From Microbacteriaceae bacterium VKM Ac-2855 (GTDB lineage: Bacteria > Actinomycetota > Actinomycetes > Actinomycetales > Microbacteriaceae), in assembly GCA_013204985.1 (NCBI GenBank), contig JABMLG010000007.1, positions 1-64,000 of the forward strand: a stretch of 64,000 nt of DNA. The letters run 5' to 3'. A program made the translations under genes and the position numbers. Each line of letters begins with the position of its first letter. The stretch's first letter is position 1. Below are positions 1 to 64,000 of this stretch, piece by piece. A model generated the notes under the pieces. The model ran no database searches. It had not been told where the DNA came from and saw only the letters and a program-made list of their open reading frames with translations.

Positions 1-241
1 TGACCAACTACATCGCCCGATCGCTCCTCGAAACCGGCGGCTTCAGACCCCGACTACACCCTGGATTGCGATGAGCCCTCAAAGCTGGTCTCGTTAGGCA
101 ATGGTTTCTTCCTTAGTCGGGGCCGGAACAGGGTACGGAGTCGAGGAATCAGAAGGTCTTCCGTTTTCCTGCATGTTCACCTGCTCGGCTTCACTGGAGA
201 CCTGCGGTGCGCCAGAGTCGACACCGGCGAAGCGTTGGAGG

Positions 242-706
242 CTACTGCCCGGCCAGCTCAGCTTCAAGCTGAGCCTTCCACGCGAAGTCGCCCTGCCAGT
301 TCTCCCAGAAGTCATCCTTCTTCTCTTCGTATGTCAGATCGTCGTAGTAGGTCCAGTCACTCTCAACTTCACCAGTTCTCGTGTCCACAGACCATCGAAA
401 CCGCACCGGCGACTTACCCTGCAACTTGCGGAGAATGTCATGCAACTCCACAATTCTCGGCCTAATGAACTCAACGCTCTCATCAAACCCGGCGTCATCC
501 AGAACAGTCGAGACACCCAGCACGCGCTTACCGACGACAACATTCCGAAGGTTGCCTTCGGAACTGGTAACATTTCCCCGACTATCGTCGGTAATCTTGC
601 CCTGTACATAGAACTTTTCAACTTTATCACCGACCTGCTGCATGGTGAAACTCAGGATCTCGTCCTGGATCTCCGACAAACGCACAAAGCTGGACTCGTT
701 AGTCAT
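242..706 (-). CDS. Candidate immunity protein, DUF600/YezG-like
   Basis: Encodes 154 residues. The ORF begins 10 bases after the end of the nuclease domain of the LXG toxin, the usual place for the cognate immunity gene. The protein is acidic, with a central amphipathic stretch around residues 78-100 and a tryptophan- and aspartate-rich C-terminal part (SDWTYYDDL, then FWENWQGDFAW) that recalls the YezG/DUF600 immunity family of LXG nucleases. I infer that it binds and blocks the nuclease in the cytoplasm of the producing cell. It is intact although the toxin reading frame is broken. Family assignment is by eye; another small immunity family is possible. Confidence 0.6.
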   Translation of the reverse strand: MTNESSFVRLSEIQDEILSFTMQQVGDKVEKFYVQGKITDDSRGNVTSSEGNLRNVVVGKRVLGVSTVLDDAGFDESVEFIRPRIVELHDILRKLQGKSPVRFRWSVDTRTGEVESDWTYYDDLTYEEKKDDFWENWQGDFAWKAQLEAELAGQ

Positions 707-716
707 TGCTATCCTC

Positions 717-2323
717 TTAGTAGGTCTCGGGAATGGGGTTGGAGATGTTGCGGCCTAACGGCTCGCCATCGATTTTATATTTTATCTTGAAACCCGTTGG
801 TCGTTTGCTGCCGTCATAAGTGACCTTGATCTCGATTTCGGTGACAGCGCTGGGCGGGTCTTTGGTCAGGGCGTTCCGCCAGGCTCGTTCCATCGCCGTC
901 CATCTCGAGCCTGCGCCGCGGTTGATTGCCATGGCTTGGCTGACGAGGTTGTCGAGGTCGGGGCTGCCGTCGAACATGTCGGCGATGAGGTGGCCTGCCT
1001 CGTCGTCGGGGAGCTTGTCGGGAGTGTCGCGGGCGTTGGTGTATCGGTCACGATCGGGCTTGTAGTGGAGGTTCTCGACGGTGACCCGGTCGATCAGGCC
1101 ATCAGCGTTCGTCTCGTAGATGTACTTGTGGTTTGTGCCTGGTGCACTCGCGCTTCGTCGCTGGTCGCGAGGGTGTACATGCCGGTACCGATCTGCTGCA
1201 CGTTCACCTGGACGGCGTCGCTAGCGACCTGCAACACACCCGAACCTGCCCCGGCGAGGAGCTGAAGCCCCGTGCTGCCGGATGCGATCGCGGGTTGTGC
1301 GACGTTCACGTCGTACCACTGGGCGGCCGAGCCGGCGGCCATCCCGATCAGGTTCAGGTCGTTCCCGGTCGTGACGATCGAGGTGTGGTTGACCGCACTG
1401 TTGATCCCACCGACGAGAAGCGACCCGCCCAACACCGTGAGCCCGAGGGAGACGCCGCCGGTGAACGGGGTCAGTCCGACACCGATCGTGGTGACCACGA
1501 CACCGGCGGCGATCTGCAGCCCGTCCCAGAGCAGACCCCACGCGGCATCCTCCGTCCGTTCGCGCTCCTGCTCCGCCTGCACATCGTCGACGTAACCCGC
1601 GAACAGGGTGTCCCACCCGGTCGAGGCGGCCTGCTGGTTCTGTTCGCAGTAGTCCCGCATCCCGCTAGTGAGCTCACCGAGTCGGGCGAGGGTGAGGGTG
1701 AAGCTCCCCGACTGGTAGGAGCGTCCCTGCCCGACAGTGAGACTCCCGACGTTCTGCACGGTCCGGTTCAGTTCCGTGAGCAGGCTCTTCACCTGCGCGA
1801 ACCCGGGATCCGCGGCCTCATACGCCGCCCACGTCTCCTGCTGCGTCTTCGCGACCGAACGCATCCGCTCGAAACCCTCAGCAGCGCGCTCGGCCGCGCC
1901 CGCGCCTGCATCGCCCAGTGACACCAGATGCGATGCGTTCGCAGCGATGGCCCGCAGATCGGTCGCGAAACCCTGCAGTTGTTCCATGCCGGTGTCGAGT
2001 TGAGTGAGGTGAGTGTTGAACTCGTCGTTCACGAGCCGGAAATTCCCGCCACCATCGACCTGGGAGTAGCCGTTCCAATACACGCCGATCGCGGTCTGGA
2101 ACGTGTACAAGCTCACCAGCAGCGATTGCACGATCGGGATGTGCACTTCGCGGATGTAGGCGCGCATCGCGTCCGCACCCACGCCACTGATGTTCCCCGA
2201 CCCGGCAAGAGACTCCAGACCCTGCGATAACTCGGACAACGCCTCGATCCGAGCCGAGAGGCCCTCCTGCAACCCCGGAGAAGACGCCTGCCACGAATCA
2301 GCCGAGAAATCGACCACACTCAC
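717..2323 (-). pseudogene. LXG-domain polymorphic toxin with DNA/RNA non-specific endonuclease tip, frameshifted
   Basis: Two frames together make one T7SS-type toxin. Frame one (1094-2323, 409 residues) has an N-terminal LXG-like helical region, a glycine-rich hydrophobic pretoxin segment near residues 265-310, and ends abruptly in low-complexity residues. Frame two, open from about 1137 down to 717, reads GTNHKYIYETNADGL, then AGHLIADMFDG, DLDNLVSQ and GSKRPTGF. This is the pattern of the Endonuclease_NS_2 family, in which the GHLIA histidine is catalytic. Inserting one G into the GG at 1138-1139 (minus strand) restores a continuous protein reading HQGTNHKYIYE. The gene is therefore either inactivated or carries a sequencing error. 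As read, the LXG half would be made without its toxic tip. Confidence 0.75.
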
Positions 2324-2604
2324 CGAGGCACCTCACGGACCTGCGCATGCTGTGCATCCTCAGTCGTGTGATTCACCACGCTGTGCATGTTCAACGCACA
2401 ATGCGTAGATTCCATAAGACACAACCTTCGATAAACATCTTTAAAAACAACGATTCGTGGACCCCAGAACCTCTGATGTTCGGTTCTTACTCGATCTCGG
2501 GAACGACCTCGTTCAGCGCCCGAGCGCGCGCGAGCCCGGCAACGACAAGTACCTACGTCACGATGCTCTTCAGCACTGCCCTTTTAGGCCCAAGGCATAA
2601 GTGG

Positions 2605-2820
2605 CTATCTGGTCAGCGAAGCCCTGCTGTTCGCCGGGCTCACATAGTCTTGGTACTTCGCCTCGTTGCGCTCACGGCCGGCTCCACTCTCGATGTCGAC
2701 ACTGATCACCACAACGTGAGTGCAATCCGTCGAGCCCGCGATGAGCGCGACACCATCGATCGCCGGGAAATGAGCTGCACCCACCTCTACCCGGGTCTCG
2801 TCCCGGCCCTCGCCATTCAC
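2605..2820 (-). pseudogene. Unrecognised fragment upstream of the toxin
   Basis: A 71-residue minus-strand ORF with a plausible coding composition (GAAHFPAIDGVALIAG, then VVVISVDIESGAG). It has no ribosome binding site at the ATG and the sense of the protein seems to continue upstream without a start. It probably represents the C-terminal end of a decayed gene of the toxin neighbourhood. I do not recognise the family. Confidence 0.25.
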
Positions 2821-2949
2821 ACTCCCCTCGTCGCTATAACGAACTCATCCGGAATCCAGTGTAATACGAGTATGGTACTGAAATCGACGCTCGGCCGTCG
2901 CGAGACCCGCGGCCGCCACGACCGCAGCGGCGACTCACGACACCGATCC

Positions 2950-3162
2950 CGCGATGCGGGTGAACCGGCTTTTGCGTCCGGCAGAGTGGTGCACTGCTCG
3001 CTCGGTGAGCGTGTCGTCGTGGAAAACGACGGTCACGGCGTTCGAGGAGGGCGACCTGAACGGGCCGGGGCGCACCAGTATCCCGCGCACGGCGAGGTGC
3101 CGGCCGGGATAGTCCGGCAGATCATCGCCGCGTTCCCGGACACTCCGCAGAGCTGGCGATGA
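2950..3162 (+). pseudogene. HicA-like toxin remnant
   Basis: The plus frame ending with TGA at 3160-3162 reads HQYPAHGEVPAGIVRQIIAAF, close to the C-terminal core of HicA mRNA interferases (a proline/histidine strand followed by E-x-PxGxxRxI). The upstream half, which should carry the GSH catalytic motif, is scrambled between frames, so the gene looks dead. Its stop codon overlaps the start of the next gene as ATGA, the arrangement expected for a hicA-hicB pair. Assignment is tentative. Confidence 0.35.
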
Positions 3163-3446
3163 CGGAACAGGAGGGCGGCATGACTGGCGAGATCACGGCC
3201 CGGGCACACCGCGAGGGCCGCTGGCGGGTGTTCCAGCTCGACGGGCTCGGCCGCGTCGGCCCGACCGGTGCACCGATCCCCGCGATGGGTCAATCCCGAT
3301 CGGCGGTGATACCTCGCAGCGCGCAGTTGCGCCGCGAGGCCGCCCGTTCGTTCACCGGCGCGCACCAGCTCAGCCGGGCGGACACCGCCCGGGCGCTGCA
3401 CATCTCGCCGCAGCGGATGAGTCGACTCATCGCGAAGAGCGCATAA
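3159..3446 (+). CDS. HicB-like antitoxin, internally shortened
   Basis: Encodes 95 residues. The N-terminus (EITARAHREGRWRVFQLDGLG, then AMGQSRSA) matches the partial RNase-H-like fold of HicB antitoxins, which begins with a strand-rich segment containing a basic R-x-W-x-V core. The C-terminus (SRADTARALHISPQRMSRLIA) looks like the helix-turn-helix tail found on actinobacterial HicB proteins. The middle section normally linking these parts is missing, so the gene is likely an internally deleted form. The ATG at 3159 overlaps the stop of the HicA-like remnant; an alternative ATG lies at 3180. Function after the deletion is doubtful. Confidence 0.4.
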   Translation: MTEQEGGMTGEITARAHREGRWRVFQLDGLGRVGPTGAPIPAMGQSRSAVIPRSAQLRREAARSFTGAHQLSRADTARALHISPQRMSRLIAKSA

Positions 3447-3449
3447 CGG

Positions 3450-3810
3450 ATCCGACTTTGTATCGGGCGATCACGGCTTCCGCGGTTGTCTGCATAAAGA
3501 TCGTGGAGGTCAGCTCGTTCGCGGGCTTCGAGCGGGCCGAGCCGATCTTCCGGGTGACGTTGCGGGCGAAATGGACTCGGCATGGCTGCCATCCCGATCC
3601 GGGCAGGATCGCCGTGACCGCGGCCTTCGAACCGGCGTGCGCTCCGGGGAGCGCACGCGAGGCGCCGCGCCGATCGTGATCGTCGCATCCGTGTCGATCA
3701 GGTCCTGCGGGCCGGTTAGCAACATCCGGCGGAATACATCCTGGTGGGCCAGGTCGGGACGTGAGCACTTCGCCGATCTGGGTCGTCAAGTCCCACTGGT
3801 CCTGGCGCAT
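3450..3810 (-). mobile_element. IS256-family transposase relic
   Basis: Minus-strand frames contain pieces of a Mutator/IS256 transposase. The N-terminal part starts with MRQDQWDLTTQIGEVL and continues in a second frame with MLLTGPQDLIDTDATITIG. It is then joined to the mid-domain block DAHAG-KAAVTAILPGSGWQ, CRVHFARNVTRKIGSARSK and FMQTTAEAV, which carries the conserved Trp-Gln-Arg/Pro-Cys region of the family. Roughly 100 residues between N-terminal and mid domains and the whole C-terminus are gone, and the reading frame shifts at least twice. No terminal inverted repeats were found. This is a dead insertion-sequence remnant, useful as a marker of past rearrangement. Confidence 0.6.
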
Positions 3811-3977
3811 CGTGGGAACCAACTGGTCATCCCGCGATGGTCCTCGTCCGTCAACGACAACGAGGACCAACGCGAGAAGTGACACCGAGATATTGGACTC
3901 ACCCCGCTCAGCCGACGTTGTGCAGTTGTCGGGCAGCAGCGCGCTCCTGCCCGACGGAAGCGAGGATCTTGCGAGTC

Positions 3978-4730
3978 TTAGGATCCGATGCCGAGGTGCG
4001 CGCCACCGGCGACGTCGAGCGAGACTCCGGTGATGTAACGGTTCGCCGGGTCCGTGAGGAAGCCGATCGCGCCGGCGACCTCATCCGGTTCCGCGAAGCG
4101 TCCCATCGGCAGCTGCGCCGCGCGCGCGTCACGGGCTGCCTGCGCGGAGCCCGACTGGTCGGCGAGTTGCGACCACAGCGGGGTGTTCACGGGGCCCGGG
4201 TTGACGGCGTTGACGGAGATCCCGGCCGGTCCGAGGATCTTCGCCATGGACCACATGATGTGCAGCACGGCGATCTTGCTGGCGTTGTACGGAAGGTAGT
4301 CGACCCGCGCCTCCTTCGCCGCGACGGAGGACAGCAGCAGGATCGTGCCCTTCGTGCGGCTGTGGCGCATGTAGTTCGCGACATCGCGGGTGATCGTGAA
4401 AGTGCCCGTCGCGTTGATGCGCATGATGCGCTCGAACTCCTCGGTCGTGGTGACCAACGGATCCGGAGTGCCTCCGAGCACCCCCGCTGCGTGGACGAGG
4501 ACGTCGATGCGACCGTGCTCGGCGACGATCCGATGGATCACATCGCTGGTCTGCTTCTCGTCGGTGACGTCGAGCTCGTAGAAGCCGCCGATGTCCTGTT
4601 CATCGAGCGCAGCGCGATCCGCGCCGACGACGATGTCACCGCGTTTCTGCAGTGCAGCGACGACGGCTGCGCCGATACCACCGCTCGAGCCCGTGACCAG
4701 CGCGATCTGCGGCTGGTGTGTCGTCGTCAC
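3978..4730 (-). CDS. SDR-family oxidoreductase
   Basis: Encodes about 250 residues of a classical short-chain dehydrogenase/reductase, which moves hydride between NAD(P) and a sugar or polyol alcohol. The cofactor motif is TGSSGGIG near residue 13. The active site is Ser in LLLSSVA followed by YNASK, and PG-x-V-x-TP follows. The best start is GTG at 4730, which overlaps the stop of the preceding dehydrogenase gene as GTGA; the longer ATG at 4751 has no better support. It is the last gene of the six-gene minus-strand operon and most likely acts on a product of the neighbouring isomerase and dehydrogenases. Substrate is not readable from sequence. Confidence 0.85.
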   Translation of the reverse strand: MTTTHQPQIALVTGSSGGIGAAVVAALQKRGDIVVGADRAALDEQDIGGFYELDVTDEKQTSDVIHRIVAEHGRIDVLVHAAGVLGGTPDPLVTTTEEFERIMRINATGTFTITRDVANYMRHSRTKGTILLLSSVAAKEARVDYLPYNASKIAVLHIMWSMAKILGPAGISVNAVNPGPVNTPLWSQLADQSGSAQAARDARAAQLPMGRFAEPDEVAGAIGFLTDPANRYITGVSLDVAGGAHLGIGS

Positions 4731-5707
4731 TGGACTGCCTTGCTGGACCACGTGCGTCCTTCCTGTTCGTGGGTGGGCAGGCCGGCTGCCGCGAGGATCT
4801 GATCGAGGAGTTGTTGTGTCTTGACGGCTTCCCAGCCGGAGGTGAGCGGTTGCTGCCGGTCGCGGACGCGGTCGAGGAAGTGCCGAACGGCATCGGCGAA
4901 TCCGAACGTCTCGGTCGCGGTCGCCCAGCCGAAGGCCTCCGGACTCATCGACCGAACGGTCCGGACGCCGTCCGCGGTGACGGCGACCGTGTCGGGAGCG
5001 ATGACTTCGGCCGAGCGCATCTGGCCGTACGCATCGAGCTTCTCGCCCCAGATGCCGGCGGTCCGGGCCGCGACGAGGATCCCGGTGTTGCCGGTGGAGA
5101 ATCGAACGAGGGCGGCGGTACCGTCCTCCTCCCAGGGGTCCGTTCCTGCGCTGGCGCTGGTGACCTCGACGACGTCCCCGCCGCAGAACCAGCGCAGCAG
5201 GTCGACCATGTGGATCGCGTTCTCGAACGTGGCCCGGTATTCGGAGCCGGCGCGGTTCTTCTGCGCGATGCAGAAGGTCGCTCCGGATGGCCCGAAAGCC
5301 TCGCGTGCGGCCACGTACACGGGTGCGAACCGCCGATTCAGGCCGACCATCAGGATCCGACCGTGTTCGTCGGCGAGTTCCGCCAGCCGGATCGAGTCGG
5401 CGGTCGAGGTGGCCAGAGGCTTCTCGCAGAACACGTCGACCCCGGCGCGAAGGGCGCTCTCCACAGCAGCGACGTGCTCGGAGCGGGGGGTGAGCACGAA
5501 GACGGCGTCGAGCTCCTCGGCCTCGAGCATCGCGTCGACGGTGCGGTAGACGTTCGTGAACCCCCAGCGTCGCTGCACGGCACTGGGATCCTCCCGCCGC
5601 GAGACGAGGGCACGCAGCTCCACGTCATCACGCTGAACGAGGGTGGGCAGCTGCGCGATGCTGGCGATGTTGCCCGCACCCACGACGCCGACTCGCAGAG
5701 CGTTCAC
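4727..5707 (-). CDS. Gfo/Idh/MocA-family dehydrogenase
   Basis: Encodes 326 residues. The Rossmann motif GVVGAGNIA is at residues 7-15. The EKP motif (CEKPLATS) near residue 95 holds the nicotinamide-side lysine, and an IHMVDLLRW segment carries the usual catalytic-domain histidine. Members oxidise or reduce sugars, inositols and glycosides with NAD(P). Start and stop overlap the flanking genes by four bases on each side, so translation is coupled within the operon. The partner TIM-barrel protein and second family member at 8166 suggest a paired oxidation/reduction scheme such as a 3-keto-sugar route. That scheme is inference. Confidence 0.85.
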   Translation of the reverse strand: MNALRVGVVGAGNIASIAQLPTLVQRDDVELRALVSRREDPSAVQRRWGFTNVYRTVDAMLEAEELDAVFVLTPRSEHVAAVESALRAGVDVFCEKPLATSTADSIRLAELADEHGRILMVGLNRRFAPVYVAAREAFGPSGATFCIAQKNRAGSEYRATFENAIHMVDLLRWFCGGDVVEVTSASAGTDPWEEDGTAALVRFSTGNTGILVAARTAGIWGEKLDAYGQMRSAEVIAPDTVAVTADGVRTVRSMSPEAFGWATATETFGFADAVRHFLDRVRDRQQPLTSGWEAVKTQQLLDQILAAAGLPTHEQEGRTWSSKAVQ

Positions 5708-6624
5708 GAGATGACCTCGGCGCCTCTCGCGGCGGCATCCGAGTCGAGCCGGCTCAGGATCGCGCGGACGTGTTCGGCGCCGCGTCGGAATCCGATCTCG
5801 GGGTCATCGAGGTCCTGCGGGTGCCACCGGTACTCGTACTCGAGTGAGAGGACGTCGTCGTAGCCGACGTCGCGGAGGCGACGGAGGATGTGAGGCCAGG
5901 GGAGTGCGCCGTCGCCTACCACGCGGGAGCTGACGGCGCGTTCGTCGGCGTGGACGCGAGCCGTCTCGGATGCGACGAAGGGGGCGTCGGGGTCTTTGAA
6001 GACCAGGTCCTTGACGTGCACGTGCCCGATGAGGTCGCCCTGGACGGCGAACGCGGCGTCGGCGTCTTCGTCGTGGGTGAAGGTGAGGTTCGCCTGGTCG
6101 TAGAGAACGCGGACGGAGGGCGAGTCGACGGCTCGCACGAGCTGGGCCGTATCGCGCGCCGTCTGGGTCATCGTGCCGAAGTGGTTCTCGGCGCAGAGGA
6201 TGACGCCGGCATCCGCCGCCGGGCCGGAGAGCTCCTGGAACGAGCGGATGAGACGGCTCCAGTGGGCAGCGTGATCGCGCTGACCCGGCTGCCACGCACC
6301 CGAGTACACCCGGACGCGGTTCGCGCCGATGGTGTGAGCGATGTCGATGGCGGTGCGCAGCTCGTCGACCGCGTCCCGCCGCATGCCTTCATCCGTCGCG
6401 TTGATGCCGGTGGTGTAGGGAGTGAGGCCGATGATGGGAATGCCTTCGCCGGTGGCGACGCGGGCCGCCTCTGCGGCGGCGGTGGTGTCACCGACGGGGA
6501 GGCCGCTGAGGTAGTCGTTCTGGTAGATCACCTCTGCGGCATCGAGGCCGGCTCGGGCGAAGAGCTTCAGGGCTTCAGGAACGCTGTGATCGGGAGTGCC
6601 GAGGGTGTGGCCGGCGAGTTTCAT
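5704..6624 (-). CDS. Sugar phosphate isomerase/epimerase (AP-endonuclease-2 fold TIM barrel)
   Basis: Encodes 306 residues starting MKLAGHTLGTPD. Motifs for a divalent-metal TIM barrel of the xylose-isomerase-like/AP endonuclease family 2 clan are present: AENHFG (Glu and His), YDQAN (Asp), HVHVKDL (His pair) and SLEYEYR (Glu). Such enzymes isomerise or epimerise ketoses, dehydrate inosose or cleave keto-glycosides. It overlaps both neighbours by four bases. Which of the reactions it performs is not decided by the sequence, but the flanking dehydrogenases favour an oxidised (keto) sugar as substrate. Confidence 0.8.
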   Translation of the reverse strand: MKLAGHTLGTPDHSVPEALKLFARAGLDAAEVIYQNDYLSGLPVGDTTAAAEAARVATGEGIPIIGLTPYTTGINATDEGMRRDAVDELRTAIDIAHTIGANRVRVYSGAWQPGQRDHAAHWSRLIRSFQELSGPAADAGVILCAENHFGTMTQTARDTAQLVRAVDSPSVRVLYDQANLTFTHDEDADAAFAVQGDLIGHVHVKDLVFKDPDAPFVASETARVHADERAVSSRVVGDGALPWPHILRRLRDVGYDDVLSLEYEYRWHPQDLDDPEIGFRRGAEHVRAILSRLDSDAAARGAEVIS

Positions 6625-7184
6625 GCGGAGGTCTCCGAGGTGGTCGAGGGTGAATGGGTGTGCCAGTCGCGCGGGCCGACGAGGCGTGGGGGATCAGCGA
6701 CCCGGGAGCGGTCGACGAATTCGAGGATGAGTCCCCAGGAGGTGCGGGCGTACACCCACCGGTTCCCGGCGACGGCGGGGCTGTCGCCGGCGACTTCCTT
6801 CCGGGCCCCGAGGATCTCGATCCCGCTGAGGTCTGCAACCGCGTCGACGACGTCATCGACGTCATCGACCACGAAGCAGAGGTGGTGCCCGCCGGCGTCG
6901 CTGGCGCGCGGGAACACGGGCGAGCGGTCCGCGCTCCACCACTGGAAGATTTCGATGTTCAGGTTCGGCGGCAGCCGGAACATGCGCAGTTTCAGGTGCG
7001 CGTCCTCAGGCACTCCGAAGTGTTCCGGCATAACGGCCGCGTCGGGGCCGCGAACGGATTCGTAGAGCTGCTCCGCGCCGAGCAGTTCGGTGAAGAGCCG
7101 TGTCGCGTCGTCGAGGTCGGGGACCGTGAAGGCCACGTGGTCGACGCTCTGCAGGCCGGGAAGGCGAGGGGGGTTCGGTCTCAT
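6621..7184 (-). CDS. VOC (glyoxalase/dioxygenase superfamily) protein
   Basis: Encodes 187 residues from the ATG at 7184, which overlaps the stop of the LacI gene as ATGA. Two beta-alpha-beta-beta-beta repeats are visible. The first starts with VDHVAFTVPDLDDATRLF, and the second contains GGHHLCFVVDDVDDVVDAV and ends with ILEFVDRS. The positions of His (DHVAF), His (HHLCF) and Glu (LEFVD) fit the metal site of the vicinal oxygen chelate superfamily. Members include epimerases, lyases and dioxygenases. Its place between regulator and isomerase suggests a catabolic step or removal of a reactive intermediate. Function remains open. Confidence 0.75.
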   Translation of the reverse strand: MRPNPPRLPGLQSVDHVAFTVPDLDDATRLFTELLGAEQLYESVRGPDAAVMPEHFGVPEDAHLKLRMFRLPPNLNIEIFQWWSADRSPVFPRASDAGGHHLCFVVDDVDDVVDAVADLSGIEILGARKEVAGDSPAVAGNRWVYARTSWGLILEFVDRSRVADPPRLVGPRDWHTHSPSTTSETSA

Positions 7185-8173
7185 GGGTGATGTTTCCGGG
7201 TCGAGGAACGGATGAGGAGTGTCGGCTCGAGGACGACGTGCTCGGCGGGTCCGCCGGCGATCAGGTTCTCGCCGAGTTCGATGGCGATTCGGCCGAGGTC
7301 GGTGACCGGTTGGCGGACGCTGGTCAGCCGGGGGCTGAGCTGGGCGCCGAGATCGAGGCCGTCGAAGCCGACGACGGACAGGTCGGCGGGAACGGTGAAG
7401 CCACGAGTGCCCAACTCGGAGATGAGGGCGAATGCGATGACGTCGTTGGAGGCGATGACCGCTGTCGGGCGGGTCGGTTCGCGCAGCCAGTGGTCCACGA
7501 TCCCGGGACCCAGTTCGGTACCGGGCTCGGCTTCCAGCAGGACGGGAGTGACGGAGTGCGCGGTCGCGGCGCGATGGTAGGCCGTCCATCGGTCCTGCGC
7601 GGTGTGGGTGCCCACGATGCCGGGGGCGTAGGCGATCCTCCGGTGTCCCAGATCGTGGAGGTGATCGAAGGCGAGGTCGATCCCGTGGGCGCTGTCGACG
7701 GTGACGGTGGGTACGGAGACGTCCTCGATGCGGTCGATGACGACGACCCGGTTCTGGAACGCGTATCGGCGCAGCGCCTCCACATCCACTCGGGTCGAGG
7801 GGGCCACGACGCCGAAGGGCGAGTACATCGAATGCATCGAGGTGAAGTAGCCGGCGGTGTGCTCGATGTCGCCGCCGGTGATGCACAGCATGACCTGGTA
7901 GCCGCGCGCTTCGGCCGCGGCAGCGGTCGCCCGGGCCAACTCGGCGAAGAACGGGTTGGTGATGTCCGGCACCATCAGGGGTACGAGGTTGCTGGATCCG
8001 CGGCGGAGAGCCTGCGCCAGAGGGTTCATCGAATAGCCCAGCTCCGCGGCGACTCGCAGCACATGCTGCCTGGTCGCCGTCCGCACGGCATCCGGTCGGG
8101 AGAACGCGCGGGATACCGTCGAGCGGTGCACGCCCGCGGCCTGGGCGACGTCGTCGATGCTCGCCTCAGCCAT
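7181..8173 (-). CDS. LacI-family transcriptional regulator
   Basis: Encodes 330 residues from ATG 8173. The N-terminal helix-turn-helix reads SIDDVAQAAGVHRSTVSRAF, followed by the hinge helix (NPLAQALRRG) and a periplasmic-binding-protein-like sugar domain with the usual IASNDVIAFAL segment. An upstream in-frame ATG at 8194 exists but would add residues not typical for the family. It lies inside the operon it probably controls, which is a common feedback arrangement. The candidate operator is the TGAGATCGATTGCA site at 9220-9233 between this operon and the divergent aldolase gene. Its effector is probably a sugar or sugar acid. Confidence 0.88.
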   Translation of the reverse strand: MAEASIDDVAQAAGVHRSTVSRAFSRPDAVRTATRQHVLRVAAELGYSMNPLAQALRRGSSNLVPLMVPDITNPFFAELARATAAAAEARGYQVMLCITGGDIEHTAGYFTSMHSMYSPFGVVAPSTRVDVEALRRYAFQNRVVVIDRIEDVSVPTVTVDSAHGIDLAFDHLHDLGHRRIAYAPGIVGTHTAQDRWTAYHRAATAHSVTPVLLEAEPGTELGPGIVDHWLREPTRPTAVIASNDVIAFALISELGTRGFTVPADLSVVGFDGLDLGAQLSPRLTSVRQPVTDLGRIAIELGENLIAGGPAEHVVLEPTLLIRSSTRKHHP

Positions 8174-9155
8174 CGCTCGCCGAGCCTGACGCATCCGGTG
8201 ACCAGATGATCTCCATGGCGTCGACGAGCTCCGTCAGTGTTGGCAGACCCGAGAAGCCGGAGGCCAGGGTGCTCGCGACGGCGTCGACGAAGACCTCGTA
8301 CAGCGGGTCACTGTCCACTTCGAGCGTGGCGGTGACGGTGGTACCGGAGAGATCGGTGAAGGATGCGCTGCCGGTCGTGTCGATGGCGGCGAACCCGTTC
8401 GTGCCGACTGCGGTGAAGCTGCAGTACCTCTTCAGCGGTGAGTCGGGGAAGGCGTAGCCGACCTCGATGATGGCTTCGTTGCCGGCGCCGGTGGTGAGAA
8501 TCAGCGTGGCGTGATCGTCGACCGCCCCTCCATGCAGCGTCGCGGACTGCCTGCGAACGATGTCGCTCGGGCGTCCGAGATGCCGGATGGCGAGGTCGAC
8601 GAAGTGCGGGCCCAGGTTCATCAGGCTGCCCCCACCCGACAGGGCGGGATCGAGCATCCACGGATTGCCGTTGCGCTCGTACCGGGCCGGTGGTCCGGCG
8701 ACGAAAGCCATTCGTTCGTAGACGATGTCACCGGCCTGCTGCAGCCAGGTGTCGACCGGAGCGCCTCGTTGAACCAGCGGCACGGCTACCGCGACGCCGG
8801 CCAGGCGGGCATCCTCCTCGATCCTCCGCAGCTCGGCGAGGCCCGTGCCGGCAGGCTTCTCGATCACGAACGGGATGCGTCGCGCCACGAGTTCCCGAGC
8901 GACCGCCGGCATCTCGTGGTGCGGACTGAACACGAACGCCAGGCCGACCTCCCCGTGACTCAGAGCCTCGTCGACGCTCGCGGTGAGCGGCACGCCGAGG
9001 GATGCGGCGAGCGTGTGCGAGGTCGGGTGAGGAGCGCCCTGGACGGCCGTGATCCGGAAGTGCAGAAGGAGACCTGCGACGTACAACGGCGCGTGCCAGT
9101 GGGACGCACCCAGAACGACGGCCGTGGGCCGAGGGTCTACGGAAGAACGCATCAT
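8166..9155 (-). CDS. Gfo/Idh/MocA-family oxidoreductase, first gene of the operon
   Basis: Encodes about 329 residues. The start is taken at ATG 9155 (a second ATG follows directly) because AAGGAG sits nine bases upstream; the longer ORF extends through the divergent promoter and is unlikely. Rossmann segment VLGASHWHAPL is degenerate compared with GxGxxG. EKPAGTGL and NLGPHFVDLAIRHLG give the EKP lysine and the catalytic-domain histidine. The unusual nucleotide-binding loop suggests a divergent cofactor pocket or a member with a tightly bound NAD. It overlaps the LacI gene start by eight bases and opens a six-gene operon that runs to 3978. Confidence 0.82.
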   Translation of the reverse strand: MMRSSVDPRPTAVVLGASHWHAPLYVAGLLLHFRITAVQGAPHPTSHTLAASLGVPLTASVDEALSHGEVGLAFVFSPHHEMPAVARELVARRIPFVIEKPAGTGLAELRRIEEDARLAGVAVAVPLVQRGAPVDTWLQQAGDIVYERMAFVAGPPARYERNGNPWMLDPALSGGGSLMNLGPHFVDLAIRHLGRPSDIVRRQSATLHGGAVDDHATLILTTGAGNEAIIEVGYAFPDSPLKRYCSFTAVGTNGFAAIDTTGSASFTDLSGTTVTATLEVDSDPLYEVFVDAVASTLASGFSGLPTLTELVDAMEIIWSPDASGSASDG

Positions 9156-9219
9156 CGCCTTCGACTCCTTCGCCTTCGACGACCCCAGCTCGGAACGGCT
9201 TCGAAATAAGAACGATTGC

Positions 9220-9233
9220 TGAGATCGATTGCA
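9220..9233. promoter_or_regulatory. Candidate LacI operator in the divergent promoter
   Basis: TGAGATCGATTGCA is a 14-base imperfect palindrome centred on CG (10 of 14 positions symmetrical), the classic layout of LacI-family operators. It lies between the minus-strand operon (start 9155) and the aldolase gene (start 9322), 64 bases from the first and 88 from the second. A CGATTGC element at 9213-9219 is repeated at 9226-9232. The regulator is most likely the LacI protein encoded at 7181-8173. Confidence 0.5.
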
Positions 9234-9321
9234 GAAAAGAGTGCCACAGCTCACCTCGGGGTGTCAACGAACCGGAATCGAAGCTCGCAAAGCGCGCGAA
9301 AGTGGTGTATCCATCGATGTC

Positions 9322-9969
9322 ATGTTCACAAAGCTTGATGTCCTCGAGACCATCCGCGATTCCGGAAACGTCCTCATCGTCCGCCTCGACACGGCCGAGG
9401 AGGCCTACGAGGTCGCCGCCGCCGCCGTCGCCGGCGGCATCCGTGCCCTCGAAATCACCCTGTCGATCCCCGGCGCGTTGTCGGTGATCCAGCGCCTCAC
9501 CGAACGCTTCGCCGACGACGACGTGACCTTCGGCGCCGGGACCGTGCTGGACGGGCACGCCGCCTGGGCCAGCATCCAGGCCGGCGCGCAGTTCCTCGTC
9601 AGCCCGAACCTCAACCCCGAGATGATCCGCGTCGCCAACCGCTACCAGGTCGCCACCATCAGCGGCGCCTACACCCCGACCGAGATCCTCAACACCGCGG
9701 AGGCGGGTTCGGACATCGTGAAGCTCTTCCCCACTGAGGCCGGAGGGATCCCCTACACGAAGGCTGTGCTCGCGCCCCTCGCGCACATCCCGATCCTGCC
9801 CGCAGGAGGCGTCACCACCGCGAACGTCGGCGACTGGTTCGATGCCGGAGTCGTGGCTGTCGGCGTCGGCAGCGCCATCACCAAGGCCGGTCGCCCGGAC
9901 GGCGACATGAGCAAGGTCACCGCTGCGGCGGAGGAGTTCGTGGCGGCGGTAACGCGCGTGCAGCGATGA
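9322..9969 (+). CDS. eda: 2-keto-3-deoxy-6-phosphogluconate (KDPG/KHG) aldolase
   Basis: Encodes 215 residues from ATG 9322, the size normal for the family. Glu44 in RALEITL is the general acid/base and Lys134 in DIVKLFP is the Schiff-base lysine; both fall at the Escherichia coli Eda positions. GAGTVL and ILPAGGV form the phosphate-side loops. The enzyme splits 2-keto-3-deoxy-phospho-sugar acids into pyruvate and an aldehyde (glyceraldehyde 3-phosphate for KDPG). It is divergent from the dehydrogenase operon and overlaps the following kinase by four bases, so the two products are expected to act in sequence on a sugar-acid substrate. The ribosome binding site is weak. Confidence 0.9.
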   Translation: MFTKLDVLETIRDSGNVLIVRLDTAEEAYEVAAAAVAGGIRALEITLSIPGALSVIQRLTERFADDDVTFGAGTVLDGHAAWASIQAGAQFLVSPNLNPEMIRVANRYQVATISGAYTPTEILNTAEAGSDIVKLFPTEAGGIPYTKAVLAPLAHIPILPAGGVTTANVGDWFDAGVVAVGVGSAITKAGRPDGDMSKVTAAAEEFVAAVTRVQR

Positions 9970-10604
9970 CGCTCGGAGACCGAACGCCGCCCGTTGCCTA
10001 CATCACCCTCGGCGGCGCCGGCTCGGGAAAATCCACCTTGTCGAGACACCTCAGCACCATCACCGGGGCGGTGTATCTCGACAAGGACACACTCGCAGGA
10101 CCTCTCGTGCGGGTGGCGCTCGAAGCGTTCGGGCAGGAGCCCTCGGATCGGGAATCGAACGCGTTGTACCGAGAGAGGATCATGCCCGCCGAATACGAGA
10201 CGCTGTTCGACACCGCGGGCAGGAATCTCGAACTCGGCCACTCCGTCGTGCTGGACGCGCCGTTCGTGGCGTATCTGCAGGAGCCGGAATTCTTGATCCG
10301 GTCCACCGATGCGGCAGGGTGGCCGCCGGTACGCATCCGGGTGATCCACGTGCGAACATCGCCCGACATCGTGCGGCGGAGGCTCGTCGAACGGGGGAGC
10401 GAGAGGGACCAGGCCAAGCTCGCCGATTGGGGCGCCTACTGGCAGCAGTTCGGTTCGCTCGAGTGTCGTTGGAGCTCTGGCGAACACGACATCGTGCAGA
10501 ACGACGACGACTCCGCCCTGCTCCGCCTGGACGAGCTGGTGCGATCGAACGGAGCTGCCGCCGCGCCGCGGTCGGCACGCATCCAACCCGACCGCGAGGC
10601 TTGA
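9966..10604 (+). CDS. P-loop kinase-like protein coupled to the aldolase
   Basis: Encodes 212 residues. Walker A GGAGSGKST lies near residues 16-24, and LDKDT just after it resembles the DxD that follows strand two in small-molecule P-loop kinases. RIRVIHV precedes an arginine-rich lid (RRRLVERGSERD). The gene overlaps eda as ATGA. In a normal pathway the step before KDPG aldolase is a PfkB-type 2-keto-3-deoxygluconate kinase; none is present here. I infer that this unrelated P-loop protein may phosphorylate the 2-keto-3-deoxy sugar acid. A generic AAA/zeta-like or nucleotide-metabolism role cannot be excluded. Confidence 0.65.
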   Translation: MTLGDRTPPVAYITLGGAGSGKSTLSRHLSTITGAVYLDKDTLAGPLVRVALEAFGQEPSDRESNALYRERIMPAEYETLFDTAGRNLELGHSVVLDAPFVAYLQEPEFLIRSTDAAGWPPVRIRVIHVRTSPDIVRRRLVERGSERDQAKLADWGAYWQQFGSLECRWSSGEHDIVQNDDDSALLRLDELVRSNGAAAAPRSARIQPDREA

Positions 10605-10631
10605 CAGCCCGGGCCGACCCATGCGACCGTC

Positions 10632-10663
10632 TGTAACAGCGTTACTCCGGTAACGGTGTTACA
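10632..10663. promoter_or_regulatory. Tandem dyad operator upstream of the IclR gene
   Basis: Two copies of GTAACnnnGTTAC stand at 10633-10645 and 10650-10662, 17 bases centre to centre, and together make one larger near-perfect inverted repeat that begins TGTAACA and ends TGTTACA. Tandem dyads of this kind fit IclR-type tetramer binding. The site is about 40 bases before the regulator's ATG at 10704, so autoregulation is likely. Because 10605-10703 is the only gap before the IclR, symporter and TIM-barrel genes, it probably governs that whole run. Confidence 0.6.
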
Positions 10664-10703
10664 GATCACACAGATCCATCCACAACGGTGAGGAGACGAT
10701 GTC

Positions 10704-11501
10704 ATGGCACTGGCCGACGATGTCGCGAACGCGATGCACGTGCTCGAGATGCTGGCACCGCACCCCGAGGGGCGACGCGTGAGCGAGATCGCTGAGCGTC
10801 TCGGGATCAACAAGGCCATCGCGCATCGTCTCCTCGCCGCGCTGGCGACGGTCGGCTACGTGAGTCAGGACCCGCGCACCTCCAGCTATTTCGCTACGCA
10901 CAGCCTCGGCGCCCTCGGCCTGCGGCAGCTGTCCTCCTCCGGAGTGGAGACCTGGGCGCAGCGCTCTCTGGACCGGCTCGCTGCCGAGTGCCAAGAGCTC
11001 GTGCGTCTCGCCGTGGCGACGGACGATTCCGTTCAGTGGATCGCCAAAGCCCAAGGCTCCAATTCGTCCCTGCGCCTCGACCCCGTGATGGGTCAGGACG
11101 CCGTCCCCCACGCCACCGCCTCCGGAAAGGCGTGGCTCTCGACCCTGTCGTCAGAACGCATCAGCGCCGTGCTCGACCACGAGAGCCGTCTGAGCGTGAC
11201 CGCTCGCTCGCCCCTGGACCGGTCCGGGCTCCTCATCGAACTCGATGAAGTTCGTCACCGCGGATACGCGACGACGTTCGAGGAGATGGATCCCGGAATC
11301 AACGCCGTCGCTGCGCCGATCTTCGGGGCGGGACGAAACGCGGAGGCGACCGGAACCATCAGCATCGCCGGCCCCTCGGTCCGAATGACCCGGGCACGGA
11401 TGGCCGCACTGTCACCGATCCTGCTCGCCACTGCGGCCGACATCTCCAAGAGCTGGCCCACGTACACCTACCTCGTCGCCGACGAGGAGATCTCCGCCTA
11501 A
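10704..11501 (+). CDS. IclR-family transcriptional regulator
   Basis: Encodes 265 residues. The winged-helix part spans about residues 1-70, with EGRRVSEIAERLGINKAIAHRLLAAL as recognition region. It is followed by the IclR effector domain with HATASGKAWLS and DEVRHRGYATTFEEMDPGINAVAAPIF, both family hallmarks. GAGGAG is placed correctly before ATG 10704; the ATG five bases earlier is in another frame. Effectors of the family are small acids or aromatic compounds. Position suggests control of the adjacent MHS symporter and TIM-barrel/SDR genes, through the dyads at 10632-10663. Confidence 0.88.
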   Translation: MALADDVANAMHVLEMLAPHPEGRRVSEIAERLGINKAIAHRLLAALATVGYVSQDPRTSSYFATHSLGALGLRQLSSSGVETWAQRSLDRLAAECQELVRLAVATDDSVQWIAKAQGSNSSLRLDPVMGQDAVPHATASGKAWLSTLSSERISAVLDHESRLSVTARSPLDRSGLLIELDEVRHRGYATTFEEMDPGINAVAAPIFGAGRNAEATGTISIAGPSVRMTRARMAALSPILLATAADISKSWPTYTYLVADEEISA

Positions 11502-11560
11502 CTCCTTCCCCGCCCCTTCCCTCACCCCGCCCCGCCCTTTCCCGCCCGCCCTTCCCCTTC
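11502..11560 (+). other. C-rich polypyrimidine tract after the IclR gene
   Basis: Directly after the stop codon 53 of 59 bases are pyrimidines (one A, five G). The transcript would be C-rich and G-poor, as expected for a Rho utilisation site, and the DNA could form an i-motif or triplex. It lies 104 bases before the symporter start. Confidence 0.4.
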
Positions 11561-11663
11561 TGCTCGCAGCATCTGCGGCAGCCATCCGTTCGCCGGATCG
11601 AATGCACCCCCTCTGGGGCGCTGCACCTCTTTGTCACGCCTGAAACTCAAAGGAGAGCCTTTT

Positions 11664-13085
11664 ATGACAACGTCCGCCCCCCGTCCCGACGCGTCCGCGC
11701 CGCTCGAAGAAGCCCTCGCCTCGAAAAAGGGCCGCGTCCACAACCTGCTCGCCGGGACGGTCGGTCACTTCGTCGAGTGGTACGACTGGTACGTCTACGG
11801 CCTTCTCGCCGCCGTCTTCTCCGCGCAGATCTTCCCCTCGGACTCGCCGTTCGCCTCCCTGATGGCCGCGTTCCTCACCTACGCCATCGGCTTCGTGGTG
11901 CGGCCCCTGAGCGGCATCATCCTCTCGCCGATCGCAGACAAGTACGGACGCCGCCGCATCCTCTCCCTCGCGGTGTCGGGTATGGCGCTCGGCGCTCTGA
12001 TCATCGGGCTCACACCCCCGTTCGCGTCCGTCGGCTACGTCGCTCCGGTCATGTTCGTCATCGCCCGCATCCTGCAGGGCATCTCCGCCGGCACCGAGGG
12101 GCAGAGCGCGATCGCCTTCATGGTGGAACACGCGCCGGCCAACCGACGCGGCCTGTTCGGTTCCTTCACCAACATGGCCAGCGGCCTGGCCACCCTCGCC
12201 GCGACCGGCGCCGCTGCGATCGTCACCTCCGTCTTCGCCGCCGACGCCCTCGCCGCCTACGGCTGGCGGATCCCGTTCATCATCGGCGGCCTGTTCGGAA
12301 TCGTGGGGCTCATCCTCCGCGCCCGCTCCGACGAGTCCCCGGAGTTCGAGGCGAGCGTTCTCGAGGATCAGAAGTCCGCGCCCGCGAAGCTGCTCGAGCT
12401 GCTGCGCAACCACCCCAAGGCGATCCTGCAGACCGCCGCCCTCTCCGCCCCCGCCGTGGCCTACTACACCTGGGCGACGTTCCTGCCCACGTACGCCAAC
12501 CTCACGACGGGCCGCGACCTCTCCTCCACCCTCGTCGGCAGCGTCATCGGTCTGGTGCTGCTGGTGATCGTCGTGCCCACCACGGGCTACCTCTCGGACC
12601 GTCTCGGTCGCCGCAAGATCTTCCCCATCATCGGCGCGACCGGCATGATCGTCCTCTTCTTCCCGCTCCTGCTGCTGCTGGAGACGCCCGGCTTCTGGAT
12701 CTACGTCGTCGTCGCATCCTCGGGCTGGGTCGTCCTCGGAATCTGGCAGGCCGTCTACCCCACGATCCAGGCGGAACTGTTCCCTGCCGCCGTCCGCGTC
12801 TCCGGCATCGGCTTCGCCCACCAGATCGTCATCGCCGTGTTCGGAGGCACCGCCCCGCTCATCGCTGCGGCCTTCGTCGGCGCCGGGCAGCCCATGCTCG
12901 TCGCGGTCTACATGATCGTCGTCGTCGCCATCTGCCTCGCCGTCTACTTCACCCTCCCGGAGACGGGCAGCCGGGCGCCGCAGGCCACCGTGTCGGTGAC
13001 CGACAGCATCCGCGTCGTCGCCGGCGAGCACGCGGACATCGAGGACGGCTCGGTCGCGGATCGGGTCAAGCGTGCCCGCTCCTGA
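11664..13085 (+). CDS. MFS transporter of the metabolite:H+ symporter (MHS) type
   Basis: Encodes 473 residues from ATG 11664, chosen because AAAGGAG lies eight bases upstream. Twelve membrane segments are apparent. Family marks are FVEWYDWYVYG at the first helix, ADKYGRRRIL after helix two, EGQSAIAFMVEHAPANRRG between helices four and five, and the mid-protein SDRLGRRKIFP loop. MHS proteins import carboxylates, betaines or sugar acids with protons (KgtP, ProP, ShiA). Located between the IclR gene and a TIM-barrel enzyme, it is probably the uptake system for the substrate of this locus. Confidence 0.88.
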   Translation: MTTSAPRPDASAPLEEALASKKGRVHNLLAGTVGHFVEWYDWYVYGLLAAVFSAQIFPSDSPFASLMAAFLTYAIGFVVRPLSGIILSPIADKYGRRRILSLAVSGMALGALIIGLTPPFASVGYVAPVMFVIARILQGISAGTEGQSAIAFMVEHAPANRRGLFGSFTNMASGLATLAATGAAAIVTSVFAADALAAYGWRIPFIIGGLFGIVGLILRARSDESPEFEASVLEDQKSAPAKLLELLRNHPKAILQTAALSAPAVAYYTWATFLPTYANLTTGRDLSSTLVGSVIGLVLLVIVVPTTGYLSDRLGRRKIFPIIGATGMIVLFFPLLLLLETPGFWIYVVVASSGWVVLGIWQAVYPTIQAELFPAAVRVSGIGFAHQIVIAVFGGTAPLIAAAFVGAGQPMLVAVYMIVVVAICLAVYFTLPETGSRAPQATVSVTDSIRVVAGEHADIEDGSVADRVKRARS

Positions 13086-13130
13086 CTCGACCACCTCGAC
13101 AGCTAGAGCATCAACCGAACGGAAACCCAC

Positions 13131-13940
13131 ATGATCATCAACACGTTCTCCTACCTCTGGTCGAAGACGGCGACCGACGCGATCACCGAACTCGTCGACA
13201 ACGGCTACACCACCTTCGAGGTGCCGGTCAGTTCGCCGCACTGCTGGCCAGACGACATCTCCGCCTCCGAGCGCTCCGCATTCCGGGCGAAACTCGACGG
13301 CTACGGCGCCACGATCAGGTCGTTGAACGCCGGCGGATACGACGTCAACCTCGCCAGCCCGGCGGCGAAGATGCGTGAGAAGAGCATCGAACACATCAAC
13401 ACCGTGATCGAGCTCGCCGCAGACTGGAACGTCCGAGAGATCGTCATCTCTCCCGGCACGCGCCGCCCCATGATCTCGCCCACCCTGGAGCAGGTGAACG
13501 GCTGGTTGTCCGAGAGCCTGGACACGCTGATTCCGCTCGCGAAGAAAGCCGGTACGCGCCTCCTCTTCGAGCAGACCCCGTACTGCTTCGCCCCGACGAT
13601 CGGCGACCTCGCGACGATCGTCCGCACCGTCGACGACGAATCGCTCAAGATCGTGTACGACGTCGCCAACGCCGCCTACATCGGCGAGGACCCGGTCGCA
13701 GCCCTGCGCGACTACCACGAGCTCATCCCGCTGGTGCACATCTCCGATACCGGCACGGACACGTGGGGACACGACCCCATCGGTACCGGAGTGATCGATT
13801 GGCGCGGCCTCGGCGACGCGGTCGGAGAGACGCTCGGGGTCGATGACGTCGTTCTCGAGGTCATCCGCGACCAGAACACGTTGCACGAGTTCGCCACCGC
13901 CCTGGCTGAGCTCAAGACGCAGGGCTGGAATCTCGGCTGA
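13131..13940 (+). CDS. TIM-barrel sugar isomerase/epimerase
   Basis: Encodes 269 residues beginning MIINTFSYLW. Metal-site motifs of the AP endonuclease-2/xylose-isomerase-like fold are visible: LLFEQTPYC (Glu), IVYDVANAAYIG (Asp), LVHISDTG (His, Asp) and VVLEVIR (Glu). The gene starts 45 bases after the symporter and is followed by a hairpin and then an SDR gene. It probably isomerises the imported compound or an oxidised derivative. The sequence does not allow a choice between hydroxypyruvate isomerase, inosose dehydratase and keto-sugar epimerase activities. Confidence 0.8.
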   Translation: MIINTFSYLWSKTATDAITELVDNGYTTFEVPVSSPHCWPDDISASERSAFRAKLDGYGATIRSLNAGGYDVNLASPAAKMREKSIEHINTVIELAADWNVREIVISPGTRRPMISPTLEQVNGWLSESLDTLIPLAKKAGTRLLFEQTPYCFAPTIGDLATIVRTVDDESLKIVYDVANAAYIGEDPVAALRDYHELIPLVHISDTGTDTWGHDPIGTGVIDWRGLGDAVGETLGVDDVVLEVIRDQNTLHEFATALAELKTQGWNLG

Positions 13941-13943
13941 CAG

Positions 13944-13965
13944 GGGCGCACCAGCTGGTGCGCCC
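13944..13965 (+). terminator. 22-base perfect palindrome after the TIM-barrel gene
   Basis: Arms GGGCGCACCAG and CTGGTGCGCCC meet without a loop, three bases after the stop codon at 13940. In RNA the central bases would open into a small loop. No U tract follows, so it may be a partial terminator or a stabilising hairpin within the transcript that continues into the SDR gene. Confidence 0.5.
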
Positions 13966-14015
13966 GTCGCGGCCGGTAGCAGTCACAAGCGAGACCTTCA
14001 GAAGGAGACAGCGCA

Positions 14016-14807
14016 ATGAGAGTTCTAGTCAGTGGTGGAAGTAGCGGCATCGGCGCCGCGGCGAGCGTCAGGCTCGCCGAAGCCGCCATCGCCCGAGGCG
14101 AGGAGGCCATGGTCGCCGTGTGCGGGCAGACGTCGAACGAGCAGCAAGCCGAGGTCGTCCGCGCCATCCAGTCGCTCGGCGGGAAGGCCATCGCGTTGGT
14201 GGGGGATCTGGCCGATCCGGATGTTCCGGATCAGTTGGTGACCGCCGCGGTCGAGGAGTTCGGCGGCTTGGACGCGTTGGTGGCCAACCACGGAGTCGCG
14301 AGCCCCGGCGCGCTCAAGGACGTGTCCCTCGAAGCCTGGGACAGCATGTTCGCCGTCAACCTTCGCGGGGCGTGGCTCCTCGCCAAAGCGAGCTACCCGC
14401 ACCTGCTCGAGAGCCGCGGTGCCGCGTGCTTCACCTCCTCGATGTCCGGTCAGCTCCCGCACGCCGGGTCGGGTCCGTACAGTCCCACCAAGGCGGCGCT
14501 GACGATCATGGCGCAGACGCTCGCGCTGGAATGGGCGCCCGACGGCATCTGCGTGAACGTGGTCTCGCCCGGCATGACCCGGACCGGAATGACCGAGAAG
14601 ATGTATCTCGACCCCGACATCAAGAAGGCGCGCGAGGCGATCATCCCGCTGGCACGGATCGGGGAGCCGATCGACATCGCTAACGTCATCGAGTTCCTCG
14701 TCAGCCCGCTCGCCGGCTACGTCACCGGGCAGGACATCTGCGTCGACGGCGGTTTCTCGAAGTCGATCCTGAGTCACATCCCGGGACGGCCGAGCTCGAA
14801 GCCCTGA
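14016..14807 (+). CDS. SDR-family oxidoreductase
   Basis: Encodes 263 residues with a strong AGAAGGAG ribosome binding site. Motifs: VSGGSSGIGAAA for NAD(P) binding, VANHGVAS, catalytic Ser in FTSSMSG, the YSPTK pair and SPGMTRTGM. Classical SDR of the 3-oxoacyl/sugar dehydrogenase type; DGGFSKS near the C-terminus is typical. As the last gene of the IclR-symporter-isomerase run it probably oxidises or reduces the sugar acid handled there. It ends in a convergent gap against the hut operon. Confidence 0.86.
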   Translation: MRVLVSGGSSGIGAAASVRLAEAAIARGEEAMVAVCGQTSNEQQAEVVRAIQSLGGKAIALVGDLADPDVPDQLVTAAVEEFGGLDALVANHGVASPGALKDVSLEAWDSMFAVNLRGAWLLAKASYPHLLESRGAACFTSSMSGQLPHAGSGPYSPTKAALTIMAQTLALEWAPDGICVNVVSPGMTRTGMTEKMYLDPDIKKAREAIIPLARIGEPIDIANVIEFLVSPLAGYVTGQDICVDGGFSKSILSHIPGRPSSKP

Positions 14808-14822
14808 GGATCGATTTCGTCA

Positions 14823-14870
14823 CCGTTCAGCGCCGGCGAAGTCTTCGGCTACCGTCTGGGGACTGAACGG
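14823..14870. terminator. Nested hairpin between convergent genes
   Basis: CCGTTCAG (14823-14830) pairs with CTGAACGG (14863-14870), and an inner CGAAG-T-CTTCG element sits at 14837-14847. It occupies the short gap between the convergent SDR gene (ends 14807) and hutI (ends 14914), so it probably terminates both transcripts. No U-rich tail is present. Confidence 0.45.
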
Positions 14871-14913
14871 TCTATCTCGGCCCGGAACCCTCTGCATCGA
14901 CCGGGCGGCCGAA

Positions 14914-16122
14914 TCAGGGGGCGCCATCACTGGGTGAATTCTGCGTCAGCGGCTTACCGCCCCGCCACACCCGCCGCACCAGGTGCACGCCGGGCCGATA
15001 GGCGAGGTGGGAGGGGTCGGGTGCGTCGAGTTCGACGAGGTCCGCTCGTGCACCGATGCGCACCGAACCGACGTCGTCGCGGCGGAGCGAGGTGGCGCCC
15101 CCGGCCGTCGCGGCCCAGAGAGCTTCGGCGGGCGTCATTCCCATCTCGCGTACAGCCAGTGCGATGCAGAACGGGATGGAGGAGGTGAAGGACGATCCTG
15201 GGTTGCAGTCGCTCGCGATGGCGACGCGCACGCCGGCGTCGATCAGTCTGCGGGCATCCGGATACGGCTGTCGGGTGGAGAACTCGACGCCGGGGAGGAG
15301 GGTCGCGACGGTGCGGGAGGCGGCGAGGGCGGTGATGTCGTCGTCGGTGAGGTAGGTGCAATGGTCGACGCTGGCGGCGTCGAGCTCGACGGCGAGACGA
15401 ACCCCCTCACCGGGTTCGAGCTGGCTCGCGTGGACCCGGATGCCGAGTCCGTGGTCGCGGCCCGCGATCAGGATGCGACGTGTCTCCTCGGGGGTGAACG
15501 CTCCGGTCTCGCAGAAGACGTCGATCCAGCGCGCATGCGGTGCGCACGCCTCGAGCATCCCGCCGACGACGAGGTCGACGTACTGGTCGCGTCGATCGGT
15601 GTACTCCAGCGGAACGACGTGGGCGCCGAGGTACGTCACTTCGTCGGTCAGCTGCGCGGCGAGGCGTACGAGGCGTTCCTCGGTCGCGAGGTCGAGCCCG
15701 TAACCGCTCTTGATCTCGAGGGTGGTCGTGCCCTGGGATCTCGCCTGGGCGAGAAGATGCCGGGCGTTGGCGACGAGTGTTTCGTCGGAGGCCGCCCGGG
15801 TCGCTGCGACGGTCGACCGGATACCGCCGGCGGAGTAGCGCTGCCCAGCCATTCGCGCTTCGAATTCGGCAGCCCTGTCGCCGGCGAAGAGGATGTGGCT
15901 GTGCGAGTCGACGAAACCGGGAATCAGTGCTCGCCCACCGAGCCCAGTGACGTCGTCGGACGCTGGGGCGTCGGCAGCGGCGCCGACCCAGGCGATCAGG
16001 CCCTCCTCGATGATGACGGCCGCGTCGTCGACGATGCCGAGTTCACCGATGACGGGGTCGCTGCCATCCCGCGGCAGGTTCGTAACGAGTCGGCCGATGT
16101 CGGTGAGGAGGAGGGACGTCAT
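14914..16122 (-). CDS. hutI: Imidazolonepropionase
   Basis: Encodes 402 residues. Amidohydrolase-fold metal sites are [13 protein letters not shown] near residue 72, [23 protein letters not shown] and the Asp of [19 protein letters not shown] is a HutI hallmark. It opens the imidazolone ring of 4-imidazolone-5-propionate to N-formimidoyl-glutamate in the cytoplasm. The start overlaps the stop of hutF by four bases. It is the promoter-distal gene of a minus-strand operon. Presence of hutU, hutI and hutF means urocanate from the substrate is fed fully to glutamate. Confidence 0.95.
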
Positions 16123-17486
16123 GAGGGAGATCCTTCGCTGATCGGGTGATGGGGCAGGGTCGAGGGATGCACAGCGGCGGCGGATCGCGCCGCGTCGATC
16201 GCGTCGAGCGCTGCGGCGAGGCGCCTCTCGCTCCCATCGGGATCGATGACCTGCCCGCCGACGATGGTTGTCAGTACGTCGGCTGCCGTCGCCACGAGCG
16301 GGTACGCCTCAAGGGGCGCGCCAATGGTCCGGATCGAGCGCGGATCGAGTTCGACCAGATCGCACACGGCTCCGACACGTATCCCGCCGCGCCAACCGAG
16401 CGAGTGGTAGCCGTCGACGGTGCCGGCACGCCACAACTCGGGGAGCGAGAAGACTCCGCGTCGGCGGCGGTTCAGCCGTTCTCCGGCTTCGAGCCCGCGC
16501 AACTCGAGCAGTGGGTCGATGACGGCGTTCTGGTCGGAACCGATGGCCAATGAGGCGCCTCGATCGACGAGATGGCGCGCCGGTCCGATCCCATCGCCGA
16601 GGTCGGCTTCGGTGCTCGGGCACATCACGACGGCGACACCCGCCTCACCGAGCAGATCACGGTCAGCTTCGGTCAGGTGAGTGGCGTGGACCACGGAGAG
16701 GCGACCCGAGAGAGCGCCGGCACGGGCGAGCAGACCCGTGGGTGTGAGCCCGGTTGCTGCGAGGCATTCTTCGTTCTCGCGCGGCTGCTCGGACAGGTGG
16801 ATGTGCAGCGGCACGTCGGCGGGGAGTTCCGCGGCGACGGCCGCGATCTCGGCTTCGGGTACGGCACGCACCGAATGGATCGCGGCACCCAGGATGACGT
16901 CGGGTCGACTCTCGAACTCCGAGTTCAGCAGGCGCCAACGGTCGAACCAGCCCGCCGCGCTGCGGTCTCCGAAGCGTCGCTGTTGTGGTTCGAGATCCCG
17001 CCCCAACCCGGCTCCGAGGTAGAGGGTGTCGAGGAGGGTGAGCCGGATGCCGGCGTCTGCAGCGGCGTCCGTCACGGCTCTCTCCATGGCGTGATCGGGC
17101 TCACGGTAGGGTTCGCCTCCCGGCCGGTGGTGGACGTAGTGGAATTCTCCGACTGCGGTGTAACCGGCGGCGGTCATCTCGCCGAACGCGGCGCGGGCGA
17201 GATCGCGATAGAGCGTTGGATCCAGCACCCCGGCGACGTCGTACATCTCGTCGCGCCAGCGCCAGAAGTCGCCGCCGTCAGCGTGGGTACGGCCCCGCAG
17301 TGCTCGGTGGAAGAGGTGTGAGTGGGCGTTCGCGAGGCCCGGAACGACCGTCCCGAGCAGACGGTCGGCCGGATTCGCCTCGACCCCGACCTCGACAGCG
17401 GTGATGTTCCCGGATTCGGACACGACACGGACTCGCTCGCGCACGACACCGTCGATGACGGCGCGCGCGCACCAGAAGCCGATCAC
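16119..17486 (-). CDS. hutF: Formimidoylglutamate deiminase
   Basis: Encodes 455 residues with a GTG start at 17486 that overlaps the preceding stop as GTGA. The metal site [14 protein letters not shown] near residue 56, [12 protein letters not shown], the HLSEQ motif and HATHL, with IGSDQN near residue 325, fit HutF of the amidohydrolase superfamily. It removes ammonia from N-formimidoyl-glutamate to give N-formyl-glutamate, so the locus uses the deiminase branch of histidine breakdown, which needs a further deformylase. The neighbour at 17483 is the candidate for that step. Confidence 0.92.
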
Positions 17487-18688
17487 AGCATCTCCCGCAG
17501 CACGCCGACGAGCGCCTGGGCGCCTCGTCGGCAGTCGTCGTCCTCGGCGTGCTCCTCGGGGGAGTGCGAGACTCCCGTGGGGTTACGCACGAACAGCATC
17601 GCGGTCGGCACCGACGCGGCCAGGATCCCTGCATCGTGACCGGCGCCGCTGGCCAGCACTGGAACGCGTCCTTCCAGTGCACCGAGGACGCGGTCGCGGA
17701 GGGCGAGGTCGAAGGACACCTCGGAGCCATAGGACTCCTCGACCACCTCCAGAACGCAACCCTCGTCCTCAGCCGCGAGGTGCGCGCGCGTGATGATGTC
17801 CTCGACCGCCGCGCGTGCTTGTGCGTCGGCGCCAGCGCGCACGTCGACCCACGCGTCCACGCGTGAAGCGATCACGTTCGTCCCGCCGGGTACCGGCACG
17901 AGACGGCCGACGGTCGCCCGGGTCGATGGTCGCGCGGCCGCCACCTCGCGGGAGGCGAGCACCGAGCGTGCCGCGGCGACCATGGGGTCCCGCCGGTCTT
18001 CGATCGCCGTTGTTCCGGCGTGGTTGCCCTCGCCGGTGAAGGAGAGTCGCCAGCGGCCGTGGGCGAGGATGCTGGACGCGACGGCGATCGGAGCATCGAG
18101 ATCGATCAGGCCGCGGCCCTGCTCGACATGCAACTCGACGAAGACCCCCAGCCGCGCGAGAGACTCCCGGTCGACCCCGAAATCCGGGAAGCCGGCGGCT
18201 GTGGCCGCCTCGGCGAATGTCACCCCATCGGAGTCGCGGAGCGCCGCGGCGCGCTCGGCGGTGATGGCGCCGGAGAGGAGGCGGCTGCCGAGACAGGCGA
18301 TCCCGAACCGTGACCCCTCCTCCTCCGCGAACACAACGACGGCGAACGGTCGGGAGGGCGTGAACCCGCTCGCGCGCAGCTCCTCCACCGCGACGAGAGC
18401 GGAGGCGACGCCGAGCGGACCGTCGAACGCCCCGCCTCCCGGCACGGAGTCGAGGTGGCTGCCGGTCACCACCGCGTCGTTGCCCGGCTGCCCCCACCAA
18501 GCCCAGAGATTGCCGTTGCGGTCGGTCTCGACGCCGAGGCCGAGACCTTCCGCGCGCTCGATGAACCACTCGCGCAGTTCTCGCTCGGCCGGGTCGAACA
18601 CGTGGCGGGAGTAGCCGCCTCGCGCTCGGTCCCGCCCGACGCCGTCGATCTCGGCCAGCAGCGTCGGCACACCTCCGGTCGCGCTCAC
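17483..18688 (-). CDS. M20-family amidohydrolase (allantoate amidohydrolase-like), candidate N-formylglutamate deformylase
   Basis: Encodes 401 residues from the GTG at 18688, which overlaps the hutU stop as GTGA. Zinc and catalytic motifs of the M20 allantoate/N-carbamoyl-amino-acid amidohydrolase group: [41 protein letters not shown] and the C-terminal GAGHDAG. In the deiminase branch N-formyl-glutamate is normally cleaved by HutG, an unrelated enzyme, and none is seen here. Its position inside the coupled hutU-hutF-hutI operon suggests this M20 protein removes the formyl group instead. That activity is inferred. Confidence 0.85.
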
Positions 18689-20352
18689 GCCCCCTCGGCC
18701 CCTTCCCACATCGGCACCCGCAGGCCGCGGTCGCGAGCGACCTCGGCGGCGCGCTCGTAGCCCGCATCGACGTGCCGCATCACTCCGGTTCCGGGGTCGT
18801 TGGTGAGCACGCGTTCGATCTTCTGCGCGGCGAGGTCGGTGCCGTCGGCGACGATCACCTGTCCGGCGTGCAGCGAGCGGCCGATACCCACTCCTCCGCC
18901 GTGGTGCAGCGACACCCAGGTGGCGCCGGACGCGGTGTTCAGCAGGGCGTTCAGCAGCGGCCAGTCGGCGATCGCATCGGAGCCGTCGGCCATGGCCTCG
19001 GTCTCGCGGTAGGGAGACGCGACCGATCCGGAGTCGAGATGGTCGCGGCCGATCACGACCGGTGCCGACAGCTCGCCACTCGCGACCATCTCGTTGAAGC
19101 GGAGACCGGCGAGGTGGCGTTCCTTGTAGCCGAGCCAGCAGATGCGGGCGGGCAGGCCCTCGAAGGCGATCTTCTCGCCGGCGGAGGTGATCCAGCGGCG
19201 CAGCTTCTCGTCGTCCGGGAACAGCTCGAGGATCGCACGGTCGGTGGCCGCGATGTCGGCGGGGTCGCCCGACAGCGCCGCCCAGCGGAACGGTCCCTTG
19301 CCCTCGGCGAAGAGGGGGCGGATGTAGGCGGGCACGAAGCCGGGGAAGTCGAAGGCGCGCTCGTAGCCACCGAGCTGCGCCTCGGCGCGGATCGAGTTGC
19401 CGTAGTCGAAGACCTCGGCGCCGGCGTCGAGGAAGCCGACCATCGCCTGGACTTGCTTGGCCATCGCGGCGCGGGAGCGGAGAGTGAAGTCCTCGGGGTC
19501 CGTCTCGGCGCTCTGGGCCCACTCGGCGACTCCGGTTCCCTCGGGGAGGTAGGAGAGCGGGTCGTGTGCCGAGGTCTGATCGGTGACGATGTCGACGGCC
19601 GTCCCGCGCTCGAGGATTTCGGTGAACACGGTCGCTGCGTTGCCGACGACGCCGACCGAGAGCGCGCGCCGCTCGGCCTTGGCCCGCAGGACCCGCTCGA
19701 GGGCGTCATCGAGATCGTGCGTCATCTCGTCGAGGTAGCCGTGATCGACCCGGCGCTGGAGGCGGGCGGGATCGACGTCGACGATCAGCACCACCCCCTC
19801 GTTCAGGGTTACTGCGAGCGGCTGAGCGCCGCCCATTCCGCCCGCGCCGCCGGTGAGGGTCAGAGTGCCGGCGAGGGTGCCGCCGAATCGCTTGTCGGCG
19901 ATGGCCGCGAACGTCTCGTAGGTGCCCTGGAGGATCCCCTGGGTGCCGATGTAGATCCACGAACCGGCGGTCATCTGGCCGTACATCGTGAGACCGAGCG
20001 CCTCGAGCCGGCGGAACTCGGGCCAGGTGGCCCAGTCTCCGACCAGGTTCGAGTTCGCGATCAGCACGCGCGGCGCCCACTCGTGGGTGCGGAACACACC
20101 AACCGGCTTGCCGGACTGCACGAGCAACGTCTCGTCGGATTCGAGGCCTTCGAGGGTGCGGATGATCGCGTCGTACGCCTCCCAGCTGCGGGCCGCTTTG
20201 CCGGTGCCGCCGTAGACGACGAGGTCGTCGGGCCGCTCGGCGACCTCGGGATCGAGGTTGTTCATCAGCATCCGAAGTACTGCTTCGGTCTGCCAGCTCT
20301 TGGCGGTGAGGGTCGTGCCGCGGGCTGCGCGGACGGGACGGGGGCCATGCAT
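18685..20352 (-). CDS. hutU: Urocanate hydratase
   Basis: Encodes 555 residues from ATG 20352 with AGAAGGA in good position; an in-frame ATG at 20430, also with a plausible binding site, would add 26 residues. Canonical motifs include [46 protein letters not shown], the NAD-binding [13 protein letters not shown] and [11 protein letters not shown]. The enzyme uses tightly bound NAD+ to hydrate urocanate to imidazolone propionate. The substrate-side motifs look like ordinary urocanase. I see no obvious sign of the thiourocanate hydratase branch, although fine distinctions need an alignment. Confidence 0.95.
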
Positions 20353-20459
20353 GATGGGTCCTTCTGGCGTGGTCGTGGAGTCGGAGAGTGCTGCGTCACT
20401 GTGGCGTGACGGGGAGGCGATGGTCATGGGGTCCTCTCGGAGAGATCCGGGGGTCTCGG

Positions 20460-21389
20460 TCAGAGCTGGGAGTCGACGATGAACGCCTTCGCGGCGCGCA
20501 TGGCCTCGACGGGCGACGGCACGGCGTCGAGTTCGAGCAGGCGCCACGGCGCGCCTGCAGTGGAGTCGTACAGGCGTGCCCAGGCGGGCCAGTCGACGAC
20601 TCCGGCGCCGAGGGCGCACATGTACTCCTGGTGCTGGTCGTGGATGATCGTGTGATCGATGGGGAAGCCTTCCGGCATGCGCCCGATCGCGTCCTTCCAG
20701 TGCGCGATGATGACGCGGTCCGCATGGCGCCGGACGACGTCGACGGCGTCCCCTCCCGCCAGCGTGATGTGCGCGGTATCCGGGCAGAAGAACACGTACT
20801 CGGGGTCGGTCGCCGTGAGGATCAGGTCGATGTCCCGTCGAGTGCAGAAGGTCGAGTGCGCTTCGGTGTGCAGCGCCGTTTTGACTCCGACGCGCAGCGT
20901 GGCGTCTCCGACGGCGTGGGCGAAGGTCGCGACGGTGTCAGCGAAGGCGAGATCCACGAAGAAAGGCGGCACGCTGTCTCGGCTGTTCCGCATGGGGAGA
21001 CCCGCGACGAGGATCCCTCCGCCGACGTCGGCGACGAACTGCGCCAATTCCTGCGCGCGGTCGACCTCGGCGGAGAGGTCCGACCCCGCCCGCCAGCCGG
21101 AGCCGGAGTGGTAGCTGCTGATGAGCGAGAGCCCCCGCGCGTCGAGTTCGCGGCGGAATCCTGCAGCAGACCCGAAAGCCTCGACGGCGGACGTGGCGTC
21201 GGCCGGCGGGAAGGTCATCTCGAACGCTGTGATCCCGGCTTCGGTCAGAGCGTCGAAGATCCGGGTCCAGATCGCCAGCGGGTCCCGGCGGCGGATGTCC
21301 ATGATGTCGTCGTAACCGGCGACGTTCCAGAAGGACGGGTGATAGAAGGTGATCAGGTCGACGCCGTAGGCGGGTGCGGGTGCGTGCAT
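20460..21389 (-). CDS. TIM-barrel sugar-isomerase-like protein inside the hut operon
   Basis: Encodes 309 residues starting [21 protein letters not shown]. The metal-binding pattern of the xylose isomerase-like barrel is present: [18 protein letters not shown] (His, Glu, His), [13 protein letters not shown] (Asp, His), IAHWKD (His, Asp) and LLELDAVPS (Glu). No such enzyme belongs to the known histidine pathway. It sits between the importer and hutU on the same strand, 107 bases before hutU and 70 after the binding protein. It may process a modified imidazole substrate or simply serve another imported compound. Confidence 0.75.
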
Positions 21390-21459
21390 GGTGTGAAGCT
21401 CCTAGGAGGGTCGGCTCGGGGACGCCGCCGGTGCGGCGTCCCCGGGTGTCACGGCCCGA

Positions 21460-22383
21460 TCAGTGGTCGATGTCGTGTTCGGTGAGGAACTCGTCGGCGA
21501 CGGTGGCGGTCTCTTGCTTATCGATCGTCACCTTCGACAGCGCCTCGGTCAGGTTCTCGGTCGTGAGCGCCTCGGAGACGGCGTTGATCGCCTCCTTGGC
21601 CTTGTCGGTCGCCTTGTCGGAGCGGATCAGCGGGGTGATGTTCTCCGCGAGGAAGAGGTGCTCCGGGTCGTCCAGGATCACGAGGCCCTGCCGCTCGATG
21701 TTCGCGTCGGTGGAGAACAGGTTGGCGACCTGGATCGTGCCGTCGAGCAGTGCGGCGAGGGTCAGGGGGCCGCCCGTGTCGAGCCCGCGGAACTCTTTGA
21801 AGTCGAGGTTGTACTTGTCTTTCAGACCCACGAGGCCGACGTAGGTCTCGTCCCATCCGGCGCCGGAACCGATCGCGAATTCACCGGCGACCGGCTCGAG
21901 GTCGGCGATCGAGGTCAGTCCGTACTTCTCTGCCGTCTCCGGGGTGACGACGAGGGTGTCCTTATCCTCCGCTTCCGACATCGGAAGCGTCTCGAGACCC
22001 TCGGGGAGCACCTTCTGCAGTTCGGCGTTGACGGCGTCGGCGGTGGTGACGCCCTCGGGCGCTCCTCCCTCGATGAGGGAGGAGTAGAGGGCGCCGTTGT
22101 ATTCGGGGAGCAGGTCGATCGAGCCGTCCTCGATCGCGGCGAGGTAGATGTCGCGTGCTCCGATGTTGAAGTTGCGGGTGACGGAGAAGCCTGCGCCCTC
22201 GAGGGCCTGCGAGTACATCTCGGCGAGGAGTTCGTTTTCGGGGAAGGCGGCGGAGCCGACGGCGATCGTGCCTTCATCGCTGGATCCGCCACCGCCGCTC
22301 GCCATCGGATCGTTGCTGCAGGCGGAGAGGGTGAGCGCAGCAGCGGCAGCGAGGCCGATGAGGGCGTAATGGCGACGGTTCAT
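21460..22383 (-). CDS. Quaternary-amine-type ABC substrate-binding lipoprotein (OpuBC/OsmF family)
   Basis: Encodes 307 residues. A lipoprotein signal ends in LSAC with Cys22. The mature part starts IAVGSAAFPENELLAEMYSQALEGAGFSV and contains DGSIDLLPEYNGALYSSL, the hallmark of the type F betaine/choline/ergothioneine-binding proteins. GAAAGG lies seven bases before ATG 22383. It delivers ligand to the two membrane proteins encoded next to it. Within a hut operon this points to import of an imidazole compound with a quaternary nitrogen such as histidine betaine; plain histidine is also carried by some betaine-type systems. Confidence 0.88.
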   Translation of the reverse strand: MNRRHYALIGLAAAAALTLSACSNDPMASGGGGSSDEGTIAVGSAAFPENELLAEMYSQALEGAGFSVTRNFNIGARDIYLAAIEDGSIDLLPEYNGALYSSLIEGGAPEGVTTADAVNAELQKVLPEGLETLPMSEAEDKDTLVVTPETAEKYGLTSIADLEPVAGEFAIGSGAGWDETYVGLVGLKDKYNLDFKEFRGLDTGGPLTLAALLDGTIQVANLFSTDANIERQGLVILDDPEHLFLAENITPLIRSDKATDKAKEAINAVSEALTTENLTEALSKVTIDKQETATVADEFLTEHDIDH

Positions 22384-22387
22384 GGCA

Positions 22388-23152
22388 TTACCTTTCGGGG
22401 AGGTCGGCTGCGATCGCGTCGCGGCCGAGGGGGGAGGAGGTGGAGCGGACAGGAACACGGGTTGTCCTGCGGCGGGAAAGTCGGGTGGAAGCGCTCGCGA
22501 CCCCGGGAGAGACGACGAGGCGCTCGATACCCGCAATAGCTAGATCGATGACGATCGCGAGCAGCGCGACGAGCACGCCTCCCGCGATGACGCGGTCGTA
22601 CTGGTTCAGGCTGAGGCCGGTGATGAGCGGTTGCCCGAGACCACCGAGTCCGACGTAGGCGGCGACGGTGGCGGTAGCGATCACTTGGAGGGTCGCCGAG
22701 CGGATTCCGGCGAAGATCAGTGGGAGGGAGTTGGGGATCTCGACCCGCCAGAGCACCTGCATGTCTCGCATGCCCATTCCGCGTGCGGCGTCCACGGTGT
22801 GGCGGTCGACAGCGCGGAGTCCGGCGAACGTCGATGTCAGGATCGGCGGGATGGCGAGGACGACCAGGGCGACCATCATCGGCGTGATACCGAGACCGAT
22901 GGTGACGACCAGCAGGCTGATCAGGCCGAACGTCGGGAGGGATCGCCCGGCGTTACCGATGGCGATCACGATGAAGGAGAACCGCCCGGTGTGCCCGATC
23001 CAGAGGCCCACGGGCAAGGCGATGAGCGCGGCGATCGCCACTGCCGAGAAGGTGTAGCCGAGGTGCACGCCGATCAGGGCGGGGAATGCGCCGCTGGGAC
23101 CGATCAGCCAGTTCGCGGGATCGAAGAGGTAGGGGATGTCCGAGCGGTTCAT
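22388..23152 (-). CDS. OpuC-type ABC permease
   Basis: Encodes 254 residues from ATG 23152, which overlaps the stop of the other permease by four bases. The core ABC membrane domain has about five to six segments and the cytoplasmic coupling motif DAARGMGMRDMQVLWRVEIPNSLPLIFAGIRSA, ending GLGGLGQPLITGL. Pfam-type BPD_transp_1 permease of osmoprotectant/betaine importers. The C-terminal thirty residues are Arg/Ser-rich and disordered. It pairs with the 23149 permease as a heterodimer. Confidence 0.87.
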   Translation of the reverse strand: MNRSDIPYLFDPANWLIGPSGAFPALIGVHLGYTFSAVAIAALIALPVGLWIGHTGRFSFIVIAIGNAGRSLPTFGLISLLVVTIGLGITPMMVALVVLAIPPILTSTFAGLRAVDRHTVDAARGMGMRDMQVLWRVEIPNSLPLIFAGIRSATLQVIATATVAAYVGLGGLGQPLITGLSLNQYDRVIAGGVLVALLAIVIDLAIAGIERLVVSPGVASASTRLSRRRTTRVPVRSTSSPLGRDAIAADLPER

Positions 23153-23799
23153 CGCGTACTCATCCCCAGACGCGTCCACGGCGTGAGAGCCCTCTGAGCG
23201 AGGACGATGGCCCCATCGCAGACGGCGGCGAGGGCGATCGAGAGAACGATGCCCACGATGATGGGTTCGATGTAGCTGAGCTGGAGCCCGCGGGTGAAGA
23301 GCGCACCGAGCCCGCCGACACCGATCAACGCGCCGACGCTGACGATACTGATGTTGGCGACCGTGGCGACCCGCAGACCCTGCAGCGTCACGGGAAGGGA
23401 CATCGGCAGCTCGACCGCGAAGAGACGGCGCAGGCGTCGGAACCCCATCGCCGATGCGGCTTCGAGAACGGTGGGGTCGACGGAACGAAGCCCATCGGCG
23501 ACGACGCGCACCATCAGCGCCGCGGTGTAGATCGCGAGAGCGACAACGATGTTGAGCGGGTCGAGGATCCGCGTGCCGATGATGCCAGGCAGGACGACGA
23601 AGAGGGCGAGTGAGGGGATCGCGTAGACGACACCGGTGACGGCTGTGAGCGGCTGATAGAGCCATCCATATCGGACGGCGAGGTAGCCGAGCGGGACGGC
23701 GATGACCACACCGATCACCAGCGGGAGGATCGCCAGGATGATGTGCTGTACGAGCGCATTGACGATCGTGGTGCTGCTGTTCGACAGGTACTCGATCAC
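23149..23799 (-). CDS. OpuC-type ABC permease
   Basis: Encodes 216 residues from GTG 23799 (VIEYLSNSSTT), overlapping the ATPase stop as GTGA; the longer ORF runs antisense through the ATPase and is not credible. The coupling motif is EAASAMGFRRLRRLFAVELPMSLPVTLQGLRVA, followed by GALIGVGGLGALFTRG. Size is standard for OpuBB/OpuBD-type proteins. It forms the translocation pore with the permease at 22388. Confidence 0.88.
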   Translation of the reverse strand: MIEYLSNSSTTIVNALVQHIILAILPLVIGVVIAVPLGYLAVRYGWLYQPLTAVTGVVYAIPSLALFVVLPGIIGTRILDPLNIVVALAIYTAALMVRVVADGLRSVDPTVLEAASAMGFRRLRRLFAVELPMSLPVTLQGLRVATVANISIVSVGALIGVGGLGALFTRGLQLSYIEPIIVGIVLSIALAAVCDGAIVLAQRALTPWTRLGMSTR

Positions 23800-24845
23800 G
23801 GAGTTACTGCCGTCCGGCTGAGGCGACGGGCGGTGAGCTGCGCGAACAGGCTTTCGTGGGTGATGATGCCGTCGGCGATCCCCTCGGTGTCGACGCGGAC
23901 GGCGATGCCGACCGGCGAGCTGATCACGGCATCGGTGACCCCGCGAAGGGAGTCCCGGTTCGTGAAGGTGGCCCCGATCGGCAGGTCGTTTCTGCCTTGA
24001 CTCGTCCATCGGAGGGGGCGCCCGGAGGCGTCGAGTTCGAGCCGTGCTTCCGGCCGTGTCGCCGATGTGATCGGATCCACCGTGAGTGCCGCTGCTGATT
24101 CGAAGGAGAGGCTGCGGAAACCGCGGTCCCGGCCGGCGAAGGTGGCGACGAAGTCGTTGACAGGGTTCTCGAGGATCTCCTGCGGCGGCGCGAACTGCTC
24201 GAGGTGTCCGCCCGTCTGGAAGATGGCGATGTGATCACCGAGCTTGATCGCCTCGTCGATGTCGTGCGTGACGAGGACGATGGTCTTCCCGATGTCGCGC
24301 TGCAGACGAAGGAACTCATCCTGCAACTCGGCGCGGACCACCGGGTCCACCGCGCTGAACGGCTCGTCCATCAGCAGGACCGGCGGGTCGGCCGCGAGCG
24401 CGCGGGCCACTCCCACTCTCTGCTGCTGTCCACCCGAGAGCTGCACGGGGTAGCGCTTCGCCAGGGACTGAGGTAGTCCGACTCGCTCCATGAGCTCCCC
24501 GGCCGAGGCGAGGGCCTTGCGCTTGCCCACCCCCATGAGCCGGGGGACCGTCACGATGTTCTCGGCGATCGTCAGATGCGGGAACAGGCCTGCCTGCTGG
24601 ATGACGTACCCGATGGAACGACGCATCACGGCAACGTCTCGCGACCGAACATCCTCTCCGTCGAGCCTGATCGACCCGCTCGTGGACTCGATCATGCGGT
24701 TGATCATCCGCAACGACGTCGTCTTACCGCAGCCGGAGGGGCCCACGAAGACGCTGATATGGCCGGTGGGCAGGGTAAGCGTGAGGTCATCGACGGCGAC
24801 TGTTCCGTCGGGGAAGACTTTGGATACTCCGTCGAACTCAATCAT
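23796..24845 (-). CDS. OpuC/ProV-type ABC transporter ATP-binding protein
   Basis: Encodes 349 residues. Walker A GPSGCGKTT near residue 35, signature LSGGQQQRVGVARAL, Walker B VLLMDEPFSAVD and the switch histidine in LVTHDIDEA. The remaining hundred residues form a CBS-like regulatory tail, as in betaine importers whose activity responds to ionic strength or nucleotides. First gene of the importer, with GAGGGG before ATG. The 155-base gap before it (24846-25000) must hold the operon promoter; no clear box was identified there. Confidence 0.9.
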   Translation of the reverse strand: MIEFDGVSKVFPDGTVAVDDLTLTLPTGHISVFVGPSGCGKTTSLRMINRMIESTSGSIRLDGEDVRSRDVAVMRRSIGYVIQQAGLFPHLTIAENIVTVPRLMGVGKRKALASAGELMERVGLPQSLAKRYPVQLSGGQQQRVGVARALAADPPVLLMDEPFSAVDPVVRAELQDEFLRLQRDIGKTIVLVTHDIDEAIKLGDHIAIFQTGGHLEQFAPPQEILENPVNDFVATFAGRDRGFRSLSFESAAALTVDPITSATRPEARLELDASGRPLRWTSQGRNDLPIGATFTNRDSLRGVTDAVISSPVGIAVRVDTEGIADGIITHESLFAQLTARRLSRTAVTP

Positions 24846-25000
24846 GGTCGCCCCTCGGTCGTGAGAAGTCGGAAGTGGTGCCGTGGTTCATGAGCGGTCC
24901 TCCTGGACGTCGGGAACAGATAGGTGTGAGCGCCTGCGGCTGTCGGCCTCACGGACAAGGCGGGCCCAGCGAGGGGAGCGAGTGATGAGAGAGTCGACTG

Positions 25001-25657
25001 TCATCGCGCGCCGCCAAGGCTCGCGGACAGCTGTCGGGTGGCTCGGACGAGTGCCATGCCGTGCCGCATTTCGTCGACCGCGTGCTCGCGGTAGCTCGGC
25101 ACGACGAGGCTCATGGCAGCAACGATGCGATTACCCGCACGAACTGGGGCTGCGATCGCGGTGATATCAGGCTCGATACCGCTCGCGACGACGACGAAGC
25201 CCTCATCCGGAGTCTTTCCGCACAGCACAGCACCGGCAGCCGAGTCTTCGAGCGAGATCGTTCGACCGACCCAACTCGCGTGCCGCACCGAATGAGTGCC
25301 CTCGACGATGCTGATGTAGACCGCGGTCGATTTATGACCCTCGATGCTGAGGTACACGGATTCTCCGGTCTCTTCGACGAGGTCCTGCATGATCGGATGC
25401 GCCTTCTCGATCAGTGCCTCGCTCGTCAGCGCCTGCGCGCCGAGCTGTACAAGACGACTACCCGGTCGGAAGACCCCGGCGTCGTCCCGGCGAACGAAGC
25501 CGCTGCCTTCGAGGGTTCGCAGGAGTCGGAGAGCGGTGCTGGCTGCGAGATCTGTGGCGCGGGCGCTCTCGGCGAGCGTGGCGCTGCCTCGATCGCAGAT
25601 CACGGCAAGCAGAGCGAGCGCGCGGTCGACCGCTCGGGTCGCTGTTTCCTCAGCCAT
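25001..25657 (-). CDS. IclR-family regulator of the hut/betaine locus
   Basis: Encodes 218 residues from ATG 25657, chosen for the AAGGAGG four to five bases upstream. The winged helix (ATLAESARATDLAASTALRLLRTLEGSGFVRRDD) is followed by a somewhat shortened effector domain with DSAAGAVLCG and ITAIAAPVRAG. It stands between the importer-hut operon and the divergent lyase-hutD pair, so it is the obvious local regulator of both. A candidate operator with AGATT/AATCT dyads lies at 25726-25744. Confidence 0.85.
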   Translation of the reverse strand: MAEETATRAVDRALALLAVICDRGSATLAESARATDLAASTALRLLRTLEGSGFVRRDDAGVFRPGSRLVQLGAQALTSEALIEKAHPIMQDLVEETGESVYLSIEGHKSTAVYISIVEGTHSVRHASWVGRTISLEDSAAGAVLCGKTPDEGFVVVASGIEPDITAIAAPVRAGNRIVAAMSLVVPSYREHAVDEMRHGMALVRATRQLSASLGGAR

Positions 25658-25725
25658 AGAGCCTCCTTGAGCGTGCAACGGATGGTGGGCGATGTCCGGA
25701 TCCTGGGCTCCGGTCGAACGGGACC

Positions 25726-25744
25726 AGATTACGAATCTCAGATT
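25726..25744. promoter_or_regulatory. Interlaced dyad operator between IclR and lyase genes
   Basis: AGATTACGAATCT (25726-25738) is a 5-base dyad with a 3-base spacer, and its right half AATCT forms a second dyad with AGATT at 25740-25744. The element lies 69 bases upstream of the IclR gene and 104 upstream of the lyase start, as expected for an operator controlling both directions. Confidence 0.45.
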
Positions 25745-25847
25745 TCATCAAGCGGCACGATTATTTCCGCGCCGTAAAAGCTCATTGCCACTAGATGGAA
25801 TCGGTTCTCGAGCGCATCAGAATGAGTGGGAGGACGAAGGAGGAACC

Positions 25848-27293
25848 GTGATCGAGCTGGATGGGAATGCTGGAGTGCGCGACATCGCCGCGCTCTCCGA
25901 CCGTCGGGACACTGTGTCCCTCGCCCCGGGAGTGCTCCTGGGTATCGCTGATGCGGCACGTGCCGCCTCGGACATCGCGGAACACTCGCCCGTTTACGGA
26001 CGCTCGACCGGGGTGGGCGCCAACCGCACCACCGTGGTGTCGGCCGATGCCGACCACGCTCTTCGACTCCTCCGCAGCCATGCCGTCGATGCCGGCCCGA
26101 CTCTGCCCGAGCGCGCAGTTCGAGCGATGCTCGCAGTGCGTCTCAATCAACTCTGCATCCCCGGCTCCGGTATCGCGCCGGAGGTCCTCATCGGGCTCCT
26201 ACGTATGCTCCAGACCGATGCCCTACCGGAAGTGCGGATGTTCGGTTCGGTCGGAACAGGTGACATCGGCGCGCTCGCGGGCACGGCTCTCGCGCTGCTC
26301 GGTGAGCGGCCCGTTGCGCGCTCGTTGCCTCCGACGGCTCCGTGGGGCGCTGAGAGTGCGCTCGCCTTCGTGAGTAGCGCCGCGCTTTCGATCGGTCGAG
26401 CCTGCCTCATCGTCGACGAGCTCGAGCAGTTGGAGCGCGCAGCCCGCGTCATTTTCACTCTCAGTTCGGTCGCGCTCGGCGCCGATCCCGGCGCGGTCTC
26501 CGCACGGGCCGCGACTGCTTCGACGATTCGAGGAGCGTCAGAGGTCTCGGAGGCTGTTCGAGCTCTCCTGACAGGCGTGTCCGACCCGATTCTGCTCGCC
26601 GCGCGCGTTCAGGACCCCTACGGTCTTCGTGTCTTCCCTCAAACGCAGGGCGGCCTCGTCGACGCTCTCGGAGCATTCGTCGAACGAACCGGCGCGCTCG
26701 TGCGCGCCGGCCAGGAGAATCCGCTCTTCGACGTGGACGCACGACTGGTCATGCACCACGGGGCCTTCTTCCAATCGGGCCTTGCGCACGCAGCGGAAGC
26801 CGCATCGCTCGCCCTCGCCGGCGCGACTGCCACCACTCTGTCGCGGATCCGTCTCCTGAACGACCCCGAGTACACCGACCTGCGACCGTTCCTCGCGGCA
26901 GGAGCGGTCGGCTCCTCCGGCTTGATGATGGTCGAGTACGTCGCCGCCTCCGCGATCGCGGAGATCCGATCCGCCGCCCAACCCGCATCTCTGGGTACGG
27001 TTTCGCTCTCGCGCGGCACGGAAGACGACGCCCCATTCACTCCCCAATCGATCACGCAACTCGAACGCGCCCTCCCTGCCTACCGCGTCCTGCTCTCGTG
27101 CGAAGTCGTCGGTGCCGCGCGAGCGTTGCGGCAGCGCGAGCGACACCTCGGACACTCCGGCGCGCTCGGGCGGGCTGTGTCGATGGTGGCATCCTTGCCA
27201 GCCGCCGATGTCGACCGGGACCTGCGCGCAGACCTCGACTCGGCGGCGGCTCTGCTCGGCGATCTCGCCACTCTGATCCCCTCCGACGGATGA
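25848..27293 (+). CDS. MIO-less aromatic-amino-acid-lyase homologue, candidate trimethylhistidine (hercynine/ergothioneine-type) lyase
   Basis: Encodes 481 residues from GTG 25848, preceded by AGGAGG. The fold is that of histidine ammonia-lyase: VYGRSTGVG with Tyr50, QDPYGLRVFPQTQGG, QENPLFD, GSSGLMMVEY and a late TEDD. The loop that should read GSVGASGDL reads GSVGTGDI at 133-140, one residue shorter and without the internal serine, so the MIO electrophile cannot form. MIO-less relatives that eliminate trimethylamine from ergothioneine (ergothionases) are known. Next to a betaine-type importer, hutD and hutU/I/F, this suggests elimination of trimethylamine from histidine betaine to give urocanate. 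An inactive paralogue or another amine substrate remain alternatives. Confidence 0.7.
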   Translation: MIELDGNAGVRDIAALSDRRDTVSLAPGVLLGIADAARAASDIAEHSPVYGRSTGVGANRTTVVSADADHALRLLRSHAVDAGPTLPERAVRAMLAVRLNQLCIPGSGIAPEVLIGLLRMLQTDALPEVRMFGSVGTGDIGALAGTALALLGERPVARSLPPTAPWGAESALAFVSSAALSIGRACLIVDELEQLERAARVIFTLSSVALGADPGAVSARAATASTIRGASEVSEAVRALLTGVSDPILLAARVQDPYGLRVFPQTQGGLVDALGAFVERTGALVRAGQENPLFDVDARLVMHHGAFFQSGLAHAAEAASLALAGATATTLSRIRLLNDPEYTDLRPFLAAGAVGSSGLMMVEYVAASAIAEIRSAAQPASLGTVSLSRGTEDDAPFTPQSITQLERALPAYRVLLSCEVVGAARALRQRERHLGHSGALGRAVSMVASLPAADVDRDLRADLDSAAALLGDLATLIPSDG

Positions 27294-27826
27294 CGACCCG
27301 GTTCCTCCAGCTCGACGATCTACCCGTCGTGCGATGGGCGAATGGACTGGGGGTAACGCGCGCGGTCCTCGACGAGCCCGGCCTTCGCGTGAGCATCGCC
27401 ACCATCCACGAAGCCGCCGCCTTCTCGACCTTCGCAGGGCTCCAGCGACTCCTCGTCGTGATCGGGCCCGTCGAAATCGAACTGGACATCGACGGTCGAC
27501 CCTGCCGTCTTCATCACGGCGACGGCGCTGCATTCTCGGGCAGCGCTCGAGTTTCTGTCTCCGCAACGAGGGTTCCCACCACCGTGCTCAATGTCATCCA
27601 CGACGACCGCTGGGAGAGCGCGAATACGAGCAAGGACACTGACCGCGATGACGGCCTTTCGCTCCCTTTCCCGCTCCGAGTCGACGGCGGCGGTGATCAG
27701 TCGGTCATCGCTCTCTTCTCCCACGGCATCGCGGTACTCGAACCGATGTTGGCGAGTCCTGACGGCGATCGGCGTGCGCGCACGACTTCCGCGGAGTGGG
27801 TGCCCGCTCGCGCGCGCCGGATGTGA
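27290..27826 (+). CDS. hutD: HutD-family cupin
   Basis: Encodes 178 residues; ATG overlaps the lyase stop as ATGA. The family core WANGLGVTRAVL (usual form WKNGGGxTRE), VSIATIHEAAAFSTFAGLQRLLVVI and the double-stranded beta-helix strands with HHGDGAAFSG are present. In pseudomonads HutD accompanies hut genes and is thought to limit over-expression by sensing a pathway intermediate such as formylglutamate. Its coupling to the MIO-less lyase ties that enzyme to the hut pathway. The middle Gly of the GGG motif is Leu here. Confidence 0.78.
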   Translation: MTTRFLQLDDLPVVRWANGLGVTRAVLDEPGLRVSIATIHEAAAFSTFAGLQRLLVVIGPVEIELDIDGRPCRLHHGDGAAFSGSARVSVSATRVPTTVLNVIHDDRWESANTSKDTDRDDGLSLPFPLRVDGGGDQSVIALFSHGIAVLEPMLASPDGDRRARTTSAEWVPARARRM

Positions 27827-28060
27827 TGAGCCGCCTCGCGGCGGAGCTGCTGCACGACCTCTGCCATCTCGAGGTCGGCCTTCGCAACGCGAACGATCGC
27901 GCACTGCTGAACCATTCCACAATCCGAGGACAGGACTGGATCGAACAGTCGAGACCGGCAGACGAGCTGCACCTGGGGCGAGACGTCCGCTGGCTGACCC
28001 CTCTACGAAGCGTTGCTCCCGCGCGCCGGCGTTCGGGCCGCGCTCGAGGAGAGCGGTTGA
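27826..28060 (+). pseudogene. Abi-like protein fragment
   Basis: The frame from ATG 27826 (TGATG overlap with hutD) begins SRLAAELLHDLCHLEVGLRNA, then QDWIEQSRPADELH, which resembles the interior of Abi-type abortive-infection proteins (LHDxxHLEVxLRNAYDxxL). The protein normally has an N-terminal part before this and a longer C-terminus; here the frame changes after about 50 residues, with PLYEALLPRAG continuing in another frame to a stop near 28060. It looks like a truncated, decayed defence gene. Confidence 0.35.
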
Positions 28061-28161
28061 TCTTCTGCGCGCAGTTCGTCCATTCGATCGGCCGAGGTGG
28101 CGCTCGTCCGCGAAACGTGAGAGCGTGGAGAGCGAATCATGATTCGACTGGGGGTCTTATA

Positions 28162-28794
28162 ATGATAGTAAGGAAGAGGAGTGCGCTTATATTTGCGGCC
28201 ACACTCGCGTTAGCCTTCGCCGCACCCAACGTGGCCCACGCTGAATCCACAGAGTTATCGCCAGTGGATGACGCTACTGTCAACTCTGAATTATCCAGCT
28301 TGATCGCAAATGATCCAGAGATGACGTACGTTTCGGTTACCGAGGCGGAAGAGCAGTTCGGATTTGATCCCGCGGCCGAAAGCGTGGAGCCCGTGACGGA
28401 TATCGAGCCTGAGGTCACACCGCTGTGGTCCTGGTGGGGATGCGACTGGCACGGCCAGACAGATTATCCACACGTGACCGCGGGCGAAGCCTCGGTTCAC
28501 GGGTACTGGGTTCGAGATGGCGGAGACTGCCCTGCCACAGGAACTGTGACTGTCGAGCTGCAGGCTCTTGGATGCAGTTCCCTGGGTTGTACCTGGATCA
28601 CCCAACAAACCGACACTGTGACTGGCGTCACTCCGGGATCTGGTACAGGGCATTGGGCTACTCCGCACGCGCCCTGTGCAAACGTGAACCCTGTCGGTTG
28701 GCGCGGCCGAGTCGATACGGCGTTGACGGACTTCTACGATCCCTTTGGCTGGGATGACGGGCCGGAGCGAGACCTGAACTGTTCGCCGGCATGA
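28162..28794 (+). CDS. Secreted cysteine-rich protein of unknown function
   Basis: Encodes 210 residues from ATG 28162. A clear Sec signal peptide (MIVRKRSALIF..., hydrophobic core to residue 20) has a likely cut after AHA at residue 27. The first 85 mature residues are acidic. The rest holds seven cysteines (WWGCDW, GDCPAT, LGCSSLGCTW, APCANV, LNCSPA) and many tryptophans, suggesting a small disulfide-bonded beta domain. GC content and codon choice (ATA, TTA, AGG) differ from the flanking genes, a sign of recent acquisition. Its stop overlaps the next ORF as ATGA. I do not recognise the family. Confidence 0.65.
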   Translation: MIVRKRSALIFAATLALAFAAPNVAHAESTELSPVDDATVNSELSSLIANDPEMTYVSVTEAEEQFGFDPAAESVEPVTDIEPEVTPLWSWWGCDWHGQTDYPHVTAGEASVHGYWVRDGGDCPATGTVTVELQALGCSSLGCTWITQQTDTVTGVTPGSGTGHWATPHAPCANVNPVGWRGRVDTALTDFYDPFGWDDGPERDLNCSPA

Positions 28795-29264
28795 GTGATG
28801 CCGAGCCGGTTCGGTACGTGCCGCTTGATCCAGAAGCGGCACGTACCGAACCCGCGAAACGTGTGCCGTTCGATCTTTCGAGCCTGGCGGTAACGGGTCT
28901 AGTGATCATTTGTGAACTCGATGACCCCCGGTCCAGTAGCTCTAGACCATCCATTCACATGAAGATGACGCAGTATTTGCGGTTATCGGATGAGTCGATG
29001 ATTCGGCTGGACATGGATCGGGGGGTGTCCTCGTTCAAGCACGGCTACGCCAGGCCAGTCTCCTGGAAACGGGCTTCGGTAGACGTCATCTCTGAAGTTT
29101 TGACGCTTATCAAAGGTGATGACCCGGATCCCGGATATTTTCCTTGGGAAGAGTATGCGCAAGCCGCACGGCTTCGGGGGATCATGGTTGAGGCCGATTT
29201 CCTTCGCGACCTCCCTCACACGGTACTGTTTTCGGATGAACTCGCCAGGATATTCGAGTTCTGA
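28791..29264 (+). CDS. Hypothetical protein paired with the secreted protein
   Basis: Encodes 157 residues if translation starts at the ATG overlapping the previous stop. A shorter product of 101 residues from ATG 28959 is possible and avoids translating a strong hairpin (28808-28852). The C-terminal hundred residues look like a compact alpha/beta protein (LRLSDESMIRLDMDRG, then PVSWKRASVDVISEVLTLIKG and LRGIMVEADFL). There is no signal peptide. The overlap suggests co-expression with the secreted protein, as in effector-partner pairs, but this is speculation. Confidence 0.45.
   Translation: MSDAEPVRYVPLDPEAARTEPAKRVPFDLSSLAVTGLVIICELDDPRSSSSRPSIHMKMTQYLRLSDESMIRLDMDRGVSSFKHGYARPVSWKRASVDVISEVLTLIKGDDPDPGYFPWEEYAQAARLRGIMVEADFLRDLPHTVLFSDELARIFEF
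28808..28852 (+). terminator. 19-base perfect stem-loop
   Basis: GGTTCGGTACGTGCCGCTT pairs perfectly with AAGCGGCACGTACCGAACC across a 7-base loop (28827-28833). It begins 14 bases after the stop of the secreted-protein gene. It may be that gene's terminator even though no U tract follows, or an element attenuating the next ORF. Confidence 0.6.
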
Positions 29265-29429
29265 CCCCGGCCTCGTCTCACCTCGATCTTTCGCGGCTCT
29301 CAGCCTCGATCTTTCACTGGCCTGTCGTGGCTTCGGGATGTGGACGCTCCTTTCGCAGAATCGGACCACCAGCGCTCCATGTGATGCACGATGTCCGGTG
29401 AAGACCGGCGCGAATCTCCGCTCGCTGGA

Positions 29430-30421
29430 ACGGCTGATTCCCTTGTCTCCGCGCGGTCGGTGGTATGCAGGGTTGAGCTTCCTCGCCTCCGTGATCCCGA
29501 GAGTCCGCGCTGCACGCGCGGCCCACTGCGGGTCCGCGAGCATCGACCGCCCGGGGAGCACGGCATCCGCGTCGCCGTCGGAGATGATGCGTTCGGCCTA
29601 CGCGGCCTCGGTGATGATGCGTTCGGCCTACGCGGCCTCGGTGGTGATGCCGACCGCTGCCGTCGGCACCCCGCTCGCGCGGACGGTGCGCGATCCGGGC
29701 CCCTGGTATCCGGGCGCCGCGGCGTAGTCGATCCCCGGCATTAGCCCTCCCGAGGAGCAATCGATCAGGTCAACCCCTCGCTCGGCGAGGCGCGCGGAGA
29801 CGTCGGCGGAATCCGCGGCGGTGGAGCCACCGGGCGCCACGTCGTCGATGGAACGACGCACCAGGAGCGGCTTGGCCGCCGGCCAGTTCGCGCGCACCGC
29901 GTCGACCACCGCGATGAGCAGCCGCTTGCGCGCGGCGACAGAACCCGACCACGCGTCGTCGCGGAGACCGGTCAGAGGCGACAAGAAATCGTGCAGGAGG
30001 TAGCCGTGCGCGCCGTGGATCTCGTGGTGTCGAAACCCGCGTCGTCCGCGCGTCGCGCTGCCGATCCGAACGCGTCGATCACGGCCTCGACGGTCGTGGG
30101 CTTCGCAGCATTCGGAGCGTCGTAGCGGCCGAAGGCAACACCGGTCGCGCCGACGGTACGCCATCCGCCGGCGACGGTCGGTGCCGAGGATCCGGAGGCG
30201 GCGTCGCCGGGCAGGCCCCGGTACTTCGAGCCTGTGCGACCGGCGTGGGCGAGCTGAACCGCGATCGTCGAGCCCTCGCGGTGCACCAGCTCCGTCACCC
30301 GACGCCACGCGGCGACGTGCGTCCCGTCCCAGAGGCCCGCGTGACGAACGAGCTTGTGCCTCAGCCGCCGCTTCGCGCTCTCACCGCTTCGGAGGGACTG
30401 CGTCATCACTCTTCCGGTCAA
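29430..30421 (-). pseudogene. Old yellow enzyme (NADH:flavin oxidoreductase) pseudogene
   Basis: Pieces in different minus frames line up with one OYE-family protein. In order: GLWDGTHVAAWRRVTELVHREG and AVQLAHAGRTGSKY; after a frameshift near 30028, EIHGAHGYLLHDFLSPLTGLRDD; then ERGVDLIDCSSGG and GVPTAAVGITTEAA; and finally ERIISDGDADAVLPGRSMLADPQW. The first roughly 70 residues are absent, where the LacI gene now ends (30418). A TAC-type Tyr codon has become TAG in the TEAA-x-AERII segment, and this region is present twice. The gene is clearly dead. Intact relatives are FMN-dependent ene-reductases. Confidence 0.75.
29583..29642. repeat. Perfect 30-base tandem duplication
   Basis: Two identical 30-base units, 29583-29612 and 29613-29642, lie inside the OYE pseudogene. 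Each corresponds in frame to ten codons including the TAG nonsense codon, so the duplication arose after the stop mutation or at least carries it. Confidence 0.9.
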
Positions 30422-31467
30422 GACCGGCGGGAGGGCGTCGATGCTCGTGCCCGGCGGGACCCTTCTCGAGTCGACTCGCGTTCGACTACCCGGGTGGAGC
30501 TGACGTATTCGACGGGCGCACGGTTCGGGTCGGCCTGCTCGATCCGCGACACGAGGAGGTCGACGGCCGCTTTGGCCATCCCGGCGTGGTCGGGGTCGAT
30601 CGTGGAGAGGGAGGGGACCGAGTAGTCGCTCTCCTCGATGTTGTCGAAGCCGATCACCTTGACATCGTCCGGCACGGTAAGGCCGCGGTCCGCGAGGCCG
30701 CGGAGGGCGCCGAGGGCGACGGTGTCTGTCACGCAGAACAGACCGTCGAAGTCGATGCCGTCATCGATCGCGCGTTGCACCGCCGTGCGCGCGCTGCCGA
30801 GGGTGAAGGACTCGATCGTCAGAGAGAGGGTGGGATCGTTCTCGAGCCCTGCCTCGTCCAGCGCGCTGAGGTAGCCGTCGCGCCGGAGGCTCGACGCGCT
30901 CGGCTGCGCATCGAAGTGGTTGTCGAGCATCGCGATGCGTCGACACCCCTTGCTGATGAGGTGTCGAGTGGCCGCGACGCTGCCGTCGACATTCGCCATC
31001 GCGACATGGTCGACGGGTCCGTCGAAGATCCGCTCTCCCAGGATCACCACGGGGTAGTCCACGCGGAGCTTGTCGAGGTCGGTCGGTTCGAGCCCGACGG
31101 TGCTGAGGATCAGCCCGTCGTACATCCGGTTCCGAGACATCCGGAGGGCGTCGAGTTCTTTCTCCCGTGAGGCTCCGGTCTGCTCGATGGCGACGCTCAG
31201 CCCGTGCGAGCGGGCTTCCGCGATGATGCGGGCGGCCAGCTGCCCCCAGTAGGGCCGGTCGATCTCCGCGACGGCCAGGCCGATGGTGTAGGTGCGACCT
31301 GCGCGGAGATTCCGAGCGGCCACGTTGATGCGGTAGTCGAGTCTGTCCATCGCATCGATGACCTTGGCGCGCGTGGCGGGCCGGATGTGAGGGCGATCGT
31401 TGATGACGTTGGAGACCGTCATCGGAGAGACCCCTGCAGCGTGAGCCACGTCCCGAATGGTTGTCAC
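30418..31467 (-). CDS. LacI-family regulator of the GH43/GH29 locus
   Basis: Encodes 349 residues. Helix-turn-helix TTIRDVAHAAGVSPMTVSNVINDRP, hinge NVAARNLRAG, then the ligand-binding domain with FDGLFCVTDTVALGALRGL and KVIGFDNIEES. The C-terminal 25 residues are Arg/Ser-rich and reach into the OYE relic. It is divergent from the glycoside hydrolase operon. Two TGTATCGATACA-type palindromes in the shared 146-base gap are its probable operators, one next to its own start and one on the operon promoter, giving autoregulation plus repression. Confidence 0.9.
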   Translation of the reverse strand: MTTIRDVAHAAGVSPMTVSNVINDRPHIRPATRAKVIDAMDRLDYRINVAARNLRAGRTYTIGLAVAEIDRPYWGQLAARIIAEARSHGLSVAIEQTGASREKELDALRMSRNRMYDGLILSTVGLEPTDLDKLRVDYPVVILGERIFDGPVDHVAMANVDGSVAATRHLISKGCRRIAMLDNHFDAQPSASSLRRDGYLSALDEAGLENDPTLSLTIESFTLGSARTAVQRAIDDGIDFDGLFCVTDTVALGALRGLADRGLTVPDDVKVIGFDNIEESDYSVPSLSTIDPDHAGMAKAAVDLLVSRIEQADPNRAPVEYVSSTRVVERESTREGSRRARASTPSRRS

Positions 31468-31511
31468 GAGGCCTCCGTCTCGATCGGCGTGGACCTCACC
31501 CTAGCCCGACC

Positions 31512-31579
31512 TGTATATCGATACAAGAAAATGCTTGACAGCTCGCCGATCAGCGTCGCATCATTCCTGTATCGATACA
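31512..31579 (+). promoter_or_regulatory. Promoter bracketed by two LacI operators
   Basis: TGTATATCGATACA (31512-31525) and the perfect palindrome TGTATCGATACA (31568-31579) flank a sigma-70-like promoter with TTGACA at 31535-31540 and CATCAT at 31559-31564 (18-base spacer). The operators are 55 bases apart centre to centre, so a looping repressor could close the promoter. The downstream operator covers the expected transcription start of the GH43 operon. Confidence 0.75.
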
Positions 31580-31613
31580 CAAAACGGGCGATGAAGCCCG
31601 GGAGGAGGTTGGT

Positions 31614-32522
31614 ATGACGTCTCGCGCCAACGGCGAAGAAGCCGCACTGGCAGGGCGGCCTGTGATTCCGGGCCTGTACGCCGACCCGAACATCGTGGAA
31701 TTGGAGGGTCGGTTCTACCTCTACCCCACGACAGACGGATCGGACGGCTGGGCGGCGACCGCATTCGAAGCCTTCTCGTCGGAGGATCTCGTCACGTGGA
31801 CGTCGGAGGGGGAGATCTTCTCCGTCGCTCGTGACACGACATGGGCGCAGGGGAAGGCGTGGGCTCCCGCGGTCATCGGGCGCAACGGCCGGTACTACCT
31901 CTATTTCTCCGCGGAGGAGAACATCGGAGTCGCGGTCTCGCCCTCACCCGCCGGCCCGTTCGTCGATTCGGGCGCGCCGCTCATCGCCGCCGGCGATTTC
32001 GCGGGAACCGCAATCGATCCGTCTCTCTTCATCGACGACGACGACACTCCCTATCTGATCTGGGGGAATTCCGTCGCTCACATCGTTCGGCTGAACGAGG
32101 ACATGGTCTCTTTCGACCCGGCCTCCGAAATCGCCTGGGTGCCGACCGACTTCTGCGAGGCGGCGTGGATCCACCGCAACGGTGCCACGTATTACCTGTC
32201 GTGGTCGGAGAACGACACCCGTGATGTCGATTACCGGGTCCGCTATGCCACGTCGGATTCACTCCGGGGCCCGTGGATCGACCGCGGTGTCCTCATCGAG
32301 AAACGGCCCGAGATCGGTGTTCTCGGCACCGGACACCACTCCATCGCGCGTCTTCCCGGCGGCGACGAATGGCTTCTCGCCTACCACCGATTCGCGATCC
32401 CGGACGGAAGCGGATACCGCCGCGAGATCGCATTCGACACGTTCCATCACGGCCCCGACGGTCTGATCGCCCCGGTGATCCCGAGTTCTACCGGGCTCAC
32501 CCGACTCTCCGCCCTCCACTGA
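31614..32522 (+). CDS. Glycoside hydrolase family 43 enzyme
   Basis: Encodes 302 residues without a signal peptide, so it acts in the cytoplasm on imported oligosaccharides. The GH43 catalytic trio is seen as Asp in PGLYADPNIV (general base), Asp in TAIDPSLFIDDD (pKa modulator) and Glu in DFCEAAWIHRN (general acid); the blades of the five-bladed propeller repeat YYLYFS- and YLIWG-type strands. A strong GGGAGGAGG precedes ATG 31614. Likely beta-xylosidase, alpha-L-arabinofuranosidase or galactan-directed activity. First gene of the LacI-controlled operon. Confidence 0.88.
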   Translation: MTSRANGEEAALAGRPVIPGLYADPNIVELEGRFYLYPTTDGSDGWAATAFEAFSSEDLVTWTSEGEIFSVARDTTWAQGKAWAPAVIGRNGRYYLYFSAEENIGVAVSPSPAGPFVDSGAPLIAAGDFAGTAIDPSLFIDDDDTPYLIWGNSVAHIVRLNEDMVSFDPASEIAWVPTDFCEAAWIHRNGATYYLSWSENDTRDVDYRVRYATSDSLRGPWIDRGVLIEKRPEIGVLGTGHHSIARLPGGDEWLLAYHRFAIPDGSGYRREIAFDTFHHGPDGLIAPVIPSSTGLTRLSALH

Positions 32523-32578
32523 CCCGCATCCTTCGACCATCACTCCTCCCGCACACCTCGCACGAAAGTAGAGAAGCA

Positions 32579-33874
32579 ATGTCGCTGCTCCCTCCCGGCC
32601 TTCGCCGGTCCATCCACTCGTCGTCGACGCATCGGGCTTCGCACCGCCGGCGCTCGTTCCTGGCGGGCGTAGGGCTCGTCGCCGTCTCGTCGCTCCTGCT
32701 GACCGGGTGCTCCGCAGGCGGAGGCTCGGGTGACGCCAATACGGTGAGTTTCTTGTCGTGGGACAACGCCGCGACGATGGGGCCGATCATCGACTCCTTC
32801 GAGAAGGCGAATCCGGATATCACCGTCGAGATCTCCTACGCCCCACCGGTCGCCGAGTACATCTCGAAGCTGCAGACCCAACTCGGTTCAGGGACGGGTA
32901 CCGACGTCTTCATCATCACCGCCGAGAACAAGACGCAGTTGATGGACGGCGGATTCGTCACCGACCTGTCGGACCAGCCCTTCGCCGACGAACTCGCGGA
33001 CGCATCCAAGGCCACCTACACCCGAGATGGAGCCTTGTACGGCGCGGCGCCGGCCTCGTGGGGTGGCGGGATCCTCTACAACGTCGATCTCCTGGAACAG
33101 GTCGGCTTCACCGAGCCTCCGCAGACCTGGGACGAGTTCCTCGACCTCTGCGCGAAGCTGCAGGATGCCGGCATCACTCCGTTCTACGAGGCCGGCGACG
33201 GCCTCAGCGTCTCATTGGCGGCCCTGCTCGGGTTGAAGAATGAAGAACTCGGCGGCACGATGGACGAGGACATCTGGTCGGGCAAGACCACTTTCGCCGA
33301 CACCTGGACCGAGCCGCTGACGCAGTGGAATCGGCTCTTCGAAGAGGGCATCGAGCCGCGCACCGTCGTCGGCCTCACGCGCGACAACGTCACACAGGAG
33401 TTCGCCACCGGGAAGGTCGCCATGACCACGACCGGTTCCTGGGGCCTGGGTAGCGTCCGCTCCTCCGCGCCCGATCTGAACGTCGCGTTCATGGCCGTTC
33501 CCGGGGCATCCTCGACGTACTGGGCGGGCGCCGTGTCGCCCGGATACGCGATCAACGCGAAATCGACGCACCAGGCCGCGGCCGAGAAGCTCGTCTCGTA
33601 CCTGATCTCTCCCGACGGGATCGAGCAGTACCAGAAGGCGACCGCCTCGATCACGACGACCACCGACTACACGCCCACGCTCGACCCGGCTCTCGACACG
33701 ATGGTGCCGGCCGTGCGTGACGGGCAGTTCTACCTGCCGCAGGTCACCTGGCCCGACAACAGCGCGGCGATGGCCACCGAGGCCACCGCCCTCCTGCAGC
33801 AGATGATCCAAGGACAACTCACCCCCGAACAGGTCGCCGAAGGCATGGACAGCAAGCTGGCCTCCCTCCAGTAG
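32579..33874 (+). CDS. CUT1-type sugar-binding lipoprotein
   Basis: Encodes 431 residues from ATG 32579. A twin-arginine-like n-region (SHRRRSFLAG) leads to a lipobox LLTGC with Cys44. The mature protein is a family 1 extracellular solute-binding protein: TVSFLSWDNAATMGPIIDSFEKANPDI at the start, AWGGG-type ASWGGGILYNVDLL in the middle, and the TTGSWGLG segment. It captures oligosaccharides for the permeases at 33948 and 34925. No ATPase gene is present, so a shared MsmK/MsiK-type ATPase encoded elsewhere is assumed. Confidence 0.9.
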   Translation: MSLLPPGLRRSIHSSSTHRASHRRRSFLAGVGLVAVSSLLLTGCSAGGGSGDANTVSFLSWDNAATMGPIIDSFEKANPDITVEISYAPPVAEYISKLQTQLGSGTGTDVFIITAENKTQLMDGGFVTDLSDQPFADELADASKATYTRDGALYGAAPASWGGGILYNVDLLEQVGFTEPPQTWDEFLDLCAKLQDAGITPFYEAGDGLSVSLAALLGLKNEELGGTMDEDIWSGKTTFADTWTEPLTQWNRLFEEGIEPRTVVGLTRDNVTQEFATGKVAMTTTGSWGLGSVRSSAPDLNVAFMAVPGASSTYWAGAVSPGYAINAKSTHQAAAEKLVSYLISPDGIEQYQKATASITTTTDYTPTLDPALDTMVPAVRDGQFYLPQVTWPDNSAAMATEATALLQQMIQGQLTPEQVAEGMDSKLASLQ

Positions 33875-33884
33875 ACGAGACGAC

Positions 33885-33914
33885 CAGGGGCGACGGCCCG
33901 AACCGTCGCCCCTG
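33885..33914 (+). other. Intercistronic hairpin after the binding-protein gene
   Basis: CAGGGGCGACGG and CCGTCGCCCCTG form a perfect 12-base stem with a 6-base loop, 10 bases after the stop. In sugar importer operons such hairpins protect the upstream mRNA and allow more binding protein than permease; partial termination is also possible. Confidence 0.65.
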
Positions 33915-33947
33915 CCCATCTTCCGCATCGAAAGGACGACGTCGACG

Positions 33948-34928
33948 ATGACCGTCAATACACAGCTCAGCCGCCCGGGCCCTCCCGGCCTCCCGCCCAC
34001 CACGCCTCTCGCCGCCGAAGCCATCGTCGGCGGCCGTCGTCCCCGTAGCGCCCGGTTCCGCGAATCCTTCGCGAACGGCTTGTTCCTGATCCCCGTCGCG
34101 GTCGTGTTCGTGGTGCTGTACGTGATTCCGATGGCTCAATCCCTGTGGTTCAGCCTGACCGACTTCAACGGCTACACGGACCCGGATTTCGTCGGCCTGA
34201 AGAACTACGGGACGATCTTCCGTGATCCGTCGATGCTGCAGGCGCTCGTCTTCACCCTCACCTACGCTCTGGCCACGACGATCCTGGTGACACTGTTCGC
34301 CATCCCGCTCGCGCTCGTTCTGAATCGCAGGTTCATCGGACGCAACGTCGTGCGCAGCGTGTTCTTCTTCCCCGCAGTGCCGAGCGTCGCGATCCTCGGC
34401 CTCGTGTGGGGTTTCATCCTCAGCCCCCTCGGCTCCGGAGTGCTCAACTCGGCGTTGAACGCGATCGCCGGGATCGCTCCTGTCGGGTGGCTCGCGGAGT
34501 CGACGTTGGCGCAGATGTCGGTGATCGGCGTCGCCGTCTGGGCGCAGACCGGATGGCATGCCATCCTCTACCTCGCCTACCTCCAGGCCATTCCGCAGGA
34601 CTATTACGAAGTCGCGAGGATCGACGGTGCGTCGGGGTGGCAGACGTTCCGCTACGTCACCCTGCCGATGCTGGTGCCGGCGATCTCGGTGAGTCAGCTG
34701 CTCCTGATGACCGGTGGGCTCAAGGTCTACGACCTCCCATTCACTCTCACCAGCGGTGGACCGGGGTTCTCGACGCGGACGCTGACGCAGTCGCTCATCG
34801 ACAACGGCATCGCCCAGTCGCGCGTCGGTGAAGCGTCGGCTCTGGCGGTCCTGTTCCTCGTCGTCGTCGCTCTCGTGGTCGTCATCCAGCTCGGCGTCGC
34901 ACGCCGACTCGAGAGGAGATTCTCGTGA
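33948..34928 (+). CDS. CUT1 ABC permease (MalF/UgpA type)
   Basis: Encodes 326 residues with six predicted membrane segments after a 40-residue Pro/Arg-rich N-terminus. The coupling motif EVARIDGASGWQTFRYVTLPMLVPAI is typical, as are FFFPAVPSVAILGLVWGFI and the late GGPGFSTRTL. The stop overlaps the next permease start (GTG 34925). Forms the pore with that protein. Confidence 0.9.
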   Translation: MTVNTQLSRPGPPGLPPTTPLAAEAIVGGRRPRSARFRESFANGLFLIPVAVVFVVLYVIPMAQSLWFSLTDFNGYTDPDFVGLKNYGTIFRDPSMLQALVFTLTYALATTILVTLFAIPLALVLNRRFIGRNVVRSVFFFPAVPSVAILGLVWGFILSPLGSGVLNSALNAIAGIAPVGWLAESTLAQMSVIGVAVWAQTGWHAILYLAYLQAIPQDYYEVARIDGASGWQTFRYVTLPMLVPAISVSQLLLMTGGLKVYDLPFTLTSGGPGFSTRTLTQSLIDNGIAQSRVGEASALAVLFLVVVALVVVIQLGVARRLERRFS

Positions 34929-35743
34929 AACCCCGTCGCCACCTTGTGACCTCGGCGGTGATGCTGCCGATCGCCGCGTTGATGGCCGTGCCGTTCTATT
35001 ACATCGTCGTCAACACGTTCAAGACGCAGTCCGAGACCGCCTCCGCTCCGCTCGCCCTGCCCACATCACTGAATTTCTCGAACTACGTCGCGGTCTTCGA
35101 GTCGACACCGCTGCTGCAGAGTTTCGCGAACACTTTGTACGTCACCGCCGCGTCGATCGCTCTGATGCTGCTGATCGGTTCGATGGCTGCTTTCGGGATG
35201 CTGATCGGCCGCGGCCGTCTCGCGGCGGCCTTCGGGGTGATCCTCGTCATCGCATTCCTCGTTCCCGGCCAGGCAACGCTCATCCCGCTGTATCGGATGC
35301 TCACCACGTTCAGACTCGTCGACGATCTGAACGGGCTCATCGTCCTCTACAGCGCCGGATCGATCTTCTGCTATTTCCTGATCCTCGGCTACATGAAGAC
35401 GGTGCCGGCCGAGATCATCGAAGCGGCGCGGATCGACGGAGCCGGTCCGTTCCGGATCTACTGGTCGCTGGTCCTGCCGCTCATCCGGCCGATCCTGGTC
35501 ACGGTCGGCGTGTTCCAGACCATGTGGGTGTGGAACGACTTCATCACGCCCAACGTGTTCATCTCGAGCCCGAGCAAGCAGACGCTGGTGCTGCAGGTCT
35601 ACTCCGCCGTCGGACAGTTCACCACCAACTGGCCGGCCTTCATGACACTGAGTGTGATCGTGCTGCTGCCGATGCTGATCTTCTTCATCGCGATGCAGCG
35701 CCATATCGTCTCGGGTCTGGTTCAGGGGAGTATCAAGGGATGA
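34925..35743 (+). CDS. CUT1 ABC permease (MalG/UgpE type)
   Basis: Encodes 272 residues from GTG 34925. Six membrane segments; coupling motif EAARIDGAGPFRIYWSLVLPLIRPIL; IPLYRMLTTFRLVDDLNGLIVLYSA is typical of MalG-like proteins. The stop overlaps the following hydrolase gene as ATGA, so importer and hydrolase are translationally coupled. Confidence 0.9.
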   Translation: MKPRRHLVTSAVMLPIAALMAVPFYYIVVNTFKTQSETASAPLALPTSLNFSNYVAVFESTPLLQSFANTLYVTAASIALMLLIGSMAAFGMLIGRGRLAAAFGVILVIAFLVPGQATLIPLYRMLTTFRLVDDLNGLIVLYSAGSIFCYFLILGYMKTVPAEIIEAARIDGAGPFRIYWSLVLPLIRPILVTVGVFQTMWVWNDFITPNVFISSPSKQTLVLQVYSAVGQFTTNWPAFMTLSVIVLLPMLIFFIAMQRHIVSGLVQGSIKG

Positions 35744-36738
35744 GCCGCTATCTCATGTCGTACTTCACGAGCCAGTCGGAGGCCGATGGCGAACAGGTCC
35801 GTCTCGCGCGCAGCCGAGGCACCGACCCGCTGCACTGGGAGCAGCTGAACAGCGGACGGCCCGTTCTCACCTGGACGGGAGGCCGGGGTGGTGTGCGCGA
35901 CCCGTTCCTCCTGCGCGCCGCCGGTCTGCCCGGCGAGCGCTCGGCCTTCTACCTGATCGGTACCGACATGAAGGTCCACGGTCACGACACGGCCGAGTTC
36001 TGGGAGCAGGATCAGCGGCACGGCAGCCGCGGCATCGTGGTCTGGGAGTCGACCGACCTCATCGCCTGGTCGGCACCGCGTCTCGTCGAGGTCGCACCGG
36101 AGTCGGCCGGGAACACGTGGGCGCCGGAAGCCGTTTTCGACCCGGAGACCGGAGAGTACCTGGTCTTCTGGGCGTCCCAGCTTTACGCGTCAGGGGAAGA
36201 GCGCGGTGTCTCCTACAACCGCATGCTCGCGGCCTGGACGAAGGACTTCCGCACGTTCTCGGAGGCGTTCGTCTGGGCCGATCCCGGTCATTCGGTGATC
36301 GATGCCACCGTCATCCGCGACGGCTCGTGGTGGTATCGCTTCATCAAGGACGAGCGGACCCCGACCTCGAATACACCGGCTGCCAAGTTCATCACGATCG
36401 AACGCTCGCGGGAGCTGCTGGCACCGACGTGGGAGCTGGTGCGAGAAGGCGTCGGCTCGGGCACCGCCGCACGACCAGGTGTCGTTCACGGCGAGGGACC
36501 GATCGTCATCCCCACCGCCGACGGCGAGCCGGTCGTGCTCCTCATCGACGAATTCGGCCACCGACGCTACGTACCGTTCATCGGCCGAACGCTCGACGGC
36601 GACTGGGAGATGGCGGCCGAGTTCAGCATGCCCCCCGGCGCCAGCCACGGTTCCGTCCTCTCTATCACCGACGACGAATGGGCTCGTCTGGATCGCTGGG
36701 CAATACCGGGACACCGAGAGGCTGGGAACGCGGAGTGA
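35740..36738 (+). CDS. GH43-type glycosidase (five-bladed propeller)
   Basis: Encodes 332 residues from ATG 35740. No signal peptide. GGVRDPFLLRA, NTWAPEAVFDPETGEYLVFWAS and HSVIDATVIRDGSWWYRFIKDE match the arabinosidase branch of GH43, with candidate catalytic Asp in RDPF, Asp in IDATV and Glu in GEGPIV near residue 250. Coupled to the permease gene, it is the intracellular enzyme working on what the importer brings in. Substrate is most likely an arabinose- or xylose-decorated oligosaccharide. Confidence 0.82.
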   Translation: MSRYLMSYFTSQSEADGEQVRLARSRGTDPLHWEQLNSGRPVLTWTGGRGGVRDPFLLRAAGLPGERSAFYLIGTDMKVHGHDTAEFWEQDQRHGSRGIVVWESTDLIAWSAPRLVEVAPESAGNTWAPEAVFDPETGEYLVFWASQLYASGEERGVSYNRMLAAWTKDFRTFSEAFVWADPGHSVIDATVIRDGSWWYRFIKDERTPTSNTPAAKFITIERSRELLAPTWELVREGVGSGTAARPGVVHGEGPIVIPTADGEPVVLLIDEFGHRRYVPFIGRTLDGDWEMAAEFSMPPGASHGSVLSITDDEWARLDRWAIPGHREAGNAE

Positions 36739-36892
36739 GAGCCGCGGCGACTCCCGGCCGCGCTCTTCGGCCGACTCGATGGACCGGATGCGACGAGGCG
36801 ACCGATCTGCCGATCACGAGACGTCCGGGCGGCGGCCCTGCCTCACCCGTCGGGTCTCGCCGCGCGGCCCGACGACTTCCTGGAAGCAGCAC

Positions 36893-38422
36893 ATGACCGT
36901 CTCCCTGCCCCCGATCGACCCCACGTCCCTCCCGGCGGCGGTCGACGTCAGTGACAATGCAGACGCTCTCGCCGCCGTGCGAGTGATCATCAACGTCGGA
37001 CCTTTCACCGACGAGTGGGAGTCCCTTCGCCGCTACGAGACCCCGCAGTGGTACCGCGACGCGAAGTTCGGGATCTTCCTGCATTGGGGCGTCTACTCGG
37101 TCCCCGCCTTCAATAGCGAGTGGTACTCGCGAGCGATGTACCAGGAGGGGACAGCAGAGTTCGAACATCACCGCACCACCTACGGGCCCCAGCGCGATTT
37201 CGGGTACAAAGATTTCATCCCTTCGTTCACAATGGCGGACTTCGACCCGGATGCCTGGGCCGAGCTCTTCCGGCAGGCCGGCGCGCAGTTCGTGGTCCCC
37301 GTGGCAGAGCACCACGATGGTTTCGCGATGTACGACACGGACCGCTCGCGATGGAGCGCGGCCACGATGGGCCCGAAGCGCGACGTCTTCGGGGACCTCT
37401 CCCGCGCCACGGACCGAGCGTGGATGGTACGGGGAGCGTCGTCCCACCGCGCGGAGCACTGGTTCTTCATGAACGGTGGAACGCGCTTCGACTCAGACGT
37501 TCTGCTGCCCGAGTACCAGGACTTCTACGGGCCCGCGCAGCGGGAGGAGACCGCGCCCACGGAGCGGTTCCTCGAAGACTGGCTCCTGCGTACGGTCGAG
37601 GTGATCGACCGGTATCACCCGCAAGTGCTGTGGTTCGATTGGTGGATCGAGCATCCGGCGTTCAAGCCGTATCTCGCAATGCTGGCGGCCTACTATTACA
37701 ACCGCGCCGCCTCGTGGGGCCGCGAGGTCGTCATCAACTATAAGTGGGATGCCTTCGCTGAGGGGTCGGCGGTCTACGACATCGAACGCGGCACGATGGG
37801 TGAGATCCGTCGGGACGTCTGGCAGAACGACACGTCTGTCTCGAAGACGGCCTGGTCGTGGGTGGAGAACCACGAGTACAAGACAGTGCCCGAGCTCATC
37901 GCGGAACTGGCCGACGTGGTGTCCAAGAACGGGATACTCCTGATGAACGTCGGCCCGAAGGCCGATGGCACGATTCCCGAGCAGGAGCAACACATCCTGC
38001 GCGGGGTCGGGGCCTGGCTCGCCACCAACGGCGAGGGCATCTACGGCACGACCCCGTGGCTCATCTCCGGCGAGGGGCCCACCCAGGTCACCGTCGGATC
38101 CTTCGTCGACGGCGAGGCGGCGCCATTCACCAGCTCCGACTTCCGATTCACGGCACGCACGCACATCACGGGGCAGTACGTCTACGCGATCCCGCTCGCG
38201 GAGCCGACCGACGGGACCCTGCGCATCCGCTCATTCGGCGCCGGCGCAGGACTGCTGAACCGGGCGATCAAGACAGTGACGATTCTCGGCCGGGCGGATG
38301 AGGTGCACTGGCAGCAGTCGGATCAAGAACTGACGGTGGAAGACGCCGGTGCAGGAGTCGTGAAGCTGCGGCTCGAGCCGCAGATCATCCAGGCACGCAA
38401 GGACTTCCTGCACCAGTGGTGA
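36893..38422 (+). CDS. GH29 alpha-L-fucosidase
   Basis: Encodes 509 residues from ATG 36893; there is no signal peptide. Family motifs: YRDAKFGIFLHWGVYSVPAF, VPVAEHHDGFAMYDTDRSRW, GPKRDVFGDL, SSHRAEHWFF and VLWFDWWIE, in which the Asp is the nucleophile, then IRRDVWQNDTSVSK and NGILLMNVGPKADG. It removes alpha-L-fucose from oligosaccharides in the cytoplasm. The 154-base gap before it shows only a weak binding site. With two GH43 enzymes this suggests uptake of fucosylated plant oligosaccharides such as xyloglucan or pectin side chains. Confidence 0.92.
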   Translation: MTVSLPPIDPTSLPAAVDVSDNADALAAVRVIINVGPFTDEWESLRRYETPQWYRDAKFGIFLHWGVYSVPAFNSEWYSRAMYQEGTAEFEHHRTTYGPQRDFGYKDFIPSFTMADFDPDAWAELFRQAGAQFVVPVAEHHDGFAMYDTDRSRWSAATMGPKRDVFGDLSRATDRAWMVRGASSHRAEHWFFMNGGTRFDSDVLLPEYQDFYGPAQREETAPTERFLEDWLLRTVEVIDRYHPQVLWFDWWIEHPAFKPYLAMLAAYYYNRAASWGREVVINYKWDAFAEGSAVYDIERGTMGEIRRDVWQNDTSVSKTAWSWVENHEYKTVPELIAELADVVSKNGILLMNVGPKADGTIPEQEQHILRGVGAWLATNGEGIYGTTPWLISGEGPTQVTVGSFVDGEAAPFTSSDFRFTARTHITGQYVYAIPLAEPTDGTLRIRSFGAGAGLLNRAIKTVTILGRADEVHWQQSDQELTVEDAGAGVVKLRLEPQIIQARKDFLHQW

Positions 38423-38744
38423 CGACGGACCGTTCGTAGTGTGCCCACCATGACGGAATGACATCTCGGCGCTCACCGGCCGAGGTCGGGGCGGGGTTCC
38501 GGTCCGCGGTCTTCCGTGGTCGTGTCGCGAGCCGGCAGGCGAGCTGCACCGGGGGTGGTCGACGAGCATGCTGAGGTCGAGCTGCCAGACCTCGAGGTGC
38601 GCTCATCATCCGAGTCCGTATTGGCCACGAACCCCACGCGCGTCGCGAATCCCTCCCGCAACAACAGCGATAGTGCTGCACAATTGACACTTATTTTTTA
38701 GATATGTCATTATCGTGCGAGGTGACGACAGATCGGGGGCCGTG
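38423..38744 (+). promoter_or_regulatory. Gene-free stretch with promoter for the Fic gene
   Basis: No credible gene is seen in 38423-38744. At its right end TTGACA (38684-38689) and CATTAT (38708-38713), 18 bases apart in locally AT-rich DNA, form a convincing sigma-70-like promoter. TGACA and TGTCA at 38685-38689 and 38705-38709 make a short inverted repeat around its spacer. Minus-strand ORFs in the left part have no recognisable family and no ribosome binding site. Confidence 0.55.
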
Positions 38745-39941
38745 ATGACGATCTGGCCGGAGCACGGAACACGCACTGTCCCGTGGGCGAGCATGGGTCG
38801 CCGCGGCACGAAGGAAGACCGCATGCTCTCCAAGGTCACGGTGTCGCTACCGCCGATGATCGCCGCGCTCGAACCGAGCATCGAGTCAGAGCGCGACCTC
38901 GCTCGCGCGCGCCACGAGGCGGCTGATCTCGAGCGCAACGCGGCCGGCGTCCTCGCGCCCCTCGCAGGCTTCCTGATCCGCGTGGAGTCCGTCGCCTCCA
39001 GCCGCATCGAACACGTCGAGGCGACGCCCGTCGCGTTCGCCCGCGCGATCGGCGGCCTCAAGGAGAACCCGTCCGCGATGTCAATGGTCGCCGCCGGCGC
39101 AGCGATCACGAAGCTCATCGAGTCGTCTCGCGAGACGATCGCGCTCGACGATATCGTCGCCGCGCACAAGGCCCTCATGCACAACGACCCGGACACCGAC
39201 GAGAGGCGCTATGCCGGCCAGGTGCGTGAAATGCAGAACTGGGTCGGCGGCTCCCAGCACTCTCCGCGGAACGCGCTCTACGTCCCGCCGCCGCCGGAGG
39301 CCGTGCCCGCCCTGCTCGAGGATCTCATCACGTTCTCAAATCGGGACGACATCGAGCCGATCACGCAGGCGGCGATCGCTCACGCTCAGTTCGAGAGCAT
39401 CCACCCGTTCACCGACGGGAACGGACGTATCGGTCGCGCACTCATCGGCGCGATCCTGCGTCGCCGCGGAGTGACGCCGCACACGGTGCTGCCGGTCGCA
39501 AGCGCCCTCGCCGCAGACACGACCCACTACTTCTCGCTTCTCACCGCGTACCGACGCGGGGACACCGGGCGGATCATCACCGACCTCGCGCTCAGTGTTG
39601 AGACGGCGGCCCGTGAAGCTGCCGGCTCCGCCCGTGCGTTCGCCCAGTACGAGGACGCCTGGCGCCAACGGGTCGCTCCCCGCGCCGGCAGTGCGGCAGA
39701 CCAGATCCTGCCCGCCCTCCTGGCATTGCCGGTCTTCACCGTCGAGCAGCTCGCCGACGCGACGGGCATCGCAGCGCGGAGCGTCTACCGCGGCGTCCAG
39801 GCTCTTGAAGAGCATGGCGTCGTCGAGGCTGTCACCGAGCGTGTCCGCGGTCGAGCGTATGCAGCGATGGACGTCCTCGACGAGTTCGGGGACCTCGACG
39901 CGCGGATCCGGGAGCGCATCACGCGCCTACGGATCGCGTGA
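38745..39941 (+). CDS. Fic-family protein (AMP transferase/filamentation)
   Basis: Encodes 398 residues from ATG 38745 (a GTG at 38715 is in frame). The Fic motif HPFTDGNGRIGR, near residue 219, is intact with catalytic His. The N-terminal inhibitory helix is recognisable as SSRIEHVEATP; the usual S/T-xxx-E-G/N has His after the Glu. A C-terminal winged helix (FTVEQLADATGIAARSVYRGVQALEEHGVV) suggests DNA binding or autoregulation. Fic enzymes AMPylate protein hydroxyls such as on gyrase or Hsp70. It lies near a YhcG-type nuclease, a pairing often found in defence islands. Confidence 0.9.
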   Translation: MTIWPEHGTRTVPWASMGRRGTKEDRMLSKVTVSLPPMIAALEPSIESERDLARARHEAADLERNAAGVLAPLAGFLIRVESVASSRIEHVEATPVAFARAIGGLKENPSAMSMVAAGAAITKLIESSRETIALDDIVAAHKALMHNDPDTDERRYAGQVREMQNWVGGSQHSPRNALYVPPPPEAVPALLEDLITFSNRDDIEPITQAAIAHAQFESIHPFTDGNGRIGRALIGAILRRRGVTPHTVLPVASALAADTTHYFSLLTAYRRGDTGRIITDLALSVETAAREAAGSARAFAQYEDAWRQRVAPRAGSAADQILPALLALPVFTVEQLADATGIAARSVYRGVQALEEHGVVEAVTERVRGRAYAAMDVLDEFGDLDARIRERITRLRIA

Positions 39942-40459
39942 CTCGGCCAGACCGGCCGCGGTGTGCCGGGCCGGTGCGCTCCGAGTCGGCAGCGGCCGTC
40001 GGTGCGGCGACGCCGAGTCGATGAAGGCGATTCGGTCGGGTCGCACCCGACCCCGCGCGTCACGGTTCGTGAGGCGCCGTCAGTCGGACGAGGGTCGGCC
40101 AGCCGGTTCGACGGACCCCGCCGATGCGGGGCGTGACACGCAATCCATGGTCATCGCGAGTGGGGCTGTCTGCTCCAGCAGGAACTCGTGCCGGCGGGAC
40201 GCGTTCCAGAGCCAGGTCCAGGAGCCCTTCGCTCCGGTTTACTCGACGGTGCCGTGTGTGATCTGGGTTCGAATCGCGGTGAGGTATCCGTTGCGACTTC
40301 GAGTTCTCGCCGCCGTGGAGAACCACCTCCAGAACGCAATCGCACGTCTGGGCGGATAGCTCATCAACGAGGTCCTGGGGCCGGCTCACGTTGAGCCGGC
40401 CCGCCCCGTTGGTGACCCACCTCCGCGGGCTGAGCACCTCGATCAAGGAGAATGGTGGG
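39942..40459. other. Gene-free stretch between Fic and nuclease genes
   Basis: 518 bases without a supportable gene. GGTTCGAATC at about 40266 resembles a tRNA T-loop, but no acceptor or anticodon arm can be drawn around it. ORFs on both strands have shadow-like composition. Confidence 0.5.
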
Positions 40460-41497
40460 ATGACCGGACGCGACGTCGATCTCCCGACAGGGTACGAGCC
40501 GTTCCTACGCTCGTTGACTTCGCGAGTCCAGGATGCGCAGCTCCGCGCCCAGCGCACTGTAAATGCGCAACTGATCAGCCTGTATTGGGACCTCGGCCAC
40601 GCGATCCTGGACCAGCAGGCGAGGGAACCGTGGGGCGCGAAGGTTCTCGATCGGCTCGCAGAAGACCTCCGCCTCGCGTTCCCTACGATGACCGGACTCT
40701 CCCGGAGCAACCTGTTCTACATGCGAGCGTTCGCTGCCGCTTGGCCCGATCGCGAAAATGTCCCACAGGCTGTGGGACATTTGCCGTGGGGCCACGTCCG
40801 CCTCCTGCTCGACAAGCTCTCGGACCCAGACGTGCGCGCGGCGTACGCCGCAGCCGCAGCCGATAACGCGTGGACCCGGTCGTTGCTGCTCAACCACGTA
40901 AAGAACCAGACCCTCGAACGCGCCGGCCGAGCCCCGTCGAACTACGTCGACCGGCTCGCGCCCGCCGACTCCGCCCTCGCGCACGAGATCGCGAAAGACC
41001 CGTACGTGTTCGACTTCCTCAACCTCACCGAAGACGCAGCCGAACGCGACATGGAGAACGCCCTCCTCGACCGCATCGCCCAGACGCTGCAGGAGCTCGG
41101 TGCCGGGTTCACCTTCGCCGGCCGCCAGGTGCACTTCGACGTCAGCGGTCGAGACTTCTTCCTCGACCTGCTCTTCTTCCACACCGAGCAGCTGCGCTAC
41201 GTCGTCATCGAGCTGAAGAAGGGCGAGTTCGAGCCGGCCTTCACCGGGCAACTCGGGTTCTACATCGCCCTCGTCGACGAACGCCTCCGCCGCCCGAGCC
41301 ACGCACCCACCGTCGGCATCCTCATCTGCGGCGACAGGGACGATCACATCGTCCGCTACGCCCTCAGCCAGGCCGCCTCACCCATCGCCGTCGCGACCTA
41401 CACCTACGACTCGCTACCAGCCGCGGAGCGCCTTGCGCTACCCGATGACCGGCGCATCATCGCAGCCATCGACATCAGCGGAGCGATCCCCGAATAG
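40460..41497 (+). CDS. DUF1016/YhcG-type PDDEXK nuclease
   Basis: Encodes 345 residues from ATG 40460. The N-terminal DUF1016_N helical domain is marked by VNAQLISLYWDLGHAILDQQ, GLSRSNLFYMRAFAAAWP, VGHLPWGH and DPYVFDFLNLTEDAAERD. The C-terminal nuclease fold runs DFFLDLLFFHTEQLRYVVIELKKGEF, with Asp, Glu and Lys of the PD-(D/E)XK site. Such proteins occur with restriction-modification and other defence genes; no modification gene is visible here. An unusual 27-base palindrome is embedded in the coding sequence and a matching one overlaps the stop codon. Confidence 0.88.
   Translation: MTGRDVDLPTGYEPFLRSLTSRVQDAQLRAQRTVNAQLISLYWDLGHAILDQQAREPWGAKVLDRLAEDLRLAFPTMTGLSRSNLFYMRAFAAAWPDRENVPQAVGHLPWGHVRLLLDKLSDPDVRAAYAAAAADNAWTRSLLLNHVKNQTLERAGRAPSNYVDRLAPADSALAHEIAKDPYVFDFLNLTEDAAERDMENALLDRIAQTLQELGAGFTFAGRQVHFDVSGRDFFLDLLFFHTEQLRYVVIELKKGEFEPAFTGQLGFYIALVDERLRRPSHAPTVGILICGDRDDHIVRYALSQAASPIAVATYTYDSLPAAERLALPDDRRIIAAIDISGAIPE
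40756..40782. repeat. 27-base perfect palindrome inside the nuclease gene
   Basis: AAATGTCCCACAG and CTGTGGGACATTT flank a single central G. It encodes NVPQAVGHLP of a conserved region. The inner GTCCCACAG-N-CTGTGGGAC is identical to the palindrome at the gene's 3' end. Confidence 0.9.
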
Positions 41498-41518
41498 TCC
41501 CACAGCCTGTGGGACTAT
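41494..41518 (+). repeat. 25-base perfect palindrome over the nuclease stop codon
   Basis: ATAGTCCCACAG and CTGTGGGACTAT flank a central C; the TAG stop (41495-41497) lies in the left arm. It shares the 19-base GTCCCACAG-N-CTGTGGGAC core with 40756-40782. It may serve as terminator, or as a protein-binding or nuclease-recognition site. Confidence 0.85.
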
Positions 41519-41540
41519 TGACGACTCCTCGACTTAGCGC

Positions 41541-41835
41541 CTACCGCCCCGGCTTGCTCCGCTTCTGCTCGCGCGTTTGACCGCGTCCCCCGCGGGTGCG
41601 CGACACACGGGTGCGACCAGAGGTAGCTGCTTCGTGAACGGCGGTCGCGAAAGATGCATCCACAGTCATCCGGTCCGCAACCAGCTTTTCCGGGACGCCT
41701 TGGCTGCGCGTAGCTGATGCGGTGTGCTCGCGGCGCTCGGCGCTGTCGTAGGCGATCTCGCCTTCAGCGCGGGCGGCGGTAACTCCTTCGTCCTCGCGGG
41801 GTGCCGATGTGGCGCAGGCGCCGAGTTCGGAGGGG
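41541..41835 (-). pseudogene. C-terminal relic of a relaxase/mobilisation-like protein
   Basis: A minus-strand frame with no start codon, ending at TAG 41541-41543, reads EIAYDSAERREHTASA, SQGVPEKLVADRMTVDASF, AVHEAATSGRTR and ends GQTREQKRSKPGR. The pattern YDSAERR, then a helix ending in RM-x-D, then a basic tail, recalls the C-termini of large actinobacterial mobilisation proteins, probably MobF-type relaxases. The frame becomes uncertain above 41835. It is probably the scar of a lost conjugative or mobilisable element. The family call is from memory of similar tails and is tentative. Confidence 0.35.
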
Positions 41836-42058
41836 TTGTCACGCGCAGTCGCGCTCGGTCTGCATCGACGGCCGCTCCGGCTGCCCAGCGTGACCCAGTG
41901 GCACAGATCCGGACGATGGTCTGCAACCGCAAAGGCTCGGGCGGTGCCGTGCGGACCCGATGCCGAAAAGGCACTGAAAGGGCAAGCGCGATCGTCCTCG
42001 ACGTCCGCTGTGTGAGCCGCAACGAACGGCGGTAGGAAAACCCCGGTCAGACCGACAG

Positions 42059-42090
42059 AAGGCCGGCCGCTGAGGCGAGCGGCCGGCCTT
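42059..42090. terminator. Strong stem-loop terminator
   Basis: AAGGCCGGCCGCT pairs with AGCGGCCGGCCTT over a 6-base loop, a perfect 13-base GC-rich stem followed by CATTCCCTTG. No intact gene ends next to it; it may have served the gene whose relic lies at 41541-41835 or a lost plus-strand gene. The rest of 41836-42367 holds no gene. GGTAAC/GTTACC at 42181-42201 is a short dyad in an AT-rich patch. Confidence 0.7.
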
Positions 42091-42367
42091 CATTCCCTTG
42101 CACCAAGAGTGTCCTGCAATCACATTCCGCGCTTCGCTGCCACAGCAAACAACTAACGCTCTTGAACTATATAACGAGAAGGTAACGACGCAATAGTTAC
42201 CGGGCTGTTATTTTCGAACTTCCCAGAAACTCGCTGCCGCCCCCGAGTCCCAACTCGGCCCGGCGCCGGGCCGGGCCGGGCTCGAAGGGAAACCGCGGTT
42301 GCTCCACGAGAAGGAGACTGACGGCAGACCGGCGCCGACAGCCCGCGGCCGACGCCGTTCGTACGGG

Positions 42368-44602
42368 TCAGAGGCGGGTCGCGGTGTAGACGACACCGGT
42401 CTCGGGATACAGCAGCGGCGCCATCAGGCCGGCGCTCGCCAGCAGTGCCCCGGAGACGTCCACCCCTGCCGAGTCACCGCGTAGATTCCACGTGGGATCC
42501 CCGTGCGCCGCCGCCGATGGTTCGGGATCGTAGCCCCACCACTGCGCCGGGGTGATCCGCCGGGGAATCGGGCCCCACACCACGGGGGCCACCCGGTACA
42601 GCGCGTTCGGGTCGAGGCCGGGCAGCCGGATGCGGCCGGGCGACACGACCGCGGCGCGCTCGAGCGACACGTAGGAGTAGATCGCGGCGGAGCGGTCCGG
42701 AGCGACCACGCCGTTCAGGGCGGTGGTTTCGTCCGGGTGATCGAGCCGTACCAGGTCGCCGCCGTGCAGCAGAGCACGGTTCTCCTTGTAGAAACCGATC
42801 CACGAGGCCAGCTCGGCGCGTTCCTGCTCCGTCGCGGTGCGCAGGTCCCACTCGATGCCGAGGTGACCGAACAAAGCGGTGATGGCGCGGAAGGAGAGCT
42901 CGTGCGAGCGTCCGGTCGTGTGCGAGACGCCGGAGGCGATGTGCGAGCCCATCAGTTCTGGTGGCACCAGCTGCGTGGTCCACCGGTTCATCTGCTGACG
43001 GTCGAGCGGGTCGATGTTGTCGGAGACCCAGATCCGATCGGTGCGTTCCAGAACGCCGAGGTCGACGCGCGCCCCGCCCGACGAGCACGACTCGATCTCG
43101 AGCGCCGGGAAGCGCGATCTGATCGCGTCGACGAGTCGATAGAAGGCGAGTGTCTGCTCGTGCACGCCGGCGCGTCCGCTCGGAGCCGTGCCGGCATCGA
43201 CGAGATCGCGATTGTGGTCCCACTTGATGTACGCGATGTCGTACTCGTCAAGGATCGCGACGATCGCATCGCGCACGTAGTCGAAGCAGGCGGGGATCCC
43301 GAGGTTGAGCACCTGTTGATTGCGGGACGCGACCGGCATTCGGCCACCCGTCGCCATGATCCACTCCGGGTGGGCGCGGGCGAGGTCGGAGTCGAGGTTC
43401 ACCATTTCGGGCTCGAACCAGAGCCCGAACTGCATACCGAGGGCCCGCACCCGGTCGATCAGCGGATGCAGGCCGTCGGGCCAGACATCGGCTGAGACCG
43501 TCCAGTCGCCCAGGCCCGCGTGGTCATCGCGGCGCGCTCCGAACCAGCCGTCATCCAGAACGTAGCGCTCGACGCCGAGCGCCGCGGCCTGCTCGGCGAG
43601 GTCCAGCAGCACGTCGAGGTCGTGGTCGAAGTAGACCGCCTCCCAGACATTGAGGGTGACGGGTCGCGGCGTGACCGGATGCTGCGGACGGGCCCGCAGC
43701 ATGCGGTGGAAGCGGCGGGCGACTGCATCGAGTCCGTCGGCGTACGATCCGTACAGCCAGGGGCTGCGATAACTCGCGCCGGACTCGAGACGCACCTCGC
43801 CGGGCAGCAGCAGCTCGCCACCGCCGAGCAACTGCACACCCGTTGAGACGCGTTCGACCTGATGCACGTGATTGCCCGACCAGCCGGTGTGCACGCTCCA
43901 GACCTCGCCCGAGGCGAAGCCGAAGCCGGGTCGGCCGACCGAGAGCAGGGTCGCGGCATCCGCTCCGGTGCGGCCATGACGCCCCTCGCGGCGGTGGCTG
44001 CCGATCGTGACGGCTCGGCGCTGCGGCGTGCGTTCCTTCCCCCAGCGGCCGGCGAAATCGAGGATCTCGCTGGCCGCCGGGGTGACCGGCAGGCACAGCA
44101 GCAGTTCGTCGAGCTGATAGCCGTCGGTGCCGAGATTCGTCAGTTCCGCGCGCATCCGGATCACTCCGGAGGGGTCCATCTCGATCGTGATCTCGAGGGC
44201 GAGGGCGGCGACCTGGTCCTCGGCGCGAACGACGAGGGATCCAGCGGATGCGCTGTGAACGGCGGCGGAGTCCAGCTCCAGCTCGGCACCGTCGAGGTGA
44301 ACGGAGCGGACGCGGAATCGAGGCGACCAGTCGGCGCCGGCGCGGGAGCCGTTGAGCCCGGGGTGCCCGCTCCAGCCGGTCCACTCCTCAGGGAGTACCG
44401 AAACGCGGATGGGCTGATCGATGTCGTTCGGTCCGATCGGCGCGATGCCGGTGAGCGCGAGCGACTCGAACGCGGCGAGACTCAACGAGCCGGGATCGAC
44501 TCCCCAGTGCAGAACGGCCGGGAGGAGCCTGTCGCTCAGGTCGAGGACGAGGGCGACACCGGCACTGCGGAGGACGACACCGGTCGTGGCGGGAGTGGTC
44601 AT
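42368..44602 (-). CDS. GH36 alpha-galactosidase
   Basis: Encodes 744 residues from ATG 44602, with GAAAGGA upstream. The large N-terminal beta-sandwich is followed by the barrel with NVWEAVYFDHDLDVLLDLAEQAA, LDDGWFGARRDD and WFEPEMVN. The nucleophile Asp lies in YIKWDHNRD near residue 461 and the acid/base Asp in IWVSDNIDPLDRQQ near residue 528; both blocks are textbook GH36. It has no signal peptide and removes alpha-galactose from raffinose- or melibiose-type sugars in the cytoplasm. The start overlaps the LacI gene by four bases. Confidence 0.94.
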   Translation of the reverse strand: MTTPATTGVVLRSAGVALVLDLSDRLLPAVLHWGVDPGSLSLAAFESLALTGIAPIGPNDIDQPIRVSVLPEEWTGWSGHPGLNGSRAGADWSPRFRVRSVHLDGAELELDSAAVHSASAGSLVVRAEDQVAALALEITIEMDPSGVIRMRAELTNLGTDGYQLDELLLCLPVTPAASEILDFAGRWGKERTPQRRAVTIGSHRREGRHGRTGADAATLLSVGRPGFGFASGEVWSVHTGWSGNHVHQVERVSTGVQLLGGGELLLPGEVRLESGASYRSPWLYGSYADGLDAVARRFHRMLRARPQHPVTPRPVTLNVWEAVYFDHDLDVLLDLAEQAAALGVERYVLDDGWFGARRDDHAGLGDWTVSADVWPDGLHPLIDRVRALGMQFGLWFEPEMVNLDSDLARAHPEWIMATGGRMPVASRNQQVLNLGIPACFDYVRDAIVAILDEYDIAYIKWDHNRDLVDAGTAPSGRAGVHEQTLAFYRLVDAIRSRFPALEIESCSSGGARVDLGVLERTDRIWVSDNIDPLDRQQMNRWTTQLVPPELMGSHIASGVSHTTGRSHELSFRAITALFGHLGIEWDLRTATEQERAELASWIGFYKENRALLHGGDLVRLDHPDETTALNGVVAPDRSAAIYSYVSLERAAVVSPGRIRLPGLDPNALYRVAPVVWGPIPRRITPAQWWGYDPEPSAAAHGDPTWNLRGDSAGVDVSGALLASAGLMAPLLYPETGVVYTATRL

Positions 44603-45684
44603 TGGGAAGTTCCTTTCGGAGGGGCGGTCGTCCCGCGAGCGCGAGGTGAGCCGCAGCCGCACGATTCGCGCAGGATCAGTTCGCCGCGGAACGCGACATG
44701 CTTCGCCCTGTGCGCCGATGCGGCGGTGGTCGCGGTGGGAGTGAGTACCGTGTCGATCGCCGCGCGGGCCATCAGCGCGACGGGTTGTTGCAAGGTGGTC
44801 AGCCGGGGAATGCTGAACGCCGATTCCGAGGTGCCGTCGTAGGAGATGATCGCGAGATCCTCCGGCACCCGCAGGCCGAGGTCGGCGGCCCCCCGCAAGA
44901 GCCCGATCCCGATCAGGTCCGAGCCCGCGAACACCGCGTCCGGCCGGTCGGGTCGGGCGAACAGCTGCTGGGCGGCGGCGATGCCGCCCTCTCGGCTCCA
45001 GCTGGTGATGAGCGCGTCATCATGCGGCAGCCCGGCCGCGCTGAGGGCCTGCTCCCAGCCGACGGCGCGGAGATCCGGCGCACCCGTCGGATCCGCGCTG
45101 GGGCCGAGGACGAGGGCGATCGAGCGACACCCGTGCACCTCGATGAGGTGGCGCACGACGGTGTGCGCGCTTGCCACCGCATCGACGCCGATGGTCGGCA
45201 CCGTCTCGACCATGTGGAAGGAGTCGATCAGCACCGTCGGGATCGGCACCTCGGTCGCCGACGGTGTCGGCCAGCTGTCGTGGAAGACGCTGGCGAGGAT
45301 GAGCCCGTCGACGCCGCGGGAGTGCATCTCGTTCATCAGGCGCGCCTCCCTTTCGTGGTCGTCGTGAGTGTTGGCGATGAGCAGCGCGTAGCCGCGCTCG
45401 GAGGCGACGATCTCGATCTGCAGCGCGTATTCGGCGAAGTACGGGTTGGCGCTGTCGGGGATGAGGAGGGCCAGCACGTGTGACCGGCCGGTTCGCAGGG
45501 CGCGGGCGCTGCTGTTGGGGCGGTAGCCGAGTTCCGCTATGGCTTCGCGGACCCGGCGCTCCTTGTCCGGCGTGACCCGCTTCGCTCCGGTCAGCACGTA
45601 GCTGACCACCGCTGTGCTCACCTGAGCGAGCTCGGCGACGTCGTTTCGCGTCGGTGCTTTGCGGTGGTGTGCGACGTCGGGCAC
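44599..45684 (-). CDS. LacI-family regulator of the alpha-galactoside locus
   Basis: Encodes 361 residues. HTH TRNDVAELAQVSTAVVSYVLTGAKRVTP, hinge NSSARALRTG, effector domain with AVFAGSDLIGIGLLRGAADLGLRVP. The C-terminal tail has Cys-Gly-Cys (LILRESCGCGSPRARG), common in actinobacterial sugar repressors. It sits inside the operon between binding protein and alpha-galactosidase. Its operator could be the 13-base inverted repeat at 49204-49238 before the permease genes. Confidence 0.9.
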   Translation of the reverse strand: MPDVAHHRKAPTRNDVAELAQVSTAVVSYVLTGAKRVTPDKERRVREAIAELGYRPNSSARALRTGRSHVLALLIPDSANPYFAEYALQIEIVASERGYALLIANTHDDHEREARLMNEMHSRGVDGLILASVFHDSWPTPSATEVPIPTVLIDSFHMVETVPTIGVDAVASAHTVVRHLIEVHGCRSIALVLGPSADPTGAPDLRAVGWEQALSAAGLPHDDALITSWSREGGIAAAQQLFARPDRPDAVFAGSDLIGIGLLRGAADLGLRVPEDLAIISYDGTSESAFSIPRLTTLQQPVALMARAAIDTVLTPTATTAASAHRAKHVAFRGELILRESCGCGSPRARGTTAPPKGTSQ

Positions 45685-45747
45685 GGTGGGCCTCCTCAGG
45701 GGTGAGGAGAAGGAGCCCGGGCGGTCCGAGCTCCTCCTCGTTCCCTG

Positions 45748-47136
45748 CTATTCAAACAGCGCGTTCACCTGATCATTCGCGTCCGTGAGCGAGGAGACGT
45801 CGGCTTGGCCTTCGAGTACGGCGTCGACGGCCGGCGTCATGATGCCGTTGATCTTCGCCGCGTTGTCGGAGATCGGGAACAGGAAGGTCGTCTTGTCATC
45901 GACCTGCTCGGTGAACGGTGTCACATCGATGCCGCGGTCGGCGAAGGCGGTCTGCGCATTGGTCGTGCCGCTGGGGATCGCCGGGAAGACGACTCCCGCG
46001 GTGCCGATGGTGTCCTGGCAGTCGGCGGAGGCGAGGTACTCGACCCAAGCCGCTGCCGCGTCCTTGTTCTCAGAACCCGACCAGATCGAGTCGGCGAGTC
46101 CGTTGAACATCGTCGAGCGGGCGCCGTCGGGGCCGGTCGGGGTGGGCGCGATGCCGACATCGATGCCGGTGAGGCCGGTGAAGGAGTTGATGTTCCACGA
46201 GCCGTTGGTGATCATCGCGTACTTACCGGCGCCGAAGGTCTGCGTCGAGTCGCTCCCCGTGACCGCGGCGACGGAGGGCATGTAGCCCTTGTCGATCATG
46301 TCAGCCATCCAGCCGATGGTGTCCTGGAACTTCGGGTCGTCGTAGTTGTACTTCGTGCCCCACGGGTTCTTGTCGGTGTACTGCCATCCGGTGGTACCGG
46401 CGTACATGCTCCACTGGGTCTGGCCGTTGCCACCGCCGGAGCCGCTGTCGAGCCCGAGCCCGTAGACGGCGACGCGCGTCTTGTCGAAACCGGGCTCGTC
46501 ACCGCGAACACCGTTCACATCGACGGTGAGGTGCGCGATGGCCTGCTCGTAGCTGCTGTCGCTCGAGGGATCCCACTGCAGTGCCGCGATCTGTTCCGGC
46601 GTGTAGCCGCCGTCGGCGATGAGTGCCTTGTTGTAGAAGACGGCGACCGTGTCCCAGTCCTTCGGCAGGCCGTAGCGGTTGCCGTCCTCGCCGACCCAGA
46701 GGTCGGCGAGTCCGTCCTGGTACTGCGAGATGTCGATGCCGTCCTTCGTGACGACGTCGTCGAGGGGGACCAGCTGGTCGTTGTTGACGAAATCGGCGAA
46801 CTTCGAGAGGTGGTCGGTGAAGACGTCCGGCGCGGTGCCCGAGACGAATCCGTTCGTCAGCTTGGTCCAGTAGTCGTCCCACGAGTACTGCGAGATGTTC
46901 ACGGTGACGTCGGGGTTGGCGGTGTGGAACGCATCCGCGCAGCTCTGGTAGGCGGCCTTCTGGTTGTTGTCCCAGAGCCAGTACTCGACGGTGCCCGTCG
47001 CGGCGCTGGTGTCGATGGCCGAGCCGTCGCCGCCGCCGGCGCTGGTCCCGCCGCCGCCCACGCAGGCGGTGAGGGAAAGGCCGAGCGCGGTCACGCCGGC
47101 GAGGGCGAGCGCGGTTCTGCGGAGGTTTCGTGACAT
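45748..47136 (-). CDS. CUT1-type sugar-binding lipoprotein
   Basis: Encodes 462 residues from ATG 47136, preceded by AAGGAAA; an upstream in-frame ATG at 47160 is less well placed. Lipobox LTAC with Cys25. The mature domain begins GTVEYWLWDNNQKAAYQSCADAFHTANPDV and includes LPKDWDTVAVFYNKAL and ITNGSWN, typical of family 1 solute-binding proteins. Captures alpha-galactosides for the two permeases upstream in the operon. No ATPase is encoded nearby. Confidence 0.9.
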   Translation of the reverse strand: MSRNLRRTALALAGVTALGLSLTACVGGGGTSAGGGDGSAIDTSAATGTVEYWLWDNNQKAAYQSCADAFHTANPDVTVNISQYSWDDYWTKLTNGFVSGTAPDVFTDHLSKFADFVNNDQLVPLDDVVTKDGIDISQYQDGLADLWVGEDGNRYGLPKDWDTVAVFYNKALIADGGYTPEQIAALQWDPSSDSSYEQAIAHLTVDVNGVRGDEPGFDKTRVAVYGLGLDSGSGGGNGQTQWSMYAGTTGWQYTDKNPWGTKYNYDDPKFQDTIGWMADMIDKGYMPSVAAVTGSDSTQTFGAGKYAMITNGSWNINSFTGLTGIDVGIAPTPTGPDGARSTMFNGLADSIWSGSENKDAAAAWVEYLASADCQDTIGTAGVVFPAIPSGTTNAQTAFADRGIDVTPFTEQVDDKTTFLFPISDNAAKINGIMTPAVDAVLEGQADVSSLTDANDQVNALFE

Positions 47137-47234
47137 GGGTGGTTTCCTTATCTGCTTCATTGCAAGGGAGTGGGGAGGAGAAGAACGGGGTGTGAGGAGA
47201 ACGGGGATGCGGAGAGGGAGGAGAGGTGCGGCGT

Positions 47235-48179
47235 TCACTTACCGCCGGAGTAGCCGATCGAGTCGACGATGCGGCGGCCGAAGGCGAGAAAGAGCAGCAG
47301 CACGGGTACGGCAGCGACCAGGGTGGCGGCCATCAGGCCGGCCCAGTCGGGGCTGCCGTTGGGGGTCTGCGAGCGGAAGACGCCGAGAGCGACAGTGAGC
47401 ACGCGGGACGCCTCGGTGTTGCCGGCGAGCAGCGGCCAGAAATAGTCGTTCCAGGTGTTGATGTAGGTGAGGATGCCCAGCGTCGCCAGCGGTGCGACAC
47501 TCATCGGAACGATCAGGCGGAAGAAGATCCGGAGCTTGCCCGCTCCGTCCAACTCCGCCGCCTCTTCGAGCTCGCGGCTGATACCGAGGAAGAACTGCCG
47601 GAGGAAGAACACCGCGAACGGTGTCATCAGCAAACTCGGCAACGAGAGCCCGACAAGGCTGTTGAGCAGGCCGAGGTCGCGCATCAGTACGAAGTTCGGC
47701 AGCGCGGTGAAGATCGGCGGCACCATCAAGGCCGTCAGGAAGAGGAAGAACACGGTATCGCGGCCGGGCCAGCGCAGCCGAGCGAAGGCGTAGGCGGCGA
47801 GTGAGCAGAACAGCAGTTGACCGGCGGTGACGATGCTGGCGTACACGACGGAGTTGCGCAGGTACAGCCAGAAGTCGACGGAGGCGCCGGAGCCGCCTTC
47901 GGCGATCGCCTGCTCCTGCGTGGCGAAGCCCAGCACGCGGGCGAAGGCACCCCAGGTGAATTCGACCGGGAGCAACGAGGTGGGGTTGCTGGCAAGCGCG
48001 TTCTCGGTGGAGAAGGCGGTGCGGATCATCCAGAAGAACGGGAAGAGGGTGACGAAGAGCGCGATGATCATCGCGGTCCAGGCCAGGATGCGGCCGAGCG
48101 AGGGCCGGCGGCGAACCGGGTGGTGCGGGGGAGCGGATGCGGCGTCGACGCTGACGTCGGCGATCAAGGTGGAGGTCAT
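47235..48179 (-). CDS. CUT1 ABC permease (MalG type)
   Basis: Encodes 314 residues with six membrane segments. Coupling motif EEAAELDGAGKLRIFFRLIVPMSVAPLATLGI and the preceding FFLRQFFLGISREL are typical. It follows the MalF-type gene after nine bases and is separated from the binding protein by 98 bases. Confidence 0.9.
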   Translation of the reverse strand: MTSTLIADVSVDAASAPPHHPVRRRPSLGRILAWTAMIIALFVTLFPFFWMIRTAFSTENALASNPTSLLPVEFTWGAFARVLGFATQEQAIAEGGSGASVDFWLYLRNSVVYASIVTAGQLLFCSLAAYAFARLRWPGRDTVFFLFLTALMVPPIFTALPNFVLMRDLGLLNSLVGLSLPSLLMTPFAVFFLRQFFLGISRELEEAAELDGAGKLRIFFRLIVPMSVAPLATLGILTYINTWNDYFWPLLAGNTEASRVLTVALGVFRSQTPNGSPDWAGLMAATLVAAVPVLLLFLAFGRRIVDSIGYSGGK

Positions 48180-48188
48180 CAGGCGTCC

Positions 48189-49100
48189 TTACGCGAGGTC
48201 CGATTGGTCGGCGCGCATCAGCCGGAGCTGGATGAGGGCGACGCCGGCGAGGATGATCAGCAGGATCACGGAGATCGCGCTGGCGTAGCCGAAGTCGTTC
48301 TCGCCGAAGCCGACTTGGTAGATGTAGTACTGCAACACGCGTGTGGCGTTGACCGGGCCGCCCCGGGTGGTCACCGCCACGGTGTCGAAGACCTGGAAGG
48401 AGCCGGTCACCGTCACGACCAGCACGAGCGCGAGGACGGGGCGCAGTAGGGGCAGTGTGATCTTCCAGAACGAGCGCCACTCGCTGGAGCCGTCGATCGA
48501 GGCGGCCTCGTAGACGTAGCTCGGGATCATCTGCAGCCCGGCGAAGACGAGCAGGGCGGTGTAGCCCATGTGCCGCCAGACGTTCACCAGTGCGATGGTG
48601 GGGATCGCCCAGTTCGAGTCGGCGAAGAACGGGATGCGGGTGAGGCCGAGCCCCTCGATCACGCTGTTGATCAGGCCGAGCTGGTAGTCCAGGAGAAGGA
48701 ACCAGATCATCGCCGCGATGACGTTCGAGATCAGGAACGGCAGCATGATCGTTCCGCGGATCACGACGGATTGGGTCAGCCGGTGCATCAGAACCGCCAG
48801 TCCGACGGCGACGACGGTCTGCACCACGATGTTGATCGAGACGTACTGCAGCGTGACGCCGACCGAGTTCCAGAACAACGGATCGCTCAACAGCCGGGTG
48901 TAGTTGTCCAGCCCGATGAACGACGGTGCGCTCATCAGGTTGTAGTCGGTGAAGCTGAGATAGATGCCGCGCACGGTCGGTGCGACGTAGAACGTGCCGA
49001 AGCCGATGGCCGCGGGCAGCACGAACGCGATGGCCACCAGGAACTCCCGGCGCTTGGCGAGCCGGCGTCCTGGCGAGGCGGCCGGGCGGACCGCGGTCAT
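48189..49100 (-). CDS. CUT1 ABC permease (MalF type)
   Basis: Encodes 303 residues with six membrane segments. Coupling motif YEAASIDGSSEWRSFWKITLPLLRPVL, and GGPVNATRVLQYYIYQVGF near the end. First full gene of the alpha-galactoside operon. Its own ATG has no good ribosome binding site but overlaps the stop of a 16-codon upstream ORF that does, so it is probably translated by coupling. Confidence 0.9.
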   Translation of the reverse strand: MTAVRPAASPGRRLAKRREFLVAIAFVLPAAIGFGTFYVAPTVRGIYLSFTDYNLMSAPSFIGLDNYTRLLSDPLFWNSVGVTLQYVSINIVVQTVVAVGLAVLMHRLTQSVVIRGTIMLPFLISNVIAAMIWFLLLDYQLGLINSVIEGLGLTRIPFFADSNWAIPTIALVNVWRHMGYTALLVFAGLQMIPSYVYEAASIDGSSEWRSFWKITLPLLRPVLALVLVVTVTGSFQVFDTVAVTTRGGPVNATRVLQYYIYQVGFGENDFGYASAISVILLIILAGVALIQLRLMRADQSDLA

Positions 49101-49147
49101 GGGCTCGGCCGATCGCCGCGGAGGGCGTGGTGGGCGAAACGGGGCAC
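49097..49147 (-). CDS. 16-codon upstream ORF (leader peptide)
   Basis: GTG at 49147 is preceded by AAGGAG at ideal spacing (six bases) and encodes VPRFAHHALRGDRPSP. Its TGA overlaps the permease ATG as ATGA. The strong binding site ahead of the tiny ORF, and its absence before the permease, argue that ribosomes enter here and reinitiate. Confidence 0.5.
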   Translation of the reverse strand: MPRFAHHALRGDRPSP

Positions 49148-49203
49148 GAGTGACTCCTTCGTCATCTTGCTAGCACCGCACCGGACGGTGGGAGACAGCG
49201 TGG

Positions 49204-49238
49204 CTACTCGTGTAGCTATTCGGAAGCTACACGAGTAG
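49204..49238. promoter_or_regulatory. Inverted-repeat operator in the divergent alpha-galactoside promoter
   Basis: CTACTCGTGTAGC (49204-49216) and GCTACACGAGTAG (49226-49238) are perfect inverted repeats nine bases apart. Each half is itself a CTAC-nnnn-GTAG dyad. On the minus strand TTGTTT and TAGCTT with a 17-base spacer overlap the element as a possible promoter for the importer operon. Probable binding site of the LacI protein at 44599 for both directions. Confidence 0.6.
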
Positions 49239-49326
49239 ATTCGAGGAAACAACCCTTGCCGTGATGTCGTTACATTTCCGGGATCGGTTCGTCCCGCGCC
49301 TCGAGCGCCCTGCACAAGGAGATCCC

Positions 49327-50934
49327 GTGACAGAGCTGTCCGTTCCCACCCCCGACGTCGTTCGCGTGCAGCACGAACCGGACGATCCTTTCGTCGTCGT
49401 GCATCGTTCCGCCTCCGAGGCGCTCTTCACGCCGGAGGGGGACGGGCTCCGCGTCGACCTGCTGTCATCCGTCGGTCTCTCCCGCGTTTCGATGCGATGG
49501 AATCGCGCGACGCCGTTGCACTCCCGCATCCTCGGCGACGCCTGGGAGCGCTCCTACGGCGAACTGGAATGGCGCGCCATCCGTCCGGAGCGGGTGCTGC
49601 CGTGGACGGCGATGGTCTTCGATCCGGAAACCGGCGTCACGAACGGCTTCGGCGTCGAGGTCCGCGGCGGATCCTTCGCCTTCTGGCAGGTCGATGAACG
49701 CGGCGTGACCGTGACGCTCGACGTACGAAGCGGGGGAGCAGCCGTTCGACCCGGAAGTCGAGCCATCCATGCCGCGACGATCCGTCGCACCCGATCGGCG
49801 GCCGGTCCGTTCGCCGCTCAACACGAGTTGATGCAGCTGCTCTGCCGCGATCCGCTCGACACGTCCGGCCCCCTGGTCGGAGCGAACAATTGGTACTACG
49901 CCTACGGTCGCGACTTCGGCCTCGACGCGGTCGTCCGCGACGCACGGATGGTCGCCGATCTCGTCGATGGGCACCCCGTCCGCCCGTACGCGGTCATCGA
50001 CGACGGCTGGAGCGCGTCCGGCACCGCGGACGGTCTGGCCGCATCCCCGGGCCCGTGGGACCACGGACGGCCGGCGGAGTTCCCGGACATGGCCGAGGCT
50101 GCCGCCGCGATCCGCGCTCACGGCGTGCGGCCCGGCATCTGGTTCCGGCCGCTGCTGACCCGCGACGCCGGAATCGACGGCGCTCGAGCCTCCAGAGACG
50201 GCGCGATCGCTCTGGACCCGACGTCGCCGGATGTGCTCGACGTGATCGCCACGGATTTCGCTCGCCTGAACGGTTGGGGATACGAGCTCATCAAACACGA
50301 CTTCTCCACCTACGACTTCCTCGGGCAGTGGGGTCCGGACTTCGCGCCGGCCCCTGGTATCGGGCCCGCCCTGTCCGACCCGAGTCGAACCACGGCGGAG
50401 GCCCTGGTCGGCTTCTACGAAGCGGCGCTCGCCGCAGCGGGGGACTCGCTCGTGCTCGGGTGCAACGTTGTGGGCCACCTCGCCGCAGGCCTCGTACACG
50501 CGCAGCGCATCGGGGACGATACGTCCGGCCTCGACTGGAACCGGACGCGGCGAGTCGGAGTGAACACACTCGCCTTCCGATTGGCCCAGCACCAGACCTT
50601 CTTCACGGCAGACCCCGACTGCATCGCGAGCACGCCGATGACCGATTGGAGGCTCAACCGTCAATTCCTCGACCTCGTCGCCCGCAGCGGCACCGCCCTG
50701 TTCGTGTCGGTCGACCCCAGCACCCGCACCTCCGCCGTCGATGCTGACCTCTCCGCGGCACTGCGTCTCGCTCTCGATGGTGGGGCGACGGGCGGGATCC
50801 AGCCTCTGAACTGGCTCGACTCGCCGACGCCATCGCAGTGGCGAAGCGGCTCGGAAGTGATCGAGTACGACTGGCTCGGCGGCGATGGGGCGGACGCCTT
50901 CGAACCCTTCGAATCCGCCAGCCCGACCGCCTGA
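49327..50934 (+). CDS. Clan-D glycoside hydrolase (GH36/GH27-like)
   Basis: Encodes 535 residues from GTG 49327, supported by AAGGAG; the earlier ATG at 49261 falls in the promoter. The barrel begins GANNWYYAYGRDFG, then AVIDDGWSASG and GIWFRPLLTRDAG. Candidate nucleophile Asp is in YELIKHDFSTYDF near residue 325 and the acid/base Asp in IGDDTSGLDWNR near residue 397. This is the alpha-galactosidase/isomaltodextranase superfamily. The N-terminal beta domain is short. Divergent from the importer, it is probably a second intracellular alpha-galactosidase-like enzyme with different linkage preference. Confidence 0.8.
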   Translation: MTELSVPTPDVVRVQHEPDDPFVVVHRSASEALFTPEGDGLRVDLLSSVGLSRVSMRWNRATPLHSRILGDAWERSYGELEWRAIRPERVLPWTAMVFDPETGVTNGFGVEVRGGSFAFWQVDERGVTVTLDVRSGGAAVRPGSRAIHAATIRRTRSAAGPFAAQHELMQLLCRDPLDTSGPLVGANNWYYAYGRDFGLDAVVRDARMVADLVDGHPVRPYAVIDDGWSASGTADGLAASPGPWDHGRPAEFPDMAEAAAAIRAHGVRPGIWFRPLLTRDAGIDGARASRDGAIALDPTSPDVLDVIATDFARLNGWGYELIKHDFSTYDFLGQWGPDFAPAPGIGPALSDPSRTTAEALVGFYEAALAAAGDSLVLGCNVVGHLAAGLVHAQRIGDDTSGLDWNRTRRVGVNTLAFRLAQHQTFFTADPDCIASTPMTDWRLNRQFLDLVARSGTALFVSVDPSTRTSAVDADLSAALRLALDGGATGGIQPLNWLDSPTPSQWRSGSEVIEYDWLGGDGADAFEPFESASPTA

Positions 50935-50983
50935 ACGCGTCGTGCGGGTCGTGGACGCAGACCGAGCCGTACGGGACTTTGTC

Positions 50984-51028
50984 TTGACATGGCCTGGAGC
51001 CGGAACGACAATAGGTAGATCGATCTAG
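50984..51028 (+). promoter_or_regulatory. Promoter with CTAGATCGATCTAG-type operator
   Basis: TTGACA (50984-50989), a 17-base spacer and GACAAT (51007-51012) are followed two bases later by GTAGATCGATCTAG (51015-51028), which would cover the transcription start. The same promoter boxes, spacer length and operator occur at 54591-54637 before the dehydrogenase gene. Confidence 0.8.
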
Positions 51029-51074
51029 TGGCGCGAAAGGGCGCGGATCGACGCCATCTCGACGAAGGAGTCCG

Positions 51075-51362
51075 ATGTCAACGTCCGCGGCGCGAATCGG
51101 AGTGGCGTTGCCGCTCACAACAGGACCTCACAGGCGCAGGCTGGCGATGGTGGCGCTGGTCGCCACCCTGGGCGGTCTGCTCCTCGGGTACGGCACGGGC
51201 GTCATCAACGGTGCGCTTTCGCCGATGTCGGTGGAACTCGGACTCACGCCGTTCACCGAGGGTGTGGTGACGAGTTCGCTGTTGTTCGGCGCGGCGCTCG
51301 GTGCACTGTTCGGTGGTCGGCTTTCGGATGCGTGGGGCCGCACGGTCCCCGTGAAGAAGTAG
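51075..51362 (+). pseudogene. Truncated MFS sugar/inositol transporter
   Basis: Ninety-five residues correspond to the first two to three membrane helices of a sugar-porter family protein: [24 protein letters not shown], then [23 protein letters not shown], where the family signature GRRK should continue. Instead TVPVKK and a stop follow, so about 380 residues are missing. An intact promoter and operator stand before it. It shows that the locus once had its own symporter, presumably for inositol, beside the ABC importer. Confidence 0.8.
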
Positions 51363-51371
51363 CAGACCGCC

Positions 51372-51665
51372 GTGACAACGTGCGCGAGTGCGATCCCGAA
51401 CGCCGCGTTCTTCGAATTCGGGAAGGCGCGGGCTACGCCGCTGCACACGCAGATCGCGGATCTGCTGCGCGTGTGGATCGCCGACGAAAGTACGAGAGGC
51501 GGGGCGCAGCTGGACTCCATCGCGCGCCTTGCGACGCGGTTGCAATGCTCGAAAGAGTCCGTGGCCCGCGCGTATCAGAGCCTCGCCGACGAGGGTCTCA
51601 TTCACGTCGCTCAGGGCCGGCGCACCGTCGTCGTCGGTGCCGGCCGCGGGCGAACTGCAGCATGA
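51372..51665 (+). CDS. GntR-type winged-helix protein, short
   Basis: Encodes 97 residues from GTG 51372. The winged helix ATPLHTQIADLLRVWIADESTRGGAQLDSIARLATRLQCSKESVARAYQSLADEGLIHVAQGRRTVVV is complete, but no effector or oligomerisation domain follows. The YtrA subfamily is also small but has a helical tail of some thirty residues, absent here. It follows directly on the truncated transporter, so it may be a 3' deletion product or an independent small regulator now driven by the transporter promoter. Confidence 0.65.
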   Translation: MTTCASAIPNAAFFEFGKARATPLHTQIADLLRVWIADESTRGGAQLDSIARLATRLQCSKESVARAYQSLADEGLIHVAQGRRTVVVGAGRGRTAA

Positions 51666-51672
51666 TTGCAGG

Positions 51673-52764
51673 ATGAGTTCGGACGACGCAACGGCACGTG
51701 GCGGCTCGGCGCGGCGTCCGACGATTCAGGACGTCGCCGAGGCCGCCGGCGTATCGCGGGCGTTAGTGTCGATCGTCTTCCGCGATGTGCCCGGAGCGAG
51801 CGCGGCGACTCGGGCCAGGGTGCGTGGCGTCGCCGACGAGCTCGGATACCGCCCCGATCGCCGCGCGCAGTTGTTGCGCCAGTCCCGCAGTCGTACCTTG
51901 GGCGTCTCGTTCGCGGTACACGACACTTTTCATGCGGAACTGGTCGCAGCGCTGTACCGCACTGCCGCGGAGCTGGGCTACGCGCTGACCCTGTCCGCGT
52001 CGACGGAGGATCGACCCGAGACGGTGTCTGCCGAATCGCTGCTCGCCGAGCGTCCGGAAGCGATCGTCCTGCTCGGCAGCTCGATGACGACATCCGGTCT
52101 CGACGTCGTCTCCGGGGCGGTTCCGACGGTCGTCGTCACGCGACCGGCTGACGGGATCGACTCCGTGCACACCGATGACCGCGAGGGAGGTCGCCTCGCA
52201 GCGAGCCACCTTTTCGGACTCGGGCACCGCTCACTCTGCTATCTCAACGCGCCCGGTGTAGCCGGAGCGGATGCGCGGCTGCTGGGAGTGCACGATGCCG
52301 CCAGCGACGCCGGGGTCGGGGTGCAGATCATCGACGCCGGCAACGACGAGGAGGCCGGCGTCCGCGCCTCGAGCATCCTCTTGGAGCGAGCCGAACTTCC
52401 TACGGCGATCTTCGCGTTCAACGATCGCTGCGCGATCGGCGTCCTCGACACCTTCATCCGGGCGGGCGTGCGGATCCCTGAGGACGTCTCGCTCATCGGC
52501 TACGACGACAGCCGCATGGCGGGCATCTCCGTCGTCGCCTTGACCACGATCGCTCAAGACGCTGCCGGCCTGGCTCGCCGCGCCGTCGAATTGGCCATCG
52601 ACCGAGTCGCCGATGAGTCCCTTCCGGTCCGCGAGGCGGTGCTGGCGCCGACGCTCGTGGTCCGGAGCACCACAGCGACGCCCCGAGACGACGAAGCACG
52701 ACCGGTGCGCCCGTCCGCGGTCGCGGACGAGCACACGGCAGCGCCGCGAGTGCGCCTCAGCTGA
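51673..52764 (+). CDS. LacI-family regulator of the inositol-like locus
   Basis: Encodes 363 residues from ATG 51673. HTH RPTIQDVAEAAGVSRALVSIVFRDVP, hinge RRAQLLRQSRSR, effector domain with IFAFNDRCAIGVLDTFIRAGVRIP and SLIGYDDSRMAGIS. It converges with the TIM-barrel gene and overlaps its end by eight bases. The CTAGATCGATCTAG palindromes at 51015, 54591, 58043 and 58084 all lie within 6.5 kb and are its probable operators. Confidence 0.9.
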   Translation: MSSDDATARGGSARRPTIQDVAEAAGVSRALVSIVFRDVPGASAATRARVRGVADELGYRPDRRAQLLRQSRSRTLGVSFAVHDTFHAELVAALYRTAAELGYALTLSASTEDRPETVSAESLLAERPEAIVLLGSSMTTSGLDVVSGAVPTVVVTRPADGIDSVHTDDREGGRLAASHLFGLGHRSLCYLNAPGVAGADARLLGVHDAASDAGVGVQIIDAGNDEEAGVRASSILLERAELPTAIFAFNDRCAIGVLDTFIRAGVRIPEDVSLIGYDDSRMAGISVVALTTIAQDAAGLARRAVELAIDRVADESLPVREAVLAPTLVVRSTTATPRDDEARPVRPSAVADEHTAAPRVRLS

Positions 52765-53530
52765 AGGCGGCGCGGAACGCCGCGAGAGCTGCCTCGGAGT
52801 CGCCCGAGGCCCAGCTCTCGAGGGCGACGACGCCCTGGTAGCCGAGGGCGGACAGCGCCTGGGCGATGACAGGGTACGCGATCTCGCCGGTGCCCGGTTC
52901 GCGGCGACCCGGAACATCCGCGACCTGGATCTCACCCACGTACGCTGCGGCGGCCGTAACGAGCCCGATCAGGTTCCCCTCGCCGATCTGGGCGTGGTAC
53001 AGATCCAGGTTCAGCTTCAGGTGGGGGCTGTCGACGGCCCGTACGAGCGCCATCGTGTCGGCGGCCGTCGCGAACGGGGTGCCCGGATGATCGACCGCTG
53101 TGTTGAGATTCTCGAGGGTGAAGACGCGGTCGTACTTCTCGCCGAGGGCGGCGATCCGCTCCAGCGTGCGCGCCGCGTGGATCCAGTCCGAGCCCGTCAC
53201 GGAGCTGCGCGGCACGACGGGCAGGCCGTTCGGGTCCAGCCCCGTGCCGTGCAGATTCAACCGGGGCGAGTCGATGATCGTGGCTGCCTGCAGCGACTCC
53301 TCGGCGGTGGCGAGCAGCGCATCCGCACCGTCGTCGCTGGTCAAGTCGCCGCGCAGGTAGCCCGTCATCGAAGAGAAGATCGCGCCGGTCTCGGCGAGCG
53401 CGCGGAGGTCCTTCGTCGACCAGTCCCAGATCTCGACCTGGAAGCCGAGCGTGTGGATCCGCTCGACCCGCTCGATCAGCGGCAGCTCCGTGAAGAGCAT
53501 CTCCGCGCTCGCGGCGAGGATGAAGCTCAT
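52757..53530 (-). CDS. TIM-barrel isomerase (hydroxypyruvate isomerase/IolI-like)
   Basis: Encodes 257 residues from ATG 53530. Motifs: FQVEIWDWSTKDL, FTLENLNTAVDHPG (Glu), LNLDLYHAQIGEGN (Asp, His), EIQVADVPGRREPGTGEI (Gln/Asp site of the hydroxypyruvate isomerase branch) and VALESWAS (Glu). Cytoplasmic metal-dependent isomerase. It overlaps the dehydrogenase gene by four bases, so the pair is co-translated; an isomerisation of the keto-product of that enzyme is plausible. Confidence 0.82.
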   Translation of the reverse strand: MSFILAASAEMLFTELPLIERVERIHTLGFQVEIWDWSTKDLRALAETGAIFSSMTGYLRGDLTSDDGADALLATAEESLQAATIIDSPRLNLHGTGLDPNGLPVVPRSSVTGSDWIHAARTLERIAALGEKYDRVFTLENLNTAVDHPGTPFATAADTMALVRAVDSPHLKLNLDLYHAQIGEGNLIGLVTAAAAYVGEIQVADVPGRREPGTGEIAYPVIAQALSALGYQGVVALESWASGDSEAALAAFRAAFS

Positions 53531-54552
53531 CGGGCGACCGGCGCGTTCACGGCGACGGCGGATCCTGTCTCGCACGACTCGATGCAGGCGAGCGCGATCG
53601 CGAGGGCGGCGCGGGCGTCCTCGCCACGGGGTCCGGTGACGACACCGGTGCGGATCGCGTCCGCGAAGGCGGCGAGCTCGTCGGTGTACGCCTGCGCGAA
53701 TAGGTCGATGTTCAGACGGGTGGTGTCGGCCTGGATGCCGGCGGCGTTGTAGTGGCGCATGCTGCTGGCGGCGACGTCGCCCGCGGTGACCATACCGGCC
53801 GAGCCGAAGACCTCGCCGCGCACGTCGTAGCCGTAGGCGGCGGAGAAGTTGGCCTCGGCGATCGCGATGGCGCCGTTGTCGTAGCTGATGGTGACGACGG
53901 CGGTGTCGAGCAGGCCGGCGTCCTTGAAGTCCGGTGCGACGAGGGCGTCCGCCGCGGCGTAGACCTTCACCGGGTTCGCGCCGGTGTTGTACCAGTTCAG
54001 GGTGTCGAAGTCGTGGATGAGGGTCTCGTAGAAGATGGTCCACGGCTTCACCCGCTCGGGGTTCGCGAGCCCGGGGTCGCGGGTGAGCGAGCGGAGAAGT
54101 TGCACGGTTCCGATGCCGCCCTCGGTGACGACGCGGTGCGCTGCGGCGAAGTCGGTGCCGAAGCGGCGGTTGAACCCGACCTGGAGCGGTACTCCGGCGG
54201 CGGACGCGGCGGCGATGGCGCGATCCGCGTCCGCCAAGGTGAGCGCCATCGGCTTCTCCACGAAGACGGCCTTGCCCGCCTCGGCCGCGGCGACGACGAG
54301 GTTCGTGTGGGTGAACGCAGGGGAGGAGATGACCACGCCGTCGATCGAGTCGTCGGCGAACAGCTCTGCGGCGTCGGTGTAGGTGGTCTCGACACCGAGC
54401 GGAGCGGCGACGCGCTCAGCGGCGCCGGGCGCCGGATCGGCGACGGCCGCGAGTTCGACGCCGTGAATGCGGCGGGCGATGGTCTCGGCGTGGAAGGCGC
54501 CGATCCAACCGGAACCGATCAGACCGAGGCGGATGGGGGCAAGGGTGGGCAT
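53527..54552 (-). CDS. Gfo/Idh/MocA dehydrogenase, inositol 2-dehydrogenase-like
   Basis: Encodes 341 residues. Rossmann motif GLIGSGWIGAFHAE, EKP in VFVEKPMALTLADAD, GFNRRFGTDF and the catalytic-domain ETLIHDFDTLNWY, where the His/Asp pair matches inositol dehydrogenases (IolG). It probably oxidises myo-inositol or a related cyclitol/sugar to the keto form. First gene of a two-gene unit behind the operator-promoter at 54591-54637. Specificity for inositol is inferred from the neighbours. Confidence 0.85.
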   Translation of the reverse strand: MPTLAPIRLGLIGSGWIGAFHAETIARRIHGVELAAVADPAPGAAERVAAPLGVETTYTDAAELFADDSIDGVVISSPAFTHTNLVVAAAEAGKAVFVEKPMALTLADADRAIAAASAAGVPLQVGFNRRFGTDFAAAHRVVTEGGIGTVQLLRSLTRDPGLANPERVKPWTIFYETLIHDFDTLNWYNTGANPVKVYAAADALVAPDFKDAGLLDTAVVTISYDNGAIAIAEANFSAAYGYDVRGEVFGSAGMVTAGDVAASSMRHYNAAGIQADTTRLNIDLFAQAYTDELAAFADAIRTGVVTGPRGEDARAALAIALACIESCETGSAVAVNAPVAR

Positions 54553-54590
54553 GTTCTCTCCTGAGGACGACGGCGTCGACGGATCCGGTA

Positions 54591-54637
54591 CTAGATCGAT
54601 CTAGGCCAATTGTCGAGATTGTCAGTATTGTTGTCAA
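54591..54637 (-). promoter_or_regulatory. Promoter and perfect CTAGATCGATCTAG operator for the dehydrogenase unit
   Basis: Read on the minus strand: TTGACA (54637-54632), 17 bases, GACAAT (54614-54609), four bases, then the perfect palindrome CTAGATCGATCTAG (54604-54591), 39 bases before ATG 54552. Boxes and spacer length are identical to the promoter at 50984-51028. Confidence 0.82.
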
Positions 54638-54666
54638 TACGCTCACGCGGAGCGCTGGTGATCGCT

Positions 54667-54726
54667 CCCTGGGCCGACGCGCGCGCGAACTGAGCCGCGT
54701 CGTCGCGGCTGCGCTGCGACCCAGGG
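54667..54726 (-). terminator. Nested hairpin terminator of the ABC importer operon
   Basis: Outer stem CCCTGGG (54667-54673) with CCCAGGG (54720-54726) encloses a tight AGCCGCG-TCGT-CGCGGCT hairpin (54693-54710). It lies 36 bases after the ATPase stop on the minus strand and before the dehydrogenase promoter. Confidence 0.55.
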
Positions 54727-54761
54727 TGCGTCGAAATCAACTCGAGCGCGAGCCTGCGGAT

Positions 54762-55673
54762 CTACCCGTTCGGGGCCGGAACTTCGGCTTTGCGGATGTC
54801 GCCGATGAGTTCGGCGTTTCCGCCGATCTGCTCGAGTTCGTGCGCGAGCTCCTCGAGCTCTGCACCACCCGCCATCTGAGCCGTCAGCTCGTTCAGGGTG
54901 ATGTCCTTCTTGTCGTAGTAGCCGATCGATCTGCCGCGCTTGAGCAGCAGGAAGCGGTCGCCGACCGGGTACGCGTGATGCGGATTGTGGGTGATGAAGA
55001 TCACGCCCAGACCGCGGTCGCGGGCGCGCAGGATGTAGCGCAGCACGACTCCCGACTGCTTCACGCCGAGGGCGGCGGTCGGCTCGTCCAGGATCAGCGC
55101 CTTCGCGCCGAAGTACACGGCCCGGGCGATCGCCACGCACTGACGCTCACCACCGGAGAGCTGACCGATGGGCTGATCGACATCGCGCAGGTCGATCCCC
55201 ATCTCGAGCAGTTCCTTCTTCGTGATCTCCTTCATCTGCGCCACATCGAGGCTCTTCAGCGGACCCCATCCGGTGGTGAGTTCGGAACCGAGGAAGAAGT
55301 TGCGCCAGATCGGCATCAGCGGCACGACCGCGAGGTCTTGATACACCGCGGCGATACCGCGGTCCAGGGCGTCTCGGGGTGAGGAGAGGTGCACGGATTC
55401 GCCGTTGATCTCGAACTCGCCGTCCGTGTGCTGGTGTCGGCCGGCGATGATCTTGATCAGCGTGGATTTGCCCGCCCCGTTGTCGCCGAGCACACAGGTG
55501 ACACGCCCGGCGTCGACGTCCATGTCGACGTCCGACAGGGCGATGATGTTGCCGTAACTCTTGCCCGCGCCCTTCAGCGAGAGCAGATGCGGTCCGCCGA
55601 TGATGCCGGTCTCGGCGAAGTCGGTGGAGATCCCGCCGGTCTTGAGGTCGTCGTATTTCATTGACTTGACCAT
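54762..55673 (-). CDS. CUT2 sugar ABC transporter ATP-binding protein, single-domain (FrcA-like)
   Basis: Encodes 303 residues from ATG 55673, which overlaps the permease TAA by one base (TAATG). Walker [10 protein letters not shown], signature [15 protein letters not shown], Walker [13 protein letters not shown] and [12 protein letters not shown] as switch region. CUT2 ATPases are usually two fused domains of about 500 residues; this one has a single domain, as in the FrcA-type fructose and some inositol importers, and works as a homodimer. Confidence 0.88.
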
Positions 55674-56719
55674 TACTTCTGCTCCGCCCGCTTCTTCACG
55701 ATCAGGTTGACGATGGTGGCCAACAGCAGCATCAGGCCCAGGAAGAACTTGAACCAGTCCGGGTTCCACTGCGCGTAGACGATGCCCTTGTTGGCCATCC
55801 CGAAGATCAGCGCGCCGATCGCGCCGCCGATCGCGGATCCGTAACCACCGGTCAGGAGGCAGCCGCCGATGACGGCGGCGATGATGTACAGGAACTCGTT
55901 GCCGACACCCTCACCCGACTGCACCACGTTGAAGGCGAACAAGTTGTGCATACCCGCGATCCAGGCGCAGAAGCCCACGCCCATGAAGAGACCGATCTTG
56001 GTCTTCGCGACGGGCACGCCGACCGCGGAGGCGGCGTTCTCGTCGCCACCGACGGCGAAGATCCAGTTGCCGATCTTGGTGCGCATCAGGATGAAGGTGG
56101 CCACGAGCACCAAGGCGATCCAGATGAAGACGGTGATCTTCACGTTCACCCCGAAGATCGGGATGTCGGAGGCGAAGACGGCCTTCGCTGAGTCGAAACC
56201 GTCGAGGTCCGAGATGGACGGCGACGCGACGCCGCCGCCGATCAAGCGCGTGACACCGAGGTTGATGCCGGTGAGCATCAGGAAGGTGGCCAGGGTGACG
56301 ATGAAGGATGGAAGCTTCGTCTTGATCAGCAGCCAGCCGTTCACGAAGCCGACCAGCAGCGAGAAGAGCAGCCCCATCGCGACGCCGACCCATACGTTGG
56401 TGGCGAAGTACCAGGAGAACATCGCGGAGGTGAGGGCGGAGGAGATCACCGCGACTCCGGTCGAGAGGTCGAACTCGCCGCCGATCATCAGCAAGGAGAC
56501 GCCGACGGCCATGATGCCGATGGTCGAGGAGCCGTACAGGATGGTCGCGATCGAATTGGCCTGCGTGAACGTCGGCGCGACGACCGCGAAGAAGATGAAG
56601 ACGACGATGGCACCGACGACGGCGCCCATCTCGGGCCTGCCGAGGATGATGGAGATCGGCGATTTTCGCCCGATCCGCTCGTCCTTGAGCCCCGCCGCGG
56701 TGGGGGTGAGTGTGGTCAT
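55673..56719 (-). CDS. CUT2 ABC permease (RbsC/FrcC-like)
   Basis: Encodes 348 residues with eight to ten membrane segments. Family marks: [27 protein letters not shown] (the GGIDLS-like loop), [26 protein letters not shown] and [29 protein letters not shown]. It forms the homodimeric pore of the importer for a monosaccharide or cyclitol. The 111-base gap to the binding protein contains a hairpin. Confidence 0.9.
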
Positions 56720-56778
56720 GAGGAACGGATCCTTCGAGACGTGTCGGCGACGGTGCCGACGGAGGAAGAGTTGAGGGC

Positions 56779-56817
56779 GGGCGCCCGGGAAGGAAAGGAT
56801 TCCCCACCCCGGCGCCC
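56779..56817 (-). other. Intercistronic hairpin after the CUT2 binding-protein gene
   Basis: GGGCGCCCGGG (56779-56789) pairs with CCCGGCGCCC (56808-56817) with one bulged base, 14 bases after the stop of the binding-protein gene on the minus strand. It is placed like the hairpin at 33885-33914 and could set the ratio of binding protein to permease. Confidence 0.5.
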
Positions 56818-56830
56818 GGAGTGCTGCTCG

Positions 56831-57829
56831 TTAGCGCAGGCCGTCCGCGGCGTAGGTCGCGACGGTGTCGACGTTGTCGGCGTCGACGAAGGTCGGACCG
56901 GTGTAGACCGGTCCCCCGCCACCGATGGTGAAACCGCCGACAGACTGCAGCCAGAGTGCGTCGACCGAGAGATAGCCCTGCACGTAGGGCTGCTGGTCGA
57001 CAGTGAAACTGACATCGCCGGCCTTGATGGCATCGGTGAGGTCCGAGTTGAGGTCGAAGGAGGCGATCTCGGCGCTGATGCCTGTCGACTTCTTCGCGTC
57101 GACGACCGCGAGCGTGATCGGGGCGCCGAGACCGATGTAGGCGTCGGCGTCCGGCGTGGACTGCATCTTCGCGGTGACCGTGGAGGAGACCTGGGTCATG
57201 TCCGTACCGGTCACGTAGAGCACCTCGGTGCCGGGCACCTTGGACTTGACACCGGCGCAGCGGGATTCGAGGTTGACGGCACCTTGCGCCTGGATGATGC
57301 AGATGGGATGCGTGATCCCCTCACCAGCGAGGCGCTCGCCGACGGCGACGCCGGCGGCCTCGTCCTCCTGGCCGTAGTAGCCGATCGTGCCGAGATCCTT
57401 GTACTGCGCCTCGCCAGCGTTCAACACTGTGACGGGGATTCCGGCGTCGACGGCCTTCTTGACGACGTCGCTGAGCGCATCGGGCTTCGCGAGGGTGACG
57501 GCGATGCCATCCACCTTCTGGTCGATCGCCTGCTGGACGAGCTGCGCCTGACGGCCGCCGTCCTCGTCTCCCGAGTAGGTGAAGTCGACGTTGTCCTTCG
57601 CCGCGGCGGCCTCGGCGCCCTTGCGGATGGTGTCCCAGAAGGTGTCACCGGCCGGGGCATGGGTGATCATGGCGATGGTGATCTTCGGTGTGTCGGCGAC
57701 GGCTCCGGATCCGGATGAATCGGAGCCGGTGTCTTGACGACCGCCCGAGCTGGAGCAGGCGGTGAGAGCGAGTGCGGGGATGAGGGCGAGTGCCGCGATC
57801 CCCGTCGCCACAGCGTATGATCTCTTCAC
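56831..57829 (-). CDS. CUT2 sugar-binding lipoprotein (RbsB/FrcB type)
   Basis: Encodes 332 residues. Lipobox LTAC with Cys25. Type I periplasmic-binding fold: KITIAMITHAPAGDTFWDTIRKGAEAAAAKDNV, QQAIDQKVDGIAVTLAKPDAL, VTVLNAGEAQYKDLGTIGYYGQ and FTVDQQPYVQGYLSVDALWLQ. It delivers a monosaccharide or inositol to the permease. The gene is divergent from the IolE-like gene; two CTAGATCGATCTAG-type operators (58043, 58084) stand in the shared 401-base region. Confidence 0.9.
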   Translation of the reverse strand: MKRSYAVATGIAALALIPALALTACSSSGGRQDTGSDSSGSGAVADTPKITIAMITHAPAGDTFWDTIRKGAEAAAAKDNVDFTYSGDEDGGRQAQLVQQAIDQKVDGIAVTLAKPDALSDVVKKAVDAGIPVTVLNAGEAQYKDLGTIGYYGQEDEAAGVAVGERLAGEGITHPICIIQAQGAVNLESRCAGVKSKVPGTEVLYVTGTDMTQVSSTVTAKMQSTPDADAYIGLGAPITLAVVDAKKSTGISAEIASFDLNSDLTDAIKAGDVSFTVDQQPYVQGYLSVDALWLQSVGGFTIGGGGPVYTGPTFVDADNVDTVATYAADGLR

Positions 57830-58042
57830 GAAAATCTCCTTTGTTCATCGTGAAAGCCCCGGTGAAAGGGCAAATCTGAGCACGCGACGACTTCCGAGGA
57901 AGGATCGACGGACCCAGCGGGCGACAGTGTGCGTGAGCCAGCGACGCAGGTCAAGCAAATGTCATAACAATCGGTCAAATCAATGTCGAGACGACATGAT
58001 CCACCTGTCCTGACAGATTGTGGCAGATCCATCACGCTTTTG

Positions 58043-58097
58043 GTAGATCGATCTAGCGTTGGCCGGGTCCGGTGCCCCAGAAGCTAGACCGATCTAG
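58043..58097. promoter_or_regulatory. Pair of LacI operators between importer and IolE-like genes
   Basis: GTAGATCGATCTAG (58043-58056) and CTAGACCGATCTAG (58084-58097) are 41 bases apart centre to centre, near an integral number of helical turns, allowing cooperative or looped repression of both divergent genes. Apart from these, 57830-58230 shows no gene and no clear promoter boxes. Confidence 0.75.
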
Positions 58098-58230
58098 CGC
58101 ACCGGACCATCCTTGGGCTATTGTTCTGACAAACCTGACCAAATCCCTGACCGAGAGTTGTACACCGTCGTATGATCCAGACCCGCTTCCGCGAAAAAGG
58201 GCCATCCCGAAGTCGTCTGCTGAGACAGCG

Positions 58231-59148
58231 ATGAGGGCGTCCGTTGCCGGCGCCCCGGTGAGTTTCGGTGTTTTCGAGTTGACGCCGAAGGGCGCTCAGA
58301 CTGTCGGCCCGGACGATCTCGTCGAGACCCTTGCTCTGGCTGGATACGGTGGCGTCGATCTGGGACCCGTCGGCTTTCTCGGCCGCGGTCGCGAACTTCG
58401 TGCTCGGCTGGAGCGGACGGGCCTGGAACTAGCCGGCGGCTGGATCCAGCTGCCCTTCTCCGACGACGAGGCCTTCACCGCATCGCTACCCGAACTGGGA
58501 GAGGTTCTTCGAATCTTCGCGGAAGCCGCGGAGGGCGGCCCGAAACGTCTCCCGCTACCGACCTTGGCAGACGACGGATCCGAGATTCGGCGCGCGCGGC
58601 CCGGGCGCGGCGCTGACGTCGATCCGTTAGATGATCGGAGGTGGTCGAGTGTTATCCGAAACGTCGAGCGGGCGACCGTCCTGACCCGCGCCGCGGGCTT
58701 CGAGCCGACCTTCCATCACCATGCGGGTACCTACATCGAGTCTCCTGAGGAGATCGACCGCTTTCTCGACGCCGTCGATATCGGCCTGACTCTCGACACC
58801 GGGCATCTTCTCATCGCCGGGGGAGACCCGCTGCAGGCGATCCAGAAGTGGGGCTCTCGGGTGAATCATCTCCATCTCAAAGACGTCGATGCCTCCGAAC
58901 TGACTCGGGTGCTCGCAGCGGGTGGAGGGATGCGCGAAGTCTGGTCCTCCCCGTCGTTCGTTGCACTCGGCCGTGGAGATATCGACCTGGCCGCTGTCAT
59001 GGATTCCGTCGATGCGCTCGGATACGACGGGTGGATCGTTGTGGAGCAGGACGTCTTGAACGCCCCGGACGCGGTGATCGCCGACTTCCTCGCCGAGCGC
59101 GGTGACGATCAGCGCACGAATCGGCAGGCTCTCCGAGCGTGGGCGTAA
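58231..59148 (+). CDS. IolE-like inosose dehydratase family protein
   Basis: Encodes 305 residues from ATG 58231; the longer ORF covers the operators. VSFGVFEL at the start, FHHHAGTYIESPEEIDRFL, IGLTLDTGHLLIAGGDPL, HLHLKDVD and IVVEQDVL supply the Glu-Asp-His-Glu metal ligands of the AP endonuclease-2 barrel, and the FHHHxGT/LDTGH pattern is that of IolE. IolE dehydrates 2-keto-myo-inositol. With the IolG-like dehydrogenase and CUT2 importer it supports inositol or a related cyclitol as substrate. The other iol genes (iolC, iolD, iolB) are not in the window. Confidence 0.83.
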   Translation: MRASVAGAPVSFGVFELTPKGAQTVGPDDLVETLALAGYGGVDLGPVGFLGRGRELRARLERTGLELAGGWIQLPFSDDEAFTASLPELGEVLRIFAEAAEGGPKRLPLPTLADDGSEIRRARPGRGADVDPLDDRRWSSVIRNVERATVLTRAAGFEPTFHHHAGTYIESPEEIDRFLDAVDIGLTLDTGHLLIAGGDPLQAIQKWGSRVNHLHLKDVDASELTRVLAAGGGMREVWSSPSFVALGRGDIDLAAVMDSVDALGYDGWIVVEQDVLNAPDAVIADFLAERGDDQRTNRQALRAWA

Positions 59149-59163
59149 CGAACCCTTGACTCA

Positions 59164-59206
59164 TTTGGCTAATGCAAGTAGCTTTAAGCAATGAACATTA
59201 GCCAAA
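59164..59206. promoter_or_regulatory. TetR-type operator before the hydrolase gene
   Basis: TTTGGCTAATG (59164-59174) and CATTAGCCAAA (59196-59206) are perfect 11-base inverted repeats 21 bases apart. TTGACT at about 59156-59161 is a possible -35 box upstream. The TetR protein encoded by the second gene of the unit (60065) is the likely ligand. Confidence 0.65.
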
Positions 59207-59217
59207 AGGAGAAGGCC

Positions 59218-60072
59218 ATGACCCAGTTCCTCACCCTCGACGAGGGCACCATCGCGTACGACCTCGCTGGGGAGGGGCCCCTGGTCGTCCTCGCCCACGG
59301 CATGGGCGACAGTCGGCGTTCCTACCGCTTCGTCGTCCCCGCTCTCGTCGCCGCCGGTTACCGGGTCGCGAACGTCGATCTTCGCGGGTGCGGCGATTCG
59401 AGCATCGGATGGAGCGGCTACAGCCGCACCGACATCGCAGGCGACCTCGTCGCACTGGTCCGTCACCTCGGAGCACCCGCGGTGATCGTGGGGCAGTCGA
59501 TCAGCGGCGGTGCAGCGACGATCGCGGCCGCCATGGCGCCCGAGCTGGTCGTGGGACTGGTCGAGCTGGCGCCCTTCACCCGTGCGCAGTCGGTTGATCT
59601 CGGCGGGCTGCTGCGCAACAAGCGCCACCGCGCGGGCACCGTCCGATTGGGTTCGGTCATGATGACCGGCAGCCTGAAGGGCTGGCTGTCGTACCTCGAC
59701 CTGGCGATTCCCGCGAAGCCGGCGGACTGGAGCGACGAACGCGCGCGAATCGAGTCCCACCTCGGACATCCGGAGCGGATGCAGGTGTTGCGTGCCATGA
59801 CGAAGACCAGCCCCGCGGATGCCGGCGCGCAGCTGGCGAACGTGCGGTGCCCGGTGCTCGTCGTCGAGGGTGGCGCCGATCCCGACTGGGCCGACCCGAA
59901 GGCCGAGGGTGAGCGCATCCTGGCCGACCTGCCCGCCGGTCTCGGCGAGCTCGTCGTCATCGAGAACGCCGGCCACTACCCGCACGCCGAGACGCCCGAC
60001 GACCTCGTCGAACTCCTCCTGCCGTTCCTCGGCAGGACCCTCGCCTCGACCGCGGACTCCGGAAATGCCTAG
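59218..60072 (+). CDS. Alpha/beta-fold hydrolase
   Basis: Encodes 284 residues from ATG 59218, with AAGGAG upstream; an ATG at 59191 lies inside the operator. Oxyanion loop HGMGDSRRSYR, nucleophile elbow GQSISGG (Ser), Asp in GGADPDWADP and His in NAGHYPHAETPDD make the catalytic triad. Possible esterase, haloperoxidase-like or lactonase activity. It is co-transcribed with its TetR regulator, an arrangement often used for detoxifying small molecules. Confidence 0.85.
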   Translation: MTQFLTLDEGTIAYDLAGEGPLVVLAHGMGDSRRSYRFVVPALVAAGYRVANVDLRGCGDSSIGWSGYSRTDIAGDLVALVRHLGAPAVIVGQSISGGAATIAAAMAPELVVGLVELAPFTRAQSVDLGGLLRNKRHRAGTVRLGSVMMTGSLKGWLSYLDLAIPAKPADWSDERARIESHLGHPERMQVLRAMTKTSPADAGAQLANVRCPVLVVEGGADPDWADPKAEGERILADLPAGLGELVVIENAGHYPHAETPDDLVELLLPFLGRTLASTADSGNA

Positions 60073-60637
60073 GGCCGGGTTGGACGCCGCGGCGGTCACC
60101 GAGGCCGGCGCGAGCCTCGCCGACGAGATCGGGCTCGACCGGCTCACGATGAGCCTCGTCGCCGAGCGTCTCGGCGTGAAGGCGCCGTCGCTCTACAAGC
60201 ACGTCGACGGCCTCGCCGCCCTCACCCATCGCATCGCCGTGCTCGGCGCGACCGAGGTCGGTGACGCGCTCCGAGATGCCATGCAGGGCGTCGCCGGGCG
60301 GGATGCCCTCTCCGCCGCCGCCCACACCCTCCGCGGGTACGTGAAGGAGCACCCCGGCCGATACGCCGCCACCACCGGAGCCCGCCCGACCGGCGACGAC
60401 GATCCCCTCGCCTCGGCTCTCGGGCGGACCCTCGCGTCCCTCGAGGCCGTGCTGCACGGCTACCCGGTCGGCGAGGCCGAAAAGCTCCACGCTCTTCGGA
60501 TGCTCCGCAGCATCCTGCACGGCTTCGCCACCCTCGACTCCGCCGGCGCCTTCCAGATCGACTCCGATGTCGACGACAGTTTCACCTGGATGATCGGCTT
60601 CCTCGACCAGGGCCTGCGCGCACGGGCGAAGGTCTGA
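60065..60637 (+). CDS. TetR-family regulator with WHG-type C-terminal domain
   Basis: Encodes 190 residues from ATG 60065, overlapping the hydrolase end by eight bases. HTH: DRLTMSLVAERLGVKAPSLYKHVDGLAALTHRIAV. The C-terminal region with LRMLRSILHGFATLDSAGAFQ matches the WHG/TetR_C_33 dimerisation domain, in which HGF is conserved. It probably represses its own operon through the repeats at 59164-59206. Confidence 0.86.
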   Translation: MPRAGLDAAAVTEAGASLADEIGLDRLTMSLVAERLGVKAPSLYKHVDGLAALTHRIAVLGATEVGDALRDAMQGVAGRDALSAAAHTLRGYVKEHPGRYAATTGARPTGDDDPLASALGRTLASLEAVLHGYPVGEAEKLHALRMLRSILHGFATLDSAGAFQIDSDVDDSFTWMIGFLDQGLRARAKV

Positions 60638-61003
60638 GATGACGCGCGCAGGCTGCTGGGAGCGTCAGCCGACTTGTCGGAGCGACCGGGCGCGGACGTC
60701 GCGGATGTGATCGAGCATGGCGGCCGTGGCCGCTGCGGGATCCTCAGTCGCGAGCCCGCGGCAGCGGCCTTGAGCCCGTTTTCCGGAGCCCGGGTTGTCG
60801 AGAACCGCCCATCCGCCGGCCTGAAACGGCCGGTTCGTGACGACCACGGCACAGGCCGTGCCGGTCGAGCTGCGGCGAGATGCACCTCCGTGCAGGTAAT
60901 ACCAGTGCCTCCCTCGCCCGACGCGTGTCACGTAGCGTCAGCGTCGTGGACCACGAGCCGGCTCGACCTGAACCCGGCGCGTATCCACGGGAGAGGACAC
61001 CCG
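60638..61003. other. Gap with small hairpins, no gene
   Basis: 366 bases without a supportable gene. CCGGCC-TGAAAC-GGCCGG (60816-60833) and CGGCAC-AGGCC-GTGCCG near 60847-60863 are two short hairpins that could end the TetR transcript. An 88-residue minus ORF here has no recognisable family. Confidence 0.4.
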
Positions 61004-61972
61004 ATGCACTACACCCGACTCGGATCGTCAGGGCTGAAGATCAGCCGGATCGCACTGGGCTGCATGAGCTTCGGCGATACGTCGCGCGGTTTCAGCGAGT
61101 GGTCGCTCGACGACGACGGCGCCGAACCGATCTTCCGCCAGGCGGTGGAGAACGGCATCACCTTCTGGGACACGGCGAACGTCTACGCGTTCGGCTCGTC
61201 CGAGGAGATCGTCGGCCGCGCCATCCAGCGCTACACGACGCGCGAGGACGTGGTGCTCGCGACCAAGCTGCATTTCCGGATGCACGACGGCCCGGGCGGT
61301 TCCGGCACCTCCCGCAAGGCTGTGATGGAGCAGATCGACGCCTCGCTCACCCGCCTGGGCACCGACTACGTCGACCTGTACCAGATCCATCGGTTCGACC
61401 CGGAGACACCGGTCGAGGAGACGATGGAGGCGCTGCACGACGTCGTGAAGGCGGGCAAAGTCCGCTACCTCGGGGCCTCGTCGATGTGGGCATGGCAGTT
61501 CGCGAAGATGCAGGCGGTCGCGCGGGCGAACGGTTGGACCCCGTTCGTGTCGATGCAGGACCAGTACAGCCTGCTGCAGCGCGAGGAGGAGCGTGAGATG
61601 TTCGGGCTCCTCGCCGATCAGGGGGTCGGCTCGATCCCGTGGAGTCCGCTCGCGAAGGGGCGCCTCGCGCGTCCGTTCGGCGAGGCGACGGCGCGATCGA
61701 GCACGGATGCGACGGGCAAGCGGTTCTTCGGCGACGGCGACCGGTCGATCATCGACGCGGTCGAGCAGGTCGCCGCCGGGCGCGGCATCTCGATGGCGCA
61801 GGTTGCGCTCGCCTGGGTGCTGCGCAATCCGGTCGTCTCGGCGCCCATCGTCGGCGCGACGAAGCAGCATCACCTGGCCGACGCTGTCGCCGCCCTCGAG
61901 GTCGACCTCACCGCTGACGAGATCGAGCTGCTCGAGGCGGGATACACCCCCCGTGAGCCCACCGGATTCTGA
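61004..61972 (+). CDS. Aldo/keto reductase
   Basis: Encodes 322 residues. Starts MHYTRLGSSGLKISRIALGCMSFG; catalytic Asp-Tyr-Lys-His can be placed at FWDTANVYAFGSSEEIVG, ATKLHFRM and DLYQIHRFD; the cofactor side has IPWSPLAKGRLARP and VGATKQHHLADAV. NADPH-dependent reductase of the YajO/PdxI-like group, acting on aldehydes or ketones. GAGAGGA stands before ATG. The end overlaps the next ORF by twenty bases. Confidence 0.9.
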   Translation: MHYTRLGSSGLKISRIALGCMSFGDTSRGFSEWSLDDDGAEPIFRQAVENGITFWDTANVYAFGSSEEIVGRAIQRYTTREDVVLATKLHFRMHDGPGGSGTSRKAVMEQIDASLTRLGTDYVDLYQIHRFDPETPVEETMEALHDVVKAGKVRYLGASSMWAWQFAKMQAVARANGWTPFVSMQDQYSLLQREEEREMFGLLADQGVGSIPWSPLAKGRLARPFGEATARSSTDATGKRFFGDGDRSIIDAVEQVAAGRGISMAQVALAWVLRNPVVSAPIVGATKQHHLADAVAALEVDLTADEIELLEAGYTPREPTGF

Positions 61973-62411
61973 TCCGGCCCGAGCGCTGACCGCGGCCGTC
62001 CTCGCCGCCGCATTCGCCGGCGACGCGATCGCTCGGATGCACGAGCGCCTCGCCGAGGAGGCCGGCCCGGATCCGCAACAACAGCGGTGGGCCACTGAGA
62101 ACGTCCACCGGGAGCTCCGTGCCGCTCGGTCCCAGCTGTCCCCGCTGAGCCGGGCTCCGCAGGACTACTGGGCGTCGGCGGATCCGGACACTCTCGCCCA
62201 CCACTTCCGGCTCGCGCGAGCTTGGGCTCCATTCGACGCCGGCATTGCGGCGGTCGAGCTCTGGCTGCGCACCGAACTGGCCGAGCGCTACGCCATCACC
62301 GTGCCGCCGTACGGCCGGCTTTCACAGAACAGGAACCCCGGTGAACCCCGACCCCACCGCCCGGAAGAACCACGACGCGTTGTGCCCACGAGTGTTATGC
62401 CAGGGCGCTGA
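61953..62411 (+). CDS. Hypothetical helical protein
   Basis: Encodes 152 residues from GTG 61953, starting inside the aldo/keto reductase gene. The first 110 residues are helix-rich (ALTAAVLAAAFAGDAIARMHERLAEEAG, TLAHHFRLARAWAPFDAGIAAVELWLRTELAERYAI) and look like a genuine soluble protein. The last forty residues are Pro/Arg-rich. No family recognised and no membrane segment is certain. Confidence 0.5.
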   Translation: MSPPDSDPARALTAAVLAAAFAGDAIARMHERLAEEAGPDPQQQRWATENVHRELRAARSQLSPLSRAPQDYWASADPDTLAHHFRLARAWAPFDAGIAAVELWLRTELAERYAITVPPYGRLSQNRNPGEPRPHRPEEPRRVVPTSVMPGR

Positions 62412-62469
62412 TGGCACGGTTGCGGTGACGGCGCTCTACGCCGCCGATCCGGAAGCGTAGGGAGACGGC

Positions 62470-64000
62470 GTGCAAGCCCTCGAGACGATCGTGCTGATCG
62501 GCGTGGTCCTGATCGTCGGTGCCGTGCTCGCGCCGCGGCTGCGGATCCCGACGCCGCTACTGATGCTGCTGCTGGGCATCCTCGTCGGATTCGTGCCCCC
62601 GGTGCGCGAGGTGGAGCTGCCCTCGGAGGCGGTGCTGGTGCTGTTCCTGCCCGCACTGCTCTTCTGGGAGAGCTTGACGACCTCCCTCCGCGAGATCCGC
62701 CGCGATCTGCGCGGCATCCTGCTGCTCTCGACGCTGCTCGTGGTCGCGACGGCGTTCGGAGTCGCGGGGATCGCGACGGCGCTCGGCCTGACCTGGGGCG
62801 CAGCGCTCATCCTCGGTGCCGCGCTCGCGCCGACCGACGCGACGGCGGTGGGGGCGATCGCGCGGGCGCTGCCGCACCGCAATCTCACGCTGTTGCGCGC
62901 CGAGAGCCTGATGAACGACGGCACGGCGCTGGTCATCTTCAGCATCGCCATCGGCGTCGGCGTGGACCAGTTCGAGTACTCGGGCTGGCAGATCACGGGG
63001 TTGGTCGCTCTCGCCTACCTCGGCGGGGCGCTGATCGGTGCGGCGTTCGGCTGGGTCGGTACGCGCCTCCTGCGTGAGCTCCGCGATCCGATCGTCTACA
63101 ACGCACTTCTGGTCCTCGTCCCCTTCGGTGCCTTCCTGGTGGCCGAGGTCGTCGGTGCCTCCGGGGTCATCGCGGTGGTGATCGGCGGTCTCATCCTCAG
63201 CCAGACCGGTCCGCGCGCGAGCACTCCCCAATCCCGCCAGCAGACCTTCGCATTCTGGTCGCTGGCGACCTTTCTGCTGAACAATGCGCTGTTCGTGCTG
63301 GTCGGCATCGAGCTGCACGTGGCGACCGAAGCGGTGGCCGAGGGCTCGGTCGGTCCACTGATCGTGCTCACCGTGCTCGCGTGGCTCGTGCTCCTGGCCG
63401 TGCGCTTCGTCTTCCAGACCGTCTCGATCTATACGATCCGGCTCCTGGACCGTCGCCCGAGTCAGCAGAACCGGCGGATGTCGAACCGTGCCCGGGTGGT
63501 TTCGACGACAGCCGGTTTCCGCGGCGCGGTGTCTCTGGCGGTGGCCCTCGCGGTGCCGGGCACGCTCGCATCCGGTGAGCCCTTCCCCGGGCGCGATGAG
63601 ATCGTCTTCGTCACAGCGGGCGTCGTTCTGCTCACGCTCATCGTTCAGGGCCTGCTGCTGCCCGTGGCCATTCGATGGGCGGATTTCCCCTCCGACTCCA
63701 CGTTTGACGATGAGATCGATCGCGCCGAGCGCGATGCGACGGACGCTGCGCTGCAGCAGGTCGACGCCGAGGCGGCACGCATCGGAGTGTCGGACGAGGT
63801 CCGCGATCGCATCACGGAACTCTACGAGGAGCAGCGGGCTCTGCTGGCGGCCTCGCCGGACGCGGATGAGGGGGAGGCCCTGCGTGCGCAGGACCAGGAG
63901 ACGATCGCGCTCCGGCTCGCGCTGATCGAGAAGAAGCGCGACGTCATCATCTCGCTGCGCGACCGGGGCGAGATCAACGACACCACGTTGCGCACCATGC
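62470..64000 (+). CDS. CPA1-family Na+/H+ antiporter, incomplete at the window end
   Basis: An open frame from GTG 62470 (GGGAGA upstream) to the last base, about 510 codons with no stop. Repeated hydrophobic segments give about a dozen membrane helices. LAPTDATAVGAIAR and AESLMNDGTALVIFSIAIGVG are the ion-binding blocks of CPA1/NhaP-type antiporters, with the Asn-Asp pair essential for exchange. The soluble tail begins after LLLPVAIRWADFP near codon 410 and is highly charged, probably cytoplasmic and regulatory. It exchanges Na+ (or K+) for protons across the cytoplasmic membrane. Confidence 0.92.
   Translation, partial: MQALETIVLIGVVLIVGAVLAPRLRIPTPLLMLLLGILVGFVPPVREVELPSEAVLVLFLPALLFWESLTTSLREIRRDLRGILLLSTLLVVATAFGVAGIATALGLTWGAALILGAALAPTDATAVGAIARALPHRNLTLLRAESLMNDGTALVIFSIAIGVGVDQFEYSGWQITGLVALAYLGGALIGAAFGWVGTRLLRELRDPIVYNALLVLVPFGAFLVAEVVGASGVIAVVIGGLILSQTGPRASTPQSRQQTFAFWSLATFLLNNALFVLVGIELHVATEAVAEGSVGPLIVLTVLAWLVLLAVRFVFQTVSIYTIRLLDRRPSQQNRRMSNRARVVSTTAGFRGAVSLAVALAVPGTLASGEPFPGRDEIVFVTAGVVLLTLIVQGLLLPVAIRWADFPSDSTFDDEIDRAERDATDAALQQVDAEAARIGVSDEVRDRITELYEEQRALLAASPDADEGEALRAQDQETIALRLALIEKKRDVIISLRDRGEINDTTLRTM

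Follow-up and report, generated by a model that had tools for sequence, protein, structure and literature searches.

Betaine-family ABC importers are known from hut contexts, as in the case of HutXWV of Sinorhizobium meliloti, which serves histidine. The importer of the locus described here is likewise of the betaine family and lies in a hut context, but it accompanies a histidine ammonia-lyase (HAL) family lyase lacking the MIO cofactor, here called HALx, and not the HutH loci found elsewhere. It shares the OpuAC domain with the EgtU/OpuC systems (subcluster F-III binding proteins), from which it differs in having permeases and binding protein on separate genes. From the HutF branch of the hut pathway the cluster has HutU, HutI, HutF and HutD in common; it departs from that branch in that no HutH-level protein is encoded by the genome and in that an M20 protein probably takes the place of HutG. 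The described counterparts of the lyase are the ergothionases (T. denticola, PDB 6s7j/6s7q; Burkholderia sp. HME13), which share with HALx the HAL fold, as judged by sequence, and the lack of MIO, and which free trimethylamine from a histidine betaine (PMC13405746).

Gene content of the locus

Coordinates were re-derived for the 64-kb stretch of DNA analysed here (the window), and the gene content and positions given by an earlier sequence-only reading held throughout. The lyase, a predicted hercynine trimethylamine-lyase (25848..27293, plus strand; GTG start, 481 aa; PF00221 263 bits), is coupled to hutD (27290..27826, plus; PF05962 65.9 bits), with the stop of the former and the start of the latter overlapping as ATGA. 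Divergent to it is a run of nine minus-strand genes with 4-base overlaps at five of eight junctions, and between the two lies a minus-strand gene for an IclR-family regulator (25001..25678; PF01614, PF09339), a gene also found in 33 of 80 named HALx loci. The run begins with the importer, made up of a proV/OpuCA-like ATPase (23796..24845; PF00005 122 bits; TIGR01186 290 bits, below the cut-off of 326.6), permease 1 (23149..23799; PF00528 61.8 bits), whose GTG start overlaps the ATPase stop, permease 2 (22388..23152; PF00528 81.9 bits) and an OpuAC-domain substrate-binding protein (21460..22383; PF04069 157.5 bits). Next is an IolE-like TIM-barrel protein (20460..21389; PF01261 56.3 bits), probably accessory; it was set aside as a core component, with a blastp match in only one of the 80 named loci (Rathayibacter). 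Comparable clusters are met with again in other Actinobacteria; Rathayibacter sp. VKM Ac-2754 has all twelve genes on the same strands, with a lyase 72% identical to that of the window. A search of the regions upstream of HALx and of the importer yielded no common operator.

The remainder of the run encodes HutU (18685..20427), the M20 amidohydrolase (17483..18688), HutF, formimidoylglutamate deiminase (16119..17486), and HutI, imidazolonepropionase (14914..16122). HutU, HutI and HutF pass the cut-offs of NCBIfam equivalog models (TIGR01228, 901 bits against 375; TIGR01224, 376 against 298; NF006681, 542 against 362), HutF falling short on a second hutF model, TIGR02022 (396.5 against 413). 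The assignment of HutU as an ordinary urocanase was borne out: it scores under the cut-offs of both thiourocanate-type models (NF058530, 652 against 930), and comparison of fourteen HutU proteins of these clusters with six ordinary ones found no fixed difference; of 234 invariant columns, 63 differ in the single thiourocanate-type hydratase included. Since HutU is of the ordinary type, the intermediate should be urocanate, derived from an unmodified imidazole. The M20 protein scores 589 bits with NF006770 (cut-off 372), a family named allantoate amidohydrolase, and 264.6 with ErtE, the N-carbamylglutamate hydrolase of ergothioneine catabolism, under the cut-off of 520; it is predicted to serve as the N-formylglutamate hydrolase in lieu of HutG.

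The lyase and its relatives

The loop of the window lyase reads GSVG-TGD, one residue less than GS(L/V)G(A/C)SGD, and the Ala-Ser-Gly triad of MIO is absent, as had been noticed from the sequence alone. The protein scores 189.6 with the hutH equivalog TIGR01225, far under the cut-off of 539, and the top NCBIfam matches of HALx proteins are histidine ammonia-lyase models, well under their cut-offs. An alignment of 102 HALx rows was assembled from the window, 19 order-sample loci, L103, L104 and 80 named loci; a Rhizobium row (L105) was excluded from the counts because the tree placed it with the ergothionase group. Residue names are taken to follow P. putida HAL numbering. Every row has the loop T(G/A/S)D with the one-residue deletion and no MIO triad, as well as Ser at the position of HutH Asn195. 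The substrate residues are nevertheless kept, with Gln277, Arg283, Phe329 and Glu414 invariant, Tyr53 in 100 rows and His83 in 101 (the remaining rows being gaps). Position 280 is Tyr or Phe in 101 rows. The observation is not a product of chance, the deletion being fixed in all 102 rows and the twelve-gene set recurring in Rathayibacter. The lyase is under purifying selection (dN/dS 0.18, window against the Rathayibacter locus) and does not look decayed; in one named genome, Rhodococcus G425, HALx is truncated and HutU is missing.

HALx proteins form a single clade (support 100/100), and together with the ergothionase rows, P0001 and L105 they are split from the MIO-bearing HutH proteins at 97/90, a branch that persists at 94/89 when the loop columns are removed. 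The phylogeny thus bears out the alliance of the lyase with ergothionases rather than with MIO enzymes. The loop deletion and Asn195Ser are also carried by all five ergothionase rows, and 6s7j is the second-best PDB sequence match of the window lyase. HALx is, however, only 25–27% identical to four ergothionase-clade lyases, has a His-His preceding Phe329 that ergothionase lacks, and has Tyr or Phe at position 280 where the five ergothionase rows have Leu. The ergothionase catalytic residues were not recovered either: Lys63, Lys65 and Lys183 of the T. denticola enzyme (6s7j_A), which we take to be its catalytic lysines and which HALx lacks, align with Arg60, Thr62 and a Pro of the window lyase. 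The partner enzymes differ as well, that of HALx being ordinary HutU and that of ergothionase a thiourocanate hydratase.

The importer and genomic associations

The OpuAC binding protein and the ABC subunits are all present (PF04069, PF00528, PF00005). Within approximately 10 kb an importer was found at 18 of 19 HALx loci and at none of 20 HutH loci, in agreement with the proposed tie between importer and lyase. The comparison used 19 of the 22 HALx loci that the order sample has besides the window's, G078, G106 and G148 being absent from the 20-kb set, and its HutH loci were taken one per genome from HALx-bearing genomes, some of which have two. Among the 57 of 80 named loci retained for having more than 8 kb on both sides, the importer is present in 51 and HutU in 39. 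At seven named loci (L115, L117, L118, L119, L123, L132, L133) a CSG-triad HutH is found in the vicinity of HALx, which means that in these cases the importer and HutH can occur close together.

The binding protein has EgtUC as its nearest solved relative by sequence (9egh, E 2e-21) and top PDB match. When aligned with the EgtUC cage, using reference residues given in PMC9732360, the window protein has aromatic residues at only two of the four positions. In nearly all HALx binding proteins the cage residues Tyr341 and Tyr443 are replaced, by Asp and by Glu/Gln/Ala, respectively. In the pocket of most rows, EgtUC positions 339, 341 and 275 are occupied by Asp, Asp and Arg, respectively; at the positions of Glu375 and Arg379, residues present in the majority of the other proteins, the window protein carries Gly and Thr. 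The Asp/Arg features also occur in binding-protein paralogues unlinked to HALx, whose genomic contexts were examined for a clue to the ligand and gave none. With two cage tyrosines replaced and the Asp/Arg features common to unlinked paralogues, quaternary-amine binding by the importer is not supported, nor is the earlier idea of a betaine-specific binding protein.

In the order sample every one of the 23 HALx genomes encodes HutU (background 224 of 396), as do 24 of 25 named ones checked, and in one genus of 15 genomes HutU and PF00221 proteins occur in the same four. The locus-level counts of the order sample point the other way, with HutU close to HALx at 7 of 19 loci but close to HutH at 13 of 20. 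Three HALx genomes with HutU (G000, G410, G420), that of the window among them, have no PF00221 protein above 273 bits, HutH level being over 500; in G410 (one strain with G401) and G420, HALx is the sole PF00221 protein. EgtD, for hercynine synthesis, did not track HALx, being found in 10 of 27 genomes searched (G401 and G410 being one strain and G407 lacking HALx). Of the 25 commonest clusters of genes neighbouring HALx, judged from their sequence starts only, none was recognisable as trimethylamine-oxidising.

A pair comprising a CDO-like dioxygenase and an amidohydrolase lies near HALx at 13 loci in five lineages. It occurs at 10 of 19 HALx loci and none of 20 HutH loci in the order sample, and is absent within the window. 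Seven of the dioxygenase copies are 61–85% identical over 160 residues to PDB 8qfr, presumably the ergothioneine dioxygenase which with its desulfinase yields Nalpha-trimethylhistidine. An actinobacterial ergothioneine dioxygenase and sulfinate desulfinase were reportedly described by Nalivaiko, Vasseur and Seebeck in 2024; if the pair near HALx corresponds to that system, it would be the supplier of hercynine to HALx.

Proposed pathway and alternatives

We consider it probable that the genes together form an island for the catabolism of histidine betaine (hercynine, Nalpha-trimethylhistidine), splitting it to urocanate and trimethylamine and passing urocanate through the hut enzymes to glutamate. 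The OpuC/EgtU-family importer would bring in hercynine and HALx would eliminate trimethylamine from it through acid/base chemistry; HutU, HutI, HutF and lastly the M20 hydrolase, for HutG, would then convert urocanate to glutamate, ammonia and formate. HALx would need no MIO because trimethylamine departs without the electrophile that the ammonia of histidine requires. Urocanate as the product is well supported at the level of sequence; hercynine is the likely substrate and may be the importer's ligand, and trimethylamine the likely leaving group. The sequence-only reading had proposed much the same system, and its grouping of the lyase with ergothionases, its ordinary HutU and its importer linkage are supported, while its betaine-specific binding protein is not. 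The three HutU-bearing genomes without a HutH-level protein, and the pair neighbouring HALx at other loci, which would convert ergothioneine to hercynine, are points beyond its case.

Loss of the cofactor triad could also mean that HALx is catalytically dead or regulatory, which is hardly credible given its fixed substrate residues, its dN/dS and its position as the only PF00221 protein in two genomes that keep HutU. The tree and the match to 6s7j would suit an ergothionase in the strict sense, with the cluster degrading ergothioneine via thiourocanate; this appears very improbable, as HutU is ordinary and the M20 protein is under the ErtE cut-off, and the neighbour of a Burkholderia ergothionase-clade lyase, by contrast, is a genuine thiourocanate hydratase (NF058530, 1050 against 930).

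There is somewhat more, though still little, to be said for HALx as a MIO-independent histidine ammonia-lyase replacing HutH and supplied by an importer of histidine. Histidine transport is known for importers of the betaine family, three HALx genomes have HutU and no HutH-level protein, and HutH lies near HALx at the seven loci named above. On the other hand, a CSG-triad HutH is present in 22 of 23 order-sample HALx genomes and a protein of HutH score level in 22 of 25 named ones, the importer is away from HutH at all 20 loci distant from HALx, and MIO is regarded as essential for histidine. Unlikely, but deserving of more weight, is a histidine derivative other than hercynine that keeps its imidazole intact and carries a good leaving group, such as Nalpha,Nalpha-dimethylhistidine, a histidine with some other N-substituent or a conjugate of the opine type; the amine released along with urocanate would then not be trimethylamine. 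In favour of this, the Asp/Asp/Arg pocket of most rows suits an ammonium still bearing hydrogens. Amadori compounds (fructosyl-histidine) and imidazole-lactate are low-weight members of this group. Against such derivatives, the pair that presumably makes trimethylhistidine lies near HALx in five lineages. Furthermore, hercynine itself is given as a known natural product of cyanobacteria in PMC4595634 and PMC3826126.

If hercynine is indeed the substrate, a function would be assigned to a widespread actinobacterial family that matches HAL models only below cut-off, the missing enzyme of hercynine breakdown would be supplied and the fate of hercynine from ergothioneine degradation explained. It would also represent a new biological source of trimethylamine and a second substrate for MIO-less lyases, showing the ammonia-lyase fold at work without its cofactor. 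In PMC4595634, histidine betaine was left unused by Arthrobacter and other isolates, whose genomes are not known to carry HALx, yet it vanishes from biocrust soil water, from which that study infers consumers other than its isolates; the cluster names candidates for them. We slightly favour the wider view that Actinobacteria own a complete sulfur-stripping route, in which dioxygenase and desulfinase would turn ergothioneine into hercynine, HALx with its own importer would yield urocanate and trimethylamine, and the hut enzymes would finish the pathway, some members without HutH, such as the window genome, using hut for histidine betaine alone.

The MIO-less lyase as a conserved family

The lyase encoded at 25848-27293 (plus strand) belongs to an actinobacterial group of HAL-family proteins, here called HALx, homologs of which (E up to 1e-40) were found in 23 of 396 genomes of the order, that of the window included. 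A scan of named genomes gave at least 491 stretches encoding a relative, and the best 80 of these, which were kept, come from Rathayibacter, Mycolicibacterium, Promicromonospora, Plantibacter, Kocuria, Rothia, Arthrobacter, Paenarthrobacter, Leucobacter, Streptomyces and others. The sequence-only reading had noted an absent MIO triad and a loop one residue short, and both features proved to be fixed: in all 102 aligned copies the loop has seven residues with Thr-(Gly/Ala/Ser)-Asp, unlike that of HutH, which has eight with (Ala/Cys)-Ser-Gly-Asp. With positions named by HAL numbering, the Asn195 position of HutH is Ser in 102/102 copies, while Gln277, Arg283, Phe329 and Glu414 are kept in all 102. 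Tyr53 is conserved in 100 copies and His83 in 101, all others having gaps there. The Tyr280 position is occupied by Tyr in 71 copies, Phe in 30 and Leu in one, and a His pair replaces Ser-Gly directly before Phe329 (102 and 101 of 102). Between the lyases of the window and of Rathayibacter locus L110, dN/dS was 0.18. Judged by its sequence, the window lyase is a member of a family and not a mutant.

By profile, the solved structures nearest to HALx were HutH enzymes, followed by the T. denticola ergothionase 6s7j, so raw similarity is not decisive for its placement. A tree of 54 rows included HALx, the ergothionase rows (6s7j and four proteobacterial lyases), a second MIO-less lyase of the window's genome (P0001), a Rhizobium lyase (L105) and 12 MIO-triad HutH rows. 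HALx formed one clade with full support and, as the proposed kinship would have it, grouped with the ergothionase rows, P0001 and L105 apart from the 12 HutH rows (97/90, or 94/89 without the loop columns); P0001 and L105 are long rows whose own exact positions are unsure. On these sequence comparisons, the kinship of HALx with ergothionases is decided by the tree and the shared loop deletion. We predict that HALx works like an ergothionase, yet do not class it as one, because neither the thiourocanate partner nor the aligned lysines, both tested, were found in its system.

Several other HAL-family lyases were encountered. P0001 (G000:C12:271257-272507; L027:9231-10574) has the loop GSIG-ASD and YGLNRHLGSGRD; the gene immediately upstream encodes a luciferase-like flavin monooxygenase (PF00296), and genome G407 has an 82%-identical copy. 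Genus g21 has a third type, with the loop GNGAAGE (without the MIO Ser), close to its HALx cluster (L043:4852-6273, L044:13592-15019, L045:14374-15807 and L046:4628-6070). A further type comprises L122:3660-5195, L133:2340-3644 and L191. L122 and L133 branch next to HutH in the tree and align no residue with the MIO columns. The L122 lyase adjoins a class III CoA-transferase and shares the motif YGLTTGVGDLYTVG with the L191 lyase, which adjoins HutU in G409. On a Paracoccus saliphilus plasmid (L109:943-9482), a complete hut cluster including hutH and hutG has an ergothionase-clade lyase at its end, perhaps a proteobacterial form of the HALx-plus-hut idea that arose independently. In Polaromonas (L106:7857-12428), the genes after an ergothionase-clade lyase encode an ornithine cyclodeaminase-family protein and substrate-binding proteins, and the substrate of this lyase may not be an imidazole.

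Gene cluster and importer

Profile and sequence checks found the proposed gene set in place between 14914 and 27826 of the window (G000:C24:1-64000), in a genome of 4.7 Mb (26 contigs, completeness rating 100%). Genome G401 belongs to the window's genus, and its HutU has the same place as that of G410 (Rathayibacter sp. VKM Ac-2754), so the window probably comes from a Rathayibacter relative. The hutD gene overlaps the lyase end by ATGA, and on the minus strand 4-base overlaps join ATPase-permease-permease and, separately, HutU-M20-HutF-HutI, with the binding-protein and TIM-barrel genes sitting between the two blocks. Beside hutI, an MFS transporter, a sugar-epimerase-like TIM barrel and a short-chain dehydrogenase (11631-14807) probably constitute a separate sugar-type unit. 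At 29628-30421 (minus strand), ORFs in two frames resemble by eye fragments of a single old-yellow-enzyme-type gene, as though frameshifted.

In the order sample, an importer (binding protein and ATPase within about 10 kb) was found near 18 of 19 HALx loci and near none of 20 canonical HutH loci, the latter taken one each from 20 HALx-bearing genomes. Among the best 80 of at least 491 named loci, 57 have more than 8 kb on both sides, and of these 51 have an importer, 39 have HutU and 54 have one or the other. The six lacking an importer are Kocuria, Rothia and unclassified loci (one each), two of Streptomyces and one of Arthrobacter; the Kocuria and Rothia loci and L028 carry a related sugar-type MFS gene near HALx in its stead. 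HutU shows a contrary trend, lying near HALx in 7/19 loci of the order sample and near HutH in 13/20. Importer and HutH are not always kept apart either, since a CSG-triad HutH lies near HALx in seven of the best 80 of at least 491 named loci (five Mycobacterium-type, Sediminivirga and Microbacterium). On balance, gene neighborhoods suggest that the importer tracks the MIO-less lyase rather than histidine breakdown as such. Counting against the predicted reaction, no trimethylamine-oxidising gene stood out among the 25 commonest neighbor clusters, judged by sequence starts.

The betaine-type specificity first proposed for the importer was not borne out by the binding-protein pocket. The reference protein EgtUC has a four-residue aromatic cage (residues from PMC9732360), and the HALx-linked protein is aromatic at only two of these positions. 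In the alignment, where rows L140, L148 and L168 are incomplete or poorly aligned, Asp occupies position 341 in nearly every HALx binding protein, with Glu, Gln or Ala at 443 and Arg at 275; Glu375 and Arg379 are absent from the window and Rathayibacter proteins. Unlinked actinobacterial OpuC-type binding proteins were also encountered (L207-L212, L221 and, from the window's genome, L226:6176-7105 on contig C26). In their aligned rows they have Asp or Asn at 341 and Arg at 275. Unlinked paralogues, the one on C26 among them, share the Asp/Arg features, which thus characterize a subfamily and do not prove a ligand.

Predicted product and substrate

In the order sample, every one of the 23 genomes with HALx has HutU (224/396 overall), as do 24 of the 25 that were checked among the named HALx genomes; the exception is Rhodococcus G425, whose lyase is truncated. 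A HutH-level PF00221 protein is present in 22/23 (triad seen) and 22/25 (by score), respectively. Three genomes keep HutU without one: Rathayibacter G410 and Leucobacter G420, which have no PF00221 protein besides HALx, and that of the window, which also has P0001. Within one genus of 15 genomes, HutU and PF00221 occur in an identical set of four. The view that HutU is an ordinary urocanase held: five cluster HutUs scored 851-901 on the urocanase model, under both thiourocanate cut-offs, and no position consistently sets fourteen of them apart from six ordinary HutUs, while L108, the only thiourocanate hydratase in the comparison, differs at 63 of 234 invariant columns. As the cluster HutUs are of ordinary type, the product of HALx should be urocanate itself.

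A MIO-less lyase requires a better leaving group than ammonia. The ergothionase relatives of HALx expel trimethylamine (PMC13405746). With an unmodified imidazole and trimethylamine as leaving group, hercynine would be the matching betaine. An amidohydrolase and CDO-family dioxygenase gene pair occurs near HALx at 13 loci in five lineages: in the order sample it was found at 10 of 19 HALx loci, all from two genera, against 0 of 20 HutH loci, and in 2 of the best 80 of at least 491 named loci; the 64-kb window does not contain it. The pairs from two loci were compared with NCBIfam and matched nothing there. Over 160 residues, seven dioxygenase copies share 61-85% identity with PDB 8qfr. This structure belongs to a set of entries, 8qfl-8qfr, that were deposited as cysteine dioxygenase and that we take to be ergothioneine dioxygenase from Thermocatellispora. 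The partner desulfinase of ergothioneine dioxygenase releases Nalpha-trimethylhistidine, that is, hercynine. This pair supports hercynine as the predicted substrate of HALx.

Among the papers listed in literature searches, no title or opening of an abstract described an enzyme degrading hercynine (most subscription journals lying outside coverage). In one study, histidine betaine of Microcoleus was used by no isolate, an Arthrobacter included, and was nonetheless depleted in biocrust (PMC4595634). No EgtD match was found in the window's genome, Rathayibacter G401/G410 or Leucobacter G420, and these organisms would therefore depend on hercynine from outside.
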